Of a DNA stretch of 64,000 bases, positions 1 through 64,000 are shown in pieces. The stretch comes from Myxococcales bacterium (GTDB lineage Bacteria > Myxococcota > Myxococcia > Myxococcales > Myxococcaceae). The DNA lies in NCBI GenBank assembly GCA_016191815.1, contig JACPVI010000074.1:1-64000 (forward strand), read 5' to 3'. Both the position numbers and the translations under genes were made by a program. Under the pieces are notes generated by a model that ran no database searches, was not told the origin of the DNA, and worked only from the letters and a program-made list of their open reading frames with translations. Position 1 is the first letter of the stretch; each line of letters starts with the position of its first letter.

Positions 1-48
1 ATCGCCAGCTACGAGCTGGCCGTTGAGCATCTGCTCGGCGACGGCTGA
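1..48 (+). CDS. C-terminal end of an unidentified gene entering the window
   Basis: Frame 1 is open from the first base to a TGA at 46-48 and would encode only the last 15 residues of a protein (IASYELAVEHLLGDG). The fragment is too short to assign a family. It may be the true end of an upstream gene or chance. The stretch 49-340 that follows shows no convincing gene: the open frames across it are rich in Arg, Ala and Pro and lack domain motifs. Confidence 0.25.
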   Translation: MASYELAVEHLLGDG

Positions 49-343
49 GGCGTTCGTCAGCCAGCAATGCTCGGCCTCGCTGAGCGGCAGGTCACGGAGT
101 GCGCCTCCGCTCGCTTCGCTCGCTCCGGCGAACGCCGAAGCCCGGGCTCCGCCCAAAACGACCGCATGCAGGCCGTCTCGTCGATTCCCAGCAACTCGGA
201 CTGGATCTCCCTGACCGCCGAAAGTGGATCAGTTTCAGACCACCGCCGAAGGTCTACCCGCGCGCGGCGACGATGAAGACCGCCGGCGGCGTCGAGGTCG
301 TCGGCTTCGATACCTTCCTGCGGCTGCTCGAGGGCGGGCTCTG

Positions 344-505
344 ACGTCGATCGAAGCGCGTATCGTCGGGCGGCGCTTCGAGTGCCGGGCCCAGGTGATC
401 ACCCGCGCCGACGCGGTGAGCTTCGCGCTGATGAAGGCCAGCCGGTGCGAGGCGGCACTGAGCTTCGACCACGACTTCGCCGTCGCCGGATTCACCCTCC
501 GGCGG
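344..505 (+). pseudogene. Remnant of a PIN-domain (VapC-like) toxin
   Basis: One plus-strand frame contains a run resembling the C-terminal third of PIN-domain ribonucleases. TRADAVSFALMKASRCEAAL matches the usual 'D-x-x-S-F-x-x-M' helix and is followed by SFDHDFAVAGF, the conserved 'x-F-D-x-x-F-x-x-A-G-F' ending (about 401-493). The N-terminal PIN residues (the first catalytic Asp and the Glu) are absent upstream in this frame, no plausible start precedes it, and the frame runs on into unrelated sequence. This looks like a decayed toxin gene; no intact VapB-like antitoxin is visible. A short open frame just before it (272-344, MKTAGGVEVVGF...) could be a leftover of the partner, but I cannot identify it. 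Confidence 0.45.
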
Positions 506-626
506 GGGCGCGGTACGGTTCGTCCCAGGTTACTTCGAGGAGCTACCGCACTGACCGGCGGCGTGCGGGAAGCGCAAGCAGCGGCTGGGAGCAAGGGGCT
601 GACTGTGTGAGAGCAACACGCGCGGC

Positions 627-1163
627 TCACCGACCGATCAGCGCCTGGAGGCGATCGGCGATGCCAAGCTTGTGTGCCCAGTGGCGGAGGTACTGCTTGT
701 CCAGCTCGGCCTGGAAGGCGTCCTTGATCGCGATGGCATCATCGAGGTCGGATGGCCGGTTCGCCTCGAGCTTCATCAGCAGGAGGTCCTCCACGGTCGC
801 GACGGGCAACTCCACCCCGAGCAGGCGCTCACGAGTCGCGCGGGAGAGCACGGACTCGGACATCGGGTCATCAGCGAACAAAAGATCGACTCTCGCCCCC
901 TCCGGCCCAAAGAGCTGGACCAGGCCTCCGGGCAGGAAGTCGCGCGTGCGCTGGGGGTCGAAGGTGTAGCCATGGTCGCGGGCGAGATCCAGCAACGCCT
1001 GTTCGGTCCCCGCGGGCACTGCCACCATCACGTCGAGGTCCACCGTGGGTCGCCGCCAGACGCGCGCCACCATCGCCATTCCGCCCACCAGCGCCGCGGG
1101 TCGTCCCCACGCAGCGAGGAATCGCGCCAGACACTCCAGGGCTTGCGCCGAGGGCGGCGTCAT
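627..1163 (-). CDS. Nucleotidyltransferase-fold protein (AbiEii/DUF6036-like), possible toxin of a two-gene unit
   Basis: 178 residues. The N-terminal half shows the minimal nucleotidyltransferase signature: LVGGMA (Gly27-Gly28), then TVDLDV with Asp42 and Asp44, and a third carboxylate at Asp93 in ARVDLLFAD. These are the three metal-binding positions expected for nucleotidyl transfer. The C-terminal part (VATVEDLLLMKLEA... then a helical end) is typical of AbiEii-like and related proteins. The chosen ATG (1161-1163) overlaps the stop of the upstream small gene in an ATGA arrangement, so the two are translationally coupled. Proteins of this family are often toxins of type IV-like or MNT/HEPN-like systems, but here the partner is neither HEPN nor a recognisable AbiEi, so a toxin role is inference. 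It lies in an accessory patch beside a PIN remnant and a broken ATPase. Confidence 0.7.
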   Translation of the reverse strand: MTPPSAQALECLARFLAAWGRPAALVGGMAMVARVWRRPTVDLDVMVAVPAGTEQALLDLARDHGYTFDPQRTRDFLPGGLVQLFGPEGARVDLLFADDPMSESVLSRATRERLLGVELPVATVEDLLLMKLEANRPSDLDDAIAIKDAFQAELDKQYLRHWAHKLGIADRLQALIGR

Positions 1164-1393
1164 CGGGCGGTCGTTCTCAGCGACCGGAAGCGGGCGAGCA
1201 TCTGAAGCCACAGCTCCGGCGGCTCGTCCCGGCCCCCGCCAGCAGGAATGGCGCGCTCGGCGGCGATCGCGTCGCACACCTGGCCGAGAAGAGCAGCGCC
1301 CCGGGCTCGCTGGTCGGGTGTCAAGAGGTGCGCCTCGTCGTGTGCCAAGGAGGCGCGCATCCTTCCGAGCAACTGTCGGCGACGCTCGTTCAA
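1160..1393 (-). CDS. Small helical partner of the nucleotidyltransferase (unknown family)
   Basis: 77 residues if started at the TTG at 1391-1393 (NERRRQLLGRMRASLA...); an ATG a few codons later is an alternative start. The protein is predicted mostly helical and Arg/Ala/Leu-rich, with HDEAHLLTPDQRARGAALL and a Trp-containing tail (LWLQMLARFRSL). Its TGA (1160-1162) overlaps the ATG of the nucleotidyltransferase gene, the typical layout of an antitoxin or accessory gene followed by its effector. I do not recognise the family. A TATACT hexamer on the minus strand (1402-1407) lies only about 10 bases upstream of the TTG, so the message may be nearly leaderless; no good -35 box is seen. Confidence 0.55.
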   Translation of the reverse strand: MNERRRQLLGRMRASLAHDEAHLLTPDQRARGAALLGQVCDAIAAERAIPAGGGRDEPPELWLQMLARFRSLRTTAR

Positions 1394-1425
1394 TGACCCC
1401 AAGTATAGGAGATGGGCTCGCCGGG

Positions 1426-2493
1426 ATGGAACGCACGCAGGAAGGCAGCTCCCCAAACGGTTTGCCGCGGCCCGAACTGCCGCGCCTGCTGAAGCCGCCG
1501 CGGCAGAGCTTCTTCCTCTTCGGGCCACGCGGAACGGGCAAGAGTACGTGGGTGCGGCAGCACTTCCCCGGGGCGAAGCGGATCGACTTGCTCGCCGAGG
1601 GACTCTTCCTCGAGCTCTTGCGCCGGCCTGAATCGTTCGGCGACCGGCTGCGGGCGCTGCGCCCGCACACATGGGTGTGCGTCGACGAAGTGCAGCGGCT
1701 GCCTTCGCTCCTCAACGACGTGCACCGCTTCATCGAGGAGCGGGACCTGCGCTTCGCGCTGGCTGGGTCGAGCGCGCGAAGGCTGCGGCGCGGCGGAGTG
1801 AACCTGCTCGCCGGGCGCGCCTTGCGCAAGAGTCTCTACCCCTTCCTGCCGTTCGAGCTGGAGGGCCGGTTCGCGCTCGAGGACGCGTTGCGCGCCGGGA
1901 CCCTGCCGGTCGTGCTCGCTTCCGAGCGGCCGGACGAGACGCTTCGCGCCTACGTCCAGAGCTACCTCAAGGAGGAGGTTCAGGCGGAGGCGCTGGTCCG
2001 CAACCTCCCCGGCTTCGCACGGTTCCTTCCGGTGGCGGCGCTGATGCATGGGCAGACCGTCAACGTGTCCGGGCTGGCGCGGGACTCCGGCGTCTCGCGT
2101 ACGACCGTCGACGAGTACGTGTCGATTCTCGAGGACACGCTGCTGGCGTGGCGGCTGCCTGGATTCGAAGCGAAGCTGCGCGTGCGCGAGCGAAAGCACC
2201 CGAAGCTGCATTGGATCGACCCTGGCCTGGTGCGCGCCGCCAAGGGGCAGCGCGGGCGTCAGCTGCAACGCCGCCCTCAAGGTGTGCGAGCAGCCCTGCT
2301 CCCGACTCGTCAGTTGACCACCGCCCCGCAAGCCAGGCCTCCCTGGCCGTCGGGAAGGCAGCGTAGGCCGGTGCAGCAGTCTCTGTCGGCGGAGCAGCCG
2401 GCGCCGAAGGCGACGCAGCCGGCGTCCGGCCCTCCCGCGTCGGCCGCGCCAGCGTCCGGTGGCAGTGGAGGAACGCCGCAGCGGTATTGCTGA
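1426..2493 (+). pseudogene. AAA_14/DUF4143 ATPase, C-terminus lost
   Basis: The first ~276 residues (1426-2253) are a clear ATP-binding protein of the AAA_14/DUF4143 family. Walker A is GPRGTGKS (residues 33-40), Walker B is WVCVDEVQ (83-90), the sensor-like ALAGSSAR is at 111-118, and the DUF4143 region contains YVQSYLKEEV, a winged-helix stretch (SGLARDSGVSRTTVDEYVSIL) and the family's PKLHWIDPGLVRAAKG. After that the family normally continues with a ~100-residue nuclease-like end ('...E..V...L'). Here the frame instead runs into low-complexity sequence and then antisense across the neighbouring lipoprotein gene to a stop at 2493. The join at about 2250-2310 therefore looks like a deletion or recombination scar. 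The start could also be the ATG at 1393. Divergent from the small gene above. Confidence 0.7.
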
Positions 2494-3704
2494 TCTGGAT
2501 GCAGCAGGCACCGTCCGGAGCAACACTGGGTCGGGTCCGCGCAGGACGTCCCATCTGCACGGCAGGCGGTGCCGGTCAGGCAGCGCTTCGGGTACGCGGT
2601 CTCGCCCGGAGGAGCCGGAGGCCGGTCGCACCTGGGCGCCCCGCCGTCCGCGGACGAGCAGCACTCGAGATCGGTCTCACATAGCTCGCCCTCGGGCAGG
2701 CAAACGCGCGGCGACGCCGAGGACCGCGGATCGCCTTGCTTCCGGCAACGGAGCACGCCTTGCGCGTCCGCCTCGCACTGCCCGGAGCAGCATTCGTAGC
2801 CGGCTCGGCAGATCTCGCCGAATTCGTTGAGCGCGGCTTTGGGTGTGGAGACCGGGCCGGAGGTGCGGCACCCGCCGATAGAGAGGCAGCGCTTGAAGCC
2901 CGTCACGTCGCGGTCGCACTTTCCGCTGCAGCACTCGATGTCTGTCTGGCAGGGCTCGAAAGTCGGCAGGCACCAGCCCAGTGAGGCGCAGTACCCCGCG
3001 GCGCAGGTCAGGCCACAGCACGCCGATGGAGAGCTGCAAGGCTCTCCGCGCGGCCGGCAGACGGTGAGGATCCGGCACTTCTGATCGGAGCCGCACAGCG
3101 AGCTGCAGCACGCCGAGTCCGTAGCGCACGAGTCGCCCGCGACCTTGCAGGCCGCGCCGGCGCCCTGGCAGAGGCCGTTGGCGCAGGTGCCCGAACAGCA
3201 GTTGAAGTCCGCGGTGCATGGCTCATTCGAGCCGCGGCAGCCGCCGGAGCCCGGCTGGCAGGTCCCCGAGCACCGATTCGAGCAGCACTCGGAGGAAGCG
3301 CCACAGCTCGCTCCCGTCGCCGCACAGCCGCCTGACGCCGCGCACTGGGCGGCGCCCCCATCTGCCCGGCACGCCAGGCTGCAACAGTCGACCGCGGCTC
3401 CGCACTCGGCGCCGGTGGCGGCGCAGCGGCGCTCCACGCAAGTGCCGGACCCGCCATCCGGGATGCTGCAGGCTCCCAAACAGCACTGCGATGGGGAAGA
3501 GCAGGGTGCGCCCAGGGGTCGGCAGGCGACTCCCGCATCGCCGCCGGCGTCCGCCGGGCCCTGATTCCCGCTGTCCGGAGAGCCGTTGCCCCCATCCGTT
3601 CCGCCGTCGACCTCGGGTGCGCCGCCGTCTTCCGAGACCGTCTCCGGCGAGCAGCGGCAACCAGCCGCCAGGACGGCTCCGAGAAGAAGCGCGGCGGCCC
3701 TCAT
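2310..3704 (-). CDS. Lipoprotein with eleven tandem six-cysteine (cystine-knot-like) modules
   Basis: 464 residues. A lipoprotein signal peptide ends in LAAGC (lipid-modified Cys16), followed by a Gly/Asp/Pro-rich linker to about residue 60. The rest is eleven consecutive modules with the pattern C-x6-C-x5-CC-x3(ish)-C-x(n)-C, for example CRGSNEPCTADFNCCSGTC. The spacing varies mainly in the last two intervals, and module eight has a long first interval. The order C-C-CC-C-C is that of knottin/inhibitor-cystine-knot peptides, so each module is probably a small disulfide-bonded knot; this fold is inference. The gene is the last of the pilus-associated operon, 71 bases after a small lipoprotein, and is probably on the cell surface or facing the periplasm. 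Asp/Gly-rich linkers and Cys-rich repeats of this kind are common in Myxococcota lipoproteins of unknown function. Confidence 0.8.
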   Translation of the reverse strand: MRAAALLLGAVLAAGCRCSPETVSEDGGAPEVDGGTDGGNGSPDSGNQGPADAGGDAGVACRPLGAPCSSPSQCCLGACSIPDGGSGTCVERRCAATGAECGAAVDCCSLACRADGGAAQCAASGGCAATGASCGASSECCSNRCSGTCQPGSGGCRGSNEPCTADFNCCSGTCANGLCQGAGAACKVAGDSCATDSACCSSLCGSDQKCRILTVCRPRGEPCSSPSACCGLTCAAGYCASLGWCLPTFEPCQTDIECCSGKCDRDVTGFKRCLSIGGCRTSGPVSTPKAALNEFGEICRAGYECCSGQCEADAQGVLRCRKQGDPRSSASPRVCLPEGELCETDLECCSSADGGAPRCDRPPAPPGETAYPKRCLTGTACRADGTSCADPTQCCSGRCLLHPDQQYRCGVPPLPPDAGAADAGGPDAGCVAFGAGCSADRDCCTGLRCLPDGQGGLACGAVVN

Positions 3705-3775
3705 GATCTCTCTGCTGCCCGCGGGACTGGGTGAGCGGCGCGCCTCCCGTGCTCTGGCCGCTGCCCCTCCGCCCG

Positions 3776-4414
3776 CTATTCGGGTTCTACCGGGCGCCCC
3801 CTGCGGTGCCGGTCTGGGTGGACCTCGGTCATCACGTAGTCCACGTTCCCTGGGCGGATTCCCATCACTCGGTCGTTGGCTACGGTGAAGACAAGAGGCT
3901 TGAGGTCCCCGCGGCAGTCGGGCAGCACCTGGAAAACCTCGGTGGTCGGCCCTCCCCGCTCGCCCTTGTGCCAGGTCTGCCGCACCAGGCAGCTCCCGTA
4001 GGCGTCCACCAACTCCTGGCGGAGGGTGCCGACCTTCACCTCTTCCACCTTGCGCACCTGCTCCGGCTCCTTGGGAGGCGGGCCCGCCATCACCACCCGG
4101 CCGGCGTGTACCGGGTTCCTGATCTCCGGCGGCGGAGGCGTGGTGCGGGTGTGCTCGGTCAGCCGCCGCTTGGCCCGGATGTACGCCACCAGCTTCTGCG
4201 CCTCCTCGCGGTTGGCCGCGCTCGGCGGCAGCGACTCGAGCTGCCGCGCGATCTCCAGCACGTCGTCCAGCATGTAGGCGTCGTCGCCGTGCTGCAGCTC
4301 CAGCCCGGTCAGCCGGAGCCGCAGCTCGTCGTAGGTCACCGGAGGCGGACCGGACTCGCGCGTGCTGCACGCCGTCCACAGGCACAACAGCGCCAGCGCC
4401 GTTACTTTCCGCAT
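3776..4414 (-). CDS. Small lipoprotein of the pilus operon (unknown function)
   Basis: 212 residues. The signal peptide ends with the lipobox LWTAC (Cys16). No known domain is recognised. The middle is helical and charged, with a Pro-rich stretch (TRTTPPPPEIRNP), and the C-terminal half has two cysteines (GSCLVRQTW and LPDCRGDL) that could form a disulfide. The start ATG lies inside the end of pilY1 (stop at 4402), a 13-base overlap that indicates co-translation with PilY1. That linkage suggests a role in pilus tip display or biogenesis, which is inference only. Confidence 0.75.
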   Translation of the reverse strand: MRKVTALALLCLWTACSTRESGPPPVTYDELRLRLTGLELQHGDDAYMLDDVLEIARQLESLPPSAANREEAQKLVAYIRAKRRLTEHTRTTPPPPEIRNPVHAGRVVMAGPPPKEPEQVRKVEEVKVGTLRQELVDAYGSCLVRQTWHKGERGGPTTEVFQVLPDCRGDLKPLVFTVANDRVMGIRPGNVDYVMTEVHPDRHRRGRPVEPE

Positions 4415-7400
4415 GCCGCGCTCGCTCCTGAGACGTGCCGGCACCGGTGCTCGGCCGGCGACAGCTCGAGTTGATACACCGACTGCACCATGTCCGTCTC
4501 GGTCGCGGTGCCGCCTCCCTTGGGGTTCGAGCCGGGGCCGGTGCCCACCGGCGTATAGACGACCTTCCCGTTCACTACCGAGCGGACCACCTCCATCGTC
4601 GGAGGCGTCACCAGGGTGGTGCGCTCGATGTACCGGTTGAAGCCACCGTCGAGCAACATCATGAAGCCCGCACAGTCGGCCTTGCCGGTGATCACCTCGG
4701 CCTGCACCTGGCGGGCGGGGTGCTCGCCTCCCGGCACCGGGCATTGCCCGCCGTCGGACGCGGCGCCCCGCATGGTGTCCCAGAGCACGCAGGCAGAGGT
4801 GAGGCTCACCGAAGGCGCCACCGCCGAGGGCGCCGCGGTGCGCTCGTCGATGCTGTCGTACGTGAGGAACCAGCCCGCGCCCAAATCGGTGCCATAGGTG
4901 CCGCTGGGCGTGGACTCGGTGCCCAAGTCCGCCAGGTTGGTCTCGGTGAGCCGCCGGCTGTCGTAGACGTTGGCCGAGGCGGTGTCATTGAAGATCTTCA
5001 GAGGCAAGGGCGCCGCGCCGACCTGGTGTTGCCGCCCGAAGGTGTGCACCTGGTAGAACTTGTGCTTGGCCACCGAGCCGAGCGCGGAGTTCTTGTACTC
5101 GATCACGCCGGTGGTGAAATTCTCTTTCTCCGTCTTGCACTCCAGCTTCCCGTTGTCGACCTTGCACTCGTACTTGGCCTCGAGCTTCAGCTCGGACGGG
5201 CCGACCGTGCTGCCGCTCGGGCAATCCTTCACCTTGATCTTCAGCTTGAGCTTGCTGTTGGTGCAGCTTCCCGGGCACGCCGCCAGGCAGCCCAAGGGTG
5301 GGGGGGCCAAGTAGAGGGCGTCTTCGCAGGCGTCCTCGCCAGCGCAAGCAGGGCAGGGGGCCTGGCCATTGCACATCGTATCGGTGCACTTGTCCTCGCA
5401 GCCGTCCTCCCAGGTTTTCTTGCAGGCGCCGTCGACGCAGGGCTTGTTCTTGTACTCCAACTCCTCGATCGACCCGTCGTCCCACTCCGACTCGAATTTG
5501 ATCTCGCCGGAAGGAACGTTCTTCGACTCGTACTTCGCCTCGATCTCGCACCCCATCTGGATGCAGGTGCTCAAGGAATCGAACGAGCACTCGCCGCCGT
5601 TGCGGTGCAGCACCGCGGCGCGATCGCCGGTGCCGAAGAAGGTCCTCACCATGCCGGTGGTGAGCTGCAGCGTGTTCGAGGTGATGTAGGAGATCGGCCG
5701 GCGGTTGGTCTCGGTCGCGCCGGCGCCCTTCTCCGACTGGAAGGCGCGGGCGAAGCGCCAGTTGGTCACCTTGCCGCTGGTAAGTGCGCCCGGCTCGTAG
5801 AATCGAGCCGTCCAGAGGTTGCTACCCATGTCGCCGAAGGTGGCGGTGTCGAAGTAGCCGTCGAAGAAGGTGCTGTTCCCCATCTCGCCGGGGCCGATGT
5901 CGAGCATCGCCATGCCCGAGGCGATCGGGTATGCGAGCTTGTTGGTCATCGCATTGCCCTCGGCGAAGAACTCCCGCCACAGCTCGGCGCCGGTCCAGAC
6001 GTCGAGCATGCCGAAGCCGCGGCCGCGGACCATCGCCCGGTCGTAGCCGCCGTTGAGCATCGCCACCCACCGCTCCTCCACCGCCTTGGAGGCGTTGCTC
6101 CAGCTCCCGGCGCTGTAGGTGCGGTAGTTGAAGGTGAACCCGCCGGTCTTTTCGAGCAGGACCGGGCCGATGGGAGGCGGCTTGGGGAAGAAATTGCTCC
6201 AGGTTTCGCCCACGGTGCCCACGTCGGTGTCGCACGGCTGAGGCCACATCCACCGGAAGGAGGGCTTCGGCTTGGCCGGAGCAGTGAAGTCATCGGTGCT
6301 CCTGGTCACGTCGAGGGCGAAGAAGTGCTGTCCTCCGCGCCGCTCGCCGGTCACCACCATGGTGCGGTACTCCCCGGACTCCTTCACCCCGTCGGTGTCG
6401 GTGTCGACCCACACTTCACGGACCATCGGCGTTCCGTCGACGAAGTAGGCGTGCCGGTCGAAGTTGTGCTTGAGCGCGGGCAAGAGGTCGGGAGGGATGA
6501 AGGCCCAAACTTCCTTCCCCTCACCGTTCTCGTATTCCAGGTTTCCGGTGAGGGCGTTGCGTGTCTCTGGGCTCTTCGCGGCGCCCGAGTCGAAGGCGTG
6601 GAGGAAGCCTCCGTTCGAGCCGATCAGCACCAGGCGGTGCCGCCCCTCGCACTTCGCCGCCCCGCACGGGCCGTTGGCCGCGGTGACGAAGTCCTTGTAG
6701 GCCGCGCTCGCCACCGAGTGCACCCGCTTCCCCTCGAAGGTGAACAGCGACTTGAGGCACTGCCGCGAGTCACAGCTCGCCTCCTGCCGCGGGGGCTCGA
6801 GCACCACCGGTGAGGAGTGGAACACGTCCTGGAAGATCCAGCTCCGCTTCTTGGTGCGGAAGCTGGGATCGGGATCGTTGGATCGCTTCCCCCGGTAGTA
6901 TTCGATGATCACCTTGGCGCAGTCGGTGCCCCAGGAGGTCTTCGCGGGCGAGGTGATGCCCAGCTTGTCGTAGAGCGGCCCGCACACCGTGTCGTCGGTC
7001 ACGTCGTCGCTGATGCCCATGTAGGGCGCGAGGGTGGCCGCGTTCGCAGTCGAGAACTCGCGCATCGTGTCCGAGGCGTCGAGCTTGTCGTCGGTGTTGC
7101 TGTCGGTGACCGTCCAGATGTTCCGGCCGTCGGGCCCGGTGGTGTTGGTGAGCACGTCGCCCGCCTCCCAGATGGGGTTGGCCGGGGTGGTGGTCCCCTT
7201 CTTCACGAACAGGCCCGTTTCGGGGTCCTCCTCGACCACGGCGCCGTCCGCGTCCTTGTAGAAGAAGGTTTCGCACAAGCCGTCCTCGTCGAGGTCCTTG
7301 GCGTGCCGGGGAGCGGCGGTGGTGGTCTGGCAGCCGTTGGTGAACTCGCTCTCGATGTCGAAGCGGTACAGGTAGCCGCGCCAGAGATCCTTGGAGAGGC

Positions 7401-9360
7401 CCGGCTGGAAGCGGGGAACAAAGGCGTCGGTGCCGGCGCTGGTGCTCTGGACGGTGGAGAGCGCGGTGGTGCCGAAGGTGGTAGCGCGCCGGGCGACGTC
7501 CTCGATCACGTCGAGCAGCGCTGCGGCCAAGGAGTCGCGGTCGTTGGCGGTGAAGTAGGCGCCGCCGCCGACATCGGCGGTCTTCGCGAGCAGTGGGTGG
7601 TCGATCCCGAAACCTACCGTGTAGGTCAGGAGCCGCTGCTTGCCGTTCGCGGTGTTGCCGTCCAGGTCCTTCTCGAAGAACCACTTCGCGACGCCGTCGA
7701 GACGATCGTTCTGCGGCGAAGTCGGCTGATCGCAGCAGTCGTTGCTCCCGGCGTTCTTGCAGTCCGCTCCGGAGCCGCACTTCTGCGGGCAACTGCCTGC
7801 GCCTGGGCAGACAGGGTTCTGGCAGTCGAATGCTTCGCAATCATCGTTCTGGCAGTTGGTGCTGCCGGTGCAGTTCATCTCCGCCGCGTTCTTCACGAAG
7901 TCCTGCTCGAAGTTGCCGCAAGGATTCGCCTTGTTCCATTGGCAGATCTTGGTGCTGGCGTCGCAGGTGCAACTGCATTGACCGACGCCGCTGCCGCCGC
8001 ACTGGTTGCCTGATGGGCAGACCCCTCCATCCGAGAGAGTGCACTGCGGATCCTGGCGGTTGACGCACTCCGGCGTGCAGTTGTCCTCCCAGGGTGCGCC
8101 GTCGGTCACCACCACCGTCGAGTTGATCTGGCAGGAGCGGCACAAGGTGACGTTGTTCCCGCTCTTCGATTGGAACTCGGTCTTCGTCCAGCCGGTCCCG
8201 AACCAGCCGTCGAACATGGTGTTGTTGTCTGGCCCGAAGTACTGCCCCACGTTGAGCAGGGCCTCGGCCAGCGGCGTTCCCGACTTGAAGTAGACCTTGT
8301 TCTTGTTGTTCAGCTCGTTGATCAGCGACTTGCGGTTGCTGTCCCAGGAGGCGGCAGTCGGATCGTCGAGCTGGTTGCAGGGAGGGTTGAAGGCGCTGAT
8401 CAGCTTTCCTCCGTCGTCGTTCTCATCGAAGACCGTCAAGCCCATTCGGAGGCTCTTGGTGCGCCAGAGCACCTTCTTCAGCACCGTGCGCGCGGTATGG
8501 AACTTGGGAGTGATGACGTTGAGGAACCTGCCGGAGAAGAGCAGCCGATTGTTGTCCGTCGAGGGGTATTGGTAGTCGCTCGTGCCGGGATCGAGGAAGT
8601 AGCCCTTGTTGGTGAGGCAGCTATTGCAGTCCGCCACCCGGTCGGCGTTGATGATGGTCGAGCAGGTCCGAACAGCTCCCGCGCTCGGGGTGGAGCAATT
8701 GCCCGAGGTGCACGTCCAGGCTTGACACCACTTGCCGTCCGTCTGCCAGTCGGTGCATTCCCACCTCCCGTCGGTCGCATCATATGTCCGGACCTTGCAC
8801 CAGCCGGCCACGCCCGCGCAGGCGCTGGCGACGGTCGAATAGCCGGGGGCGGTGGAGGGGTCTGCCTCCCATGATCGGTAGCGGTAGTACTCGGCCTGCT
8901 TGAACAGGTCCGGGAAGCCGTTGTCGCCGTTCCACTCCGCGGGGGCCACGCCCAGGTCAATCGGAGGGTGGTTGCCGGAGACGGAGAAGTTCTTGGCCGC
9001 CAGCTCATCGTCGTAGCCTGTCTTCAGAGCAGCGGTCGCTCCGTCCCAGCAACCGGTGAAGCTGGAATGGATTCGGCCCGGGTTGCTGGGATCGCGCGGC
9101 CTGGTGTTCCTCGGACTCACCACCAGCTCGTTCATCGAGCAGGAGGTGTCGAGCAGGAACATCAGATTGGGCGGGGTGCCCTTGGCCATGAAGAACCGCT
9201 CGTCGGGCTCGGAGGTGAGGGCATTGAGGTTGTTGACCGCAGTGCTGGTGCCCCGGAGGCAGCAGGCCACGTCCGCCTGGGCGTCGCCTGGGAGCAGGCT
9301 CGAGCTGCCCGCCAACAACAGCGCGCCGAGCAGGATGCGGGTCAGTCGCTTTCGGTTCAT
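4402..9360 (-). CDS. pilY1: PilY1-type pilus tip/assembly protein with von Willebrand A domain and beta-propeller
   Basis: 1652 residues. A signal peptide (MNRKRLTRILLGALLLAGSS...) is followed by a VWA-like region whose metal site starts LLDTSCSM (Asp71, Ser73, Ser75); a later VVTDGAPW supplies the expected loop Asp. The C-terminal half is the PilY1 propeller: VLIGSNGGFLHAFD near residue 918 is the family hallmark, preceded by the usual DLWRGYLYRFD strand. Asp-rich loops such as DTDTDGVKESGEY resemble the calcium-binding site of PilY1. Unusual are several Cys-rich insertions: one inside the VWA region (about 8,150-7,730, with CDQPTSP and many CxC/CC pairs) and one in the C-terminal half (about 5,450-5,220). 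The family acts at the pilus tip in adhesion, mechanosensing and control of retraction. It sits directly behind four minor pilin-like genes, as in other pil operons. Confidence 0.92.
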   Translation of the reverse strand: MNRKRLTRILLGALLLAGSSSLLPGDAQADVACCLRGTSTAVNNLNALTSEPDERFFMAKGTPPNLMFLLDTSCSMNELVVSPRNTRPRDPSNPGRIHSSFTGCWDGATAALKTGYDDELAAKNFSVSGNHPPIDLGVAPAEWNGDNGFPDLFKQAEYYRYRSWEADPSTAPGYSTVASACAGVAGWCKVRTYDATDGRWECTDWQTDGKWCQAWTCTSGNCSTPSAGAVRTCSTIINADRVADCNSCLTNKGYFLDPGTSDYQYPSTDNNRLLFSGRFLNVITPKFHTARTVLKKVLWRTKSLRMGLTVFDENDDGGKLISAFNPPCNQLDDPTAASWDSNRKSLINELNNKNKVYFKSGTPLAEALLNVGQYFGPDNNTMFDGWFGTGWTKTEFQSKSGNNVTLCRSCQINSTVVVTDGAPWEDNCTPECVNRQDPQCTLSDGGVCPSGNQCGGSGVGQCSCTCDASTKICQWNKANPCGNFEQDFVKNAAEMNCTGSTNCQNDDCEAFDCQNPVCPGAGSCPQKCGSGADCKNAGSNDCCDQPTSPQNDRLDGVAKWFFEKDLDGNTANGKQRLLTYTVGFGIDHPLLAKTADVGGGAYFTANDRDSLAAALLDVIEDVARRATTFGTTALSTVQSTSAGTDAFVPRFQPGLSKDLWRGYLYRFDIESEFTNGCQTTTAAPRHAKDLDEDGLCETFFYKDADGAVVEEDPETGLFVKKGTTTPANPIWEAGDVLTNTTGPDGRNIWTVTDSNTDDKLDASDTMREFSTANAATLAPYMGISDDVTDDTVCGPLYDKLGITSPAKTSWGTDCAKVIIEYYRGKRSNDPDPSFRTKKRSWIFQDVFHSSPVVLEPPRQEASCDSRQCLKSLFTFEGKRVHSVASAAYKDFVTAANGPCGAAKCEGRHRLVLIGSNGGFLHAFDSGAAKSPETRNALTGNLEYENGEGKEVWAFIPPDLLPALKHNFDRHAYFVDGTPMVREVWVDTDTDGVKESGEYRTMVVTGERRGGQHFFALDVTRSTDDFTAPAKPKPSFRWMWPQPCDTDVGTVGETWSNFFPKPPPIGPVLLEKTGGFTFNYRTYSAGSWSNASKAVEERWVAMLNGGYDRAMVRGRGFGMLDVWTGAELWREFFAEGNAMTNKLAYPIASGMAMLDIGPGEMGNSTFFDGYFDTATFGDMGSNLWTARFYEPGALTSGKVTNWRFARAFQSEKGAGATETNRRPISYITSNTLQLTTGMVRTFFGTGDRAAVLHRNGGECSFDSLSTCIQMGCEIEAKYESKNVPSGEIKFESEWDDGSIEELEYKNKPCVDGACKKTWEDGCEDKCTDTMCNGQAPCPACAGEDACEDALYLAPPPLGCLAACPGSCTNSKLKLKIKVKDCPSGSTVGPSELKLEAKYECKVDNGKLECKTEKENFTTGVIEYKNSALGSVAKHKFYQVHTFGRQHQVGAAPLPLKIFNDTASANVYDSRRLTETNLADLGTESTPSGTYGTDLGAGWFLTYDSIDERTAAPSAVAPSVSLTSACVLWDTMRGAASDGGQCPVPGGEHPARQVQAEVITGKADCAGFMMLLDGGFNRYIERTTLVTPPTMEVVRSVVNGKVVYTPVGTGPGSNPKGGGTATETDMVQSVYQLELSPAEHRCRHVSGASAACGK

Positions 9361-9376
9361 GATCGTCCTCCGGCGC

Positions 9377-9865
9377 TCAAGGAATCACCACGCGCATCTC
9401 GAACTCCACCTCGGTCCGATCGCGCGTCCGCTTGTCCATGCAATGGGCCACCATCCGGTAGCAGAGCCTGGTCCCGCCCTGCTCGTCGCCCCAGGTGACG
9501 TTGGTGAGATCGAGCTGGCTCACCGCCACCGGGTCGGTGCAGCGCGTCACCGCGTTCGACCCGCCGTCCACCACCTGGTCCAGGTGCCCGGTGCGGATGA
9601 GCAGCCCGTCGTTGGGATCGGCCGGGTTGGTGTCCACCTCGCCCATGATGTTGGTGTTGCCGGTCTTGGCGGTGAGGTCCGTCCGGACCTGGGCCATCAC
9701 CAGATTCCGGGCGCCTGCCGCGCAGGAGGCCAGCTCCTCGCGTCGCTTGTGCTGCGCCGCCCCCGCCAGCTCCCGCCCGGTGAAGACCAGCGCGCCGGCG
9801 ACCAGGAACACCAGCACCGCCACCACGATCATCACCGTCAACAGCGACATGCCTCTCGCTCGCAT
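9377..9865 (-). CDS. PilX-like minor pilin
   Basis: 162 residues. The N-terminus MRARG-MSLLTVMIVVAVL is a prepilin peptidase site after Gly5 with a following hydrophobic helix. Position +5 of the mature protein is Thr rather than Glu, as is common in PilX and GspK proteins that cap the pilus. The globular part contains four cysteines (LASCAAG, TRCTDP, RLCYRM, AHCMDK) likely to form disulfides. It lies 16 bases before pilY1 and 19 bases after the PilW-like gene, so it is co-transcribed. PilX minor pilins form a priming complex at the pilus tip with PilV, PilW and PilY1; assignment here rests on position and N-terminus. Confidence 0.8.
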   Translation of the reverse strand: MRARGMSLLTVMIVVAVLVFLVAGALVFTGRELAGAAQHKRREELASCAAGARNLVMAQVRTDLTAKTGNTNIMGEVDTNPADPNDGLLIRTGHLDQVVDGGSNAVTRCTDPVAVSQLDLTNVTWGDEQGGTRLCYRMVAHCMDKRTRDRTEVEFEMRVVIP

Positions 9866-9884
9866 CGAGCTGGCTCCTCTTCTC

Positions 9885-11135
9885 CTAGCCGCCGGCGAAG
9901 TTCTCGGGCGGTGGGGGAAACATCTTCCGCTGGAACATGTTCTTGAGCGCCACCGTCTGGCGGTACAGCTGCCGGCGGCGCTTGCTCGAAACCTGGGCCG
10001 AGAGGTTGGTGGCGGTGAGGTTCTCCATCGGGTTCTCCACCAGGTCGAGCTTTTCGGCGTTCAGGGCCAGGTCCTCCTTCGCCGAGCGCGCCGCGAGGCT
10101 GAACCGCACCGCGCGGATGTTGCCGGGGTGGCCGGTGTACCGGCGGCGCGCTCCGTAGCCGCAGTAGCCGGCGGCGTTGGAGTCGACCACCGCGTTGCAA
10201 GTGCCGAACTCGCGCAACAGCGGAGGCGCCGCCGGGGTGGGGTTGGGGGTGTTGCCGGTCCAGCCAGGTGAGGCAGAGGAGGGCGCGTCGGCGGTGCCGG
10301 TGTCGCCGAAGATCCAATCGTCGTCGTCGTCGGGGCCGGTGGTGAGCGCGAAGTTGGTGGCGATGGTGGCGATGGGCCGGTTCATCACGTACGAGACTTG
10401 GAGCTGTTCGATGTCCAGCGCCACCACCTCGGCGTCCTGGGTGTCGGTGGCGGTCGGCGCCTCGTCCACGGTCCCGTCGGCATCGAGGTCCACCCCGCGG
10501 CGGACGGCGAGCACCGCACGTTGCTCACCCTGGCCGGGGTCGTTCATCCAGGCGACGAAGAACTGCCGCCGCTCCACCCGGGTGAGCACCGCGTTGCCGG
10601 CGTTGAAGCAGCTCATCGCGGTGATTCGTCCGGTCTCGTTCCAGGGGGCGGCCGCCGACCCGTCCAGGGCGATGGTGGTGGCGGAGGCCGCCACCGCGGC
10701 CGAGGTGCGGAGGTAGGCAAAGTCGCTCGCCTGGTTGCAGACGACGAGCAACCGCTGCCCCTTCTCCAAGGGCTCGCCGATGGCCGCGGAAAGGGTGAGC
10801 AGAGCGCTGGTGGCGGCGGTGACGTCGCGGCGGAACGCCGGGTCCCGGTACTGGATGGCGACCGCGTCGGAGCTGAAGGTGCTGGTCCCGTCGGAGGGCT
10901 CGATCGCGTAGTTGGGATCGATCCCATACCCGGCGCGGGTGAGCGCCTTCTCGAGCTGCGCCGCCGCGGTCCTCAGGTTGGACTGGACGCCCGCCACGTC
11001 GGCGTGCGCCACGTACTGCCGCTGGTTCTCCGCCAAGGCGCCCAGGACGCCGGCGAGCACGATCGCCAAAACGCCGGCGGTGACCAGCATCTCGATCAGG
11101 GTAAGGCCGCGGCTTCTTCGCGAAAGGCGCCTCAT
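9885..11135 (-). CDS. PilW-like minor pilin
   Basis: 416 residues, longer than most minor pilins. The prepilin site is RRSRG-LTLIEMLV, cleaved after Gly10, with the conserved Glu at +5. The large C-terminal part has DxDxDG-like elements (RGVDLDADGTVDEAP) and ends with helical, Arg-rich sequence and a Pro-rich tail (FPPPPENFAGG). The ATG overlaps the TGA of the PilV-like gene (ATGA at 11132-11135), showing translational coupling. Its place between PilV-like and PilX-like genes supports the PilW call. A DDDDDW stretch near the middle may bind cations. Confidence 0.85.
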   Translation of the reverse strand: MRRLSRRSRGLTLIEMLVTAGVLAIVLAGVLGALAENQRQYVAHADVAGVQSNLRTAAAQLEKALTRAGYGIDPNYAIEPSDGTSTFSSDAVAIQYRDPAFRRDVTAATSALLTLSAAIGEPLEKGQRLLVVCNQASDFAYLRTSAAVAASATTIALDGSAAAPWNETGRITAMSCFNAGNAVLTRVERRQFFVAWMNDPGQGEQRAVLAVRRGVDLDADGTVDEAPTATDTQDAEVVALDIEQLQVSYVMNRPIATIATNFALTTGPDDDDDWIFGDTGTADAPSSASPGWTGNTPNPTPAAPPLLREFGTCNAVVDSNAAGYCGYGARRRYTGHPGNIRAVRFSLAARSAKEDLALNAEKLDLVENPMENLTATNLSAQVSSKRRRQLYRQTVALKNMFQRKMFPPPPENFAGG

Positions 11136-11731
11136 AGCTGCTCCGCGAAGCCGCCCTGCACGACCTTGGAGTCGTCGTACTTGAGGAAGCTGGTCAAGAG
11201 GTTCCGGAAGGTGGCGCCGTTGCCGATCGGGTAGCGCACGATCACCGTCACCACCTTTCCCTCGCAGCCGGACAGGCTCGAGTTCAAGTCCACTTGGCGC
11301 ACCGTCCAGAGGAGCTGGTACTTGTCCGTGCCGGCATTGCCGAGCAGCGGCGCGGCCAGGCCGTCGTAGGGCACCGTCCCCCCGAGGGTGAGGGCATCGG
11401 TGGTGTTGCCGTTGATGGCGGTGGCGGTGAAGTCTGCCTTGTCCGTGTTCGGCACCGCCTCCGCGGAGCCCAGAGCGCTCTCGACGGGGAGAGTGAACGC
11501 GTCGCAGGTGGTGTCCGCCAGCCGCGCGTCGGTGTAGCTCCACCGCTGGGCGCTCTCACTGAAGTCGCGGGCGATCGACGCCGCCCGGGAGGTCCGGCGG
11601 GCGATGCCGTTCTGCGCCGAGGCGAGCACCTGCATCTGCGCCACTCCCAGGATTCCGATCGCGAGGATGGCCATCGAGACCATCACCTCGATCAGCGTCA
11701 TTCCGCGGAGTCGTCGGGCTCGAGAGTGCAT
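11132..11731 (-). CDS. PilV-like minor pilin
   Basis: 199 residues. The N-terminus MHSRARRLRG-MTLIEVMVSMAILAIGILGVAQMQ is a classic class-III prepilin signal with Glu at +5 and the GILG...Q pattern typical of PilV/GspI proteins. The globular part has two cysteines (TTCDAF and SGCEGK). It follows the FimT-like gene by 14 bases and overlaps the PilW-like gene by four bases. Role: minor pilin in the tip-initiating complex of the type IV pilus; function is assigned from family and gene order. Confidence 0.87.
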   Translation of the reverse strand: MHSRARRLRGMTLIEVMVSMAILAIGILGVAQMQVLASAQNGIARRTSRAASIARDFSESAQRWSYTDARLADTTCDAFTLPVESALGSAEAVPNTDKADFTATAINGNTTDALTLGGTVPYDGLAAPLLGNAGTDKYQLLWTVRQVDLNSSLSGCEGKVVTVIVRYPIGNGATFRNLLTSFLKYDDSKVVQGGFAEQL

Positions 11732-11745
11732 TCGGTCGTCCTCCA

Positions 11746-12492
11746 CTAGCGGGCGCCCATCGCCATGGCGAGGCCCGCCGGCTCGCTGATCAGAATGCAG
11801 TAGCGCCGGTCGGTGGCCTTGTCGGGATCCACCAACTGCACCACTCCGCCCGAGCCGGCGTTGGGCGAGTTGACTACCCTGGCGGTGCCGTCGCCGCTGA
11901 ACCGGATGGTGCCGGTGCAGCTCCCGTCGGTGGTGCAGAAGGTGCACCAGGCCTTGGAGCAGGCGCGGCTGGCGTTGGACAGGCGCGCGCCACTGACCTG
12001 GAGGTAGGGGGGCTTGAGGGTGCTGATGTTGTTGCAATCCGGCACCACGGTCGAGTTGCGGTCGATGAAGGTCAGCCCGCTGCTGCCGTAGGTCACCCCT
12101 CCGCCGCTGACCTGATCGATGACGTCCGACGGCCCGGCAGCAATCGCGGCGAGGATCTGCGCGTTGGTCTGACCGCGAAGCGCCAGGGTCGGGTCGCCGT
12201 AGACGATGACCCTCGGCGCAACGGAGGTCTTCAAGGCGTCGGCCAAGCTGCTGTCAAAGGTGGTCGTCGACTCCAGATTCGTGAAAACCACGTATACGTC
12301 ATGGCCGCGGGAGACGGCGGTAGCGCGCGCCTGGCCGAGGAAGTTGACGACGTCGAACCGGGCGCCGGAGAGCTTCGCGCTGCGGGTCGCCGCGCCCAGC
12401 GCGAAGGCGGCCAGGCCGACCAAGATCCCCAGAATCGCCACCGTGACCATCATCTCGATGAGGGTGAAACCGCGCGGGCGTGGGTGGGACAT
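11746..12492 (-). CDS. FimT/GspH-like pseudopilin, first gene of the pilus operon
   Basis: 248 residues. The prepilin site is HPRPRG-FTLIEMMVTVAILGILVGLAAFAL, with Glu at +5. The mature domain resembles GspH/FimT (NFLGQARATAVSRGHDVYVVF). The region SKAWCTFCTTDGSCTGTIRF holds clustered cysteines, fitting a disulfide-rich tip pilin. The chosen ATG has a strong ribosome-binding site (AAGGAGA, six bases away). Although the frame is open further upstream, that part is composed of Arg/Ala-rich sequence with no prepilin features. This gene opens the seven-gene minus-strand operon. Confidence 0.88.
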   Translation of the reverse strand: MSHPRPRGFTLIEMMVTVAILGILVGLAAFALGAATRSAKLSGARFDVVNFLGQARATAVSRGHDVYVVFTNLESTTTFDSSLADALKTSVAPRVIVYGDPTLALRGQTNAQILAAIAAGPSDVIDQVSGGGVTYGSSGLTFIDRNSTVVPDCNNISTLKPPYLQVSGARLSNASRACSKAWCTFCTTDGSCTGTIRFSGDGTARVVNSPNAGSGGVVQLVDPDKATDRRYCILISEPAGLAMAMGAR

Positions 12493-12560
12493 GGCGTCTC
12501 CTTCCGAGCAATCGTAGGACCATGCCGGGGCGGTGGAGAAGCATTTGAACTCACTACTCG

Positions 12561-12624
12561 GGCGGGCCCGGCGCCTGCCCGGGCCGCCTCGCAAGAGTTG
12601 CGGGCTACGCACGAGGTTGCGAGG
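12561..12624. repeat. Two adjacent hairpins in the divergent region before the pilus operon
   Basis: GGCGGGCCCGG (12561-12571) pairs with CCGGGCCGCC (12579-12588), a ten-pair stem with one bulged base. Immediately after it, CCTCGCAA (12587-12594) pairs with TTGCGAGG (12617-12624). Both lie in the ~260-base divergent gap between the FimT-like gene and the outer-membrane protein gene. Neither is followed by a T run, so they are unlikely to be ordinary terminators. They could be leader structures or protein-binding sites. Confidence 0.5.
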
Positions 12625-12754
12625 GGCGCGCATGTTCCCCCACATCTGAGCACTTCCGCCGTCCGTCGCAGAAGCTAGTAGGATGTGGCCGCTCTTCGGG
12701 GGGCGAGTCCTGGAAAGCGGCCGGACGCTCGGTCCGCCACAAAGGGGAGGCATC

Positions 12755-13603
12755 GTGACACGCCTGAGTTGGCTGCTCGCGATAGCCTTGGCCTGCTCCA
12801 GCGCGCAGGCGCAGCAGCCCGCGCCCAAGCCATCCGGCGCCAAGGCCAGGAAGTCCAAGAAGCCCACTCCGCAGCCGGCGGCGCCTGCTCCGGCGGAGAG
12901 CCCCGCCCCGGCTGCGGCCATTCCGATCGAGCCGCTGGTTCCACCACCTCCGCCCTCAGCTCCGGCCGAGGTGAAGCGCATCGAAGCGTACGCCGACGTG
13001 CCAGCTCCTGCGCCGACCGAAGCAACGGCCGAGGCCCCTTCTCAGAAGCCAGCTTCGGGCAGGCCGCGGCTGTTCGTCGGGCCGCGCGTGGGCGCGGTGG
13101 TTCCGTTCTATTTCCTCAAGCCGGGCTACGAGGCCGGCGGAGAGGTGGAGTTTCGGCTCCCCTTCGCGGGAGGCCGGCTCCGCGCTGCGCTCTTTGCCGG
13201 GGTGCTCCAGGCCACCGGCAAGGGCGAGCGGCTGGTGCCCAGGCGCGGGCTCGATCCCGCCTTCATCGAGAACCTGCTGGCCTTCCCGGTCGAGCTGGGC
13301 GCGCGCTACGAGGCGTGGAGCTCTGGGAGCCATGCGCTCCACCTCTCGGCCGCGTACGCCGCCTACTTGTCCCGGGGCGAGTTCCGCACCCTGGGCGCGA
13401 CTACGGCATCCGGCGGCATGGGCCACGCGGCGGTGGCGGGCGCTGGCTACCGGATGCGCCTCGGCCCGGGAGAGGCCGGCCTCGCCGCGCGCGCCACCCT
13501 CGGGCGGGTGCCGCTCGGCCCGCTCGGCGATGTCGGCACCGAGAGCCTCTCGTCAGTCGCCTTCACCGTCTCCTACGCATTCGGTTTCGCCCCGGAGGAG
13601 TAG
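12755..13603 (+). CDS. Outer-membrane beta-barrel protein with Pro/Ala-rich N-terminal linker
   Basis: 282 residues from the GTG at 12755, which follows an AGGGGAGG ribosome-binding site. An in-frame upstream extension to 12683 lacks signal-peptide character. The signal peptide is VTRLSWLLAIALACSSAQA. Residues ~20-100 are low-complexity Pro/Ala/Lys sequence. From ~105 onward there are alternating amphipathic strands (RLFVGPRVGAVVPFYF, HALHLSAAYAAYLSRG), ending in FTVSYAFGF-APEE, like a small barrel. No specific family is recognised. It is separated by only three bases from the large lipoprotein gene, so the two form an operon and may interact at the outer membrane. Confidence 0.75.
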   Translation: MTRLSWLLAIALACSSAQAQQPAPKPSGAKARKSKKPTPQPAAPAPAESPAPAAAIPIEPLVPPPPPSAPAEVKRIEAYADVPAPAPTEATAEAPSQKPASGRPRLFVGPRVGAVVPFYFLKPGYEAGGEVEFRLPFAGGRLRAALFAGVLQATGKGERLVPRRGLDPAFIENLLAFPVELGARYEAWSSGSHALHLSAAYAAYLSRGEFRTLGATTASGGMGHAAVAGAGYRMRLGPGEAGLAARATLGRVPLGPLGDVGTESLSSVAFTVSYAFGFAPEE

Positions 13604-13606
13604 CCC

Positions 13607-16600
13607 ATGCGAAGACTCGTCCCGCTTTTCGCCGCCGCCCTGCTCGCCTGCGAGGAAAAGGACATCATCGCGCCGCCGGCGCCCAACGTGGACCCGGTCA
13701 CCAGCCCCACCACGCTCTCCAAGCAGACCATCACCGGGAGCGCGGAGTATGGCTCCACCGTCCGGATCAAGGGCGGGAAGGCCGACGTGGAGGTGAGGGC
13801 CGACTTCTTCACCGCCCGCTTCCGCGCCGAGGTGGAGCTCGCCACCAACGCCTCCAACGGCCTCGAGCTGAGGGCGGTCGACTCCGCCGGCAACGTCAGT
13901 GAGCCGACCACTGTCAGCATCGTCCACGAGCCGGTCAAGCCAACGGGAATGGAGCTGTCCCTGGATCCGGCAGAGGTGAGCGCCGATGACGGCACGGTGA
14001 TGGCCACCGCGAGGATCAGCCACCCGGAGAAGGGCGCCGACCTGTCCGGCGTGTCGATCACCTTCTCGGTGGAAGGGCTCACCGGAGGGCCGGCACCCCA
14101 GAGCGCGAAGACGGACTCGACCGGAGCGGCGCAGGTTTCCCTCCAGGGGCTCAAGGCCGCCGGCGCCGGGGCGGTGAAGGCCACGGCGGATGTGAACGGG
14201 CTCGCGCGGTCGGCGGCGCTTCGGGTGCTGCCGGGCAAGGTTTCCCAGGTGAAGCTCAAGCTGTTCAAGAACGCCGAGACCACCGAGCTGGCCGATCCGG
14301 TGACCATCTCGGTCGGCGACCGGCTGAGGACCGAGTCCGAGCCGCTGGACGCAAGCGGCAACACGGTGGGCGTGCCCATCCTCATCTCCACCAACATCCC
14401 CGGCGCGCTTCTCGAGGGGAAGGTGCTCACCAACCTCGAGCGTTCGGGCCAGTACAAGGTGGTCGCCACCGCGGCGAACACCACCGTGTTCTCCTCGCGC
14501 TCGGTCACGGTGGGCCCGGGATTGCCGGTGAAGGTGACAGTCTCGTTCACCCGCGCCAGCGCGAGGGCAGGGGAGCAGGTCGGAGTCCTCGCTTCGGCGC
14601 TTGACACGTTCGGCAACGAGGTCACCGACGCGACCATCACCCTCGCCGTCGCTCCCACGCTCGCGGCCAGCTTCACCATTCCAGGCTCCAGCCCGGCGGT
14701 GATCAAGGACCAGGGCATCCTCCCCAGCACGCGAAACTTCGTCGCGTACGATCTCTCGGGAGTCTCTGGGTCGGGTTACCAATTCACCATCACCGCGACC
14801 GTGGCCGGCGTGACGCCCGCCCTCTCCGCCGGCGCGCCGCTGGAGGTCCGTCCGGCGCCGGCCTTCGGCTTCGGCTGCCGCTCGTGGACCGGCTCGAGCT
14901 GCACCGACCAGCAGCTCGAGTTCCTCCCAGCCACCACTCCGCCCAGCACCACCAAGTCGGTGCAGGCCGGGCAGGACGTCGACTACCGGTACGCGGTGGT
15001 CGACCTGTACGGGAATCCCACCACCGGCCCGGTTTCGGTTTTCACCGACGCTCCCGGAGCGGTGGTGGTGGACGATGGGATCTCCGGCGCGGGGAAGATC
15101 AGCCGCCTCACCGTCAACGGCAGCTTCACGGTGAGCTTCTACATCGCAGGAGTGGGGAAGAAGGGCGCCTTGCAGCTCAACGTGGGCACCGGTCCGGTCG
15201 GCTCCGTGGGGCTCAGCGCCTCGGCCACTCTCATCGGGCCGAACACTGACGTGAAGGTGTTCGCCCTGGTGCGTGACGCCTTCGGGAACGTGATCGCCTG
15301 CACCACCGCCACGGCGGCAGACGTGGCGTTCACCGCCACCAGCTCGACCGGCGGCACGGTGGCGCAGAAGGGTGCGACGGTCTGCTTCAACTCGGCCTTC
15401 CAGGCCACCTACAACTTCACCGCCGAGGACACCTATGCCATCGAGTCCGAGTACCGTCCGGGCGGCACCGCGACCGGCGTGAGGGCGACCGTCTACGTGG
15501 CGGTGCTCAAGTTCGACACCACGCCGCCGGCCGTCTCCATCCCCACCGGGCAGCTCCTCCGCAACGGAACGCCGTGCGCTTTCAGCGGAACCCCTCCCGC
15601 CTGCGTGGTGCAGCCCGGCGACTTCATCGAGTTCGTGGTTTCGGCCAACGACAACTACTCGCTCTCCGAGCTGGCCTACACGGCGTTCTTCGCGACCGCG
15701 GGAGCGACCGGCACGCTGAGGACGCGCACCGTCTTCGTGCCCAGCAACTCCACCTTGCCGCTGAACCAGCCGTTCAGCTTCTCCGTCCCGGGGTCGTTCC
15801 TGGAGGACGTGGCGCTCACCGCGCTGGCGGTGGACGGCGCGGGCAATCGCGCCACCAGCGCCACGGTCATCCTCCGGGTCACCTTCAACGCCTACAAGAA
15901 CCGGACCGCTTCGCTGGTGATGCGAGACCTGGGCGGAGGAATCATCAATGCGCCGGAGGACGTGGTGGTGGCTCCCAACGGGGACCTGTACGTCGCCAAC
16001 CGCGGCAACCGCGACGTGCTGGTGCTGCCCTCGGGCTCCACCTTCCCCTCGGTCTACACCAGCCGGGCGCAGCTCGACGCGCAGTCGGTCGGCTTCGCGC
16101 CGGGGTTCATCCTCCTCGACGCGTCGGGGAACCTGTACGTGACCGACTCGGGTGGCTCCACCGAGGTGCTGCGGATCTCCCCTGGCACGCCTCCCACGGT
16201 GGTGCGGTACGTCGACTACACCACCGGAGGGCCGAACCTCCGGGGCCTGGCGCAGACTCCCTCCACTCACGCGAAAGGGCTGGTGAGCCTGTTGGCGCCG
16301 ATCGACGGCGACCGGGTCACCGTCGGCGCCAACGTCTACGAGGTCAACTCTGCGGGGACCTGCCCCAATACCGGCATCTGTCTCAACGTGGCGGCTTCCA
16401 CCCCGGCGAACGTGATGACCGCGCTCGCCGCCTGTGTCAACAGCGGCACTGGCTGCACCGTCGGCAGCCCCGGCGGCACGCCCGCGTCCCCGCACCCGAC
16501 GGTACAAGCGACGGCCTCGCCGTCGCCCACTTCGGTGGTGATCCTCGCGGTCAAGACCTCCGGCGCCGCGGGGAACTCCACCGCGCTCACCTCGAGCAGC

Positions 16601-17326
16601 TGCGTGCGGATCGCGATCAACGCTGGCTGCGGCACCTCCTTCATCGAAGGGCACGACGCCACGTTCTTCGTCGGCCAGGAAGGCGGCGGCGCGCCGCAGA
16701 GCGCGGTCTACCGATTCTCGTTCTCCCTCGCCGGCCCATACCCGCGGAGCCAAGCCGCCCACGAGGGCCAGTACGACCTGTTCCAGGGAGGCGAGCACGA
16801 GCAGTGGGGCCTGTCGGTGAAGGATCTCTCCACCGCCATCACCCGCAATGCCCGGGACCTGGTCTTCTATTTCCCTGACGTCACCGTGGGGCGCGACCGT
16901 CTCCGTGGCGCGCGCTACGCCGACCTCGGTCCCCCCGTGGCGGTGTTCAACTCCGCGCCGGTGGCTGGCGGGCGCCCGGGCTGCGCTGACTGCATCCGCG
17001 GCTCGAACGACACCTCTCCCGGAGTCCCCTTGCGGACCTTCTCGGTGCTCTGGGACGTCATCTTGGAGCCAAGGCCAACCACCTCGCCGTTCGTCGCCCC
17101 CAACGGCTGCCTGCTCGCCTCCGACGCGGCGAACGGCAGCATCTACACCATCGACACGCGCGATCCGACCACTCCGGACCCGCTGGTCTCGGTGGTCGCC
17201 ACGGGCCTGGGAAGCCCGCGCGGCCTCGACTTCGAGCCGATCAGCGGGGATCTCTTCGTCGCGGTGAGCGGCGCGGACGCGGTGATCAAGCTCGGCCCGT
17301 CTCCGGACGCCACGGATTGCTTCTGA
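13607..17326 (+). CDS. Very large lipoprotein with Ig-like repeats and an NHL-like segment
   Basis: 1239 residues. The signal peptide ends in ALLAC (lipid-modified Cys15). The N-terminal half is made of Ig-like/invasin-type modules, with recurring phrases such as NVSEPTTVSIV, DLYGNPTTGPVSV and DAFGNVIACTT, typical of bacterial Ig-like (Big) domains. Around residues 775-870 there is an NHL/SMP-30-like segment (APNGDLYVANRGNRDVLVL and LDASGNLYVTDSGG), and a second such signature appears near the C-terminus (RGLDFEPISGDLFVAVSG). Between them lies an unassigned region with a paired-Cys motif (CADCIRG). The protein is most likely surface-exposed and repetitive. It is the second gene after the barrel protein and is followed at once by a strong hairpin. 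Function unknown. Confidence 0.8.
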   Translation: MRRLVPLFAAALLACEEKDIIAPPAPNVDPVTSPTTLSKQTITGSAEYGSTVRIKGGKADVEVRADFFTARFRAEVELATNASNGLELRAVDSAGNVSEPTTVSIVHEPVKPTGMELSLDPAEVSADDGTVMATARISHPEKGADLSGVSITFSVEGLTGGPAPQSAKTDSTGAAQVSLQGLKAAGAGAVKATADVNGLARSAALRVLPGKVSQVKLKLFKNAETTELADPVTISVGDRLRTESEPLDASGNTVGVPILISTNIPGALLEGKVLTNLERSGQYKVVATAANTTVFSSRSVTVGPGLPVKVTVSFTRASARAGEQVGVLASALDTFGNEVTDATITLAVAPTLAASFTIPGSSPAVIKDQGILPSTRNFVAYDLSGVSGSGYQFTITATVAGVTPALSAGAPLEVRPAPAFGFGCRSWTGSSCTDQQLEFLPATTPPSTTKSVQAGQDVDYRYAVVDLYGNPTTGPVSVFTDAPGAVVVDDGISGAGKISRLTVNGSFTVSFYIAGVGKKGALQLNVGTGPVGSVGLSASATLIGPNTDVKVFALVRDAFGNVIACTTATAADVAFTATSSTGGTVAQKGATVCFNSAFQATYNFTAEDTYAIESEYRPGGTATGVRATVYVAVLKFDTTPPAVSIPTGQLLRNGTPCAFSGTPPACVVQPGDFIEFVVSANDNYSLSELAYTAFFATAGATGTLRTRTVFVPSNSTLPLNQPFSFSVPGSFLEDVALTALAVDGAGNRATSATVILRVTFNAYKNRTASLVMRDLGGGIINAPEDVVVAPNGDLYVANRGNRDVLVLPSGSTFPSVYTSRAQLDAQSVGFAPGFILLDASGNLYVTDSGGSTEVLRISPGTPPTVVRYVDYTTGGPNLRGLAQTPSTHAKGLVSLLAPIDGDRVTVGANVYEVNSAGTCPNTGICLNVAASTPANVMTALAACVNSGTGCTVGSPGGTPASPHPTVQATASPSPTSVVILAVKTSGAAGNSTALTSSSCVRIAINAGCGTSFIEGHDATFFVGQEGGGAPQSAVYRFSFSLAGPYPRSQAAHEGQYDLFQGGEHEQWGLSVKDLSTAITRNARDLVFYFPDVTVGRDRLRGARYADLGPPVAVFNSAPVAGGRPGCADCIRGSNDTSPGVPLRTFSVLWDVILEPRPTTSPFVAPNGCLLASDAANGSIYTIDTRDPTTPDPLVSVVATGLGSPRGLDFEPISGDLFVAVSGADAVIKLGPSPDATDCF

Positions 17327-17350
17327 CGGGGTCCCCCCTCGTCACCCTTG

Positions 17351-17377
17351 CCCTCTCCCCCCGCCGGGGGGAGGGGG
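17351..17377. terminator. GC-rich hairpin between convergent genes (REP-like, probable bidirectional terminator)
   Basis: CCCTCTCCCCCC (17351-17362), a GCC loop, then GGGGGGAGGGGG (17366-17377): a 12-pair stem with one G-T wobble, followed by ATTT. It sits between the stop of the large lipoprotein (17326) and the stop of the FHA gene (17381), where it could end both transcripts. The sequence around it (CACCCTTGCCCTCTCCCC...) belongs to the widespread 'CCCTCTCCC-CCGGGAGAGGG' class of intergenic palindromes; a second copy is at 47967-48000. Confidence 0.65.
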
Positions 17378-17380
17378 ATT

Positions 17381-18508
17381 TCAGGCGCCGACCAGCACCG
17401 CGATAACGATCAGCAGCGCCAAGATTGCAAATAGGCCCATCGCCACGATCGGGATGAGCGATTTGCCGTCCCGTCCACCCAGGCCGGGGATCTTCGAGGC
17501 CAACCCGCCGGACGCGGCTTCGGCGTTCTCCTCGGCGGCCTCGCCGTCGCCCTCCTCCGCGGCTTCGGCACCCTCGTCGTCGGCGCTCGCGGTCTGCTGT
17601 CCGCCTGGAGCATCCTCGGGCGGCTTTTCTTCGGCTGGCGGCTCCGCTGGCGGCTCCGCCGGCGGAGGGGGCTCCTCCTTCGGCGGCTCCTCCTTCGCGG
17701 CCTGGGCCGCGGCCTTCATCTGCGCCTTCTCCTCCTCGGAGGGGGAGGGCTCCTGGGCGGTGGCCTCGCCCTCCTCGTCGGGGAGGACCACCGGCGTCTC
17801 CCGGACCTCGGTCGGGTCCAGGTAGAGCAGCCGGATGCCGCCGATCTCAAGCTCGTCGCGGTCCTTGAGGGTCTTCTTCTTGATGCGCTTCTTGTTCACC
17901 TTGATCCCGTTGCGGGACTCGAGGTCCTCGACGTGGGTGCCGGACCAGTCCCGGCGGATCTTCGCGTGGCGCCTGGAGACCAGGTCGTCCTTGAGCACGA
18001 TGTCCACCGTGTCGTCGCGGCCGACCACGATCTCTTGGGCGTCGAGGATCTCGATCCGCTGGCCCTCCTTGGGGCCGTTCATCACCCGGAAGTAGGGGTT
18101 CTCGCGGCCGGGCGAGAGCCCGCGCATCACGTCCTTCACCACCTGGCGGGCCACCATCGCGGTGCTGTCGGTCGGGTTGCCCTTCGGAGAGGCCGCCACC
18201 CGGTCGAAGGTCACGTCGAACTGGGCGATGGCGATGATGTCGCCGTTGCGAAGGAGCCGCTTCTCGCCCTTGGGCAGGGTCTGGCCGTTGATCTGCGTGC
18301 CGTAGGCGCTGCCCATGTCCTCCACGAAGAAGAGCGAGCCGTCGCGGGAGATGCGGGCGTGCGAGCGGGAGACCGCCTGCTGGGCCAGGACCACGTGGCA
18401 GTTCTTGTCCCGGCCGATGGTGATGACCTCTTCGTCGAGGATGACCTCGGTCGCCTTCTCAGCGCCGCCTTCTTCGCTGCGCTGCTTGACGAGGAGACGG
18501 ACGGACAT
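17381..18508 (-). CDS. Double-FHA protein with C-terminal membrane anchor
   Basis: 375 residues, starting at MSVRLLVKQRSEEGG. Two FHA domains are evident. The first (~25-95) has ITIGRDKNCHVVL, SRSHARI and GSAYGTQING. The second (~145-225) has IVVGRDDTVDIVL, SRRHAKI and SRNGIKVN. Both keep the Gly-Arg, Ser-x-x-His and Asn/Gly residues that bind phosphothreonine, although the first has GTQ where Asn is usual. A long Glu/Pro/Ala-rich linker (~235-340) leads to a single hydrophobic helix at the very end (IPIVAMGLFAILALLIVIAVLV), so the FHA domains face the cytoplasm from a tail anchor. The partner is probably a Ser/Thr kinase substrate; this genome neighbourhood has such a kinase at 31261. Same strand as the TPR lipoprotein upstream. 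Confidence 0.85.
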   Translation of the reverse strand: MSVRLLVKQRSEEGGAEKATEVILDEEVITIGRDKNCHVVLAQQAVSRSHARISRDGSLFFVEDMGSAYGTQINGQTLPKGEKRLLRNGDIIAIAQFDVTFDRVAASPKGNPTDSTAMVARQVVKDVMRGLSPGRENPYFRVMNGPKEGQRIEILDAQEIVVGRDDTVDIVLKDDLVSRRHAKIRRDWSGTHVEDLESRNGIKVNKKRIKKKTLKDRDELEIGGIRLLYLDPTEVRETPVVLPDEEGEATAQEPSPSEEEKAQMKAAAQAAKEEPPKEEPPPPAEPPAEPPAEEKPPEDAPGGQQTASADDEGAEAAEEGDGEAAEENAEAASGGLASKIPGLGGRDGKSLIPIVAMGLFAILALLIVIAVLVGA

Positions 18509-18511
18509 GAG

Positions 18512-18571
18512 GGTCGAGAGTCGAGTGTCGAGTGTCGAGCGATGGTCGAGCGATGGTCGAGCGCCTTGGAC
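18512..18571. repeat. GTCGAG short tandem repeats
   Basis: Between the TPR lipoprotein (stop at 18597) and the FHA gene start there are about seven GTCGAG units with 1- to 5-base spacers: first in 7-base steps (GTCGAGA, GTCGAGT), then in 11-base steps (GTCGAGCGATG). A related array, in the complementary sense (CTCGAC), occurs at 23496-23548. Confidence 0.7.
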
Positions 18572-18596
18572 GTCGGTTGGGGTCTGGACACCGCGT

Positions 18597-19640
18597 TCAG
18601 TACTGGTTGGAGCCGACGTACCGCTCGCAGCTCTCAACTTCCTTGGGGTACTCCTCCGCAGTGGCGAACTTGAGGAAGTTCTTGCAGGCGATCGTCGCCT
18701 CCTTGCCGCGCCGCTCCTCCTGGTACAGCTCATATAGCCCGTAGTGACAGGGCGCGTATCGCCCGTCGAGCTTCACGCACTTGCGAAAGGCCCGCTCCTC
18801 CTCGTTCCGCAAGCCCTTCTCCCGGTACGTCTTCGCGAGCGTGTACATCGAGGCGGCGCTGTTTTGCCCTTCCAAAGTCTCCTGCGCCTCCTTGAGGGTG
18901 GGCTGGAGCAGGGCGTCCTTCCGCGCCACCAGCGCCGCGTTGTTCCGGCACTGCGAGTGCTTCGGGTCGGCCTCGAGACAGGAGGTGTAGGCGTCGCGCG
19001 CCTCGCCGTAGTGGCCCGCCTCCGAGTAGGCGTTGCCGAGGTTCATCCACGCCTCGGCGTAGGTCGGGTCGAGCTGCACCGCCTTCTGAAGCTCCTCGAT
19101 CGCCTCTTCGTGCGCGCCGTCCTCCAGCGCCATCACCCCAAGCCAGTGGTGAGGGTCGGCCAGGTTCGCGTTCACCGCCACGATGGTCCGCAGCTCCTTG
19201 CGGGCCTTGTCTTTCTCGCCCATGTCCTTGTAGGCCAGCGCGAGGTTGTACCGCGCCTCGGTGTAGTCGGGGTTCACCTTGAGCGCCCGCTGGAAGGCGT
19301 CGTGCGCCTTCCCGTACTCGCGATTGGTGTAATAGATGTAGCCGAGGTTGTTGTACGCCTGCGCGTGCTCCTGGTTGTAGCGCAGCGCCTTGATGAAGTG
19401 CTCCTTCGCCTTGTCCTCCTGGCCACGCCGCAGCGCGATCAGACCCTTGTTCACCCAGAGGTCCGCATAGTGCGGAGAGAACTGGATGCCGAGATCGCAC
19501 TGCACCTCGGCCCGGGTGAGGTCCCCCGCGCCGATGAATTGCGCGCAAAGCTCGTTGCACTCCAGTGCGCGCGGGTGCGGAGGCGGCGCCGTCACGCACC
19601 CTACGGCCGCCAGCAGCACCCCGAAGCCTCGACTCCGCAT
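18597..19640 (-). CDS. TPR-repeat lipoprotein (PilF/Tgl-like architecture)
   Basis: 347 residues. The lipoprotein signal ends at LLAAVGC (Cys15). About six to seven TPR units follow (e.g. AQAYNNLGYIYYTNREYGKAHDAFQRAL, TEARYNLALAYKDMGEKDKAR), then a Cys-containing C-terminal part (CRNNAAL, FRKCVKL, APCHYGL, ESCERYVG). TPR lipoproteins of this type include PilF/Tgl, which help the PilQ secretin of type IV pili assemble. The size here is larger than typical Tgl (~250), so the equivalence is not certain. It is upstream of the FHA protein on the same strand with the GTCGAG repeats between. Confidence 0.75.
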   Translation of the reverse strand: MRSRGFGVLLAAVGCVTAPPPHPRALECNELCAQFIGAGDLTRAEVQCDLGIQFSPHYADLWVNKGLIALRRGQEDKAKEHFIKALRYNQEHAQAYNNLGYIYYTNREYGKAHDAFQRALKVNPDYTEARYNLALAYKDMGEKDKARKELRTIVAVNANLADPHHWLGVMALEDGAHEEAIEELQKAVQLDPTYAEAWMNLGNAYSEAGHYGEARDAYTSCLEADPKHSQCRNNAALVARKDALLQPTLKEAQETLEGQNSAASMYTLAKTYREKGLRNEEERAFRKCVKLDGRYAPCHYGLYELYQEERRGKEATIACKNFLKFATAEEYPKEVESCERYVGSNQY

Positions 19641-19739
19641 CGAACCGGAAGTGTACGGGGGCGACCTCGATCAGGCAACGGTCCCCCTCGTCGAATCGCG
19701 GCTGATTTCCCGAGGTTACGAGGATACGATGCGCCTGCC

Positions 19740-20255
19740 ATGCGTAGGCTGCTTCCCATTGCCCTGGCGGTGGCGTTGTTCTCCGCCACCGAGGCCCAGG
19801 CCCAGTTCGCCAACCGGAGCCTGGGCGCTTCCCTCGGGTACATGCGATTCAACGGCGACCAGCCGTTCGATTGGGCGATCCCGCTGGGGCTGGAGTCGTC
19901 GCTCTACGTCGAGAACCATTTCGATCTCACTGCGCGGGTCCTCCTGATGCTGATCACCGAGCGGATCGAGGCGAGGCAGATCGTCGCCGCGCAGACGAAC
20001 CTCGGAGTGCGATACCTGTTCGCCGAGGAGTCGCTCAGGCCCTACGCGGGAGCAGAGCTGGCGTTTCTCTACATCTTCCGAAACGACGGCCTGCAGCCGG
20101 CTTTCTTTGGCATCGGGCCGAACCTCGGGATTGACTACTTCGCGGGCGACACGGTGTCGGTGGGGGCGCGAGGGTTCGTCTATCTGTACCTGATGCTGAA
20201 TCAGCGGGTCTGGAACAGTTACGGGGCGCAGGCGGTGGTGGCGACCTACTTTTAG
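19740..20255 (+). CDS. Small outer-membrane beta-barrel protein
   Basis: 171 residues. The signal peptide is MRRLLPIALAVALFSATEAQA, followed directly by QFANRSLGASLGYMRFNG and alternating strands (YVENHFDLTARVLLML, FGIGPNLGIDYFAG, VSVGARGFVYLYLML) ending in AQAVVATYF, an aromatic C-terminus as expected of an OMP barrel. The length fits an eight-stranded barrel. It starts about 100 bases from the divergent TPR lipoprotein, and its stop overlaps the stop of the convergent RDD gene. Function unknown. Confidence 0.75.
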   Translation: MRRLLPIALAVALFSATEAQAQFANRSLGASLGYMRFNGDQPFDWAIPLGLESSLYVENHFDLTARVLLMLITERIEARQIVAAQTNLGVRYLFAEESLRPYAGAELAFLYIFRNDGLQPAFFGIGPNLGIDYFAGDTVSVGARGFVYLYLMLNQRVWNSYGAQAVVATYF

Positions 20256-21052
20256 CGAGGCGCTCGCCTGCGGGCCCGGCTCCGCTTCTGGGCCGATCTG
20301 GCGGCCAGCGCGGCCGCCACCAGGAGCACCAGCTTCTCGTCGGAGAGGTGCGGTGGCTTGTAGAAGCCGGCTTCGTCTTGCAGCCTTTGGGAGAGCGTCG
20401 CGAACAGCTTGAGCCGGGCCTCCATCCCCAGTTCCTCGCGGCGGATGGCGGCGGCGAAGATCACCTCTTCCTCTTCGCTGGTCAGCTTCGCCACCTTCGA
20501 CTGGAATACCGGGTCGCCCAGAATCGCCGCCTCGCCTTCCGGGCGTGCGATCGATGCGGGGATCTTCAGCCGCCGGTCGCGCACCACGATCGTCCCCGCC
20601 AGCATGTCGCCGAACCGCTGGTGCGACGCCGAGACCAGCGCGGCGATGCCCCCCACCAGGTAGAAGAAAGGGAGCCGGTCGAACGGCCGCGCCAGGTTCC
20701 GCAGCACCGCGTGGTAGAAGCCGATGCGGACGCCGCTCTCCTGGATCACCCGTAAGCCGAGCGCCTTCTTGCCGATGGTCTGCCCTGACCAGAACGTCTC
20801 CAGGACGATCGCGTAGCCCCAGTCGATGAGGAACCAGACCACGAAGAACAGAGCGGAGCCGAAGCCGGGAAACACGGCCATCACCACGCTCAGGACGGTC
20901 ATCACTGCCACCGCGAGGCCGATGCCCACCATCGCGTCCACGAGCCACGCGAGGAAGCGGCTGTACAGCCCGGCGAGCACGAAGTCGAACTCGACGTACT
21001 CCGGAGTAAGGACCTTGTGCGTCCCGTCGAGCACTGAGGAGGCGGAGGCCAC
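20252..21052 (-). CDS. RDD-family membrane protein
   Basis: 266 residues. The opening matches RDD proteins: EFDFVLAGLYSRFLAWLVDAMVG, followed by two hydrophobic helices (VAVMTVLSVVMAVF and ALFFVVWFLIDWGYAIV). Then comes the family's ETFWSGQTIGKKALGLRVIQ and a third hydrophobic stretch after the HAVLRNLARPFD signature. The last third is cytoplasmic and charged (TSEEEEVIFAAAIRREELG...) with an Arg-rich tail. RDD proteins act in ion transport or as membrane partners. In many bacteria they neighbour SpoIIM and MoxR/DUF58 genes, as here. Confidence 0.9.
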   Translation of the reverse strand: MASASSVLDGTHKVLTPEYVEFDFVLAGLYSRFLAWLVDAMVGIGLAVAVMTVLSVVMAVFPGFGSALFFVVWFLIDWGYAIVLETFWSGQTIGKKALGLRVIQESGVRIGFYHAVLRNLARPFDRLPFFYLVGGIAALVSASHQRFGDMLAGTIVVRDRRLKIPASIARPEGEAAILGDPVFQSKVAKLTSEEEEVIFAAAIRREELGMEARLKLFATLSQRLQDEAGFYKPPHLSDEKLVLLVAAALAARSAQKRSRARRRAPR

Positions 21053-21115
21053 GGGGCGAGCCTAGACCTCATCGTGGTGGAGATCATCACGTTCGAGGCG
21101 AGCTCGCGGCGACCG

Positions 21116-21248
21116 CGTTGACGTTGACGTTGACGCGGTCGGGGACGGCGACGTGGACGGCGACGAGGACGTGATCGTGGACGAGACGCGACCTTGGCCG
21201 CTTCGTCGCCGTCGCCGTCGCCGTCGCCGACAACGTGCCACGTCAACG
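21116..21248. repeat. Quasi-palindromic GTTGAC/GTCGCC repeat region between RDD and spoIIM
   Basis: The 286-base divergent gap contains three GTTGAC units (21117-21134) and four GTCGCC units (21205-21228), with GGCGACG/GACGG repeats between. The left end CGTTGACGT (21116-21124) is the reverse complement of ACGTCAACG (21240-21248), and the inner GGCGACG runs can pair with the CGTCGCC runs. The whole region could fold into one long imperfect cruciform. No gene is seen in it. Confidence 0.6.
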
Positions 21249-21338
21249 ACCACGTTTGAGATCACTGAGGCCGGGTCGCGCAGAGCCGCCGCCGAGGAAC
21301 GGCGCTCTGCCGGGCCCGGATCCGCTAAGCTCCGCGGC

Positions 21339-22349
21339 GTGGAGATCGCCGACTTCGTCGACGCCAAGCGGCCACGGTGGTCGGCCCTCGAGCGGCTGTT
21401 GGACAAGGCGGAGGCGAACGGCCTCAAGTCGCTCTCACTCGACGAGGCGAGACACCTCTCGCGGCTGTACCGCGCCTCCTCGTCGGATCTCCTCTGGGTC
21501 CGGGCGCGGTCGGGGTCGGCGGACGTCTCGGAGTACCTGAACGACCTGGTGGGCCGCGCGTATGCGCTCACCTACCCAGGCCGGAAGGCGCGGCTCGCCG
21601 ACGTGATCGAGTTCCTCTCCCGCGGTTTCCCCGAGATCATGCGGCGCGAGTGGCGGATGTACGTGGCTTCCCTGCTCATCTTCTGCGCCGGGATGGGCTT
21701 CGGCTACGTGGGGATGATCTTCGACCCCGACGCGGCCCACTACCTGGTTCCCGAGGAGCACCTGAAGCTCGACCCGGCCAAGCGGGCGGCGGATGAGGCG
21801 AAAGGGGACACCGCTTCGGTCGGAGAGCAAGCGGCTTTTTCGAGCTTCCTCTTCACGCACAACATCCAGGTGGCCTTCCTGGCGTTCGCGCTCGGGGTGA
21901 CGGTCGGGGTGGGCACGGCGATCATGCTGTTCGTGAACGGGGTGTTCCTGGGGGCGCTCGCGCAGGTGTACACCGCCAAGGGGATGGCGGGTTGGTTCTG
22001 GGCGTGGATCCTCCCGCACGGCATTCCGGAGATCACCGCCATCTGCATCGCTGGCGCGGCCGGTTTCGTGATCGCCCGCGGGCTGGCGGCTCCTAGGGGG
22101 CTGCCGCGCCGCCAGTCGCTACGCAAGGAAGCGGTGGTGGCGATCAAGCTGCTGTTGGGAACGCTCCTGCTGTTCGTGGTCGCCGGCTGCATCGAGGGGA
22201 CGGTCTCGCAGATTCACCCTCCGAAGCTCTCGGTAGCGTTCAAGATCAGCTTCGCGCTGGTGGTGGCCGCGGGGGCGTACGGCTACCTCTTTTCGGGATT
22301 CGTCTCGGAGCGGGTGGCGCAGGCGCGGGTGGGGGTGGTAGGTGGCTAG
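21339..22349 (+). CDS. SpoIIM-family (DUF95) membrane protein
   Basis: 336 residues from a GTG at 21339 (VEIADFVDAKRPRW). The N-terminal ~110 residues are soluble and helical (LERLLDKAEANGLKSL, LSRLYRASSSDLLW). They are followed by a hydrophobic region with the SpoIIM hallmarks: FTHNIQVAFLAFALGVTVGVGT, FVNGVFLGALAQVY and WAWILPHGIPEITAICIAGAAGF. About six membrane helices are expected. SpoIIM acts in peptidoglycan remodelling during sporulation in Firmicutes; in other phyla the family is found beside RDD and MoxR/DUF58 genes with unproven roles. Divergent from the RDD gene; its stop overlaps that of the DUF4190-like gene. Confidence 0.88.
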   Translation: MEIADFVDAKRPRWSALERLLDKAEANGLKSLSLDEARHLSRLYRASSSDLLWVRARSGSADVSEYLNDLVGRAYALTYPGRKARLADVIEFLSRGFPEIMRREWRMYVASLLIFCAGMGFGYVGMIFDPDAAHYLVPEEHLKLDPAKRAADEAKGDTASVGEQAAFSSFLFTHNIQVAFLAFALGVTVGVGTAIMLFVNGVFLGALAQVYTAKGMAGWFWAWILPHGIPEITAICIAGAAGFVIARGLAAPRGLPRRQSLRKEAVVAIKLLLGTLLLFVVAGCIEGTVSQIHPPKLSVAFKISFALVVAAGAYGYLFSGFVSERVAQARVGVVGG

Positions 22350-22798
22350 CGTCCCGCGGAGCCGACGACGGAGAGCAGCCAGAACAGCATTCCCAGGCCG
22401 CCGACGATGATGCCGGCCATCGCGAGGCCCTTCCCGCTCTCGTTGGGGTTCGCCTTGATCTGGTTGAGGGCGATGATGCCGCAGATAATGCCGGCGGGGG
22501 CGCAGCAGATGACGCTGCTGACCAGCGAGATGATGGCGAGGACGTTGGTCTTCTGGCCGCCGGCGGCGGCCGGGGCCGCCTGGGCGTAGGGCTGTGGCTG
22601 CGCCTGCCAGGCAGGCTGTGCCGGCTGTTGCCAGGGGGTGGCCTGGGCTGGTGCTGGGGCGGGAGTAGCTGCCGGGGGCGGGGGCGATGCGGCGGCTGCG
22701 CCTGGTGCGTCGAACACCGCGGTGCAGGCGGTGCACATCACCCGGGAGCCGGGGTCGGCTTCGTTGGCTTGTCCGCAGTTCGGGCAGAAGACCTTCAT
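22346..22798 (-). CDS. Zinc-ribbon plus DUF4190-like membrane protein
   Basis: 150 residues. It begins MKVFCPNCGQANEADPGSRVMCTACTAVFD, a zinc-ribbon with two CxxC pairs. A Pro/Ala/Gln-rich linker (~35-80) leads to two hydrophobic helices: NVLAIISLVSSVICCAPAGIICGIIALNQIK and GLAMAGIIVGGLGMLFWLLS. The NQIK-ANP-GKGLAMAGIIVG pattern is that of DUF4190 proteins. Function unknown; it may be a sensor or scaffold at the membrane. Confidence 0.85.
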   Translation of the reverse strand: MKVFCPNCGQANEADPGSRVMCTACTAVFDAPGAAAASPPPPAATPAPAPAQATPWQQPAQPAWQAQPQPYAQAAPAAAGGQKTNVLAIISLVSSVICCAPAGIICGIIALNQIKANPNESGKGLAMAGIIVGGLGMLFWLLSVVGSAGR

Positions 22799-22835
22799 GG
22801 GGAGCGCACCGTAGCTTGAACTCGAGGCGTTCGTC

Positions 22836-23483
22836 ATGAAGTTGATTGAACGGGAGCGTCGTCCCTTGAGGCTCACCCTGATGGGGGTGGGGGCGATGTC
22901 TTCTCGGCGTTTCCTGCCCGCAGGTCTGCTTTTGGAGCATGGCGGCCTGCGGGTGATGATCGACGGGGGCGCCGTCACTCGTCCCGAGGGAAAGCTTGAC
23001 GCCTGGCTCTTGACGGACGACCGGGCCGAGCTGGCGCCGGAGCTACGGAGGCACCTTCGAGGCGCTGGGGTTTCGCCGAAGGTGGCGAGGCTCAGGGCGC
23101 CGGGCGTCTCAATCGAGCCCAGGCAGGTGGTGCACACCTCGCACCCGACCTTCGGCTATCGGATTATGGTGGCGCAGGGGACGGTGGTGTGGGCGCCGGA
23201 GTTCCTGCGATTCCCGCGGTGGGCGAAGGGGGCTGCGCTGATGTTCGCGGAGGCCGCGGCTTGGGACCGGCCGATCTGGTTCGCTGGGAAGGTCGGGGGG
23301 CACGCGCCGGTGTTGGAGGTGGCCGAAGCGGCGAAGCGATTGCAGATAGAGCGGCTGGTCTTCGCGCACCTTGGGAGGCCCACGCTGAGAGCCATCGACC
23401 GTGGTGAGGCGCCGCCCTCCGGCGAATTCGGCCGGGACGGCGCACGCTACGTCCTCGATCGACGGGGCCGCGTCAAACCTTGA
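22836..23483 (+). CDS. Metallo-beta-lactamase-fold protein lacking the metal-binding motif
   Basis: 215 residues. The start MKLIERERRPLRLTLMGVGAMSSRRFLPAGLLLEHGGLRVMIDGG is the first part of an MBL fold (beta-strand, G-x-GAMSSRR, then hydrophobic core and D-G-G). The usual HxHxDH metal ligand cluster is missing: the equivalent loop reads LLTDDRAELAPEL. A His remains in HTSHPTFGYRI and another in LVFAHLGRPT near the end, where the family's terminal His sits. The fold is therefore probably kept while catalysis is doubtful, or it uses other ligands. It is divergent from the DUF4190-like gene and sits inside the SpoIIM/MoxR neighbourhood. Confidence 0.75.
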   Translation: MKLIERERRPLRLTLMGVGAMSSRRFLPAGLLLEHGGLRVMIDGGAVTRPEGKLDAWLLTDDRAELAPELRRHLRGAGVSPKVARLRAPGVSIEPRQVVHTSHPTFGYRIMVAQGTVVWAPEFLRFPRWAKGAALMFAEAAAWDRPIWFAGKVGGHAPVLEVAEAAKRLQIERLVFAHLGRPTLRAIDRGEAPPSGEFGRDGARYVLDRRGRVKP

Positions 23484-23495
23484 CAGCCAGCCAGG

Positions 23496-23548
23496 GTCGT
23501 TGGACGTCGCTCGACGACCGCTCGACGCTGGACCCTCGACGCTCGACT
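23496..23548. repeat. CTCGAC short repeats between convergent genes
   Basis: Four CTCGAC units (the reverse complement of GTCGAG) and related GACGTCG/GACGACC words fill the gap between the MBL-fold gene and the DUF58 gene. The same unit occurs in the other orientation at 18512-18571; both arrays also share the word TTGGACGTCG. Confidence 0.6.
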
Positions 23549-23549
23549 G

Positions 23550-24857
23550 CTACAGCACCCCTCTTGCCTTGATCTCGAGGTACCGATTCACTGCCGCCAG
23601 CGACAGCTCCTCGGGGTAGACGTCGATCATCTGCACGCCTTCCTGGCCGATCTTCGACTTCATCTGCTCACGCTCGAAGAGCAGCTCGCTGGCCACCGCG
23701 TGCTGGAAGGCCTCCTCCGGGCCGGGGGGCGGCGTCCTCAAGAGCGCGGTCAGCGCGGTGTCCTTGAGCGAGAGGCAGAGTGGAACGTGGCGGCGGGCCA
23801 GCCGCCTGAGCGGGTACACCATGGTGCTCGCCTGATCGTCGTCGAGGAAGTCGGTGAAGACGCACAAGAGGCTCCGGCGGGCCAGCCGCACCGACAGCTC
23901 CTTGAAGAGCGCCAGGTAGTCCACGTAGGTGAGGTGCGGCCTCGCGGAGTACAGCGTGTCGACGATCTTCCGGTACTGGGTCCGCCCCGAGCCCGGCGCC
24001 AGGTAGGCCTTCACGTCGTCGGCGAACACCACCAGTCCGACGCGATCGCCGTTGCGCACCGCCACGAAGGCCAAAAAGAGCGCGGCGTTCACCGCGTGGT
24101 CGAGCTTGGAGAGCCCCTCCACCCGCGCCGCCATCGAGCGCCCGGCGTCCACGCAGATGAGGATGGTCTGCGACCGCTCCGACTCCATCACCCGCGTCAC
24201 CGGCTTGCTCCTTCGCGCGGTGGCCTTCCAGTCGACCTCGCGCACCGAGTCGCCTTGGGTGTAGTCGCGGAGCCGCGCGAACTCGGTGCCTCTCCCATCG
24301 CGCCTAAGGTGCCTGAGCCCCAGGTTGACCAGGTCCAGCGCGGCGCCCGAGAGCAACAACCTGCTCGCCCCTCTCAAGTCCGGGAACACCGAGACCTGCG
24401 TGCGCGCTTTGAAGATCCGCTCGTGCCACATCAGGCCCAGAGGGCCCCGCACCCTCACGTTCAAATCGCCCAGCTCGAACTTCCCCCGCTTCACCGGCGT
24501 CGCCCGATAGGTCGCCTTCGCCCGGCTGTGCCCCGACAAGAGCAGCGCCAGCTCCTCCGGCTCGGCGGAGAACTCCTCCGGCACGTCGTCCTTGATCCGG
24601 ATGTAGGAGGGCCTCGAGGCTGGATTCACCAGGTGCAGCTCGACCCTGTTGGGCGCGCCGACCGAGAGCCTCGGCGGCAGCTCGCGCCAGAGCTTGAGCT
24701 TCACCTCTCGGGCGAGCGCGTAGTCGACCAGTGCGAGCCCGAGCAGCGCCAAGTCAGAGAGCAAAAGGAGCGACCAGAGTCCCCCCAAAAAGCCCGCGGC
24801 CATCGCGGGCACCGACAGAAAGCACAGGCTGGCCCAGAGCCGGCCGGTGGGAATCAC
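23550..24857 (-). CDS. DUF58 protein with von Willebrand A-like domain
   Basis: 435 residues. Two N-terminal hydrophobic helices ([43 protein letters not shown]) anchor the protein. The DUF58 signature [20 protein letters not shown] precedes [13 protein letters not shown]-like core follows with [14 protein letters not shown], where the canonical DxSxS is DAGRS (one Ser replaced by Gly), so metal binding may be weak. The gene overlaps the MoxR gene by four bases. MoxR-DUF58 pairs are thought to work as an ATPase-driven chaperone for membrane-bound or periplasmic targets. Confidence 0.9.
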
Positions 24858-25882
24858 CGCGGGACCTCGACCGCGCTGACCACCTCGCGCAGTACGTCCC
24901 CCGGCGTGGCGCCGTCCAGCTCGGCGTCCGGAGAGAGCAAGAGCCGGTGCTTGAGCACCGGGCCAGCGAGGTAGCGGACGTCGTCGGGTGTGACGAACGA
25001 GCGCCCGCGCAGCGCCGCCAGCGCCTTCGCCGCCAAGAGCAGGTGCACGCTGGCCCGAGGGCCCGCTCCGAGCCGGATCCTCGGAGAGATGCGGGTCGCG
25101 CCCACCAGCCGGCGGATGTAGGAGAGCACCGGCGGTTCGACGGTCACCTCGTGCAGGGCCCCGCGCGCCGCCATCACCTGCTCCTTGGTGGTGGCGGCCG
25201 TCACCCCGGCCCTCCCGATGTCGCCCGCGTCGAAGCCGCGGTGGACCGAGGCGAGGATCGCGTCCTCCTCCTGCTCCGAGGGGTAGGCGACCTCGATCTT
25301 GAACAGGAAGCGATCGAGCTGCGCCTCGGGCAGCGGGTAAGTGCCCTCGGACTCCACCGGATTCTGGGTGGCGAACACGGTGAAGAGCGGCGAGAGGGTG
25401 ATGAGCCGCCCCTCCAGCGACACCGACCGCTCCTGCATCGCCTCGAGCAAGGCGGACTGGGTCTTGGCCGGGGCGCGGTTGATCTCATCGGTCAGGAGCA
25501 GGTCGGTGAAGATCGGCCCCCGGACGAGCACGAAGGACTGCGACTTCAGATCGAAGATGCTCGTCCCCAGGATGTCCGCGGGCATCAGGTCGGGCGTGAA
25601 CTGGATGCGCTTGAACTCGGCGCTGATCGCCCTGGCGAGCGCCCGCGCCATGAGCGTCTTCGCCACGCCGGGAACGCCCTCCAAAAGGACGTGCCCGCCC
25701 GCGAGGAGGCCGCAGAGCATCAGCTCCAGCGCCTCGTCCTGCCCGACCACCGCCTTCCGCACCTCGTTCATCGCGCTATCGCGCACCGCGTTGGCGATCC
25801 GCACCGCGTTGCCTTGCGGCTGAGGCGGCATCGGCTGGACCGGGACAGGCGGCGGGACGGCGGGCATCGCGGGGCCGTTCAT
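24854..25882 (-). CDS. MoxR-family AAA+ ATPase
   Basis: 342 residues. After a short Pro-rich N-terminus come Walker [15 protein letters not shown], Walker [12 protein letters not shown], sensor [24 protein letters not shown], and the C-terminal lid ([28 protein letters not shown]). All residues needed for ATP hydrolysis are present. The ATG overlaps the stop of the DUF4350 gene (ATGA at 25879-25882). It probably cooperates with the DUF58 and DUF4129/DUF4350 proteins made from the same operon. Confidence 0.95.
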
Positions 25883-27228
25883 GAGGTCCTCCTGTTGGAG
25901 CGCTCCACGGATGGGCGAGATTGCGACGGGCGGGCCGCGGGCGCCAGCGCCTTCTTCTCTGCGCGCCTGCGCCCAGGTTTGATCAGGAGCCGCGCGCTGG
26001 CGGCCTTGCGGGCCAGCTCGCGCAGCTGGGCCTCGGAAGTGGTGGCGTGCGAGAGGTGGATCACCTCGGTGAGCGCCCGGGCGAGGTCCGCTCGCCCGCG
26101 GGCGGAGAGAGCGGCCGCGACCTCCGCGGGCTCCGTTCGCGGGGGGATCCCGGCCCCTGGCGCGAGATCTTGCGAGGCGCCTCGGGCCAAGAGGCTGGCC
26201 GCGTAGGAGTAGTGGCGCCCCTCGCGGTAGATGCGGCTCGCGGCGAAGAGCGCGTCGGTGCCCCCGAGGCGGATGTCTTGGGGCGGGGTGCGCGGCCGGC
26301 CGAACCGCCGCAGGGAGGCGGCCCACAGCGAAAGGCCCAAGAGGAGCTGCGCCGCCGCGAAGTGCAGCCCGTACCGCGCGGCGAACTCCGCCACCGAGCG
26401 GTCGCTGGTGAAGCCGTGGTGGAACTCGTCGAAGGCCAAAGGGCCGGTGGCGCTGGCGGCGCGCATCAGCGAGAGCCATAGCTGGGCATTGTCCGCCCGC
26501 GGGAGAGCCTCGTTCATCGCCAGCTCCGGTGCGCCGATCACCACCACCCGGCCCTGGCCGTAGGGCACCAGAGCGGCCACCACTCCTCCCAGGGTGTCGT
26601 CGAGCAGGAGCGGCACCCCGTCGTCGGGGAGCGCGAGGAAGCTCTGCACGGCTGTCTCTGTGCGCTCCACCCCGAGGGTGTACGGGCTCGGCTGAGCGGG
26701 CACCAAGGTCCTCATCCCCACCGCGCGATCTGCGGCGGAGAGCTTTACCTCGAGGGCGCCGAGCAGCGGGCAGGGGCGGCTGCCCCAGGGCAGGTAGACC
26801 AAGGTGGCGCCCTTCTTCACGTGCTCGAGGAGCTTCTCCCGCTCCTCCTTGGACGCGAGCGAGGCGCGGAAGCGGTTCCAGCCCCGGTGGTGGTCCGCCA
26901 GCTCCTCCTCGTCCACCCCGGCATCGGAGGAGAGGACCAGCGGCAGCTCCAGCTCGATGTCTTCCTCCACGCGATCGGAGAAACCGACCGCCAGCAGAAC
27001 CAGATTCGTCCCCTCGGCGATCAGGTCCAGATTCCGCTGGAGCCTTTGCACCGGGACACCGCTCTCGTCGCCCAAAAGGTAGAGCGCCCGGGCCCCGTCC
27101 TTCTCCGAGCGGTAGGTGGAGAGCGTGTCGGCGAAGGAGCCGCGAGCTGCTCCTCGGAAGAGATACGAGCCCAAAACCCCGAGCAGCACGAGCCCGCCGA
27201 TCACCAGCAGCGGGAAGCGGTCACGCAT
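25879..27228 (-). CDS. DUF4350 membrane protein
   Basis: 449 residues. N-terminal helix [20 protein letters not shown], then the DUF4350 region: [34 protein letters not shown] is the family's typical start, with [14 protein letters not shown] and later [13 protein letters not shown] second helix ([17 protein letters not shown]) precedes a cytoplasmic tail rich in Ala/Arg. DUF4350 proteins resemble the GATase-like/ABC-associated fold and consistently co-occur with MoxR, DUF58 and DUF4129. The start overlaps the end of the DUF4129 gene by eight bases. Confidence 0.88.
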
Positions 27229-29119
27229 GGGCTGCCTCCGCCCCGCGCTCGTCCGGGTCCGGCGCCAGCAGCGGACGCGTGAGCGACCGGAAGGAGTGGT
27301 AGCCGTCCAGGTCGGCGCCCAGGTTCCCGTAGTAGGTGAAGTCGAACCGGCGCGTCAGCTCGCGGAACGGCGGCACCCACTCGCTCCGCCCTCGGAATCC
27401 TCGCAGGTAGTCCCAGTTGCTCTTGGCCGGGTCGTAGTCGATGGAGCCCGAGCGGTGCAGCCGCGAGAGCAGCGCCAGGTAGAGGCTGCGCACCGCCTCG
27501 CGGAAGTCGCCCCGCGCCGCCAGCTCGTCGGCGAGGTGGGCCCATCCCTCCGGAGGGCGGGAGAGGGCGCTCATCGGATCGGTGGTGAGCTTCGCCTCCT
27601 CGATGCCGGTCAGCTCCGCTCCGTCCACCTCGGCGCTGCGCCCGCGACGGGACCTGATCAGGAGGTAGGCCAGCGCCACCACCACCGCCGCCACCAGGAG
27701 CACCACGAGGAGGTTGGCCGCGGCCAACCCACCGCCAATCGGAATCGTGGGCTCGACTTCCCTGGGGCTCGAGCGCTTGGACTTGAAGAGCTTTCGCAGC
27801 CAGTCGCCGATGCTGCCCCAGAGGTCGTCCCACCACTTCTTCAAGGAAGCCCACCAGCCTGGCTCGGCAGGGGCCTCGGGCTCCTTCGGCTCTTCCAGCT
27901 CTTCCACCTTCTCAGGGGTGGGGCGAAACTCCGGACGCGCGAGGATCGACTTGGCGCGCTCCCTGGCGTCAGCCGCCTCGCCGGCGCGGGCCCCGTCGCG
28001 GGCCTGCACGATGAGCGGGAGCCCTTGCTCGAGGCGGGCCTCGGCGTAGTCGCAGTCCTCCTCGTCGTAGGCGAAGCTCTCCACCTCGGAGACGAAGCGC
28101 GAGAGCGCCGACCGGTCCCTCGGGCCCAGCTCCGAGGCGGCTTCGAGCTGGCGCTGCAGGGCGCTCCCGCTCATCCCGCAGTAGCGCGCCACCGCCGCCA
28201 GCCGGGACTCGAGCTGGCCTCCCTCCGGCTGGGCGCGCGCGGGGAAGGCGAACAGCGCACCGGAAGCCAAGAGGACCGCCGCCGCGGCCGTCTGCGCGGC
28301 TTGCGACGGCTTCCTCGCTCTTCGGGCGGGGAGCTGATCGATGGCGGCCACCAAGTCCAGCCCCTCCTGGCGGACCCGGCCGTCGATGAGGAGGAGCGCT
28401 GCCGCGGCCGCGCGCAATGGCTCGCACAAGGTGAAGCCCAGCGCCACCACCGCCGCCACCCAGGAGCCGTTGTCCAAGGAGACGAAGCGCTCGGCGAAGG
28501 AGAGATCCATCGCCAAGAGCTTCATTCCGAGGAAGATGAGCACGTTCGCCGCGATGTGGATGTTGAGCATCACCAGCGCCTGCACCGACAGGCACAGGCG
28601 CACCCACACCGCCGAGGCGCGCGAGGCGCCGAGGGCCTTGGAGGCGGCGCCGTAGAGGGAGAGCGCGTGCCCTTTCCCCTGCATCGCCACCGCGTAGGCG
28701 ACCACGTTCCAGCCGATGAACAGGAAGCACAGGCCGACCGTGAGCGTGGCGCAGAGGGCGTTGAAGATCGCCAGGTAGCCGACGGTGATCACCAGGCTGG
28801 GCAGCCTCCGGAACGCCGCCTTGAGCGAGCCGAACGCCGTCGGCTCGGACGGGCCCAAGACCTGCCGCTCGACCAGGTGGCAGGCGGCGCCCTGAAGGAC
28901 GCCCCGGACGATCCAGGCGAGGGTGAGGAAGGCGCAGGGCCAGAGGAGGTCTTTTTGGCGGTCGAGCGCGTCGAACAAGCCCAGGAGCGCCGCGGTCAAA
29001 AGCGCTCCCGCCGGGAGGGTCAGCGCCCACACGCCGGAGGTGCGGGCGCACAGGCGGATCGCCGCATCCAGCAGGGCGACCGGTCCACGAGGCCGCAGCT
29101 CGAGCGCGGATGCGGGCAT
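27221..29119 (-). CDS. DUF4129-containing multi-pass membrane protein
   Basis: 632 residues. Residues ~30-260 carry several hydrophobic helices in a cytoplasmic-membrane region (VWALTLPAGALLTAALLGLF, SLVITVGYLAIFNALC, LGFTLCEPLRAAAAALLLI). A middle region with two cysteine-containing stretches (YCGMSGSALQRQL) precedes a short helix (AANLLVVLLVAAVVVALAYLLI). The C-terminal DUF4129 domain follows (YLALLSRLHRSGSIDYDPAK and FDFTYYGNLGADLDGY). The C-terminus overlaps the DUF4350 start. DUF4129 domains are found in transglutaminase-like and MoxR-linked proteins; no catalytic Cys-His-Asp triad is visible here. Confidence 0.85.
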   Translation of the reverse strand: MPASALELRPRGPVALLDAAIRLCARTSGVWALTLPAGALLTAALLGLFDALDRQKDLLWPCAFLTLAWIVRGVLQGAACHLVERQVLGPSEPTAFGSLKAAFRRLPSLVITVGYLAIFNALCATLTVGLCFLFIGWNVVAYAVAMQGKGHALSLYGAASKALGASRASAVWVRLCLSVQALVMLNIHIAANVLIFLGMKLLAMDLSFAERFVSLDNGSWVAAVVALGFTLCEPLRAAAAALLLIDGRVRQEGLDLVAAIDQLPARRARKPSQAAQTAAAAVLLASGALFAFPARAQPEGGQLESRLAAVARYCGMSGSALQRQLEAASELGPRDRSALSRFVSEVESFAYDEEDCDYAEARLEQGLPLIVQARDGARAGEAADARERAKSILARPEFRPTPEKVEELEEPKEPEAPAEPGWWASLKKWWDDLWGSIGDWLRKLFKSKRSSPREVEPTIPIGGGLAAANLLVVLLVAAVVVALAYLLIRSRRGRSAEVDGAELTGIEEAKLTTDPMSALSRPPEGWAHLADELAARGDFREAVRSLYLALLSRLHRSGSIDYDPAKSNWDYLRGFRGRSEWVPPFRELTRRFDFTYYGNLGADLDGYHSFRSLTRPLLAPDPDERGAEAAHA

Positions 29120-29123
29120 GGCT

Positions 29124-29390
29124 TTAGGAGGCGGCGAGCGCCGCCAGGTAGATGGCGCCGAAGAGCGAGGCGGCCGAGACCATCGCCAAGAAGAGGTTGC
29201 CGGCGGTCCATTCCTTCCGTTCGGCGAGGCCCTTCGCCGCGTTCAGCTTCTTCTCCAGGCACTTCGCGCAGCGGTTGATGCCCTCGAACTGGGTGGTGCA
29301 TTCGAGGCAGATGACCCGCCGGCACTCCACGCAGATACCGAGACCCGTGCGCTCCGGGTGGTAGTGGCAGCGGCCAGACCCGTGAATCAT
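29124..29390 (-). CDS. B-box zinc-finger membrane protein
   Basis: 88 residues from the ATG at 29388-29390 (MIHGSGRCHYHPERTG); a GTG seven codons earlier is an alternative start. The B-box pattern reads CHYHPERTGLGICVECRRVI then CLECTTQFEGINRCAKC, i.e. Cys/His ligands alternating as in rhomboid-linked B-boxes. A C-terminal hydrophobic helix (NLFLAMVSAASLFGAIYLAALA) follows. It is first in the minus-strand train B-box / DUF4129 / DUF4350 / MoxR / DUF58. Such proteins probably recruit partners to the membrane. Confidence 0.75.
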   Translation of the reverse strand: MIHGSGRCHYHPERTGLGICVECRRVICLECTTQFEGINRCAKCLEKKLNAAKGLAERKEWTAGNLFLAMVSAASLFGAIYLAALAAS

Positions 29391-29462
29391 CGCGGTGAGC
29401 CTAGTAGGCACCCCCCGGTTGGTGCTAGGCGGAATGCGAGGACACGGCGAGGCGGGTCACCG

Positions 29463-30434
29463 ATGCCTTCGGAGACGGAGCTCCTGCGCGACGTCGCGCT
29501 GGAGATGCAGCAGGCGGAGAGCGTCGAGGAGCTGATGCAGCTCTTGGTGGACCGGGCGGCGCAGCTGCTCGGCGTGCCCAGGTGCACCGCCTGGCTGTTG
29601 GACCCCACCCGGAGCAAGCTCCTGGTGAGCGCCAGGGCGGGCATGCCGCTCCACCGGGCGAGCTACGAATATCGCCTCGGCCAGGGCTTGCTCGGGTGGA
29701 TCGCCGAGCACGTGAAGCCGATCCGCACCGGCAACGCCGATGCGGACCTGCGCTTCCTCCCTCGCCCCGGGATGGTGGAGAAGATGGGCTCGTTCCTCGG
29801 CGTCCCGTTGGTCTCGAACGGCACTTGCGTGGGCGTTTTGGCGGCGGTCAACCCGGAGCAGGACTACTTCTCCAAGCGTCACGAGGATCTGATGGTGGTG
29901 CTGGCGGGGCTCTTGGCCCCGCAGCTCGAGGCGGCGAGGCTGCAGCGTCTGGCGCTCTTGGACGAGGCGACCGGAGCATTCAATCGGCGCGGACTTTCGG
30001 TGGCCTACGGGCGCGCGGAGGAGCGGTTGGCCCTCGGGGAGCCGGTGGCGATGATCGCGGCCGGCGTCGACCATCTGGCCTCGGCCGGCGAGCGCGCGGG
30101 CTGGTCCGTGGCGGAGGAGTTGTTGCGGCGCATCGTGCAGGCGATCCTCGCGGTCCTTCGGCCGGCGGACGTGCTGGTGAGGTACGACCAAGGCCGGCTG
30201 CTCGCGGTGCTGTTGGGGACCGAGCTGCGCGCCGCCGCCGAGCTGGCGGACCGTCTCCGCCGGGCGGCCTCCTCAGTGTCGATCGGCGAAGGCGAGCAAG
30301 CGGTATCAAGCACGCTTTCGCTGGGGGTGGTGGAACACCGCCGCGGCTCCACGTTCGATGAGACCGTGGAGCGGGCGGTGCAGGCCCTCGCCCTGGCCGA
30401 GCGCGGCGGGAGGGACCGGGTGGTGGCGGGATGA
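29463..30434 (+). CDS. GAF-domain protein with degenerate GGDEF domain
   Basis: 323 residues. A GAF domain spans ~5-160 (VDRAAQLLGVPRCTAWLLDP, GLLGWIAEHVKPIRTGNADAD, SFLGVPLVSNGTCVGVLAAVN). A GGDEF-like domain follows (LDEATGAFNRRGLSVAYGRA). Its active-site loop reads VRYDQGRLLAVLLGTE where GGDEF would be, so diguanylate cyclase activity is very unlikely; it may bind nucleotide or act as a scaffold. The start (ATG at 29463) follows the divergent B-box gene. Possible role: sensing a small ligand and signalling through the inactive domain. Confidence 0.8.
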   Translation: MPSETELLRDVALEMQQAESVEELMQLLVDRAAQLLGVPRCTAWLLDPTRSKLLVSARAGMPLHRASYEYRLGQGLLGWIAEHVKPIRTGNADADLRFLPRPGMVEKMGSFLGVPLVSNGTCVGVLAAVNPEQDYFSKRHEDLMVVLAGLLAPQLEAARLQRLALLDEATGAFNRRGLSVAYGRAEERLALGEPVAMIAAGVDHLASAGERAGWSVAEELLRRIVQAILAVLRPADVLVRYDQGRLLAVLLGTELRAAAELADRLRRAASSVSIGEGEQAVSSTLSLGVVEHRRGSTFDETVERAVQALALAERGGRDRVVAG

Positions 30435-30663
30435 GGGCCGCCCCGGGAAGCTGACCTGAGGCGCTTCAACCGGCTGCGCTCCGGTGCGCTTCGTGCGCGC
30501 CTGTGGGAGCAACACCCCTCGGGAAAGGGCTGAAAACTGTCATGGGGATGGCTGGCGCACGAGTTGAAGGCTTCCCCGGGCAGAGGAAGATGGAACGGGC
30601 CTTCGAAACCCGGGATGATGTCGGAGCTGTGGCTACACCCTGCAGTCCGAAGGAGAACTGATC

Positions 30664-31209
30664 ATGCCTCGCGTCGACCCAAGGACAACCTCTCGCGTCC
30701 CGCGTGCCGAGGCAGCGCCGTCCTCGCCGGAGGTGCGGAAGGCCGAGCGCGCGCGCGCGGGCATGGATGAGAGGCTGAAGAAGGCCGGCGTTCCCAGCGA
30801 CCAGCGGGAGCGCATCACCTCGCACCTTGCGAAGGTTTCCGGTGAGGAGTTGGTGCGCGAGGTGCGCAGCCTCGACCGGGCGCTCCACAGCAAGGCGCCG
30901 CGACATGCGGTGGAGGCCTACGACCGCACCTTGCGGGTGGCCGGCGAGAGCCCCCAAGCGGCCGGACGAGTCACTCCCGAGCTCCGCGAGGCGATCGTCG
31001 CCAAGGCCGCGGCGGGCGAGATTGGCCCCAACCGAGCGGAGGAGATGGCCCGCGAGCTGGTGGCCATGCCCGCCGACAAATACGAGGCGGCGGCGAGCGA
31101 GTTGCTGGCGTCGGAGAACCGCCGGGTGGTGACGCGCCCCGAGCGGCCGCGGACCACTACCACCATCGTGGTCGGGGAAGAGATCAATCGCGACCGATAC
31201 CAGGACTGA
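30664..31209 (+). CDS. Small charged helical protein of unknown function
   Basis: 181 residues, preceded by a good ribosome-binding site (AAGGAG, nine bases before the ATG). The protein is alpha-helical and Arg/Glu/Ala-rich. It has repeated motifs such as VRKAERARAGMDERLKKAG, GEELVREVRSLDRALH and GEIGPNRAEEMARELVAM, and an Arg/Thr-rich end (RPERPRTTTTIVVGEEI). No signal peptide or membrane segment and no known family. It lies directly before the kinase gene in the same direction (51 bases). Confidence 0.65.
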   Translation: MPRVDPRTTSRVPRAEAAPSSPEVRKAERARAGMDERLKKAGVPSDQRERITSHLAKVSGEELVREVRSLDRALHSKAPRHAVEAYDRTLRVAGESPQAAGRVTPELREAIVAKAAAGEIGPNRAEEMARELVAMPADKYEAAASELLASENRRVVTRPERPRTTTTIVVGEEINRDRYQD

Positions 31210-31260
31210 TCGGCTCGCACCGCTCCGGCGCCTGGCGCCGGGCACGTATACTTGCCGTAG

Positions 31261-34200
31261 ATGAGCCACCTCGACCGCGAGCGCGCGGCCGCGTTCGCGC
31301 AGGGCAAGCTCGAGCCGGTTGAGGCCGAGCGCGTGGAGCGGCACGCTCGCGAGTGTGCGGCCTGCGATGCGCTGATCGCTGATCTCGACGGCGGCTCGCG
31401 CACGGCTCCGACGGTGATCGAGCGGCCCGCCTCCCCTGAGGCGGGCGTCGGGCTGGGAAACGCGCATTCCCCTCGCCCACCCGTGGCTGCGGGCCGGGGT
31501 GAGGTCGGCCCAGGGCCGGAGGGGAGGCCCGGGGTTGGAGGGCGGCTGCCCCGCGGGGCTTCGGTCGGCCGATACGTCATCCTGGGGGAGCTGGGCGAAG
31601 GGGGCATGGGCACCGTGTACGCGGCGTACGACCCCGAGCTGGACCGGCGGGTCGCGCTCAAGCTCTTGACTCCCGAGCTGGCCGGGAAGGCGCGGTCGTC
31701 GCTCAGGCTGCTCCGGGAGGCGCAGGCGATGGCGCGCCTGGCTCACCCGAACGTGATCGCCGTCCACGACGTGGGGGAGCTCGGGCAACAGGTCTTCGTG
31801 GCGATGGAGCTGGTCGAGGGGCCGACCCTTCGCGCCTGGGTGAAGGAGCGCCCGAGGCGGCCCGCGGAGATCGTCTCCGCCTTCGCCTCGGTTGGGCTGG
31901 GCCTGGCCGCGGCTCACGACGCCGGCCTGGTCCACCGCGACTTCAAGCCGGACAACGTGCTCATCGGGAGGGACGGCCGGGCGAGGGTGACCGACTTTGG
32001 GCTCGCCCGGGCGGACGCTTCGTCCTCCTCGACCGAAGAAGACGAGGAGGCGCTTGGCCATTCGGGGGGGAGCGCTCTGTCGGTCGATCTCACCGCGGTG
32101 GGCACGGTGCTGGGCACTCCGGGGTACATGTCGCCGGAGCAGCACCTCGGGCGGCCCACCACCGCCCGGACGGACCAGTTCAGCTTCTCGGTCGCCCTCT
32201 ACGAGGCGCTCTACCAGAGCCGGCCTTTTTTTCCCGGCGCCTGGCCCGAGTTCGCCCGCCAGGTTCGCCGCGCGGAGGCGGAGGAGCGCGCGCGGAGGAC
32301 CCGGCCGCTGGAGCTGCCGGCCGGTGGCTCCCCATCGCCGGCCCCTCCCGTGGTCCGGGAGCCGCCGCGGACGCCGCGGGTGCCGGCTCGCATCCGCCGC
32401 GCGCTGACGCGAGGCCTGGCGTTCGATCCCGAGCGGCGCCACGAGTCGATGAGGGCCTTCCTGCGGGAGCTCAGGTGGGACCCGCAGGCCCCGAGGCGTC
32501 GGGCGATCGGCGTCGGCCTCCTCGCGACGGTCGGAACGATTGTCGCGATGTGGAAGACCGGGGCCGACCGCCAGGCCCTGTGTGCGGGCTCCGAGCTCAA
32601 GCTTTCGGGCGCCTGGGACGCGGCGATCAAGGAGCGCTCCCGCGCTGCCTTCCAGGCCACTGGCCGCCCGCACGCCATCGCCGCCTTCGCGGGAGTGGAG
32701 CGAGCGCTCGACGCCTACGCCGCCAAGTGGGCCGAAGCGCACTCCGACGCCTGCCGGGCCACCCGAGTGCGAGGCGAGCAATCCGACGAGATGCTCACCT
32801 TGAGAATGGCCTGCCTGGACCGGCGGCTGGAGGAGCTGCGGGCGCTCTGTGCGCTCTTCGCCAGCGCCGACGAAGCCGTGGCGAACAAGGCGGTGATGGC
32901 GGCGGAGTCCCTCTCGTCCCCGGCGGATTGCTCAGCGCAAGCGGTCCTCTCGAGCAAGGTGGCGGCGCCCGCTCCGGCTGCCCGCGCCCAGGTCGAGCAC
33001 CTCCAAGAGCGGCTCGCACAGGTCAGAGCGATGCATCAGGCGGGCAGGTATTCCCAAGGGGCGGAGGCCGCGCGCGCGCTGCTCGCGGAGGCGCGGGCGC
33101 TCGGCTACCGGCCCCTGGAGGCGGAGGCGCTCGAGCAGGCGGCGCTGCTCGAGCAGGCGGTGGGCAGCGTGGAGACCTGCGAGAAGAACCGGTACGAATC
33201 GGTCTTCGCCGCGCTGGCCAGCGGAGACGAAAGGCTCGCCGCCCGTGTCTCCACCGCGCTGGTCTACACCCTGGCGGTGCAGCGGGCCCGGTACGACGAG
33301 GCGCGGAGGTGGCTCTCCCAGGCGCAGGCGCTCTTGGATCACCAGGGCGAGCGGGGCGAGCTTCGCGCCTACTGGCTCTCGAACGCGGGCATCCTCGCCG
33401 GCGCGGAGGGAGATCGCGCCCGCGCGGTGGAGCATGCCCAGCAGGCGCTGGAACTTCGGGAGGAGGTCCTGGGCCCCGAAAGCCTCAAGGTGGCGGAGAC
33501 GCTGCTCAACCTGAGCAGCTTCCTCCATTCGCTCCAGCGGCTGGACGAGGCGGCCAAGGCCGCCGAGCGAGCGTTGGCGATCTACGAGAAGGCGCTCGGC
33601 ACCGGCCACCCGGACGTGGGCAGTGCGCTCATCAACCTGGGCGTCATCCGCCAGGGTCAGGGGCGCTTGGCCGAGGCCGAGGCGCGCCTGGGAAGGGCGC
33701 TGGACATCCGCGAAGCGACGGTGGGGCGCGATCACCCGTCGACGCTCCGGCTGCTGGCGACCATCGGGATGCTGCACGCCGACAGCGGCGACCACGAGCG
33801 GGCGGTGGGGATGCTCGGGCGCGCGCTGGAGGGCTACGAGCGCACGGTGGGCCCGGAGAGCATCGAGGCGGCCACCACCCGGTACGACCTCGGGAGCCTT
33901 CTGGCGACTGAAGGGAAGTTCGCCCAGGCGCTGCCCTATTACCAGCGCGCCCTGGAGATCCGCGAGAAGGCGTTGGGCCCCGAGCATCCGGAGGTGGCCG
34001 CAGCCTTGGAGGCCAAGGCCGAGGCGTTGCTCGAGCTTGGCAGGGCGAGCGACGCGGTCGCGCTGTACGAGAGGGCGCTCGGCATCCGCGAGCGCGCGCT
34101 AGAGCCGGACAACCCCGAGCTGGGCTACTCGCTCTTGGGGCTCGGGCAGGCCCAGCTCGCGGTCGGGCGGGCCAGGGCGGCGGTGCCCAGGCTGGAGCGG

Positions 34201-34407
34201 GCGCTGAAGCTTTGGGAAACCGGCCGGCCTCCAGGGGAGCTGGCCTCGGCGCGCCTCGCCCTGGCCCAGGCGCTCTGGGACTCGGGAGGCGACCGCGCTC
34301 GGGCGAGAGGGCTGGCGGTGGCCGCCCGCGACGGGTACGCCTCGGCCGGAGGCGCCTACCGGGAGAAGCTCTCGCGCGCGACTGTCTGGCTCGCCTCGCG
34401 CCGCTGA
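31261..34407 (+). CDS. Membrane Ser/Thr protein kinase with N-terminal zinc-finger-like motif and C-terminal TPR array
   Basis: 1048 residues. The N-terminus has an anti-sigma-like zinc motif (ERVERHARECAACDALI: His-x3-Cys-x2-Cys), unusual at the front of a kinase. The kinase follows: glycine loop LGEGGMGTVYAAYD (near residue 115), ALK, HRDFKPDN (~224), TDFGLA (~245). An acidic, Ser-rich insertion lies in the activation segment before GTPGYMSPEQ. One membrane helix (AIGVGLLATVGTIVAMW, ~412-430) separates it from a domain containing several TPR-like units (repeated ALEIREKALGPEHPEVA-type helices). All catalytic residues are present, so it is probably active. Domain order implies an intracellular kinase and an extracytoplasmic TPR sensor. 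Confidence 0.92.
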   Translation: MSHLDRERAAAFAQGKLEPVEAERVERHARECAACDALIADLDGGSRTAPTVIERPASPEAGVGLGNAHSPRPPVAAGRGEVGPGPEGRPGVGGRLPRGASVGRYVILGELGEGGMGTVYAAYDPELDRRVALKLLTPELAGKARSSLRLLREAQAMARLAHPNVIAVHDVGELGQQVFVAMELVEGPTLRAWVKERPRRPAEIVSAFASVGLGLAAAHDAGLVHRDFKPDNVLIGRDGRARVTDFGLARADASSSSTEEDEEALGHSGGSALSVDLTAVGTVLGTPGYMSPEQHLGRPTTARTDQFSFSVALYEALYQSRPFFPGAWPEFARQVRRAEAEERARRTRPLELPAGGSPSPAPPVVREPPRTPRVPARIRRALTRGLAFDPERRHESMRAFLRELRWDPQAPRRRAIGVGLLATVGTIVAMWKTGADRQALCAGSELKLSGAWDAAIKERSRAAFQATGRPHAIAAFAGVERALDAYAAKWAEAHSDACRATRVRGEQSDEMLTLRMACLDRRLEELRALCALFASADEAVANKAVMAAESLSSPADCSAQAVLSSKVAAPAPAARAQVEHLQERLAQVRAMHQAGRYSQGAEAARALLAEARALGYRPLEAEALEQAALLEQAVGSVETCEKNRYESVFAALASGDERLAARVSTALVYTLAVQRARYDEARRWLSQAQALLDHQGERGELRAYWLSNAGILAGAEGDRARAVEHAQQALELREEVLGPESLKVAETLLNLSSFLHSLQRLDEAAKAAERALAIYEKALGTGHPDVGSALINLGVIRQGQGRLAEAEARLGRALDIREATVGRDHPSTLRLLATIGMLHADSGDHERAVGMLGRALEGYERTVGPESIEAATTRYDLGSLLATEGKFAQALPYYQRALEIREKALGPEHPEVAAALEAKAEALLELGRASDAVALYERALGIRERALEPDNPELGYSLLGLGQAQLAVGRARAAVPRLERALKLWETGRPPGELASARLALAQALWDSGGDRARARGLAVAARDGYASAGGAYREKLSRATVWLASRR

Positions 34408-34413
34408 GCGGGC

Positions 34414-35937
34414 CTAGAGCTCCTCGAGGAACTCGTCGTTGTAGGTGTAGCGCGACAGCCGCTTCACCAAGGCCTCCATCGCCTCCACCGGTTTCACCGC
34501 GAACAGCATCTGGCGGAGCTTCTTCACCTTCTCGTACTCCTTGGCGGTGAAGAGCTTCTCCTCCTTCCGGGTGCTGGACTGGGGGATGTTGATCGCCGGC
34601 CACACCCGCTTCTCCGCCAGGAGCCGGTCGAGGGTGATCTCGCTGTTCCCGGTGCCCTTGAACTCCTCGAAGATGACCTCGTCCATCCGGCTCCCGGTGT
34701 CGATGAGCGCGGTGCCGACGATGGTCAAGGTGCCGGCCTCCTCGGTGGCCCTCGCGGCGCCGAAGGCTCGCTTGGGCCGCTCCATCGCCCTGGAGTCGAT
34801 GCCGCCGGTCATGGTCCGTCCCGAGGAGTCGATCTCCTTGTTGTAGGCGCGGGCCAGCCGAGTGATGGAGTCGAGGAGGATCATCACGTCCTTGCCGGAC
34901 TCCACCATCCGCCGTGCCCGCTCCAGCGCCAGCTCGGCGACCTTCAAGTGCTCCGCCGGCCCGCGGTCCGCGTTCGAGGCCAAAACCTCGGCGTCGATGC
35001 TCCGCCGCATGTCGGTGACCTCTTCGGGCCGCTCGTCGATGAGCAGCACCATCACGTAGATCTCCGGGTGGTTGGCGATGGTGGCCTGGGCGATGCGCTG
35101 GAGCATGATCGTCTTCCCCGTCTTCGGAGGAGCGACGATCAGCGCGCGCTGCCCCTTGCCGAAGGGGGCGATCAGGTCGAGCACCCGGGTGACCATCTCC
35201 TTGGGGCTGTGTTCGAGGTGGATGCGGTCCACCGGATCGATGGAGGTGAGATCGCCGAAGTGGGGGAGCTTGGGCGCCGCGTCGAGGGGCACGCCGTCGG
35301 CGGCGTCGACCTTCTGGACCACGCCCTTGTTTCCACGGAAGTTGGCCTGGGCGGTGATGAACTGGCCTTGCCGCAGCCTGAGCTTCTGCACCAGGTTCTT
35401 GGGAAGCTCGGGGTCGTCCTGGGTGGGGATGAGGTTGCGCTTCACCTGCCTGAGGAAAGCGTTCGGCCCCTTCACGTCGGTGTCCAGCACTCCCTCGATC
35501 GGCGCGAGCTGGGCGGGGGCTGCCGCCGGCTGGCCCTGCGCGGCCGCCCGGTTCTGCGGCGGTGCCTGCTGCATCCGGGCCTGGTACTGCTGCAACTCCT
35601 GGGGGGTGAGAAACACCTGCTGCATCTGACCGTCGGGGCCCTGCACCATCCGGTAGGCCTGGCCGTCCGGGGTGAAGTGCACCTGGGCGCGCCGGCGCCG
35701 CCTGCGCCGCCTTCGGCGTCCGGACCCGGGGACGCTCGCCTGCACCGGCGCTGCTTGACCGTCGGGGGCGGGGGCGCCTGCTGCTTCCTGGGCCTCCTGG
35801 GCTCCGTCGTCTCCTTCGTCCGGGCCTTCGTCGCCTTCGCCTTCTTCTGGAGGCCGGGGCTGCGGCGGCTCTCGCTGCTCGGCGATGCCGGCCGCGGGAG
35901 GAGCAGCAGACGGGTGGGTGGGATCGTTGTCGCTCAT
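34414..35937 (-). CDS. rho: Transcription termination factor Rho (atypical RNA-binding region)
   Basis: 507 residues. The C-terminal two-thirds is unmistakably Rho: Walker A APPKTGKTIMLQ, LLIDERPEEVTDMRRSI, Q-loop TGGIDSRAMERPKRAFGAAR, TALIDTGSRMDEVIFEEF and KGTGNSEITLDR. The N-terminus differs: the usual Rho_N helical bundle is not recognisable and is replaced by ~110 residues rich in Glu, Pro and Gln. That stretch includes ten consecutive Arg (residues 74-83). The cold-shock-like segment reads GPNAFLRQ where E. coli has DGFGFLR, so one of the two RNA-stacking Phe appears to be Asn. The chosen ATG (35935-35937) follows no strong SD and the frame is open further upstream. Rho terminates untranslated transcripts. 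Confidence 0.93.
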   Translation of the reverse strand: MSDNDPTHPSAAPPAAGIAEQREPPQPRPPEEGEGDEGPDEGDDGAQEAQEAAGAPAPDGQAAPVQASVPGSGRRRRRRRRRRAQVHFTPDGQAYRMVQGPDGQMQQVFLTPQELQQYQARMQQAPPQNRAAAQGQPAAAPAQLAPIEGVLDTDVKGPNAFLRQVKRNLIPTQDDPELPKNLVQKLRLRQGQFITAQANFRGNKGVVQKVDAADGVPLDAAPKLPHFGDLTSIDPVDRIHLEHSPKEMVTRVLDLIAPFGKGQRALIVAPPKTGKTIMLQRIAQATIANHPEIYVMVLLIDERPEEVTDMRRSIDAEVLASNADRGPAEHLKVAELALERARRMVESGKDVMILLDSITRLARAYNKEIDSSGRTMTGGIDSRAMERPKRAFGAARATEEAGTLTIVGTALIDTGSRMDEVIFEEFKGTGNSEITLDRLLAEKRVWPAINIPQSSTRKEEKLFTAKEYEKVKKLRQMLFAVKPVEAMEALVKRLSRYTYNDEFLEEL

Positions 35938-36107
35938 GAGGCTATGGCCGCTTGCCGGCCCCTCGCTCGCTGGGCGGTTCTTCACGCCAGGCTGTCGGAC
36001 AGGGAGGCCCGCGCGGGGTGAGGTGGGCCAAGAAGGCGCCTGCCTACCGATGCCGCCGGCTCCCTGAGCGCTCTCCGGGGGCCCCATGCCACCCGGCGAG
36101 CAGGGCA

Positions 36108-36135
36108 ATCCTACCAGGGTTGCACTCCCTCACAA
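36108..36135 (-). promoter_or_regulatory. Putative sigma-70 promoter of rho
   Basis: Read on the minus strand: TTGTGA (36130-36135), a 16-base spacer, TAGGAT (36108-36113). Each hexamer matches four of six consensus positions. It lies about 170 bases upstream of the rho start, giving a long leader that would allow the autoregulation known for rho genes elsewhere. SppA lies upstream (stop at 36154). Confidence 0.45.
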
Positions 36136-36153
36136 CAGCTTCCGAGCGGGAGC

Positions 36154-38619
36154 TCATCTCACCGTCAACTGGTACTCCATCATCGCCAGCGGCCTCGGCA
36201 CCCCAAGGAGCATCCGCTCGAGCCCCAGCTCCCGCGCAATGCGTTTCAGCGGCTCCGGCGGCTCGCTTCTGGCGGAAAGCTGCGACAAGAGGCCGTCGCC
36301 GTCGGCGCCCCCGAAGAGGCCCCTATTTTCCGAGATCACCTCCAGCTCCAGCTCCTCGCCCTCGGGGACGCCGGCTCGCTTCCTCGCGGCGGCGAGGGCG
36401 TCGTGGAGCCCGCCGATCTGGTCGATCAGCCCGCGCGCCTTGGCGTCCTCCCCTGCCCACACCCGGCCCCGTGCGAGGGCGTCCACCTGCTCCTTGCCCA
36501 GCTTTCTGGAGCGCGCCACCTCGGTGATGAAGTCGTCGTAGAAGGCATCGATCCACGCCTGCGCGGAGGCGCGCTCCGCCTCCGTCCACGGCTTGAAAGC
36601 TCCGAGCATTCCGGCCCGCTCGCCCCGCCTGAGCTGCTCCTGGTAGATGCCCAGCCGCTCGGCGAGCTTCTCCACCGCGGGCTTGAGCATGAAGACCCCG
36701 ATGCTCCCGGTGATGGTGGTCGGCTCGGCGAACACCAGGTCGGCGCCCATCGCCGAGTAGTAGCCGCCCGAGGCCGCCACATCGCCCATCGAGGCCACCA
36801 CCGGCTTCTTCTTCTTCGCGTCCAGCACCGCGCGGTAGATGAGATCCGAGGCCAGCCCGTCGCCGCCCCCCGAGTCCACCCGGACCACGATCGCCGCCAC
36901 GTCCGGATCCTCGGCGGCGCGGCGGAGCGCCTTCACCACCGTCTCGGCGCCGGCGATCTGGGATAGCCCGAGCGGATCTTCCCGGCTCTTCCCGCCCGCG
37001 ATGTTGCCGATCACCGGGACGATGGCGAGCTGCCGGCGCCTCCCCCAGCGGTCCTCCCGCATCTGCCTTGGACGGTAGCGGGCTTCGAAGCGGGCGAGCG
37101 GCACCAGCTCCTTCAGCTTGTCTTCGAGGCTCGCCGGGTCGATCACCTCGTCGACGAGGCCGAGCTGCACCGCGCGCCTGGGCGTCTTCAGCCCCTCGTC
37201 GATGGCGGCGCGGACCTGCTCGAGGGTGAGGGAGCGCGCCTTGGCGATCGCCGCCAGGTAGGCGCGGTAGTTGACGTCCAGGGTGGCCTCGGTGGCCTCG
37301 CGTTGCTCGGGGCTCATCTCCTTTCGAGTCAGGGCGTCAGGGGCGTTCTTGTACGCGCCCACCCGCGCCACGTCCCACTGGACGCCCAACTTCTCCATCG
37401 AGCCCCCGAGGAACGTCGCGGTCGCGGCCAGCCCGTCGATGAGCAGCGTGGACTCGGGCACCGCGTAGATCCGATCCGCCTCGCAGGCGATCAGGTACTC
37501 GGCGTCGGCGGCGGTGAGGAGGACCGCCGCCACCTTCTTGCCCCTGGCCTTGAGATGGGCCATTGCCGCGCGCAGCTCCTCCGCCTTCCCCAGCCCTCCC
37601 TCGAGGGCTTGCACTTTGAGCACCACCGCCTTGAGATCCGGGTCGTTCGCTGCGTCATCGAGCAGCCGCAAGAGCCTCAAGTGAGGGTCCTCGCGCTCGC
37701 CCCCGAAGATGGCCGCGGCGGGACTCGGCGCGTCGGCCAACAGCTCCTCGAGATCCAGGAGCGCCACCTTGGCCGGAGCCAGGTTCACCGCGCGGTATTT
37801 CTGGGCCGAGAGGCGGACCCCGACCAGGTGGTTGGCTCCCGCGGGCGCTCCGGAGCCCGCGTAGGTCAGCCCGAGGTGCGAGCTGTCCACGGTGAGCGCT
37901 GCCTGGAAGAACAGCTCGTCGGTGGCGCGCAGCCCGTGCGAGACGCCGGCGGAGAGCCACAGGCCCCGGAGCACCTCCGCCCTGGCGGTGTAGGTGAGCC
38001 GCCCCGCGCCGATCGCGGTCTCCCCGAAGAGGTAGTCGGCGCCCAAGGTGTAACGCTCGCCGATTGGCCGCAGCCCCACCGCCACGTCGAACTGGCGGCC
38101 CAGGCTCAGCTCCCCCGAGCGCGGGGCGCCGACGTTCCTGGCGACCAGTCCAAATGAGAAGTAGCGGCTCGGCCGCCCGGCCAGGCCGAGGTCGACCGAG
38201 TCGAGGCCATCGAGATCGGCGTCCTCGCCCGAGGAGAAGAGGTTGTAGCTGCCTCCGACCGAGAGCGTGCTGGAGCCGACCGAGAAGGCGTAGCTCGTCT
38301 TGCGGTAGTCGGGCCCGGCGCCGCGCACCCACTCCAGCGAGAAGCCGGCCCCGATGGCGCCAAAGAGCGAATCGCCGAGGAAGAGCCCGTCCACCACCTG
38401 GCCGCGCGCGCCGCCCCGCTCGTGGAGGTAGAAAAGCTCGGGGCCTCCCAGGAAGGAAAGCGCCCCTGGGTTGAGGGCGGAGGCGGTGGCGTCCGCGGCA
38501 AGGGCCGCCGAGCTGGGCGGCAAGGTCGCCCCGCGGGAGGGGTCGGAGTGAAGGACGGCGCCGGTCTGGCCGAGGGCGAAGGCCGGCGCCAGCACGAGCG
38601 GCAGGAGAGCAGGCGGCAT
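36154..38619 (-). CDS. SppA-type signal peptide peptidase fused to an N-terminal beta-barrel-like domain
   Basis: 821 residues. Residues ~1-270 look like an outer-membrane beta-barrel: signal peptide (LLPLVLAPAFALG), then amphipathic strands such as LYFNLFSSG-type segments, RYTLGADYLFGE and LTYTARAEVLRGLWLSAGVSHG. Residues ~290-821 are an SppA 67K-type peptidase with two ClpP-like halves. The catalytic Lys is in VARVGAYKNAPDAL (Lys424) and the Ser in DVAASGGYYSAMGAD (Ser617), 193 residues apart, close to the 200 of E. coli SppA. A GDGLASDLIYRAV segment precedes it. Such a barrel fused to SppA is unexpected, because E. coli SppA is an inner-membrane enzyme. The final residues contain YQLTVR. 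Confidence 0.85.
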   Translation of the reverse strand: MPPALLPLVLAPAFALGQTGAVLHSDPSRGATLPPSSAALAADATASALNPGALSFLGGPELFYLHERGGARGQVVDGLFLGDSLFGAIGAGFSLEWVRGAGPDYRKTSYAFSVGSSTLSVGGSYNLFSSGEDADLDGLDSVDLGLAGRPSRYFSFGLVARNVGAPRSGELSLGRQFDVAVGLRPIGERYTLGADYLFGETAIGAGRLTYTARAEVLRGLWLSAGVSHGLRATDELFFQAALTVDSSHLGLTYAGSGAPAGANHLVGVRLSAQKYRAVNLAPAKVALLDLEELLADAPSPAAAIFGGEREDPHLRLLRLLDDAANDPDLKAVVLKVQALEGGLGKAEELRAAMAHLKARGKKVAAVLLTAADAEYLIACEADRIYAVPESTLLIDGLAATATFLGGSMEKLGVQWDVARVGAYKNAPDALTRKEMSPEQREATEATLDVNYRAYLAAIAKARSLTLEQVRAAIDEGLKTPRRAVQLGLVDEVIDPASLEDKLKELVPLARFEARYRPRQMREDRWGRRRQLAIVPVIGNIAGGKSREDPLGLSQIAGAETVVKALRRAAEDPDVAAIVVRVDSGGGDGLASDLIYRAVLDAKKKKPVVASMGDVAASGGYYSAMGADLVFAEPTTITGSIGVFMLKPAVEKLAERLGIYQEQLRRGERAGMLGAFKPWTEAERASAQAWIDAFYDDFITEVARSRKLGKEQVDALARGRVWAGEDAKARGLIDQIGGLHDALAAARKRAGVPEGEELELEVISENRGLFGGADGDGLLSQLSARSEPPEPLKRIARELGLERMLLGVPRPLAMMEYQLTVR

Positions 38620-38701
38620 GGCGGGCGGAGACTACTCAAGTCTGGCTGTGCCGGGCAGCCTGCGCCGCCCGTTCAGCTTCGCTTCGAAATCGACGACCGG
38701 G

Positions 38702-39913
38702 CTACCATTCCTCGGTGCCGGAGACCGAGTCGAGCGGGTCCTTGCCGCGGCGCTTCTTCTCGGAGCCGGTGCGGCCCCCGCCGCGGTCCTCGGCGTTCCA
38801 GTCCTCCGTCCCGTGCCGGCCCTCCAGGGGGTCCGAGGTCTTCACCAGCTTCTCCCCGCCGCCGTCGGCCGCGTTCACCAGTTGGTTGACCAGCCGACCC
38901 ACCTCGGACTTGAGCTGCCCGTACTCGTCGCCCTGGAAGATGATCTTCTTGCCCGAGAGCTTCTTCCCCGCCTTGAGGTCGAAGATGCCCACCAATAGCT
39001 CCAGGCCGCCGCTCTCGTTGATCTCCTTCACCGTGCCCACGACGCCGCGGTCCAGGTTCAAGGTCTTGGCGATGGAGGCCATCGTCGCGCCGCCCTTCTC
39101 CCGCGTCACCTCCTGCGCGAGCTTGTCGAGCAAGGAGTCGTAGGCCTTGAAGGGCGGAGTGGGGCTCAAGTCGGTGGCGATCTCCTGCTCCTCGGGAGTC
39201 ACCTCCACCACCGCCCCGTGCTGCTTGCAGCCGGGCCGCTCGAGCCGGAGGACGTGCTTGCCGATGGGGAGCGTCTGCAGGGAGACCGGCGTGTAGCCCT
39301 GGAACTCCCCGTCGAGGTAGACGCGGGCGCCGGCGGGGCGCGACTTCACGTTGAGGTTGCCGCGGAGCTGCGCGCTCCGGCTGGTGGCCACCTGGGCGCG
39401 GAAGGAGATGAAGTCCTGGGTGAACTTCTTCCGGTCCAGCTCGTAGGTCGGCGAGAGCGCGAGCAGGTCCAACAGCGCGATCTTCGCCTCCTCCACCTCG
39501 CCCCGGGAGTGCAGCACCGCGGCGTACATCGCCACCGCGTCGCAGAGGTTGCCGCACTCCTTCATCGCCCCGGCCGCCTTGGCGTACTCCTTGATGGTGG
39601 CCCGGAGCTTGCGCTCGGCGTCCTCCTCCTCGCGCGCCTCGAACGCCAGGCGGCTCTCCTCGAATCCCGTCCTCGCGCGCTTGAGCGACGCCTCGGCCTG
39701 CTCGTCCGAGGGGAGCCCGAAGAGGTCGTCCGTCTTGCGGAGCACGTAGCTGCGGTGCTGCTCGAGCGACTCGTTCATGTACGCCTCGAGCTTCACCGTG
39801 CTCGCCTCGGCTCCCATGTCCATCGGCACCAGGAGCACCGCGATTCGCTTGGTGGTCGGAGGCGGCGCGCTCAGGGCGAGCGCGGGCAAGAGAGCGAGCG
39901 CGACCGGGTTCAT
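38702..39913 (-). CDS. PEGA-domain protein with C-terminal DPL...W motif repeats
   Basis: 403 residues. A signal peptide (MNPVALALLPALALS) starts the protein. The first ~190 residues are helical, with TPR-like segments in which two Cys sit close together (MKECGNLCDAVAM). The PEGA motif is RGNLNVKSRPAGARVYLDGE followed by GYTPVSLQTLPIGKHVLRLER. Near the end two related motifs occur: DPLEGRHGTEDW and DPLDSVSGTEEW, the latter being the C-terminus itself. The repeats are Arg/Gly-rich between. PEGA domains are found in secreted or surface proteins, often near kinases; the terminal motif may be a sorting or interaction signal. Same strand as the neighbouring PEGA protein, 34 bases apart. Confidence 0.8.
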   Translation of the reverse strand: MNPVALALLPALALSAPPPTTKRIAVLLVPMDMGAEASTVKLEAYMNESLEQHRSYVLRKTDDLFGLPSDEQAEASLKRARTGFEESRLAFEAREEEDAERKLRATIKEYAKAAGAMKECGNLCDAVAMYAAVLHSRGEVEEAKIALLDLLALSPTYELDRKKFTQDFISFRAQVATSRSAQLRGNLNVKSRPAGARVYLDGEFQGYTPVSLQTLPIGKHVLRLERPGCKQHGAVVEVTPEEQEIATDLSPTPPFKAYDSLLDKLAQEVTREKGGATMASIAKTLNLDRGVVGTVKEINESGGLELLVGIFDLKAGKKLSGKKIIFQGDEYGQLKSEVGRLVNQLVNAADGGGEKLVKTSDPLEGRHGTEDWNAEDRGGGRTGSEKKRRGKDPLDSVSGTEEW

Positions 39914-39947
39914 GGTTACCTCGAGTCCTGCTGACGATAGCAAGCCC

Positions 39948-41150
39948 TCAAGGTAGGCCCAACACGAGGTCCGGCTTGGGACCGGCAGGCCTGGCCAAAA
40001 GAGCCACGCCGGTGACCGCCGCGGCCGCCCCTCCCACCCCCGCCCAGAACCACCACTTCCCAAGCAGCGGGGGAAGCTCCAGCTTCGCCGCCGCCGTCGG
40101 AGGAGGCTGGTCGAGCCAGCGCTTCACCTGCGCCGCCGCGTCCGCCGAGCCGGTGTCCGGATCGAAGCGCACGCCGGAGAGCCGGTTTCCGGAGAGCAGG
40201 TCCCAGGCCCAAAGAGACGCCGGCCTCTCTGCGCCGGTGCCCAGCGTGGCCAGCACCAGGGTGCGAGCGCCGAGGGCGGCCCCGAGCGCCCTGGCCTCGG
40301 GGAGGAGCTGCTCCCCCTGCGGCGCCGAGGCGAGCTTCTCTGCTGCGGCCACCGCCTCCGCGTAGCCAGGGAGCGGCTCGAGCAGCGGGTGCACTTCGGT
40401 GGGCTTGGCAGCCACGATGTCGGGGAAGGCGCCGAAGGGTACATAGCCCGGCCGGGTGAGGATGATGTGGTGGCGGCCGATGGGGAGCTCCTGCTCGGCG
40501 GTCGGGGAGAACCCGAGCGGTTCTCCATCGAGCGTGACGGCCGCCCCGCTCGGGACCGAGTCGATGGAGAGCTTCCCCTTCGGCAAGTTGCTCACGTTCA
40601 GTCGCGCTGCGGTGAAGGCGTCGGCCACGTCAGGGCCGAACAGCTCGGAGGTCGGCTGGGCCTCGCTGTTCAACAAGAGCGCGCGGATGAAGGCCACCTT
40701 GGCGCCGGCCTTGTCGCCCTGCATCAGGAGGGTCGCCCCCAGGAAGGTCAGCACCTCGGAGAGGCGCGCGGGCTTCGCCTCTACCGGCCGCTTGATCAGG
40801 AAGACCGCCGAGGCGGTGAAGCTGTCGGCCGCCGCCTCGAGGTCGAGGTTGTCGAGGAGCTGCCGGCCCTCTTCGAAGAGCTTGTCGCCTTCCTCCAGAG
40901 AAGCTGGGGCCGGGGGAGGGAAGAGCACCTCGATGTCCAAAAGCTTTGCTCCCTTCGCCCTCAGCGCCTGCGACAGCTCGGCCTCGAGCCGTCCCACCGA
41001 CTGCTTGGCGACGGTGTCCAGCCCGACCGCAAAGACGGCCACTCCCGCCGGAGCCGGCTGCCTGGCCGAGGACTGCGAGGTGGGCGCGCTCGGCTCGGCC
41101 GCAGTGCAGATTGTGGCGAGCAAGCTCGCCAACAGAAGGCAGTGGCGCAC
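39948..41150 (-). CDS. PEGA-domain protein with C-terminal membrane helix
   Basis: 400 residues. The signal peptide MRHCLLLASLLATICTAAE is followed by a globular N-terminal half with helical repeats (SLEEGDKLFEEGRQLLDNLDLEAAADSF), then the PEGA motif GKLSIDSVPSGAAVTLDGEP and LGFSPTAEQELPIGRHHIIL. A hydrophobic helix (KWWFWAGVGGAAAAVTGVALLA) lies near the C-terminus. It is the first gene of a PEGA pair on the minus strand. Function unknown; PEGA proteins often act in cell-surface or signalling contexts. Confidence 0.82.
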   Translation of the reverse strand: MRHCLLLASLLATICTAAEPSAPTSQSSARQPAPAGVAVFAVGLDTVAKQSVGRLEAELSQALRAKGAKLLDIEVLFPPPAPASLEEGDKLFEEGRQLLDNLDLEAAADSFTASAVFLIKRPVEAKPARLSEVLTFLGATLLMQGDKAGAKVAFIRALLLNSEAQPTSELFGPDVADAFTAARLNVSNLPKGKLSIDSVPSGAAVTLDGEPLGFSPTAEQELPIGRHHIILTRPGYVPFGAFPDIVAAKPTEVHPLLEPLPGYAEAVAAAEKLASAPQGEQLLPEARALGAALGARTLVLATLGTGAERPASLWAWDLLSGNRLSGVRFDPDTGSADAAAQVKRWLDQPPPTAAAKLELPPLLGKWWFWAGVGGAAAAVTGVALLARPAGPKPDLVLGLP

Positions 41151-41158
41151 GCCGCGAT

Positions 41159-41326
41159 GCTAGCACTGCTGCGTCAGATCCCTCCCGTCGCCGGGCAGCC
41201 GATCCGCGGCGCATCGCTGCGTTGCTCGTCGGTCGCAGGCCAACCAGCCTGCTCTCTCCTCGCGCCTTGCGCTGCTTGCGTCTCTGCTGCCGGGCTCGGT
41301 CCGGGATCTGACGCAGCAGTGCCAGC
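41159..41326. repeat. Palindrome-ended element upstream of parC (24-bp inverted repeats, 120-base core)
   Basis: GCACTGCTGCGTCAGATCCC (41163-41182) is exactly repeated in reverse complement at 41303-41322, and three more pairs (41159-41161 with 41324-41326) extend the arms to 24 bases with a single mismatch. The 120-base core has no coding frame and several GC-rich self-complementary words (e.g. CGCCGGGCAGC, GCATCGCTGCG). No clear target-site duplication borders it. It sits in the 283-base gap between the PEGA gene and parC and could be a small non-autonomous (MITE-like) element or a regulatory cruciform. Confidence 0.7.
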
Positions 41327-41370
41327 CCAGTTGGCGCCCGCCGGATGCCCTTCGCGATGACGCCGGTTTA

Positions 41371-41398
41371 TGGACTTTCGATCCCCTGTCGCTATAGT
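41371..41398 (+). promoter_or_regulatory. Putative sigma-70 promoter of parC-parE
   Basis: TGGACT (41371-41376), a 16-base spacer, then TATAGT (41393-41398), matching four and five consensus positions. It lies between the 24-bp inverted repeat and the parC ATG (41434). Transcription would begin near 41405, leaving about 29 bases of leader. Confidence 0.5.
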
Positions 41399-41433
41399 CC
41401 CCGCCGATTCCACATGCCTGAAGCGGGTGCTAC

Positions 41434-43905
41434 ATGTTCACTCAACCCCCCGAAACGGCAGGGAAAACCGCACCGATGGCTGAACAGCTGAGCATGTTTG
41501 GCGACGCCCAGGAGGCTGCCGGAAGGCGCAAGGCGAGGCGGAGCGCGAAGTCAGCGAGAGGTGGCGGTGGCGGTGGCGGCTCGGGGTCCGGCGGCGGAGC
41601 AGGTGGCGGAGGAGGCGAGCGTCCGGCTGCCCTGGCGGAGGAGGCGCGCAGGCGGTACCTCAACTACGCGCTGTCGGTGATCACCTCCCGCGCGCTGCCG
41701 GACGTGCGCGACGGGCTCAAGCCGGTGCAGCGGCGAATCCTGTACGGGATGTTCCGCGACCACCGGCTCACCCACGAGGCGAAGTTCCAGAAGTGCGCCA
41801 AGGTGGTGGGCACCATCCTCGGGCAGTACCACCCGCACGGGGACGTGGCGGTCTACGACGCCCTGGTGCGGATGGCGCAGGACTTCTCGCTCCGCTACCC
41901 CCTGGTGGAGGGCCACGGGAACTTCGGCTCGCTCGACGGCGACGCTCCCGCGGCGATGCGCTACACCGAGTGCCGGCTGGAGAAGCTCTCCTCCGAGCTT
42001 TTGGGGGAGCTGGCCAGCCGGACGGTCGAGTTCCGGCCCAACTACGACGGAACGCACTCGGAGCCGGTGGTGCTCCCCTCCAGGGTGCCGCAGCTGCTCG
42101 TCAACGGCACCACCGGGATCGCGGTGGGAATGGCGACCAACATCCCGCCGCACAACCTCTCGGAGGTCTGCGACGCCCTGGTGGACCTGGTGGACCACCC
42201 CAAGCACGAGACCAAGGACCTGCTCAGGCACATCAAGGGGCCCGACTTCCCCACCGCCGGGCAGCTGCTCTGTTCGAAGAAGGAGCTTGGGGAGATCTAC
42301 GAGACCGGGCAGGGCACGGTCCGGCTGCGCGGCGAGTGGACGGTGGAGCCGTTGAAGCGAGGCGGCCAGCAGGTGGTGATCACCTCCATCCCCTACGCGG
42401 TGAACAAGGCGGGGCTGGTGGCCAAGTTCGGCGAGCTGGTGCGCGAGCGGAAGCTGGCGCCGCTCACCGACGTCCGCGACGAGTCGACCAAGGACGTCCG
42501 GATCGTGCTCGAGCTCAAGCGCGAGGCGGACCCCGAGCTGGTGCTGGCCTACCTCTACCGGCACACCGCGCTCGCCACCACCTTCGGAGTCAACCTCACC
42601 TGCCTGGTGCCGACCGAGAACCCGGAGATCGGCGCGCCCAAGCGGCTGGACCTCAAGTCGGTGCTCCGGCACTTCCTGGACTTCCGCTTCGAGGTGGTCA
42701 CCCGGCGGTTCAAGTTCGAGCTGGAGAAGGTCAAGGAGCGGCTGCACATTCTCGAGGGCTTCGCGAAGGTCTACGACGCCCTGGACGAGATGCTGCGCCT
42801 CATCCGCAAGTCCGACGGCAAGGAGGACGCGGCGAAGAAGCTCATCGCCCGCTTCAAGATCGACGAGGCCCAGGCGGACGCGATCCTCGAGCTGAAGCTC
42901 TACAAGCTCGCCCGCTTGGAGATCCTCGTAGTGGAGAAGGAGCTGAAGGAGAGGCGCGCCGAGGCGAGGAAGCTCTCGGAGCTGCTCCGGGAGGACAAGC
43001 GCCGCTGGGCGGTGGTGAAGGAGGAGCTGCGGGAGATCCAGCGCGCCTACGGCGACAAGCGGCGCACCAAGATCGGCGGCGCCGGCGAGGAGGTGGAGTA
43101 CTCCGAGGAGGCCTTCATCGCCGACGAGGACGCCCACGTGGTGCTCAGCAAAGACGGCTGGGTGAAGCGGGTGCGCGAGATGAAGGACCCCTCCACCACC
43201 CGCTTGCGCGAGGGCGACGAGGTGATGGCGGTGCTGGCCGGCTCGCTGCGATCAAATCTGGTGTTCTTCTCGAACTTCGGCACCGCCTACGTCACCCGCT
43301 TCAACGACGTGCCCGCCTCCACCGGCTACGGCGATCCGGTGCAGAAGCTGTTCAAGTTCGACGACCGAGAGCGGGTGGTCGGCGCGCTGTCCTTGGATCC
43401 GCGGCTCTCCCGTCCGGAGAAGATCCTGGCGGTCTCGCGGCGCGGCTTCGGCCTCAGGTTCGCCCTCGCGCCGCACACCGAGCCGTCGACCCGCGCCGGC
43501 CGGCGCTACGCCCGCCCGGGCAAGGACGACGAGCTGATCGGCGTCTCTCCCGTAGGGGAGCGGGACCTCCTGGCGGTCGTCACCGAGAAGACCCACGCCC
43601 TGGTGTGCAAGACCTCGGAGGTCAACGAGCTGGCCGGCCCGGGCCGGGGGGTGACGGTGATCCGCGTCGCCCAGGACGACCGGGTGACCGCGTTCTTGGC
43701 TTCCGGCCGGAAGGACGTCGCCATCGAGCTGGAGACGTCGAAGGGCAAGAAACTCAAGCTCTCGCCCGGCAAGTACGAGGTGACCGGAAGGGGAGGCAAG
43801 GGACGCGAGATGTCGAAGAAGGACCGGGTGAAGTCAGTGAGCCGCCCCCTCGATTGGGTGCGGCTGCCCGAGGCCGCCTCGGAGAAAGCCGAGAAGAGGG
43901 AGTAG
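41434..43905 (+). CDS. parC: DNA topoisomerase IV subunit A
   Basis: 823 residues if started at 41434; an ATG at 41476 ([10 protein letters not shown]) is an alternative and begins after a less convincing leader. A Gly/Ser/Ala/Arg-rich linker (~25-65) precedes the conserved breakage-reunion domain: [20 protein letters not shown]. The catalytic Tyr is in [10 protein letters not shown] (Tyr177). The C-terminal blades are short and the GyrA box is not seen, so ParC rather than GyrA is called. At the quinolone-determining site the sequence is [14 protein letters not shown]: the usual Ser is Val138 and the acidic residue is Asp142. parE follows after three bases. Confidence 0.9.
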
Positions 43906-45837
<1,932 letters not shown>

Positions 45838-45845
45838 CCGAGTCC

Positions 45846-46484
45846 CTACCGCTCCCCTTTCACCGCCGTCGCCTTCAGCTCCACTTCCACTTCGTCCTTC
45901 ACCGCGATCGAGCCGAGCGCCCGGCGGAAGGGGCGGATGCCGAAGTCCGACTGGAGGAAGCGCAGGTTTCCCTCGGCGCGCAGGCTCCGCTCGGTCCAGG
46001 CCAACCGGAGGGGAACCGTCAGCGGCCGGGCTCGACCGTGCAGCTCGAGCGTGCCCCGCACCTCGGCTGCGGTCGGGCGCCCTGCCTCGTCGCGCGCCCT
46101 GACCGTCACCCGCTCCGAGGTGAAGCGGATGCTCGGGTGGCGGTCGGCATCCAGGACCAACGGACTTCGGACCTGGTCCCGCACCTCCGCCCGGTTCTCT
46201 TCCGAGAGCTTGGGCTGGTGATCGACCAGCGAGGAGGCGTCCACCGTCACCTGCACCGAGGCCTCGCTCGGCCGGCGCGGATCGAGCTGCAGCTCCATCG
46301 ACCAGCGCTCGGCGACGAAGTGGTGGTCGTGCAGAAGCGGCGAGAGCGCCCCGGCCCTGAACACGTTCACCGCCAGCTCGCTGCGATTCCGGTCCAGGCT
46401 CCAGCTCTCCGCAGCGGACTTCCCAGAGGCGAGCGCCGCTGCGGCCAGCAGGGGCCACAGCACTCTGGCGCCGATGGAGCGCAT
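45846..46484 (-). CDS. YceI-family periplasmic lipid-binding protein
   Basis: 212 residues. A signal peptide ([17 protein letters not shown]) is followed by the YceI lipocalin-like fold: [16 protein letters not shown], then [45 protein letters not shown] and [23 protein letters not shown]. YceI proteins bind isoprenoid-like lipids in the periplasm. Its stop is nine bases after parE (convergent). Confidence 0.85.
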
Positions 46485-46595
46485 CCTCCGTCAAGCTGCG
46501 GCCGCCTTGATTGCAGCGCCGCCCCCGGCTCCGGCCCGGCCGCGGGACGGGCGAGCCGGCGAGGGGCAGGGGCGGCCGGCCCGAGCCGTCCAAGC

Positions 46596-47234
46596 CTAGC
46601 GGCGCCGCTCTTTGAAGATCTTGGACTGGCCGGCCCCGGGCGCGAGCATCCCCTTGGTGGAGCCCACTACCGGCTTCGCCCCGGGGGGATGGTAGACCAC
46701 TCTCATCGCGGGGCCGCTGGGCAAGGTTCCGCTAGTCGCGTCCACCAGCACGAAGACGCTCTTCCCTTCCACCACCAGCCGCTCCGCGTCGTTCCGGTGA
46801 TCCAGCTCCTGGAGGGTGCTTCCGTCCTCCACGGTCCTCGCGTCGTCGCCGAGCTGGCGCACCTTCACCCGCAGGCGCACGTCGGCCGACCCTTCCCTGT
46901 AGTCGCGCGCGCCCTGGATGGTGACCGCGAGATCGGCGCCAGTCTCCGGCGCGCCCTTCTGCGCGAGCTGGAGCCCGGTCGAGCGCGAGCCGTCGGTGTC
47001 CAGGAGCACCGTGGCGTTCGCGCACCTGCTCTTGCAGTCCTCGCCCCAGGGCGTCTTGTCGAAGTCCACCCTGAGCGCGTAGTTGCTGCCCTGGGTGCCG
47101 GCGAAGATCGCGGTGGCCACCGGGCGGTCTTCCTCGTCGGTGGCGAGCGGACGGTAGGCGACCGTGGGCTTGTCCTTTCCCACGGCCTGGGCGGCGGCGA
47201 GTCCGGCAACCAAAAGCGCCAATCGTCGGTCCAT
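46596..47234 (-). CDS. Secreted protein of unknown function
   Basis: 212 residues from the ATG at 47232-47234. A signal peptide ([19 protein letters not shown]) and a mostly beta-rich body follow. Notable motifs: [23 protein letters not shown], with two cysteines that may pair, and [10 protein letters not shown]. No family recognised. The end has ..[17 protein letters not shown]. The gene is divergent from the MBL hydrolase at 47309 and probably has a periplasmic role. Confidence 0.7.
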
Positions 47235-47308
47235 GCCGGCATTCAAACCAAGAAAGCCGACCCGCGCCACCCATTGCGCAAAGGCGCCGCCGGGATAGAA
47301 CGGGCCGA

Positions 47309-47965
47309 ATGAACCAGACCCTCTACCTGAGGCAGCTCGCTCTCGGACCGATGGAAAACTTCGTCTACCTGATCGGCGCCGAAAGTTCCCCCGAGGTCGC
47401 GGTGGTGGACCCGGCCTGGGAGGTGGGGGCCGTGGAGCAAGCCGCCGCAGCGGACGGCAAGAGACTCTCATGCGCGGTCCTGTCGCACTCGCACTTCGAT
47501 CACACGAACGGCGTGCCCGAGCTCTTGGAGCGCCACGACGTCCCGGTCTACGCGCAGAAGGCGGAGATCGACTTCTCGCCCGAGCTGCGCGCCTTGGGCG
47601 ACGCGCTCAGGCCAGTCGAGCCGGGGCAGCGAATTCCAGTGGGCCCCCTGGAGCTGACCATGCTGCACACCCCCGGACACACGCCGGGCTCGCAGTGCGT
47701 GCTGTGCGGCGGGGCGCTCCTCAGCGGCGACACGGTGTTCGTCAACGCCTGCGGGCGCTGCGACCTCAAGGGGGGCGACCCCGAACAGTTGCACCGCAGC
47801 ATCACCGAGGTGCTGATGAAGCTCCCCGCGGAGACCAAGCTCTACCCGGGCCACGACTACGGCGATGTGCCGGTGTCCTCCATCGGGCGCGAGTGCGAGC
47901 GAAACCCCTACTTCCGGCAAGCCAACGTCGAGGCGTTCCTCGCCTTCCGCTCCCGGCCCAGGTAG
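47309..47965 (+). CDS. MBL-fold metallo-hydrolase (glyoxalase II/persulfide dioxygenase-like)
   Basis: 218 residues. The metal motif is intact: LSHSHFDHTNG gives His60-x-His62-x-Asp64-His65. Further ligands follow in MLHTPGHTPGSQCVL, GDTVFVNACGRCDLKGG and LYPGHDYG. The pattern GDTVF-x-x-x-CGRCDL is seen in glyoxalase II and persulfide dioxygenase-type enzymes. There is no signal peptide, so the protein is cytoplasmic. Substrate not assigned. Its end lies inside a REP-like palindrome shared with the next, convergent gene. Confidence 0.87.
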   Translation: MNQTLYLRQLALGPMENFVYLIGAESSPEVAVVDPAWEVGAVEQAAAADGKRLSCAVLSHSHFDHTNGVPELLERHDVPVYAQKAEIDFSPELRALGDALRPVEPGQRIPVGPLELTMLHTPGHTPGSQCVLCGGALLSGDTVFVNACGRCDLKGGDPEQLHRSITEVLMKLPAETKLYPGHDYGDVPVSSIGRECERNPYFRQANVEAFLAFRSRPR

Positions 47966-47966
47966 T

Positions 47967-48000
47967 CCCCTCTCCGTCCGGGAGAAGGTCAGGGCGAGGG
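47967..48000. repeat. REP-like palindrome between convergent genes
   Basis: CCCCTCTCCGTCCGGGAGAAGG followed by TCAGGGCGAGGG resembles the widespread 'CCTCTCC-CCGGGAGAGG-TCAGGGTGAGGG' family. It overlaps the 3' end of the M50B gene, so the last residues of that protein (SRFPSP) are encoded by the repeat. A related element lies at 17341-17377. Confidence 0.6.
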
Positions 48001-48726
48001 AAACCGGGAGGGCAGGCCGGCGCCCGGCGACGCCACCCTGGCGCGCCTGACCGACCAGTAGGCCGCCATCGCCAGCACCGCGATGGAGAAGATCGTCCAG
48101 AGCGCCGCCCAGACCACCGCCGGGACGATGGTCAGGTCCGCGAGCAGCGCGGCGTCACTCTGGGCGCGCACCGCGCTGTTCCAGAGGTCGTCCTTGAGAT
48201 CCATGGCGGCGTAAAGCGAGGAGAACGCGGCCAAAAAGAGGTTGACCACCTCCACTGCGCCCTGGGGGAGGAAGCGGGCTCCAAGCCCGAAGGCGAGCGC
48301 GGTGCCGAGGCAGAACAAAAGGGTGAACAGGTCGCCGGCGTAGAACAGGCCCATCAGCGCGAGCCATGCGCAGGCCGCGCCGAGCACCACCCTCCGCGCT
48401 CGGAAGCGGAAGGTGAGCAACAGCAGCGCCGCTCCCACCAGCGCGCTCCCGACGTAGCCTGCGGAGTACACCGTCACCTTGGCGAGGAACCCGAGCGGGA
48501 TGCTCGACAGGCATTGGCCGGACTGGTCCGCGGCGATGGTGATGCGATTGACGCTGCCGCCGACGATGAGCGAGGCCGCCGCATGGCCCGTCTCGTGGAC
48601 CATCACCACCAGAAGCTTGAGGGGCCAAAGCCCCTCCCAGTCCCACAGCCAGATGCCGGCGAAGAAGCACGCGGCGAGCGCGAACAGACGCTTCGCATCG
48701 AGCGCGGCGCCGCTGGCGGTCTTCAT
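47989..48726 (-). CDS. M50B-like membrane metalloprotease
   Basis: 245 residues. The HExxH motif is in VMVHETGHAAASLIVGG (His44-Glu45, His48) on a membrane helix, with the GG-x-V-N-R-I-T pattern after it as in M50B-like proteins. Six to seven hydrophobic helices are expected (e.g. FALAACFFAGIWLW, VTVYSAGYVGSALVGAALLLL). The second ligand motif (N-x-x-P-x-x-x-x-D-G) of site-2 proteases is not seen, which is typical of this sub-group. Role unknown; may cleave or chaperone membrane proteins. Confidence 0.82.
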   Translation of the reverse strand: MKTASGAALDAKRLFALAACFFAGIWLWDWEGLWPLKLLVVMVHETGHAAASLIVGGSVNRITIAADQSGQCLSSIPLGFLAKVTVYSAGYVGSALVGAALLLLTFRFRARRVVLGAACAWLALMGLFYAGDLFTLLFCLGTALAFGLGARFLPQGAVEVVNLFLAAFSSLYAAMDLKDDLWNSAVRAQSDAALLADLTIVPAVVWAALWTIFSIAVLAMAAYWSVRRARVASPGAGLPSRFPSP

Positions 48727-48784
48727 GGCTCCGGTGTAACGCCGCCCGGCGGGGAAAGTTCCCGCCGCGCCCGAGCGGCGCCGC

Positions 48785-49909
48785 TCACAGCCCTGGTACG
48801 CCGGTGTGCCCGCAGTAGACGTCCCGGTCCAGCTCGCGCGCGGATCCCGGCAGGCGCGCCGAAAGCCCCCGGAGCGCCGGGTAGTCGCGCAAAAGGTCCG
48901 CCAGCTCCCGGTGACCCAGAATGGAGACGGTGCTCGCCTCGGCCGCCCAGATCCGCATCCGCGAAGGCGCCCCGCTCATCGCGCTGGTGACCGCCACGAA
49001 CTGGCCCGGGAGCAGCTCGAAGAGCCTTTGCTGCTGGCCCGCTCGCGGCCGAAGCTCCAGCATGACCCGCCCGCTGATCAGGACCCCGAGCAGGTTGGAC
49101 ACTTCCCCTGGCTGGACCAAGGTCTCCTGGGCGCGCAGGGCGCGCTCGCGGAACCGGCCGATCATCCGAGCCCGGGCGATCGGATCTACGTCGGTGAAGA
49201 GCTTCGAGGAGCCGAGGAAGCCTTCCAGGAGCCGCTCCTGGTAGAACTTGAGCAGCCGCTCGTTGAAGGCCTGGTCGGCCTGCACGATGCGGCCCAGGGT
49301 AGCGCAGGGCACCTCCAGCACCACCGCCTCGCCGATCGCCCGCGCGCAGGCCGCCCGCATCTTCCCCGAGAAGAGCCCGAACAGGCCAATCGCCTCGCCC
49401 CTCCCCATGTGGCGGAGCACCACCTCGCGCTCGTCGCGCCGGCGGATGATCTCCACCGTCCCGTCCACTACCACGAAGAAGGACTCCGCCGAGTCGCCCT
49501 CGAGGAAGAGGTACTCCCCCGAGGCGATCTCGCCTTGCCGCGAGTCCTTCACCATCGCCTCCAGGGACTCCCGCGGCAGCGCCGAGAACAAGGACACCTG
49601 CGAGAGCGCGAAGTAGGCCACTTCGGGATCCGCCGAGGTCGTGGCCGCGAGCCCGATGTCGTACTCGGCCGAGACGAACTCCAGCTCGTCCTCCCCCACT
49701 GGCGAGGCCGCCGCGTCCACCTGGTGGCGCTCGGACTCCTCCCGCTTCGCCCGCGCCACCTCCTGCTGGTAGGAGCGCCACACGTCCGCCGGAATCAGCG
49801 ACGGCCGCGAGGGAATCGGCTGCTGGAGGGGAATCGCCACACGGTAGTCGACGCGACGCGTTGGGATCACGGGCTCGGACATTCGGCTCTGGCTCCAGGA
49901 AGCGGACAT
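48785..49909 (-). CDS. Protein with two cyclic-nucleotide-binding domains
   Basis: 374 residues. The first cNMP-binding domain (~95-215) has FSALPRESLEAMVKDSRQGEI, EYLFLEGDSAESFFVVVDGTVEII and GRGEAIGLFGLFSGKMRAACARA, where the phosphate-binding cassette carries the usual G-E-x-x-G. A second, more divergent domain (~230-345) has SSKLFTDVDPIARARMIGRF, ETLVQPGEVSNLLGVLISGRVML and LLPGQFVAVTSAMSGAPSRMRI. No effector domain is attached. A strong AAGGAGGT lies about 16 bases before the ATG, a long spacing; an in-frame ATG 27 bases later (MSEPVIP) is possible. Probable regulator by nucleotide binding. Confidence 0.85.
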   Translation of the reverse strand: MSASWSQSRMSEPVIPTRRVDYRVAIPLQQPIPSRPSLIPADVWRSYQQEVARAKREESERHQVDAAASPVGEDELEFVSAEYDIGLAATTSADPEVAYFALSQVSLFSALPRESLEAMVKDSRQGEIASGEYLFLEGDSAESFFVVVDGTVEIIRRRDEREVVLRHMGRGEAIGLFGLFSGKMRAACARAIGEAVVLEVPCATLGRIVQADQAFNERLLKFYQERLLEGFLGSSKLFTDVDPIARARMIGRFRERALRAQETLVQPGEVSNLLGVLISGRVMLELRPRAGQQQRLFELLPGQFVAVTSAMSGAPSRMRIWAAEASTVSILGHRELADLLRDYPALRGLSARLPGSARELDRDVYCGHTGVPGL

Positions 49910-50055
49910 TGTAGGGAATTTGGCGACCTCCTTTCAACTCGCCCGGCCGGCAGGCGTCCGCGAGGGTCGGCGCCCGAACGAAAGCCGGGGAGCCAGGTGG
50001 CGAGCCGCCGCCATCTTGCTCGCGCGAGAGGGCGCCAGTTGAGATAGTGCGGCCG

Positions 50056-50721
50056 ATGAGCGACCCTTCGCCGCCAGGCGAGCCGGTGCTGCCGGTCTTC
50101 GCTCCGGATGCGCAGGTCTGCGGCAACTGCAAACTGTGGCGCGCGCACTCGGTGGATCACCGTGGCTGGGTCGGGCCATGCCGGCTCCAGCCGAACCGCG
50201 GACTGTTTCCCCCCACCGCTCCGGTGTGCGACGCCTTCGCGGCCAAGGGGGTGGCGGTGGCGCTCCCCAGGGCGGAGCCAGTCCGCGCGCGGCCGCTGAA
50301 AAACGTGGCCCCCCTGCTGGTGAAGAAGCGGCCCGAGGGCAACGCCACCGTCGAGCTAGGAGACCTCAAGATGACCCGCGAAGAGCTGATGGAGATCTTC
50401 CTCGATGCCTCGGGGCACGCCGAGGTTCCCCTGGCGGCCAAATGGGAGGGAGGGGTCATCCAGCTCATCCCCGGCAAGTCCGACTTGCAGGCCAAGGAGC
50501 TGCCCATCAACGCCCTCTTCCACAAGGTGGTGATGCTGCGCGACCGGCTGCGGGTGCTGGAGCAGAAGCTCAACGCGCACCCGAAGCTCTCCGACGCAGA
50601 GAAGATCGAGATGCAGCAGTACATCACCCGCTGCTACGGCTCGCTGACCACCTTCAACATCTTGTTCCGCGATCGGGACGACCAGTTCGTGGGATCGAAG
50701 GAGGAGCGGGGCGAAGGATGA
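50056..50721 (+). CDS. Unknown protein with N-terminal four-cysteine motif
   Basis: 221 residues from the ATG at 50056. The N-terminal ~45 residues contain CGNCKLWR...GPCRLQP...APVCDAF, four cysteines spaced like a zinc site. The rest is helical (KMTREELMEIFLDASGHAEVPL, LFHKVVMLRDRLRVLEQKL, SDAEKIEMQQYITRCYGSL). No family recognised. Its TGA overlaps the ATG of the methyltransferase gene by four bases, so both are co-translated. Confidence 0.7.
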   Translation: MSDPSPPGEPVLPVFAPDAQVCGNCKLWRAHSVDHRGWVGPCRLQPNRGLFPPTAPVCDAFAAKGVAVALPRAEPVRARPLKNVAPLLVKKRPEGNATVELGDLKMTREELMEIFLDASGHAEVPLAAKWEGGVIQLIPGKSDLQAKELPINALFHKVVMLRDRLRVLEQKLNAHPKLSDAEKIEMQQYITRCYGSLTTFNILFRDRDDQFVGSKEERGEG

Positions 50722-51389
50722 AGGCGGAGCTCGGCTCTCCGCCCGCGGGCCTTTCGCCGGAGGATGTCCCCAGGGTCTACGCCCGCTGGGCGCCTCTGTA
50801 CGACTGGGTCGCTCTTCTCGAGTCGGGTGGCCGGCGCCGGTGCCTGGAGCTGGCCGGCATCAGCAACGGAGAGGCAGTGCTGGAAGTGGCGGTGGGCACC
50901 GGCCTCCTCTTCGGCCGGCTGCTCGAGCTGAACCCTGGCGGGCGGAACGTCGCCGCCGATCTCTCGGGGCCCATGCTCCGGCGCGCCCGCCGCCGCGCGG
51001 CTCGAACCGGCGCCCGCTTCGGGATGGCGTTGGCCGACGCCAGGCGGCTCGGCTTTCGCGGAAACTCCTTCGACGCGGTCTTGGTTTCCTACCTGTTCGA
51101 TCTGCTTCCCGAGCCCGACTTCCAAGCGGTCCTGGGGGAGCTCCGGCGAGTGCTCCGCCCTGGCGGCAGGATGGTGGCGGCGGACCTCGCCCCCGCCCGC
51201 GGGCTCTCCGGGCGCCTCTACCTCGGCGCCTACCGCCTCAGCCCCGCGCTCTTGGGCGGCTGCCGCGGCATCGACCTTCGGCCCCACGTCGCTGCGGCTG
51301 GATTCGAGCAGCTCCATGTAGAAGAGGTGCCCCAGCTCTTCCTGAGCACGCGTCTCATCCGTGCCCTGAAACCGCAACAAAACTTATAG
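50718..51389 (+). CDS. Class I SAM-dependent methyltransferase
   Basis: 223 residues. The SAM-binding motif I is VLEVAVGTGLLFGRLLE (first Gly replaced by Ala/Val), followed by [31 protein letters not shown] and FDAVLVSYLFDLLPEPDF, with GELRRVLRPGGRMVAADLAP. This is the UbiE/MenG-like methyltransferase fold; substrate is unknown. It overlaps the four-cysteine gene and ends ~110 bases before the porin-like gene. Confidence 0.85.
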   Translation: MKAELGSPPAGLSPEDVPRVYARWAPLYDWVALLESGGRRRCLELAGISNGEAVLEVAVGTGLLFGRLLELNPGGRNVAADLSGPMLRRARRRAARTGARFGMALADARRLGFRGNSFDAVLVSYLFDLLPEPDFQAVLGELRRVLRPGGRMVAADLAPARGLSGRLYLGAYRLSPALLGGCRGIDLRPHVAAAGFEQLHVEEVPQLFLSTRLIRALKPQQNL

Positions 51390-51502
51390 CTCCGAACAGA
51401 TTGGCTCCCAGGAGCTTATTGAGGCGGCCGGCAGTCAGCGCAAAGCTGAAGCGGGCCCGATGGCGCTCGCCCCGGCGCCGCAAGTGCCCAAAGGAGCGGA
51501 CC

Positions 51503-52696
51503 ATGACGCGCGCTCGCAAACATCCAGCCTGGATTTGTTCAATCGTGCTGCTCTGGGCTGGAGTGTGCTGGGCCGAGGACCACAGCGACCTCGGCGACAG
51601 CGCGCTGGACCGGCGGATGCTGCAGAACTTCCACGACTTCGAGGAGGTGACGCTGGAGGAGTTGCTGGGCGAAGGGGACAAGCTGCGCTTCAGCATGAAC
51701 GTGTTCGGAAGCGCGGGCTTCTCACTCGAGACGCCGGCCGCGGAGCAGTTCGACGACACCTTCGCCACCGGCGCGCTCGGCCTCTTGTTCACCGCCAACC
51801 TGGGAAGCTCGATCACCGCGCTGGCGGAGCTGGCGGTGGAAGCGGACGCAAGCAACGCGATGTTCATCGATCCCGAGCGGCTGAACTTGCGTTGGTCCAA
51901 CAAGTCGTTCTCCCTCACCGCGGGGAAGATGCACACCGAGCTGGGGTACTGGAACACCGCCTACCACCACGGAGTGTGGCTCGAGCCGTCGATCGAGAGG
52001 CCGCGGATCATCCGCTTCGAGGACGACGGCGGAATGATGCAGGCGCACGCAGTGGGGCTGTTGGCCACCTGGAACGCCAAGTTTGGCCCGGGGACCTTCA
52101 ACGCCGCCGCCGGCGCGATGAACGGGCGCGGGCACGGCGTCGATGACGTGCAGTTCATTCGGGACAACAATCGCGAGAAGGCCCTCCTCTTGTCCGCCTA
52201 CTACCAGGACCTCGGGTTGCCAGGGCTGAGGGTGGGCGGCGGAGCTCTCTACGATCGGATCGCGCCGGCGCCCGCCTCGCTGCGCCCCTCCTTGCCCGGC
52301 GCGGCGATCTCCGAGCTGATCCTGAACGCCAACGTGGTCTACCGGGGCCGGCGGCTGCTCGTGATTGCCGAGTGGTTCGGCGTCTTCCACCGCGCCGCAC
52401 AGGGCCAGTGGTCCGTCTCCGCGCCCTACCTCCTGGTCGGCTATTCGAGAGGGCACTTCCTCCCCTACGCGATGGTGGAGTTCCAGGATCGCCAGGGAGG
52501 AGACAGCCCCTTCTTCGTCCCCGACCCGGATGACCCAGGTCCTACCGCCGGCGGGAGCTTCATCGAAGGGACGGTCGGCGTCCGCTACGAGACGAGCAAC
52601 TGGAGCTCGCTCAAGGCCGAGTACCGGCTCGGGCGCGAGCTTTCGGCGGGGCCCCTGTCGCACTCGGTGGGGGTGAGCTGGTCGTTCGGCATCTGA
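51503..52696 (+). CDS. Outer-membrane porin-like beta-barrel
   Basis: 397 residues from the ATG at 51503 with an AAGGAG site upstream. The signal peptide is ICSIVLLWAGVCWA. The body has alternating strands such as FSMNVFGSAGFSLET, LNLRWSNKSFSLTAGKM and YLLVGYSRGHFLPYAMVEF, and ends with SHSVGVSWSFGI, an aromatic-hydrophobic C-terminus as expected of OMPs. The segment KMHTELGYWNTAYHHGVWLE resembles porin families with a conserved Y-W-N motif. Substrate unknown. The next gene, an ECF sigma factor, is convergent. Confidence 0.75.
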   Translation: MTRARKHPAWICSIVLLWAGVCWAEDHSDLGDSALDRRMLQNFHDFEEVTLEELLGEGDKLRFSMNVFGSAGFSLETPAAEQFDDTFATGALGLLFTANLGSSITALAELAVEADASNAMFIDPERLNLRWSNKSFSLTAGKMHTELGYWNTAYHHGVWLEPSIERPRIIRFEDDGGMMQAHAVGLLATWNAKFGPGTFNAAAGAMNGRGHGVDDVQFIRDNNREKALLLSAYYQDLGLPGLRVGGGALYDRIAPAPASLRPSLPGAAISELILNANVVYRGRRLLVIAEWFGVFHRAAQGQWSVSAPYLLVGYSRGHFLPYAMVEFQDRQGGDSPFFVPDPDDPGPTAGGSFIEGTVGVRYETSNWSSLKAEYRLGRELSAGPLSHSVGVSWSFGI

Positions 52697-52698
52697 GG

Positions 52699-53241
52699 CT
52701 ACCGGCCCTCATCCAGCACGAGTCCCAGCTCGGAGGCGAGCCGGCCCTTGCGCTCGAGGACCTCGAGGAGCCGCGCCCGCCCGCGGTTGAGGGCGCTCTT
52801 CACCGTTCCTTCCGGCACGCCAAGCAGCTGGGCGATCTCCGGGTAGGAGAGGCCGCGCAGCTCCCGCAGCCACAGCATCGTCCGGTGCTGCTCGGTCAGC
52901 TCGGAGAGCGCCTCCGAGAGCAGCCGCTGGATCTCCCTGCCGGCGAACGATTCCTCCGGGCCGAGCGGGCGGCCCGGCCGGCTCTCCAGCCGCGCCCGCC
53001 TCCGCCGCGACCTCAGCGAGTTGATGCTGCTGTTCACCATGATCCGGTACAGCCAGGTCGAGTACGCCGCCTTCCCGTCGAACCGCACCCGCTCCAGGCA
53101 CAGCTTGGAGAAGACGTCCTGCACCACGTCCTCCGCTTCGTCGCAGTCGCCCAGGATTCGCCGGGCGATCGCCAGCGCCCTGTGGCGGTGCTGTCGGTAG
53201 AGGTGTGAGATCGGCGGCAGGTCCGCCGCGGCCGCGTCCAT
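52699..53241 (-). CDS. ECF-type RNA polymerase sigma factor
   Basis: 180 residues. Region 2 reads RILGDCDEAEDVVQDVFSKL followed by STWLYRIMVNSSINSLRSRRRR, and region 4 reads LSELTEQHRTMLWLRELRGL then SYPEIAQLLGVPEGTVKSAL. The length and motifs fit a RpoE-like ECF sigma factor. No anti-sigma gene lies adjacent on the same strand; the neighbour upstream on the minus strand is a sigma-54 activator. Likely envelope-stress or surface regulation, inferred from the many envelope genes nearby. Confidence 0.92.
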   Translation of the reverse strand: MDAAAADLPPISHLYRQHRHRALAIARRILGDCDEAEDVVQDVFSKLCLERVRFDGKAAYSTWLYRIMVNSSINSLRSRRRRARLESRPGRPLGPEESFAGREIQRLLSEALSELTEQHRTMLWLRELRGLSYPEIAQLLGVPEGTVKSALNRGRARLLEVLERKGRLASELGLVLDEGR

Positions 53242-53304
53242 GGCAAGTTCCCTCGTGAGACGTGCGAGGGGGAACGCCTGGGACGGAATTTCGATCTACC
53301 GCGC

Positions 53305-54933
<1,629 letters not shown>

Positions 54934-55047
54934 TGGGCAACCCTCGCTCGAGCCGCCCATAGCACGCGCCTTACGAGTGCGTCGAGAGGCGGGCGCGGCG
55001 AACTTTCTCTCGCCGCTCAAGCCCCGCCGGTCCAAGCTGGCGGCGAG

Positions 55048-56946
55048 ATGGCGTTGGTCCTCTTGGCCGGCAGCTTCTTGGCGGCGTTCCTGGCAATTGC
55101 CTTGCGCCTGGGCGCCACCCGGTGGCGGGAGGCCTTCCTGTGGGCCGCCCTCGGCTGGGGAGGTTGGCTGGTCCTGTCGAGCGAGCTGTTGAGCCTCGCG
55201 GGCGGCGTGAGCGCCATCGGAGTGGGAATCGCCTGGAGCATCGTGCTCGCCGCCTCCGCTGCCGCGGCCCACTGGACGTTTCGGAAGGCCAAGGTCGCCA
55301 CCCTGCAGCACTCCGGCGGGGATCCGATGGTGCTGGGGGTCGCGCTCGCCGCCGGCCTGGTGCTGGCCCTGATCGGCGTCACCGCGCTCGCCTCGCCGCC
55401 GAACACCTGGGACTCGATGACCTATCACCTGCCGAGGGTGATGCACTGGATGCAGCGGTCGGCGGTGTCGGCGTACCCCACGCACATCGACCGGCAGGTG
55501 CTGATCGGCCCCTTCGCCGAGCTGGGCATCTTGCACCTGCGCCTGTTGGACGGAAGCGACTCGCACGCGAACCTGGTGCAGTGGTTTGCGCTTTTGGGGA
55601 GCGCCATCGGCGCCTCCGCGGTGGCGGGCGAGCTCGGCGCGTCGCCCCGGGGCCAGGCGGTCGCGGCGCTGGCGGTCGTCACCATCCCGATGGCGGTCCT
55701 GCAGGCCTCCAGCACCCAGACGGATGCGGTGGCCTCCCTTTGGCTCATCTGTGCGGCGCTCCTGTCGATCCGTCTCTCCCGGAGCCCCGCGCCCGGATGG
55801 CCGGCCGAGCTGGCGCTGGGCGCGGCGGTGGGGCTCTCCTTCCTCACCAAGCAGACTGGCTTTCTTTTCGTTGCTCCATTCGTGCTGCTCGCCGTGCTCG
55901 CGGTTCGGGCGAAGCCGCTCCGCGTCGTGCGGACGGGGGCGCTGGTCGCCGCGGCTGCCCTGGCCCTGAACCTGGGGCAGTTCGGTAGGACATGGCGCGC
56001 CACCGGCAGCGCCATTCCGCCGGATCTCGGGACGACAGTGGAGTCGATCTCCCTTGGAGCGACCTTCTCCAATCTCGTCCGGAACACCGCGCTGCACCTG
56101 GGCACGCCGTGGCCGCGGGTAAACCGCCCGCTGGAGCGAGGGGCGCGCGGATTGCTCGAGGGGCTGGGCATCGACCCGGACGACCCGGGGACGACAATCG
56201 TGGGCCAGTCCTTCGCCCTGCCAGGCCTGTCCAGGCACGAGGACAACGCGGGAAATGGGCTGCACCTGCTTCTGGCGATCGGCGCCCTCGCGGTGCTGGC
56301 GTGGAGGAGGCTTCTCGTATGGCCACGACTCGGGGGAGCTGCGCTCCCGTGGGCGTACGCTCTTGCGCTTGGCGGGGCTGCGCTCTTGATGTCGGTGCTC
56401 TTGCGCTGGCAGCCGTGGAGCTCGCGGCTGCAGCTGCCGCTCTTCATCGCCGCGTGTCCCTTCGTCGGCCTTGCGCTTGGCCGCGCGCGCTCCCCGCTCT
56501 GGACCGCCGGGCTTTTGGCCGTGCTTCTCGCCTCGGCGGCGCCCTGGGTGCTGAGGAACAGCGCCCGCCCGCTTTTGGGGCCAGTGAGCGTGCTCACCAC
56601 CGACTGGTCAGCGCGCTACTTCGCCAACCGGCCCGAGCTTTGGGAGCCCTTCGAGGCCGTGGTGGACCAGCTCGCCAGCCGCCGCTGCGGGGAGGTGGGT
56701 TGGATCTCCGGCCCCGACTCGTGGGAGTACCCGCTCTGGGTGCTCCTCGAACAGAGGCTGGGCCGCCGGCCGTCGGTGTGGCACATGGAGGTGAAGAACG
56801 CCACCGCCCACCTGGAGGAGAAGGACCGCCCTCCCCTGTGCGCGGTGGTGCTCGCCGACCAGGGCGATGTCGAGGAAGTCCGGGTCGACGGGCGAAGCTA
56901 CCACCGCGCCTTTTCGACCGGGCACCTCCAGCTGCTTTGGCCGTAA
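55048..56946 (+). CDS. Multi-pass membrane glycosyltransferase-like protein (GT-C/GT39 type)
   Basis: 632 residues with about ten to twelve hydrophobic helices from the start ([22 protein letters not shown]). The sequence [18 protein letters not shown] after the third helix resembles the Asp-containing first loop of GT-C enzymes that use lipid-linked sugar donors. A soluble C-terminal domain (~545-632) ends the protein ([34 protein letters not shown]). Probably modifies lipids, proteins or polysaccharides at the periplasmic face. Divergent from the sigma-54 activator. Confidence 0.8.
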
Positions 56947-57007
56947 GGCACCGGCGCGAATGCCAGGTGTCCTCTGCCGGGCCGGCGGCGGTAGCATCCG
57001 AGGCCTC

Positions 57008-58138
57008 GTGACTGGACCCGAATCAGCATCCCCGTCCCAAAGTCAGGGCGGCTTTCGCCCATGGAGGCGCTGGCTGGGATCGCCGCCTGCCGCCACCGAG
57101 CGGCTGACCGCCACCACTCAGGATGGTGTCCAACTGGCGGTCCACCGTATCCGCGGGCCGGGCCAGCCGGTGCTGTTGCTCCACGGCCTGGGGGCGAACA
57201 GCTACGGCTACCTCTACCCCGGCCGCTCGCTCGCGGAGCGCCTCTCCCGGAACGGCTTCGACTGCTACGTGGCCGAGCTGAGGGGCGCGGGGCAGAGCGG
57301 GACGAGGCACTGGCGGTACGACCTCGAGGACTACCTCCAGTGGGATGTCCCGGCGATCCTCTCGCTGATCCGCGAGACGAGCGGCCAGCAAGAGGTTCAC
57401 TGGATCGGCCACTCGATGGGCGGGGTGTTGCTCATGTGCCACGGCATCCGCGAGGCCGAGCCGCACATCGGCCGCGGAGTGTGCATCGGAAGCGCACTGG
57501 ACTACCGAGTGGGCGGCAGCGGCTTCGAGCGGATGCTCAAGGCCAGGCCGCTCTTGGAGCGGCTGTCGGTGGTCCCGTTCGGAGCGGTGACGCACCTCCT
57601 CTCGCCGCTGATGGGCCGCTTCAGAAACCCGGTCGAGCTCTTTAACTTCTGGCCGAGCAACGTGGAGCCTGGGGTGGTGCGAGCGGTGCACGCCAACGCC
57701 TTCGGTGCCATTCCGGTGACGCTCCTCAACAGCCTGGTCGGCGCGCTGGCAGAGGAGGGGCTGAGGAGCCGCGACCGCTCGCTGCGCTACCTCGACCACG
57801 CCGACCGCTTTCCATCGCCGCTGCTGCTCCTGGCGGGGAGCCAGGACCGGCAATGCTCGGTGGCTGCGGCGGAGGCCACTGCCCGCGCCATCGGAAGCGA
57901 CCGCGCCCAGGTCGCCGCGTTTGGCAAGGCCTTCGGGCACGAGGACGAGTACGGCCACTTCGACTTGCTGCTCGGCCGCCGCGCTCCCGTCGAGGTCTGG
58001 CCGCGCATCGAGCGATGGCTGTCGGCCGCCGGATCCGTCAGTGCCGCGGAGGAAGCCCCAGGTGTTTCTCGATGCGATCCACGCGCGTGCGCAGGTCGTC
58101 CCGGTCGGCGCGGTGCTCCTCGCGCCAGTCACGAATGA
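57008..58138 (+). CDS. Alpha/beta hydrolase
   Basis: 376 residues from the GTG at 57008; an ATG at 56960 is possible. The fold shows PVLLLHGLGANSYGYL (oxyanion region), nucleophile elbow WIGHSMGGVLL (Ser), the acid in LLAGSQDRQC, and His in DEYGHFDLLLG. The GHSMGG motif and the LIP/esterase-like cap region indicate esterase or lipase activity. The C-terminal ~35 residues (after AEEAPGVS) have an odd, Arg-rich composition because the frame runs antisense through the coiled-coil gene below. The original stop may have been lost or the extension is real. Confidence 0.85.
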   Translation: MTGPESASPSQSQGGFRPWRRWLGSPPAATERLTATTQDGVQLAVHRIRGPGQPVLLLHGLGANSYGYLYPGRSLAERLSRNGFDCYVAELRGAGQSGTRHWRYDLEDYLQWDVPAILSLIRETSGQQEVHWIGHSMGGVLLMCHGIREAEPHIGRGVCIGSALDYRVGGSGFERMLKARPLLERLSVVPFGAVTHLLSPLMGRFRNPVELFNFWPSNVEPGVVRAVHANAFGAIPVTLLNSLVGALAEEGLRSRDRSLRYLDHADRFPSPLLLLAGSQDRQCSVAAAEATARAIGSDRAQVAAFGKAFGHEDEYGHFDLLLGRRAPVEVWPRIERWLSAAGSVSAAEEAPGVSRCDPRACAGRPGRRGAPRASHE

Positions 58139-58413
58139 GCGACGTCTAGGTCCCTCACGTCCGCCGACAGCTCCGTGGTCGCGGTGGCTAGCCGCGTCTC
58201 GGACTCGATCATCCGGCGGCGAACCGAGTCGATCTCGTCTCTCAGCTCCCGGCGAACCTCCTCGAGCTTGAGGTTGGTCTGGTCAATCCGCGCGCCGAGG
58301 TCCTGCCGGGTGGCCAAAAGCTCGCGCTCCAGCGATGCCTTCACCGCCTTCATCTCGTTCCAGATGGCGCGGAGCACCTCGAGCTGCTCGCCGTTGGCTC
58401 CATCGCTGCCCAT
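58038..58413 (-). pseudogene. Coiled-coil protein gene with a frameshift near its 3' end
   Basis: Starting at the ATG at 58413, the frame encodes 94 residues of heptad-rich coiled coil (EVLRAIWNEMKAVKASLERE, NLKLEEVRRELRDEIDS) and stops at TGA 58129. In the next frame the coiled coil plainly continues: IRDWREEHRADRDDLRTRVD then RIEKHLGLPPRH and a stop at 58038-58040. One base (58132-58150 region) must be extra or two missing. A genuine indel or a sequencing error is possible. The tail overlaps the antisense end of the hydrolase gene. Function unknown. Confidence 0.65.
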
Positions 58414-58502
58414 TGCTGCAAGGCTAACAACCGCGACCACGTTCTTCAAACCTCGCCGCTGCCGCGAATGCGGGCCACCTCGAGGCGGCACGCCTCGGGC
58501 GC

Positions 58503-59435
58503 TCAGCGGAAGCTCGGCCGCCCCAGGTAGCCCGTCAGCCGAGCCAGCCGCCAGGAGCTGTCCTTCGGATCCGGCGGCAGCGCAGACAGCCCCATCCCGT
58601 ACACTCCCAAGGACTTGGAGAACTCGGGGTCGGTCTTCAGCCGCACCTCGACGTTCGGCTCGGAGTACTCGAGTCGCTTGGCGAGCTTGAGCGTCCCCGA
58701 GGCTTTCACCTCGAGCCCTTTCCCCTTTACGGTGAAGTCCTCGATGGTGCCGGCGCCCTTGTCGAACTTGATTGCCCCGTTCACCTCTCCGAGGCCGATC
58801 TTCGGGAGATCCACCGGCGTCGGCTCCGGCCCGTACATCGGGATGGCGATCTCCACGCTGCCGCCGTTCACCGTCACCTCGCTCAGCTCGAGCGTGAGCT
58901 TGCCCGAGGCCTGGCCGAGGTCAGGCTCCTTGACCTTCGAGCCCCCGATGGCGGCCAGCGGGATCACCAGCTCCAGCTCCCCGCCCGCCTTCCCCGACAG
59001 GTCAAGGCCGCTGAAGCCTTTCACGTTGCCCTCCGAGAGGTTCAGCTCCTCCGCGCTCGCCCTCACCACCACCTCCCGCAGCCCGCCCACCTCCGCGGAT
59101 ACGCTGCCGCCCAGCGCGTCGGCCTTCACCGCCACTCCGAGGGGGAACAGCGTCGGCCGCATCGACACCGACTTGATGATCAGCGGCTCGGGTGGTTTCT
59201 CCTCGGCCCCGGTCGCCCGCTTGCTGATCTGCACCTGCCTCGCCCTCACGCCGAAGAGCCCCGGCCCGATCGAGCCCATCTTCACGTACAGCCCGGCCGC
59301 CTCCGCCTCGGCCTGGACCCTGGCCCTCAGCGCCTCGTAGGGGAAGGTGAGGTAGACCGACACCACCAGGGCCGCGAGGCTGAACGCCACGTAGCCGACG
59401 ATGACTTTCCAGCGCGCCGTCTTCCGTTCGGGCAT
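58503..59435 (-). CDS. gspN: Type II secretion protein GspN
   Basis: 310 residues. An N-terminal membrane helix (VIVGYVAFSLAALVVSVYLTF) follows a short cytoplasmic end. The rest is a beta-rich periplasmic domain with repeated strand pairs (GGELELVIPLAAIGG, GKLTLELSEVTVNGGSVEIAIP, GTIEDFTVKGKGLEVKASGTLKL). It matches GspN/AsmA-like proteins found at the end of deltaproteobacterial gsp operons. It lies nine bases after gspM. GspN helps assemble or stabilise the type II secretion system inner-membrane platform; its exact role is unproven. Confidence 0.82.
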   Translation of the reverse strand: MPERKTARWKVIVGYVAFSLAALVVSVYLTFPYEALRARVQAEAEAAGLYVKMGSIGPGLFGVRARQVQISKRATGAEEKPPEPLIIKSVSMRPTLFPLGVAVKADALGGSVSAEVGGLREVVVRASAEELNLSEGNVKGFSGLDLSGKAGGELELVIPLAAIGGSKVKEPDLGQASGKLTLELSEVTVNGGSVEIAIPMYGPEPTPVDLPKIGLGEVNGAIKFDKGAGTIEDFTVKGKGLEVKASGTLKLAKRLEYSEPNVEVRLKTDPEFSKSLGVYGMGLSALPPDPKDSSWRLARLTGYLGRPSFR

Positions 59436-59444
59436 CGCGTCCGC

Positions 59445-59999
59445 CTACTTGAGCCGATAGGTGGCGATCGTCACCCAGGCGGTCAAGGTTTCGCTGGCCA
59501 CCCGAGGCTCCACCCTGAGGTTCTTCACCTTCACCACGCCCGGGCCGGCCTCCACCAACGAGAGAAAGTCCACCAGCCTGCCCAGGCTGATGTCGGTCAG
59601 GGTCAGCTCCACCGCGCTCTCCACGATCTTCCCGTCGCCCAGCGTCACGTCCGCCTTGGGGTTGATGGTGGGAATGTCCAGGCCCGCCGCGGTCCCCTTC
59701 TCTTCGACGTAGCTGATCAGCCGGATGTTGGAGGCGCCCAGCTGCCGCTCCACTCCTTGCCGCTGCTGCTCGGCGTCGCGGTAGCTCGCCGCCAGGGCCT
59801 GCACCTCGCCCAGCTTCGAGAGCTTGTCCTGAGTGCGTCGCCGGTAGGCATCGGCACTGCTAGAGAAAGAGAAGGCGATCAGGAAGACCACGAACCCGAC
59901 CACCGCCAGGGCGGCGATGCCCACCAGCCGCCGCTCGCGCTCGGTCAGGCGGGCGAAGCTCGCCTGGGCATCGGAGATGAGGGTCCTAAGCTTCTCCAT
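59445..59999 (-). CDS. gspM: Type II secretion protein GspM
   Basis: 184 residues. The membrane helix (LVGIAALAVVGFVVFLIAF) near residues 25-45 and the long coiled-coil region (YRRRTQDKLSKLGEVQALAASY) are typical. The C-terminal ferredoxin-like domain reads AVELTLTDISLGRLVDFLSL then VEAGPGVVKVKNLRVEPRV. GspM is the inner-membrane partner of GspL. Gap to gspL: four bases. Confidence 0.85.
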   Translation of the reverse strand: MEKLRTLISDAQASFARLTERERRLVGIAALAVVGFVVFLIAFSFSSSADAYRRRTQDKLSKLGEVQALAASYRDAEQQRQGVERQLGASNIRLISYVEEKGTAAGLDIPTINPKADVTLGDGKIVESAVELTLTDISLGRLVDFLSLVEAGPGVVKVKNLRVEPRVASETLTAWVTIATYRLK

Positions 60000-60003
60000 A
60001 TCG

Positions 60004-61572
60004 TCATCCCTGGGGCGGTGCGTCGGGGCACTCGACCTGAATGTCGAGCCGGAAGGTCACCTTCTGGCCGTCGCGCGTCTTCTCCACCTTCCCCTCCTGG
60101 ACCTCCTTGAAGCACTTGTAGGTCTTCAGCGCGGTGGTGATCTTGTCGATCTGCTTGGGGCTGTCGGTCTCGAAGCGCACGGTGACCCGCTCGAGGTCGA
60201 TCACCACCTGGTCGATGGTGACCGGCGCGTCGGTGGGGAGCCGGGCGGTCAGCTCCGACAAAAGGCCAACCGCGGAGAGCTTGGGCAGCACTGCGGCGGG
60301 GCTCTCCTTGCCCTTGAGCATGTTGAGCGCGCGGTCGTAGTTCTTCTCGCACTGGCCCAGCACCCGCTGGGTGACCTCGCAGAGCAGGGCGTCCACCTGC
60401 CGCTCGCGCCGCGCCAGGACCGAGTTGCGCACGACGCCGGAGGCCACCAGGAGGATGAGCAGCACCGCCCCGAACGAGGCCAGGAGCCCCACCTTGTCCT
60501 TGAGGTAGTCGTAGTCGCCCTTGAAAGCGAAGTCCCCGCGGCGGAAGTTGAACCTCGGCGCCTTGGCCCCGGAGGCCTGGCCACGCAGGGCGAGCGCAAA
60601 GGCCTGTGCCGCCAGCGGCTCCTCCTCCGGCTTGATCCCGCTTCCCTCCTCGGCGGGGAGCTTCAGCCGCTCCACCGGGACTTGCAGGTCGCGCTCCAGC
60701 TGCTGCTCGATGCCAGGCAGCCGCGCGGTGCCGCCGCACAGGAGCACCTTCGACACCTGGCTCCGGCTCCGGGCGGAGTACGACTTCAAGGTGGGCCTCA
60801 GCTCGCGCAAGAGGACGTGCAGCCCGCGCACCAGCGCTCCGGCGGCGCGCTCGGCGTCGGCTCCCACCGCATCGGGCCCCACCGCGCCGTTGGCCTCTTT
60901 CCACCCGTCAGCCTCGGGCAGGGGGAGCTGGAACTCGGCGGCGAGCGCGCGGGAGAGGTCCCTCCCTCCGCCGGAGAAGGTGCGGGCCAGCTCCACCCCC
61001 GCTCCCAGGCGGCCGATCGCCACCGTGGTCCGCTCGTGGCCGATGTCCAGGACCGCCACCGGCTCGGCGTTGCCGAAGGACTCCATCACCGCGAGCAAGT
61101 TCTGGTAGGCCAGGCCGGGGTGGGTGATCACCCGCGGGTCGATCTTCAGCTCCTGCAGGAGGGAGAGCAGCGCGCTCAGCTCCTCCCTGCGCACCACCCC
61201 CACCATGAGGTCGCTCTTCTTCTCGCGCTGGGACAGCGGCTGGTAGTCGAACACCACCTCCTGGAGGTCGAAGGGGAGCTGCGCCTCCACCTCGAAGGGG
61301 AGGGCGGCCTCGATGCGCTTCGGATCGGTGAAGGGCAGGGTGAAGACGTGGGTGGCGAGCGAGGGGCCCGGCAGCGCCACTACCACCTGGTCGGCGCGCA
61401 TCGAGGACTGGGAGAGCACCCCGCCCACCGCGGCGCGCAGCGAGGCGGCGCGATCGCCCTCGGCGCGGCCGGCGGCGGCGAAGGCGCGGGTCGAGTAGCC
61501 GCGGAGGCTGGTCTCGAGGAGCACCGCCTTCACCGAGTGGCCGCCGAGGTCGAGGCCGACGATGCGCCCCAT
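60004..61572 (-). CDS. gspL: Type II secretion protein GspL (PilM-PilN-type fusion)
   Basis: 522 residues. The first ~340 residues form an actin-like PilM fold (GRIVGLDLGGHSVKAVLLE, VVVALPGPSLATHVFTLPF, VAVLDIGHERTTVAIGRLG, KVLLCGGTARLPG). A membrane helix (LLASFGAVLLILLVASGVV, ~365-383) leads to a periplasmic ferredoxin-like domain (VTIDQVVIDLERVTVRFETD and QVECPDAPPQ). This PilM/PilN-like fusion is the usual GspL layout. It anchors the GspE ATPase. Directly after gspK. Confidence 0.9.
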   Translation of the reverse strand: MGRIVGLDLGGHSVKAVLLETSLRGYSTRAFAAAGRAEGDRAASLRAAVGGVLSQSSMRADQVVVALPGPSLATHVFTLPFTDPKRIEAALPFEVEAQLPFDLQEVVFDYQPLSQREKKSDLMVGVVRREELSALLSLLQELKIDPRVITHPGLAYQNLLAVMESFGNAEPVAVLDIGHERTTVAIGRLGAGVELARTFSGGGRDLSRALAAEFQLPLPEADGWKEANGAVGPDAVGADAERAAGALVRGLHVLLRELRPTLKSYSARSRSQVSKVLLCGGTARLPGIEQQLERDLQVPVERLKLPAEEGSGIKPEEEPLAAQAFALALRGQASGAKAPRFNFRRGDFAFKGDYDYLKDKVGLLASFGAVLLILLVASGVVRNSVLARRERQVDALLCEVTQRVLGQCEKNYDRALNMLKGKESPAAVLPKLSAVGLLSELTARLPTDAPVTIDQVVIDLERVTVRFETDSPKQIDKITTALKTYKCFKEVQEGKVEKTRDGQKVTFRLDIQVECPDAPPQG

Positions 61573-61574
61573 GG

Positions 61575-62903
61575 CTATTCCTCCCTCCAGTAGACCAGCG
61601 TCCCCAGCCCCTCGTTGAGGCGGACCACCGCGGTGATGGTCTTCGACACCGAGCCCGCCTCGCCGATCGCCTGGATCCGGTAGGTGGAGCTCTTGTCGCC
61701 GACGTAGCGCTGGTTCTGCGGGTTGTTGAGGATGGTGGAGTTCACCGCCACCCCGGCCTGGGCGATCACATTGACGAAGTCGGCCACCGTCATCCCGAAC
61801 ACCGCGAACATCCGCGCGGTGCGGATCTTCTGGATCAGCCCGTCCATGAAGATGGGGTCGGACAGCCGCGGGTCGGGCCGCATCGGATCCGCGACCGAGT
61901 AGACCGCCAAGGCGAGGATCATCGGATCGTCGCTGTTGACGTTGAGGCGCGAGTTCATGTCCGGGTAGATGGTCAGCCGGTCCCGGAAGGCGGCCATGAA
62001 CTGGTCGTTCACTCCGTGGACCATGAACACCTCGTCCAGGCTGTCGAAGCGGGCGTTCTTGGCCCGGTAGCGCGGGTCGTACCGGTCGTAGAGCCCGTTC
62101 TCGTCGGCGAAGCCCTTCACGAACGGCTCCCCCTGGCCGGAGAGGTTCATCGCCGACTGCACCTCGTCCTCGTCCACCCAGTCCCGCATCGCCAGCACCA
62201 GGTCGGTGGGCGCCATCTTGACGCGGTTGGAGTCCTCCTTCTCGAAGAGGAACTCGTAGCGCTTGTCGCCGAAGAGGGCGAGGCTCTGCATCAACTGCAC
62301 CTGGCCGGCCAGCGCCAGCGCGTCGAGCTTGTTCAGGTTAAGCCGCTCCTCCTCGTCGGAGATGCGCGTCTGGAAGCAGCCCTCGAACCCGCCGAACTTG
62401 CGCTGCCGCTGCTTCGCCGCCTCCTCGGGGTTGTCGCGGTCGAAGTCCAGATCCTTGGAGCGCGGGCCGATGCCGCCTTTTTGCTCCTCCACCTCGTTCA
62501 CCATCCCCTGGAGCATGTAGCAGTCGACCTTGGCCATCCTCCACAGCTGCAGCGACATCGACGCCGGCTGGAAGGCGTTGGCACCGGCGCCCTGGGCTCC
62601 AGGGGCCTGGGCGCCTCCGACCAGCCCGGCAAGCAGGCTGGCCGGGTTGGGGATCTGGATCTGGTCGAGCTGGCGCTGGAACTTGAGCAGCAGCCGGGAG
62701 AGCCCGACGCCGCTCCGGGCGAGGAAGTAGGCGCGGACCTCGTCGCGCTGGTTGGCGGCCATCTGCAGGTCGACCCGCGAGTTGTAGGCGAACTCGGTGG
62801 CCACCACCGTGAGGACGGCGATCGCCACCACCACCATGATCAGCGCCACTCCGCGCTCGCTCACCCGCGCCAACGAGGCGCGCTTGCTCCTCTTGCGCCT
62901 CAC
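61575..62903 (-). CDS. gspK: Type II secretion pseudopilin GspK
   Basis: 442 residues if started at the GTG 62901-62903, which overlaps the stop of gspJ (62900-62902); an in-frame GTG 13 codons later is also possible. The prepilin site SERG-VALIMVVVAIAVLTVVA is cleaved after Gly18 and has no Glu at +5, as is normal for GspK, the tip-capping pseudopilin. The globular part is long for the family (typical ~320) and includes an internal Gly/Ala-rich insert (GLVGGAQAPGAQGAGANAFQ). A Glu-rich calcium-type loop occurs (DWVDEDEVQSAMNLSG). Confidence 0.88.
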   Translation of the reverse strand: MRRKRSKRASLARVSERGVALIMVVVAIAVLTVVATEFAYNSRVDLQMAANQRDEVRAYFLARSGVGLSRLLLKFQRQLDQIQIPNPASLLAGLVGGAQAPGAQGAGANAFQPASMSLQLWRMAKVDCYMLQGMVNEVEEQKGGIGPRSKDLDFDRDNPEEAAKQRQRKFGGFEGCFQTRISDEEERLNLNKLDALALAGQVQLMQSLALFGDKRYEFLFEKEDSNRVKMAPTDLVLAMRDWVDEDEVQSAMNLSGQGEPFVKGFADENGLYDRYDPRYRAKNARFDSLDEVFMVHGVNDQFMAAFRDRLTIYPDMNSRLNVNSDDPMILALAVYSVADPMRPDPRLSDPIFMDGLIQKIRTARMFAVFGMTVADFVNVIAQAGVAVNSTILNNPQNQRYVGDKSSTYRIQAIGEAGSVSKTITAVVRLNEGLGTLVYWREE

Positions 62904-63571
62904 TGGAACCTCTGGAACTCGGTGTTCAGCATCACCCGGGTCTGGGTGGCGTACTTCGCCTCCTTGCCGTTCTCGTCCAGGGCGGTGATGGTGATCCGCA
63001 CCCGGGTGGGCAGGATGGACTTGCGCTCGGGGCGGCGGGTGTCCCACTCGTCGTCCCACTCCTTCTTTTCGCTGTCCCAGTACTCGAGCTCCAGCCGCTT
63101 CACGCCTTCGAACAGCACCTCCTCGGTGCCGCCGCGGTCCATGCGCTCGTCGAGGTTGGGGTTCTCCCGCCGGACGATGTCCTGGCGGCCGCGCGCATCG
63201 CGCTCGGTGGAGGTCTTCACCGTGTACTCCACCACCATCTGGTCCGACTCCTTGGCGTCGGAGTAGAGCCGCTGGTGGGCGAGCGAGCTATAGAGCAGCC
63301 GGTCGCGCGCGCCCACGAAGTTGGTGGGCCGGTCGTAGGCGTCGCGGTAGCGCTTGGCATCGTAGCGGTCGCTCACGAAGGCGGCGCCGATCTCCCGGGA
63401 CATCCGGCTCATCGCGGTGCGCAGCATGCGGTAGCGCTCGGCGTCGGCCTCCACCGTCTCCTTGGCGCGCATCCCGGTGTGGAAGGCCATGCCGATCATC
63501 CCGCCCATCAGCCCGGTGATGCCGATGGCGACCATCACTTCCATCAGGGTGAAGCCGCGCGCGCGCCTCAT
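62900..63571 (-). CDS. gspJ: Type II secretion pseudopilin GspJ
   Basis: 223 residues. The prepilin signal MRRARG-FTLMEVMVAIGITGLMGGMIGMAF has Gly6 and Glu at +5. The mature part has SRMSREIGAAFVSDR and later VKRLELEYWDSEKKEWDDEW, typical of GspJ (Y-W-D). The ATG overlaps the gspI stop (ATGA at 63568-63571) and its own stop overlaps the gspK GTG. GspJ is a minor pseudopilin at the tip with GspI and GspK. Confidence 0.9.
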   Translation of the reverse strand: MRRARGFTLMEVMVAIGITGLMGGMIGMAFHTGMRAKETVEADAERYRMLRTAMSRMSREIGAAFVSDRYDAKRYRDAYDRPTNFVGARDRLLYSSLAHQRLYSDAKESDQMVVEYTVKTSTERDARGRQDIVRRENPNLDERMDRGGTEEVLFEGVKRLELEYWDSEKKEWDDEWDTRRPERKSILPTRVRITITALDENGKEAKYATQTRVMLNTEFQRFQ

Positions 63572-64000
63572 TCGTCGAACTCCGGGCGCTGGATCGGCAC
63601 GTTCACTCCGGGGAACCCCGTGCGGGGAGGCAGCCGGGGGGGGGTGAAAGGGAGCGTCGAGCTGCCCGCCGCCGGAGGATGGAGCGCCAGCCACTGGGCC
63701 TGCGGAATGAGCGGCATTCCGTCCCTGGGGTCGACCATGCCTCCAGTCGGACCGGGCCTCGGGTTGGGCACCACCTGTCCGTTGTCCTGGCGGACCCACG
63801 GCCCGGCCTGGTCAGCGATTCCCGGCACCGCGCCCATGGAGCTGATCACCCCCGCCGCGGCCGCCTGCTGCTGCGACATGCCTCCGTTGCGGTCCGAGCC
63901 TGGCCCCAGCGACACCACGTGGGTGACCAGGTCGATGCTCTCGGTCTGCTTGCCGTCCTTCCAGGTGACGGTGAGGTGCACCTCGCGCACCGCCTGGGTG
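63568..64000 (-). CDS. gspI: GspI-like pseudopilin, C-terminal part, with unusual Pro/Gly-rich tail (cut by window end)
   Basis: Only the C-terminal ~143 residues lie in the window. TQAVREVHLTVTWKDGKQ then ESIDLVTHVV is the typical end of GspI proteins (R-E-V-x-L-T-V-x-W ... x-T-x-V). Beyond that point, instead of stopping, the frame continues for ~115 residues of Pro, Gly and Gln-rich sequence (e.g. NPRPGPTGGMVDPRDGM, HPPAAGSSTLPFTPPRLPPR). This extension is not normal for GspI. The stop overlaps gspJ. The N-terminal prepilin region is outside the window. Confidence 0.8.
   Translation of the reverse strand, partial: TQAVREVHLTVTWKDGKQTESIDLVTHVVSLGPGSDRNGGMSQQQAAAAGVISSMGAVPGIADQAGPWVRQDNGQVVPNPRPGPTGGMVDPRDGMPLIPQAQWLALHPPAAGSSTLPFTPPRLPPRTGFPGVNVPIQRPEFDE

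Follow-up and report, generated by a model that had tools for sequence, protein, structure and literature searches.

A predicted FadL/PorV-type outer-membrane barrel fused to a complete SppA peptidase in Myxococcota

SppA is commonly treated as an inner-membrane enzyme. A gene in the genome of a Myxococcales bacterium (GenBank assembly GCA_016191815.1) raises the question of whether this peptidase can also be held at the outer membrane. The window analysed here is a stretch of 64,000 nucleotides (contig JACPVI010000074.1, positions 1 to 64,000, forward strand), and a preliminary description of it had read one of its genes as an apparent outer-membrane beta-barrel joined to a complete SppA. We asked what the N-terminal region is, where it would place the protease, and how widely the arrangement is distributed. 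The parts of the gene are as follows.

36154..38619, minus strand: barrel-SppA fusion gene; ATG start, 821 aa, without internal stop (protein families and full-length relatives)
38551..38619, minus strand: signal peptide and flexible N-terminal tail, residues ~1-23, MPPALLPLVLAPAFALGQT (hydrophobic run, then AxA/G-Q, kept in relatives)
38449..38550, minus strand: predicted N-terminal plug ('hatch') inside the barrel, residues ~24-57, with an N50-P51-[A/G] motif (conservation, models, FadL alignments)
37807..38439, minus strand: predicted 14-stranded FadL/PorV-type outer-membrane beta-barrel, residues 61-271 (AlphaFold2, Foldseek, VIA-align, amphipathic strands)
37771..37806, minus strand: barrel-SppA linker, residues 272-283 (length conserved in relatives)
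37072..37770, minus strand: first S49 domain and middle region of SppA, residues ~284-516, with catalytic Lys424 (codon 37348-37350; invariant)
36307..37044, minus strand: second S49 domain of SppA, residues ~526-771, with catalytic Ser617 (codon 36769-36771; invariant)

Layout of the gene and its protease half

The fusion ORF is composed of a Sec-type signal peptide, a predicted 14-stranded barrel (residues ~24-275) and a complete two-domain SppA (residues ~283-764). Full-length relatives with 40-56% identity were found throughout the family and the order. A chance ORF or a mis-joining of frames was rejected, as nearly all of 60 relatives had the full-length protein.

The protease half was assigned with sequence families and by structural comparison. 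Pfam S49 matched the fusion protein twice, and TIGR00705 (SppA_67K) matched residues ~318-769 with 317 bits against a cut-off of 311. When the protein was aligned with E. coli SppA (3bez) by phmmer, Lys424 and Ser617 matched the catalytic Lys and Ser of that enzyme, and the dyad is split over the two S49 domains, the first supplying Lys and the second Ser. Both residues were invariant in 48 of 48 relatives and then in 79 of 79 in a larger set. The SppA part superimposed on 3bez with a Z of 35.9 over 451 residues, the alignment starting at residue 282. The two S49 domains and the alignment of both residues with the E. coli catalytic pair confirm the complete SppA of the preliminary description, which had named the same Lys and Ser.

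The match to TIGR00705 began only at model position 83. The 82 positions left unmatched correspond to the region of the E. coli membrane helix, which supports the presence of the barrel in place of the anchor. The N-terminal inner-membrane helix is typical of E. coli SppA and lies outside the definition of the catalytic family; it is absent here, and a signal peptide and the barrel are found instead. The fusion shares its tandem S49 domains, its split of Lys and Ser and its core fold with E. coli SppA (protease IV, 67K type; TIGR00705, 3bez/3bf0), whereas the E. coli enzyme is held by one N-terminal inner-membrane helix at the place where the fusion has its predicted 14 strands. The catalytic features place the protease half within the 67K SppA family, although it lacks the usual helix anchor.

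Predicted fold and family of the N-terminal region

The N-terminal region was modelled with AlphaFold2. The model of the whole fusion protein, built from an alignment of 28 sequences, had a pLDDT of 84.2 and a pTM of 0.80, with its lowest confidence in residues ~1-23. Residues 61-271 were modelled as 14 antiparallel strands (pLDDT ~90), and the same 14 strands were obtained when the barrel region was modelled alone (pLDDT 87.4, pTM 0.83). In both models, the plug contains helices at residues 46-49 and 51-56. When the isolated barrel was compared with known structures by VIA-align, FadL (3pgr/2r89) matched with a Z of 26.9 over ~240-248 residues (rmsd 2.6-2.7), and the F chains of 8gl6 and 6h3i (both type 9 translocon), which we take to be PorV, matched with Z values of 26.3 and 26.0, respectively. 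Chains of Bacteroidota BAM structures, presumably BamG, gave Z values of 20.7-22.8, of which F. johnsoniae 9n2d_B, likewise assumed to be BamG, had 22.8. Alignments with FadL-superfamily structures (Z 23-27) started at model residue 20-32. Those with OmpG and other generic porins began only at residue 58, leaving out the plug, and had a Z of at most 18.9. The plug motif N50-P51-[A/G] is well kept among the relatives (N50 in 73/79, P51 in 75/79), and the FadL mutant entries N33A, P34A and delta-NPA were among the structural matches, so that the NP motif has been singled out in FadL too. Collectively, these models and matches support the prediction that the N-terminal region is a FadL/PorV-type outer-membrane barrel with a plug. 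The barrel reading of the preliminary description is therefore upheld (pLDDT 84-87, FadL/PorV Z ~26), and neither a non-barrel beta domain nor a known soluble SppA domain was found in the predicted structure.

The sequence itself carries further signs of a barrel. Strong alternating hydrophobicity was seen in 10 of the 14 strands (family average); of windows drawn at random from the SppA half, 14% showed it. Across 79 proteins, the turns that would be periplasmic are of near-constant length, and the putative extracellular loops vary. Among 48 close relatives, all had a hydrophobic signal-peptide-like run, 42 had an AxA-type site and two had a lipobox-like string. No transmembrane helix was detected in the mature protein, the maximum for 19-residue windows after residue 25 being 1.42, which is below the typical level.

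No Pfam or NCBIfam model matched residues 1-300 above its cut-off, and a sequence profile search of the barrel against the PDB gave no match. Membership in the barrel superfamily thus rests on structure prediction together with a bridging homologue. A profile built from 43 barrel domains detected a standalone PorV-family protein (L190, a 329-residue frame), which scored 102 bits against NF033709 (PorV_fam; cut-off 90), and hhalign aligned the barrel profile with it at a probability of 97 and an E of 1.1e-10 over 250 columns. The missing library match could be read in favour of a soluble beta domain that forms no membrane barrel. We find this hardly credible in view of the two AlphaFold2 models, the Z of 26 to FadL and PorV, the 14-strand pattern with its amphipathic strands, the constant turns with variable loops, and the hhalign link to the PorV family.

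The relationship of the predicted barrel to the known families is one of fold. No match of the fusion protein to PF03349 above the cut-off was reported, while with this model other proteins of the genome, canonical FadLs, scored up to 199 bits; the fusion barrel would thus be a fold-level relative and not a member of PF03349. With the FadL/TodX/CymD channels it has 14 strands, the N-terminal plug and the NP(A) motif in common (Z ~27), but it is smaller, aligning with ~250 of the 360-420 residues of FadL; its predicted extracellular loops are very short, the sequence identity is ~12%, and its last strand leads into a protease of 550 residues. With the PorV/PorQ family (NF033709), it shares the fold (Z ~26), a D-D-A-T-x-x-x-x-NPAGL start and RP periplasmic turns, although the fusion protein had no match to NF033709 at the cut-off of 90 (a related protein, L187, scored 15 bits) and is joined to a protease. 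PorV is a component of the type 9 secretion system. A search of the same genome with Pfam SprA_N (PF14349) gave zero matches, and the controls were likewise without a match.

Four other proteins (L192, L193, L195 and L196; 503-781 aa) were seen to carry PorV-like barrels followed in one frame by long, TPR-like-looking C-terminal regions. They suggest that barrels of the PorV-like family have been put to use in anchoring various kinds of cargo.

Placement of the protease and readings of its role

If the N terminus is periplasmic, a barrel with 14 strands would bring its last strand back to the periplasm, and SppA would lie on the periplasmic side. The step from the barrel fold to an outer-membrane location is one that we take with high confidence. 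The outer-membrane placement proposed in the preliminary description agrees with the barrel model, the FadL/PorV matches, the signal peptide and the absence of a transmembrane helix from the mature protein. In the outer-membrane proteome tables of M. xanthus (PMC3222651), compared by name only, no entry is named SppA or S49 and several are 'hypothetical'.

E. coli SppA is a tetramer with an N-terminal transmembrane anchor and a Ser-Lys active site in the periplasm, where it degrades released signal peptides (PMC9360617). The preliminary description had called SppA an inner-membrane or cytosolic-side peptidase; the inner-membrane anchoring holds, and the cytosolic side does not, the E. coli catalytic domain being periplasmic (PMC9360617). 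The orientation of the fusion would be periplasmic as well. Because E. coli SppA is already in the periplasm, the fusion would change the membrane of attachment and not the compartment.

From the computed gene, domain order, catalytic residues, conservation and predicted barrel fold, we infer the location, oligomer, activity and substrates as follows. The fusion protein would be exported by Sec and its signal peptide then removed. Residues ~24-275 would form a compact barrel of the FadL/PorV type, with 14 strands and the N-terminal plug, and the SppA core would sit directly below the outer membrane on a linker of ~12 residues. The usual SppA oligomer is expected, in which Lys424 of the first domain would activate Ser617 of the second. 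On the inner side of the outer membrane, the oligomer would be expected to cleave hydrophobic or extended peptides as well as segments that are unfolded.

The linker measured 11-13 residues in 79 of 79 relatives, with the SppA core beginning at about residue 283, and this constancy bears on two other readings. One is that export is followed by cleavage, which would release SppA as a soluble periplasmic protein from a barrel that then stands alone. The title of SppA entry 4kwb mentions self-processing, so proteolysis of S49 proteins is known, but the linker length is fixed across the phylum and the single-frame fusion is kept wherever checked; we regard such cleavage as very improbable. The other is that the barrel is a working FadL-like conduit, in which hydrophobic peptides, lipopeptides or fragments would enter or leave the SppA chamber by way of the lumen or a side opening. 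The fold is that of a FadL transporter, the plug and NP motif are kept, the short fixed linker would hold the barrel close to the mouth of the protease, and FadL-family barrels pass hydrophobic molecules through a lateral opening (PMC12611786). However, the very short extracellular loops and the smaller size of the barrel also suit a plain anchor, and other FadL relatives, such as BamG, have lost transport and act as scaffolds (PMC12611786). A conduit seems to us rather unlikely, and the compact barrel and short loops mildly favour a role as an anchor only. The fuller form of that idea, a machine in which the FadL-type barrel exchanges hydrophobic peptides with the SppA chamber beneath it and so degrades, imports or releases peptide signals across the outer membrane, we consider unlikely. 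If true, it would give Myxococcota and Gemmatimonadota a built-in outer-membrane route for peptides.

The genes next to the fusion bear on a further reading, and those that flank it are listed here.

38702..40063, minus strand: PEGA-domain protein 1, upstream (PF08308, 52 bits; 82 bp before the fusion gene)
39948..41150, minus strand: PEGA-domain protein 2, upstream (PF08308, 41 bits)
34414..36108, minus strand: rho, transcription terminator, downstream (sequence and PF00006)

Myxococcaceae and Archangiaceae loci share the arrangement PEGA2-PEGA1-fusion-rho, of which Anaeromyxobacter and several further families in the same taxonomic order retain fusion-rho. Elsewhere in the window, a large ORF at 31261-34407, on the strand opposite to rho, appears by eye to hold a Ser/Thr protein kinase domain and TPR-like repeats in its C-terminal half. 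An FHA-domain protein (FHA/YscD-like domains) and a MoxR-type AAA ATPase lie at 17381-18733 and 24854-26479, respectively, with no link to the fusion.

A PorV/BamG-like barrel could also dock on BAM or another machine, so that SppA would clear stalled or misfolded precursors or tails as a quality-control protease. BamG is a FadL-family barrel that acts as a scaffold and binds the surface lipoprotein BamH (PMC12611786). The match to 9n2d_B and the near-universal presence of the fusion in the phylum speak for such docking, but the neighbours are rho and PEGA proteins and not BAM genes. BamG resembles the fusion barrel in family and in structure, with the Z values given above for the chains so assigned; it differs in being a separate protein that binds BamH and has no protease. 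A role in quality control is, in our judgement, quite improbable.

The other SppA copies point back to the anchored peptidase. Besides the fusion, the genome has a 606-residue frame for a conventional 67K-type SppA and one of 356 residues for a short SppA, and most carriers of the fusion likewise keep a conventional SppA; the two copies, fused and ordinary, therefore probably share the work between the membranes. In one genome of the Gemmatimonadota group (L213), the fused SppA (12793-15012 of the contig) and an ordinary SppA (17471-19021) lie on the same strand ~2.5 kb apart. With the helix anchor replaced by a barrel, a periplasm-facing outer-membrane SppA beside an ordinary copy is the most economical reading. 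We consider it likely that the gene encodes an outer-membrane-anchored, periplasm-facing SppA that has a barrel in place of the inner-membrane helix.

Distribution, history and meaning

The barrel domain was found in 155 of 174 Myxococcota genomes, the named relatives including Myxococcus, Corallococcus, Archangium, Pyxidicoccus and Anaeromyxobacter, and it was in the SppA frame in all 31 distant matches fetched. The named relatives point to a Myxococcaceae-like member of the Myxococcota as the source of the window. In a second phylum, read as Gemmatimonadota, at least 35 of 80 genomes had near full-length matches that include the barrel; this figure is a count from the results table, and more genomes had long frames with partial alignment. 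The loci fetched as fused from this set had both domains in one frame. Single cases occurred elsewhere (L157, L187), including under a Spirochaetota title. The fusion that the preliminary description had proposed to look for in other genomes is thus near-universal in Myxococcota and common in Gemmatimonadota. A one-off fusion or an assembly chimera is ruled out by the 155 genomes, the same-frame matches and the second phylum. The fusion is an old and stable architecture.

Its history was approached from the protease side. A census based on part of the SppA core, without regard to the barrel, gave 80 loci, of which 22 were fused and the rest unfused; none of the Bacteroidota loci was fused, and their proteins start with a hydrophobic segment. 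A tree of the SppA part required five label changes at best and at least two by starred branches, and the Gemmatimonadota and Myxococcota fusions lay in different parts of it. With at least two label changes, a single origin of the fusion is unsupported; judging from these sequences, there was probably more than one gain or loss of it.

Full-text searches of the open-access literature found no description of a barrel-SppA fusion. The plain name 'SppA', taken from the protease half, would hide the barrel and its likely location in databases. The fusion would be one more reuse of the FadL/PorV barrel, here to anchor an enzyme, alongside the scaffold roles that it has taken on in BamG and in the type 9 secretion system. 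A near-universal outer-membrane SppA in the phylum would put an ATP-independent Ser/Lys protease on the inner side of the outer membrane, and it raises the question of which substrates it meets there, whether precursors of outer-membrane proteins, pieces of lipoproteins or peptide signals.
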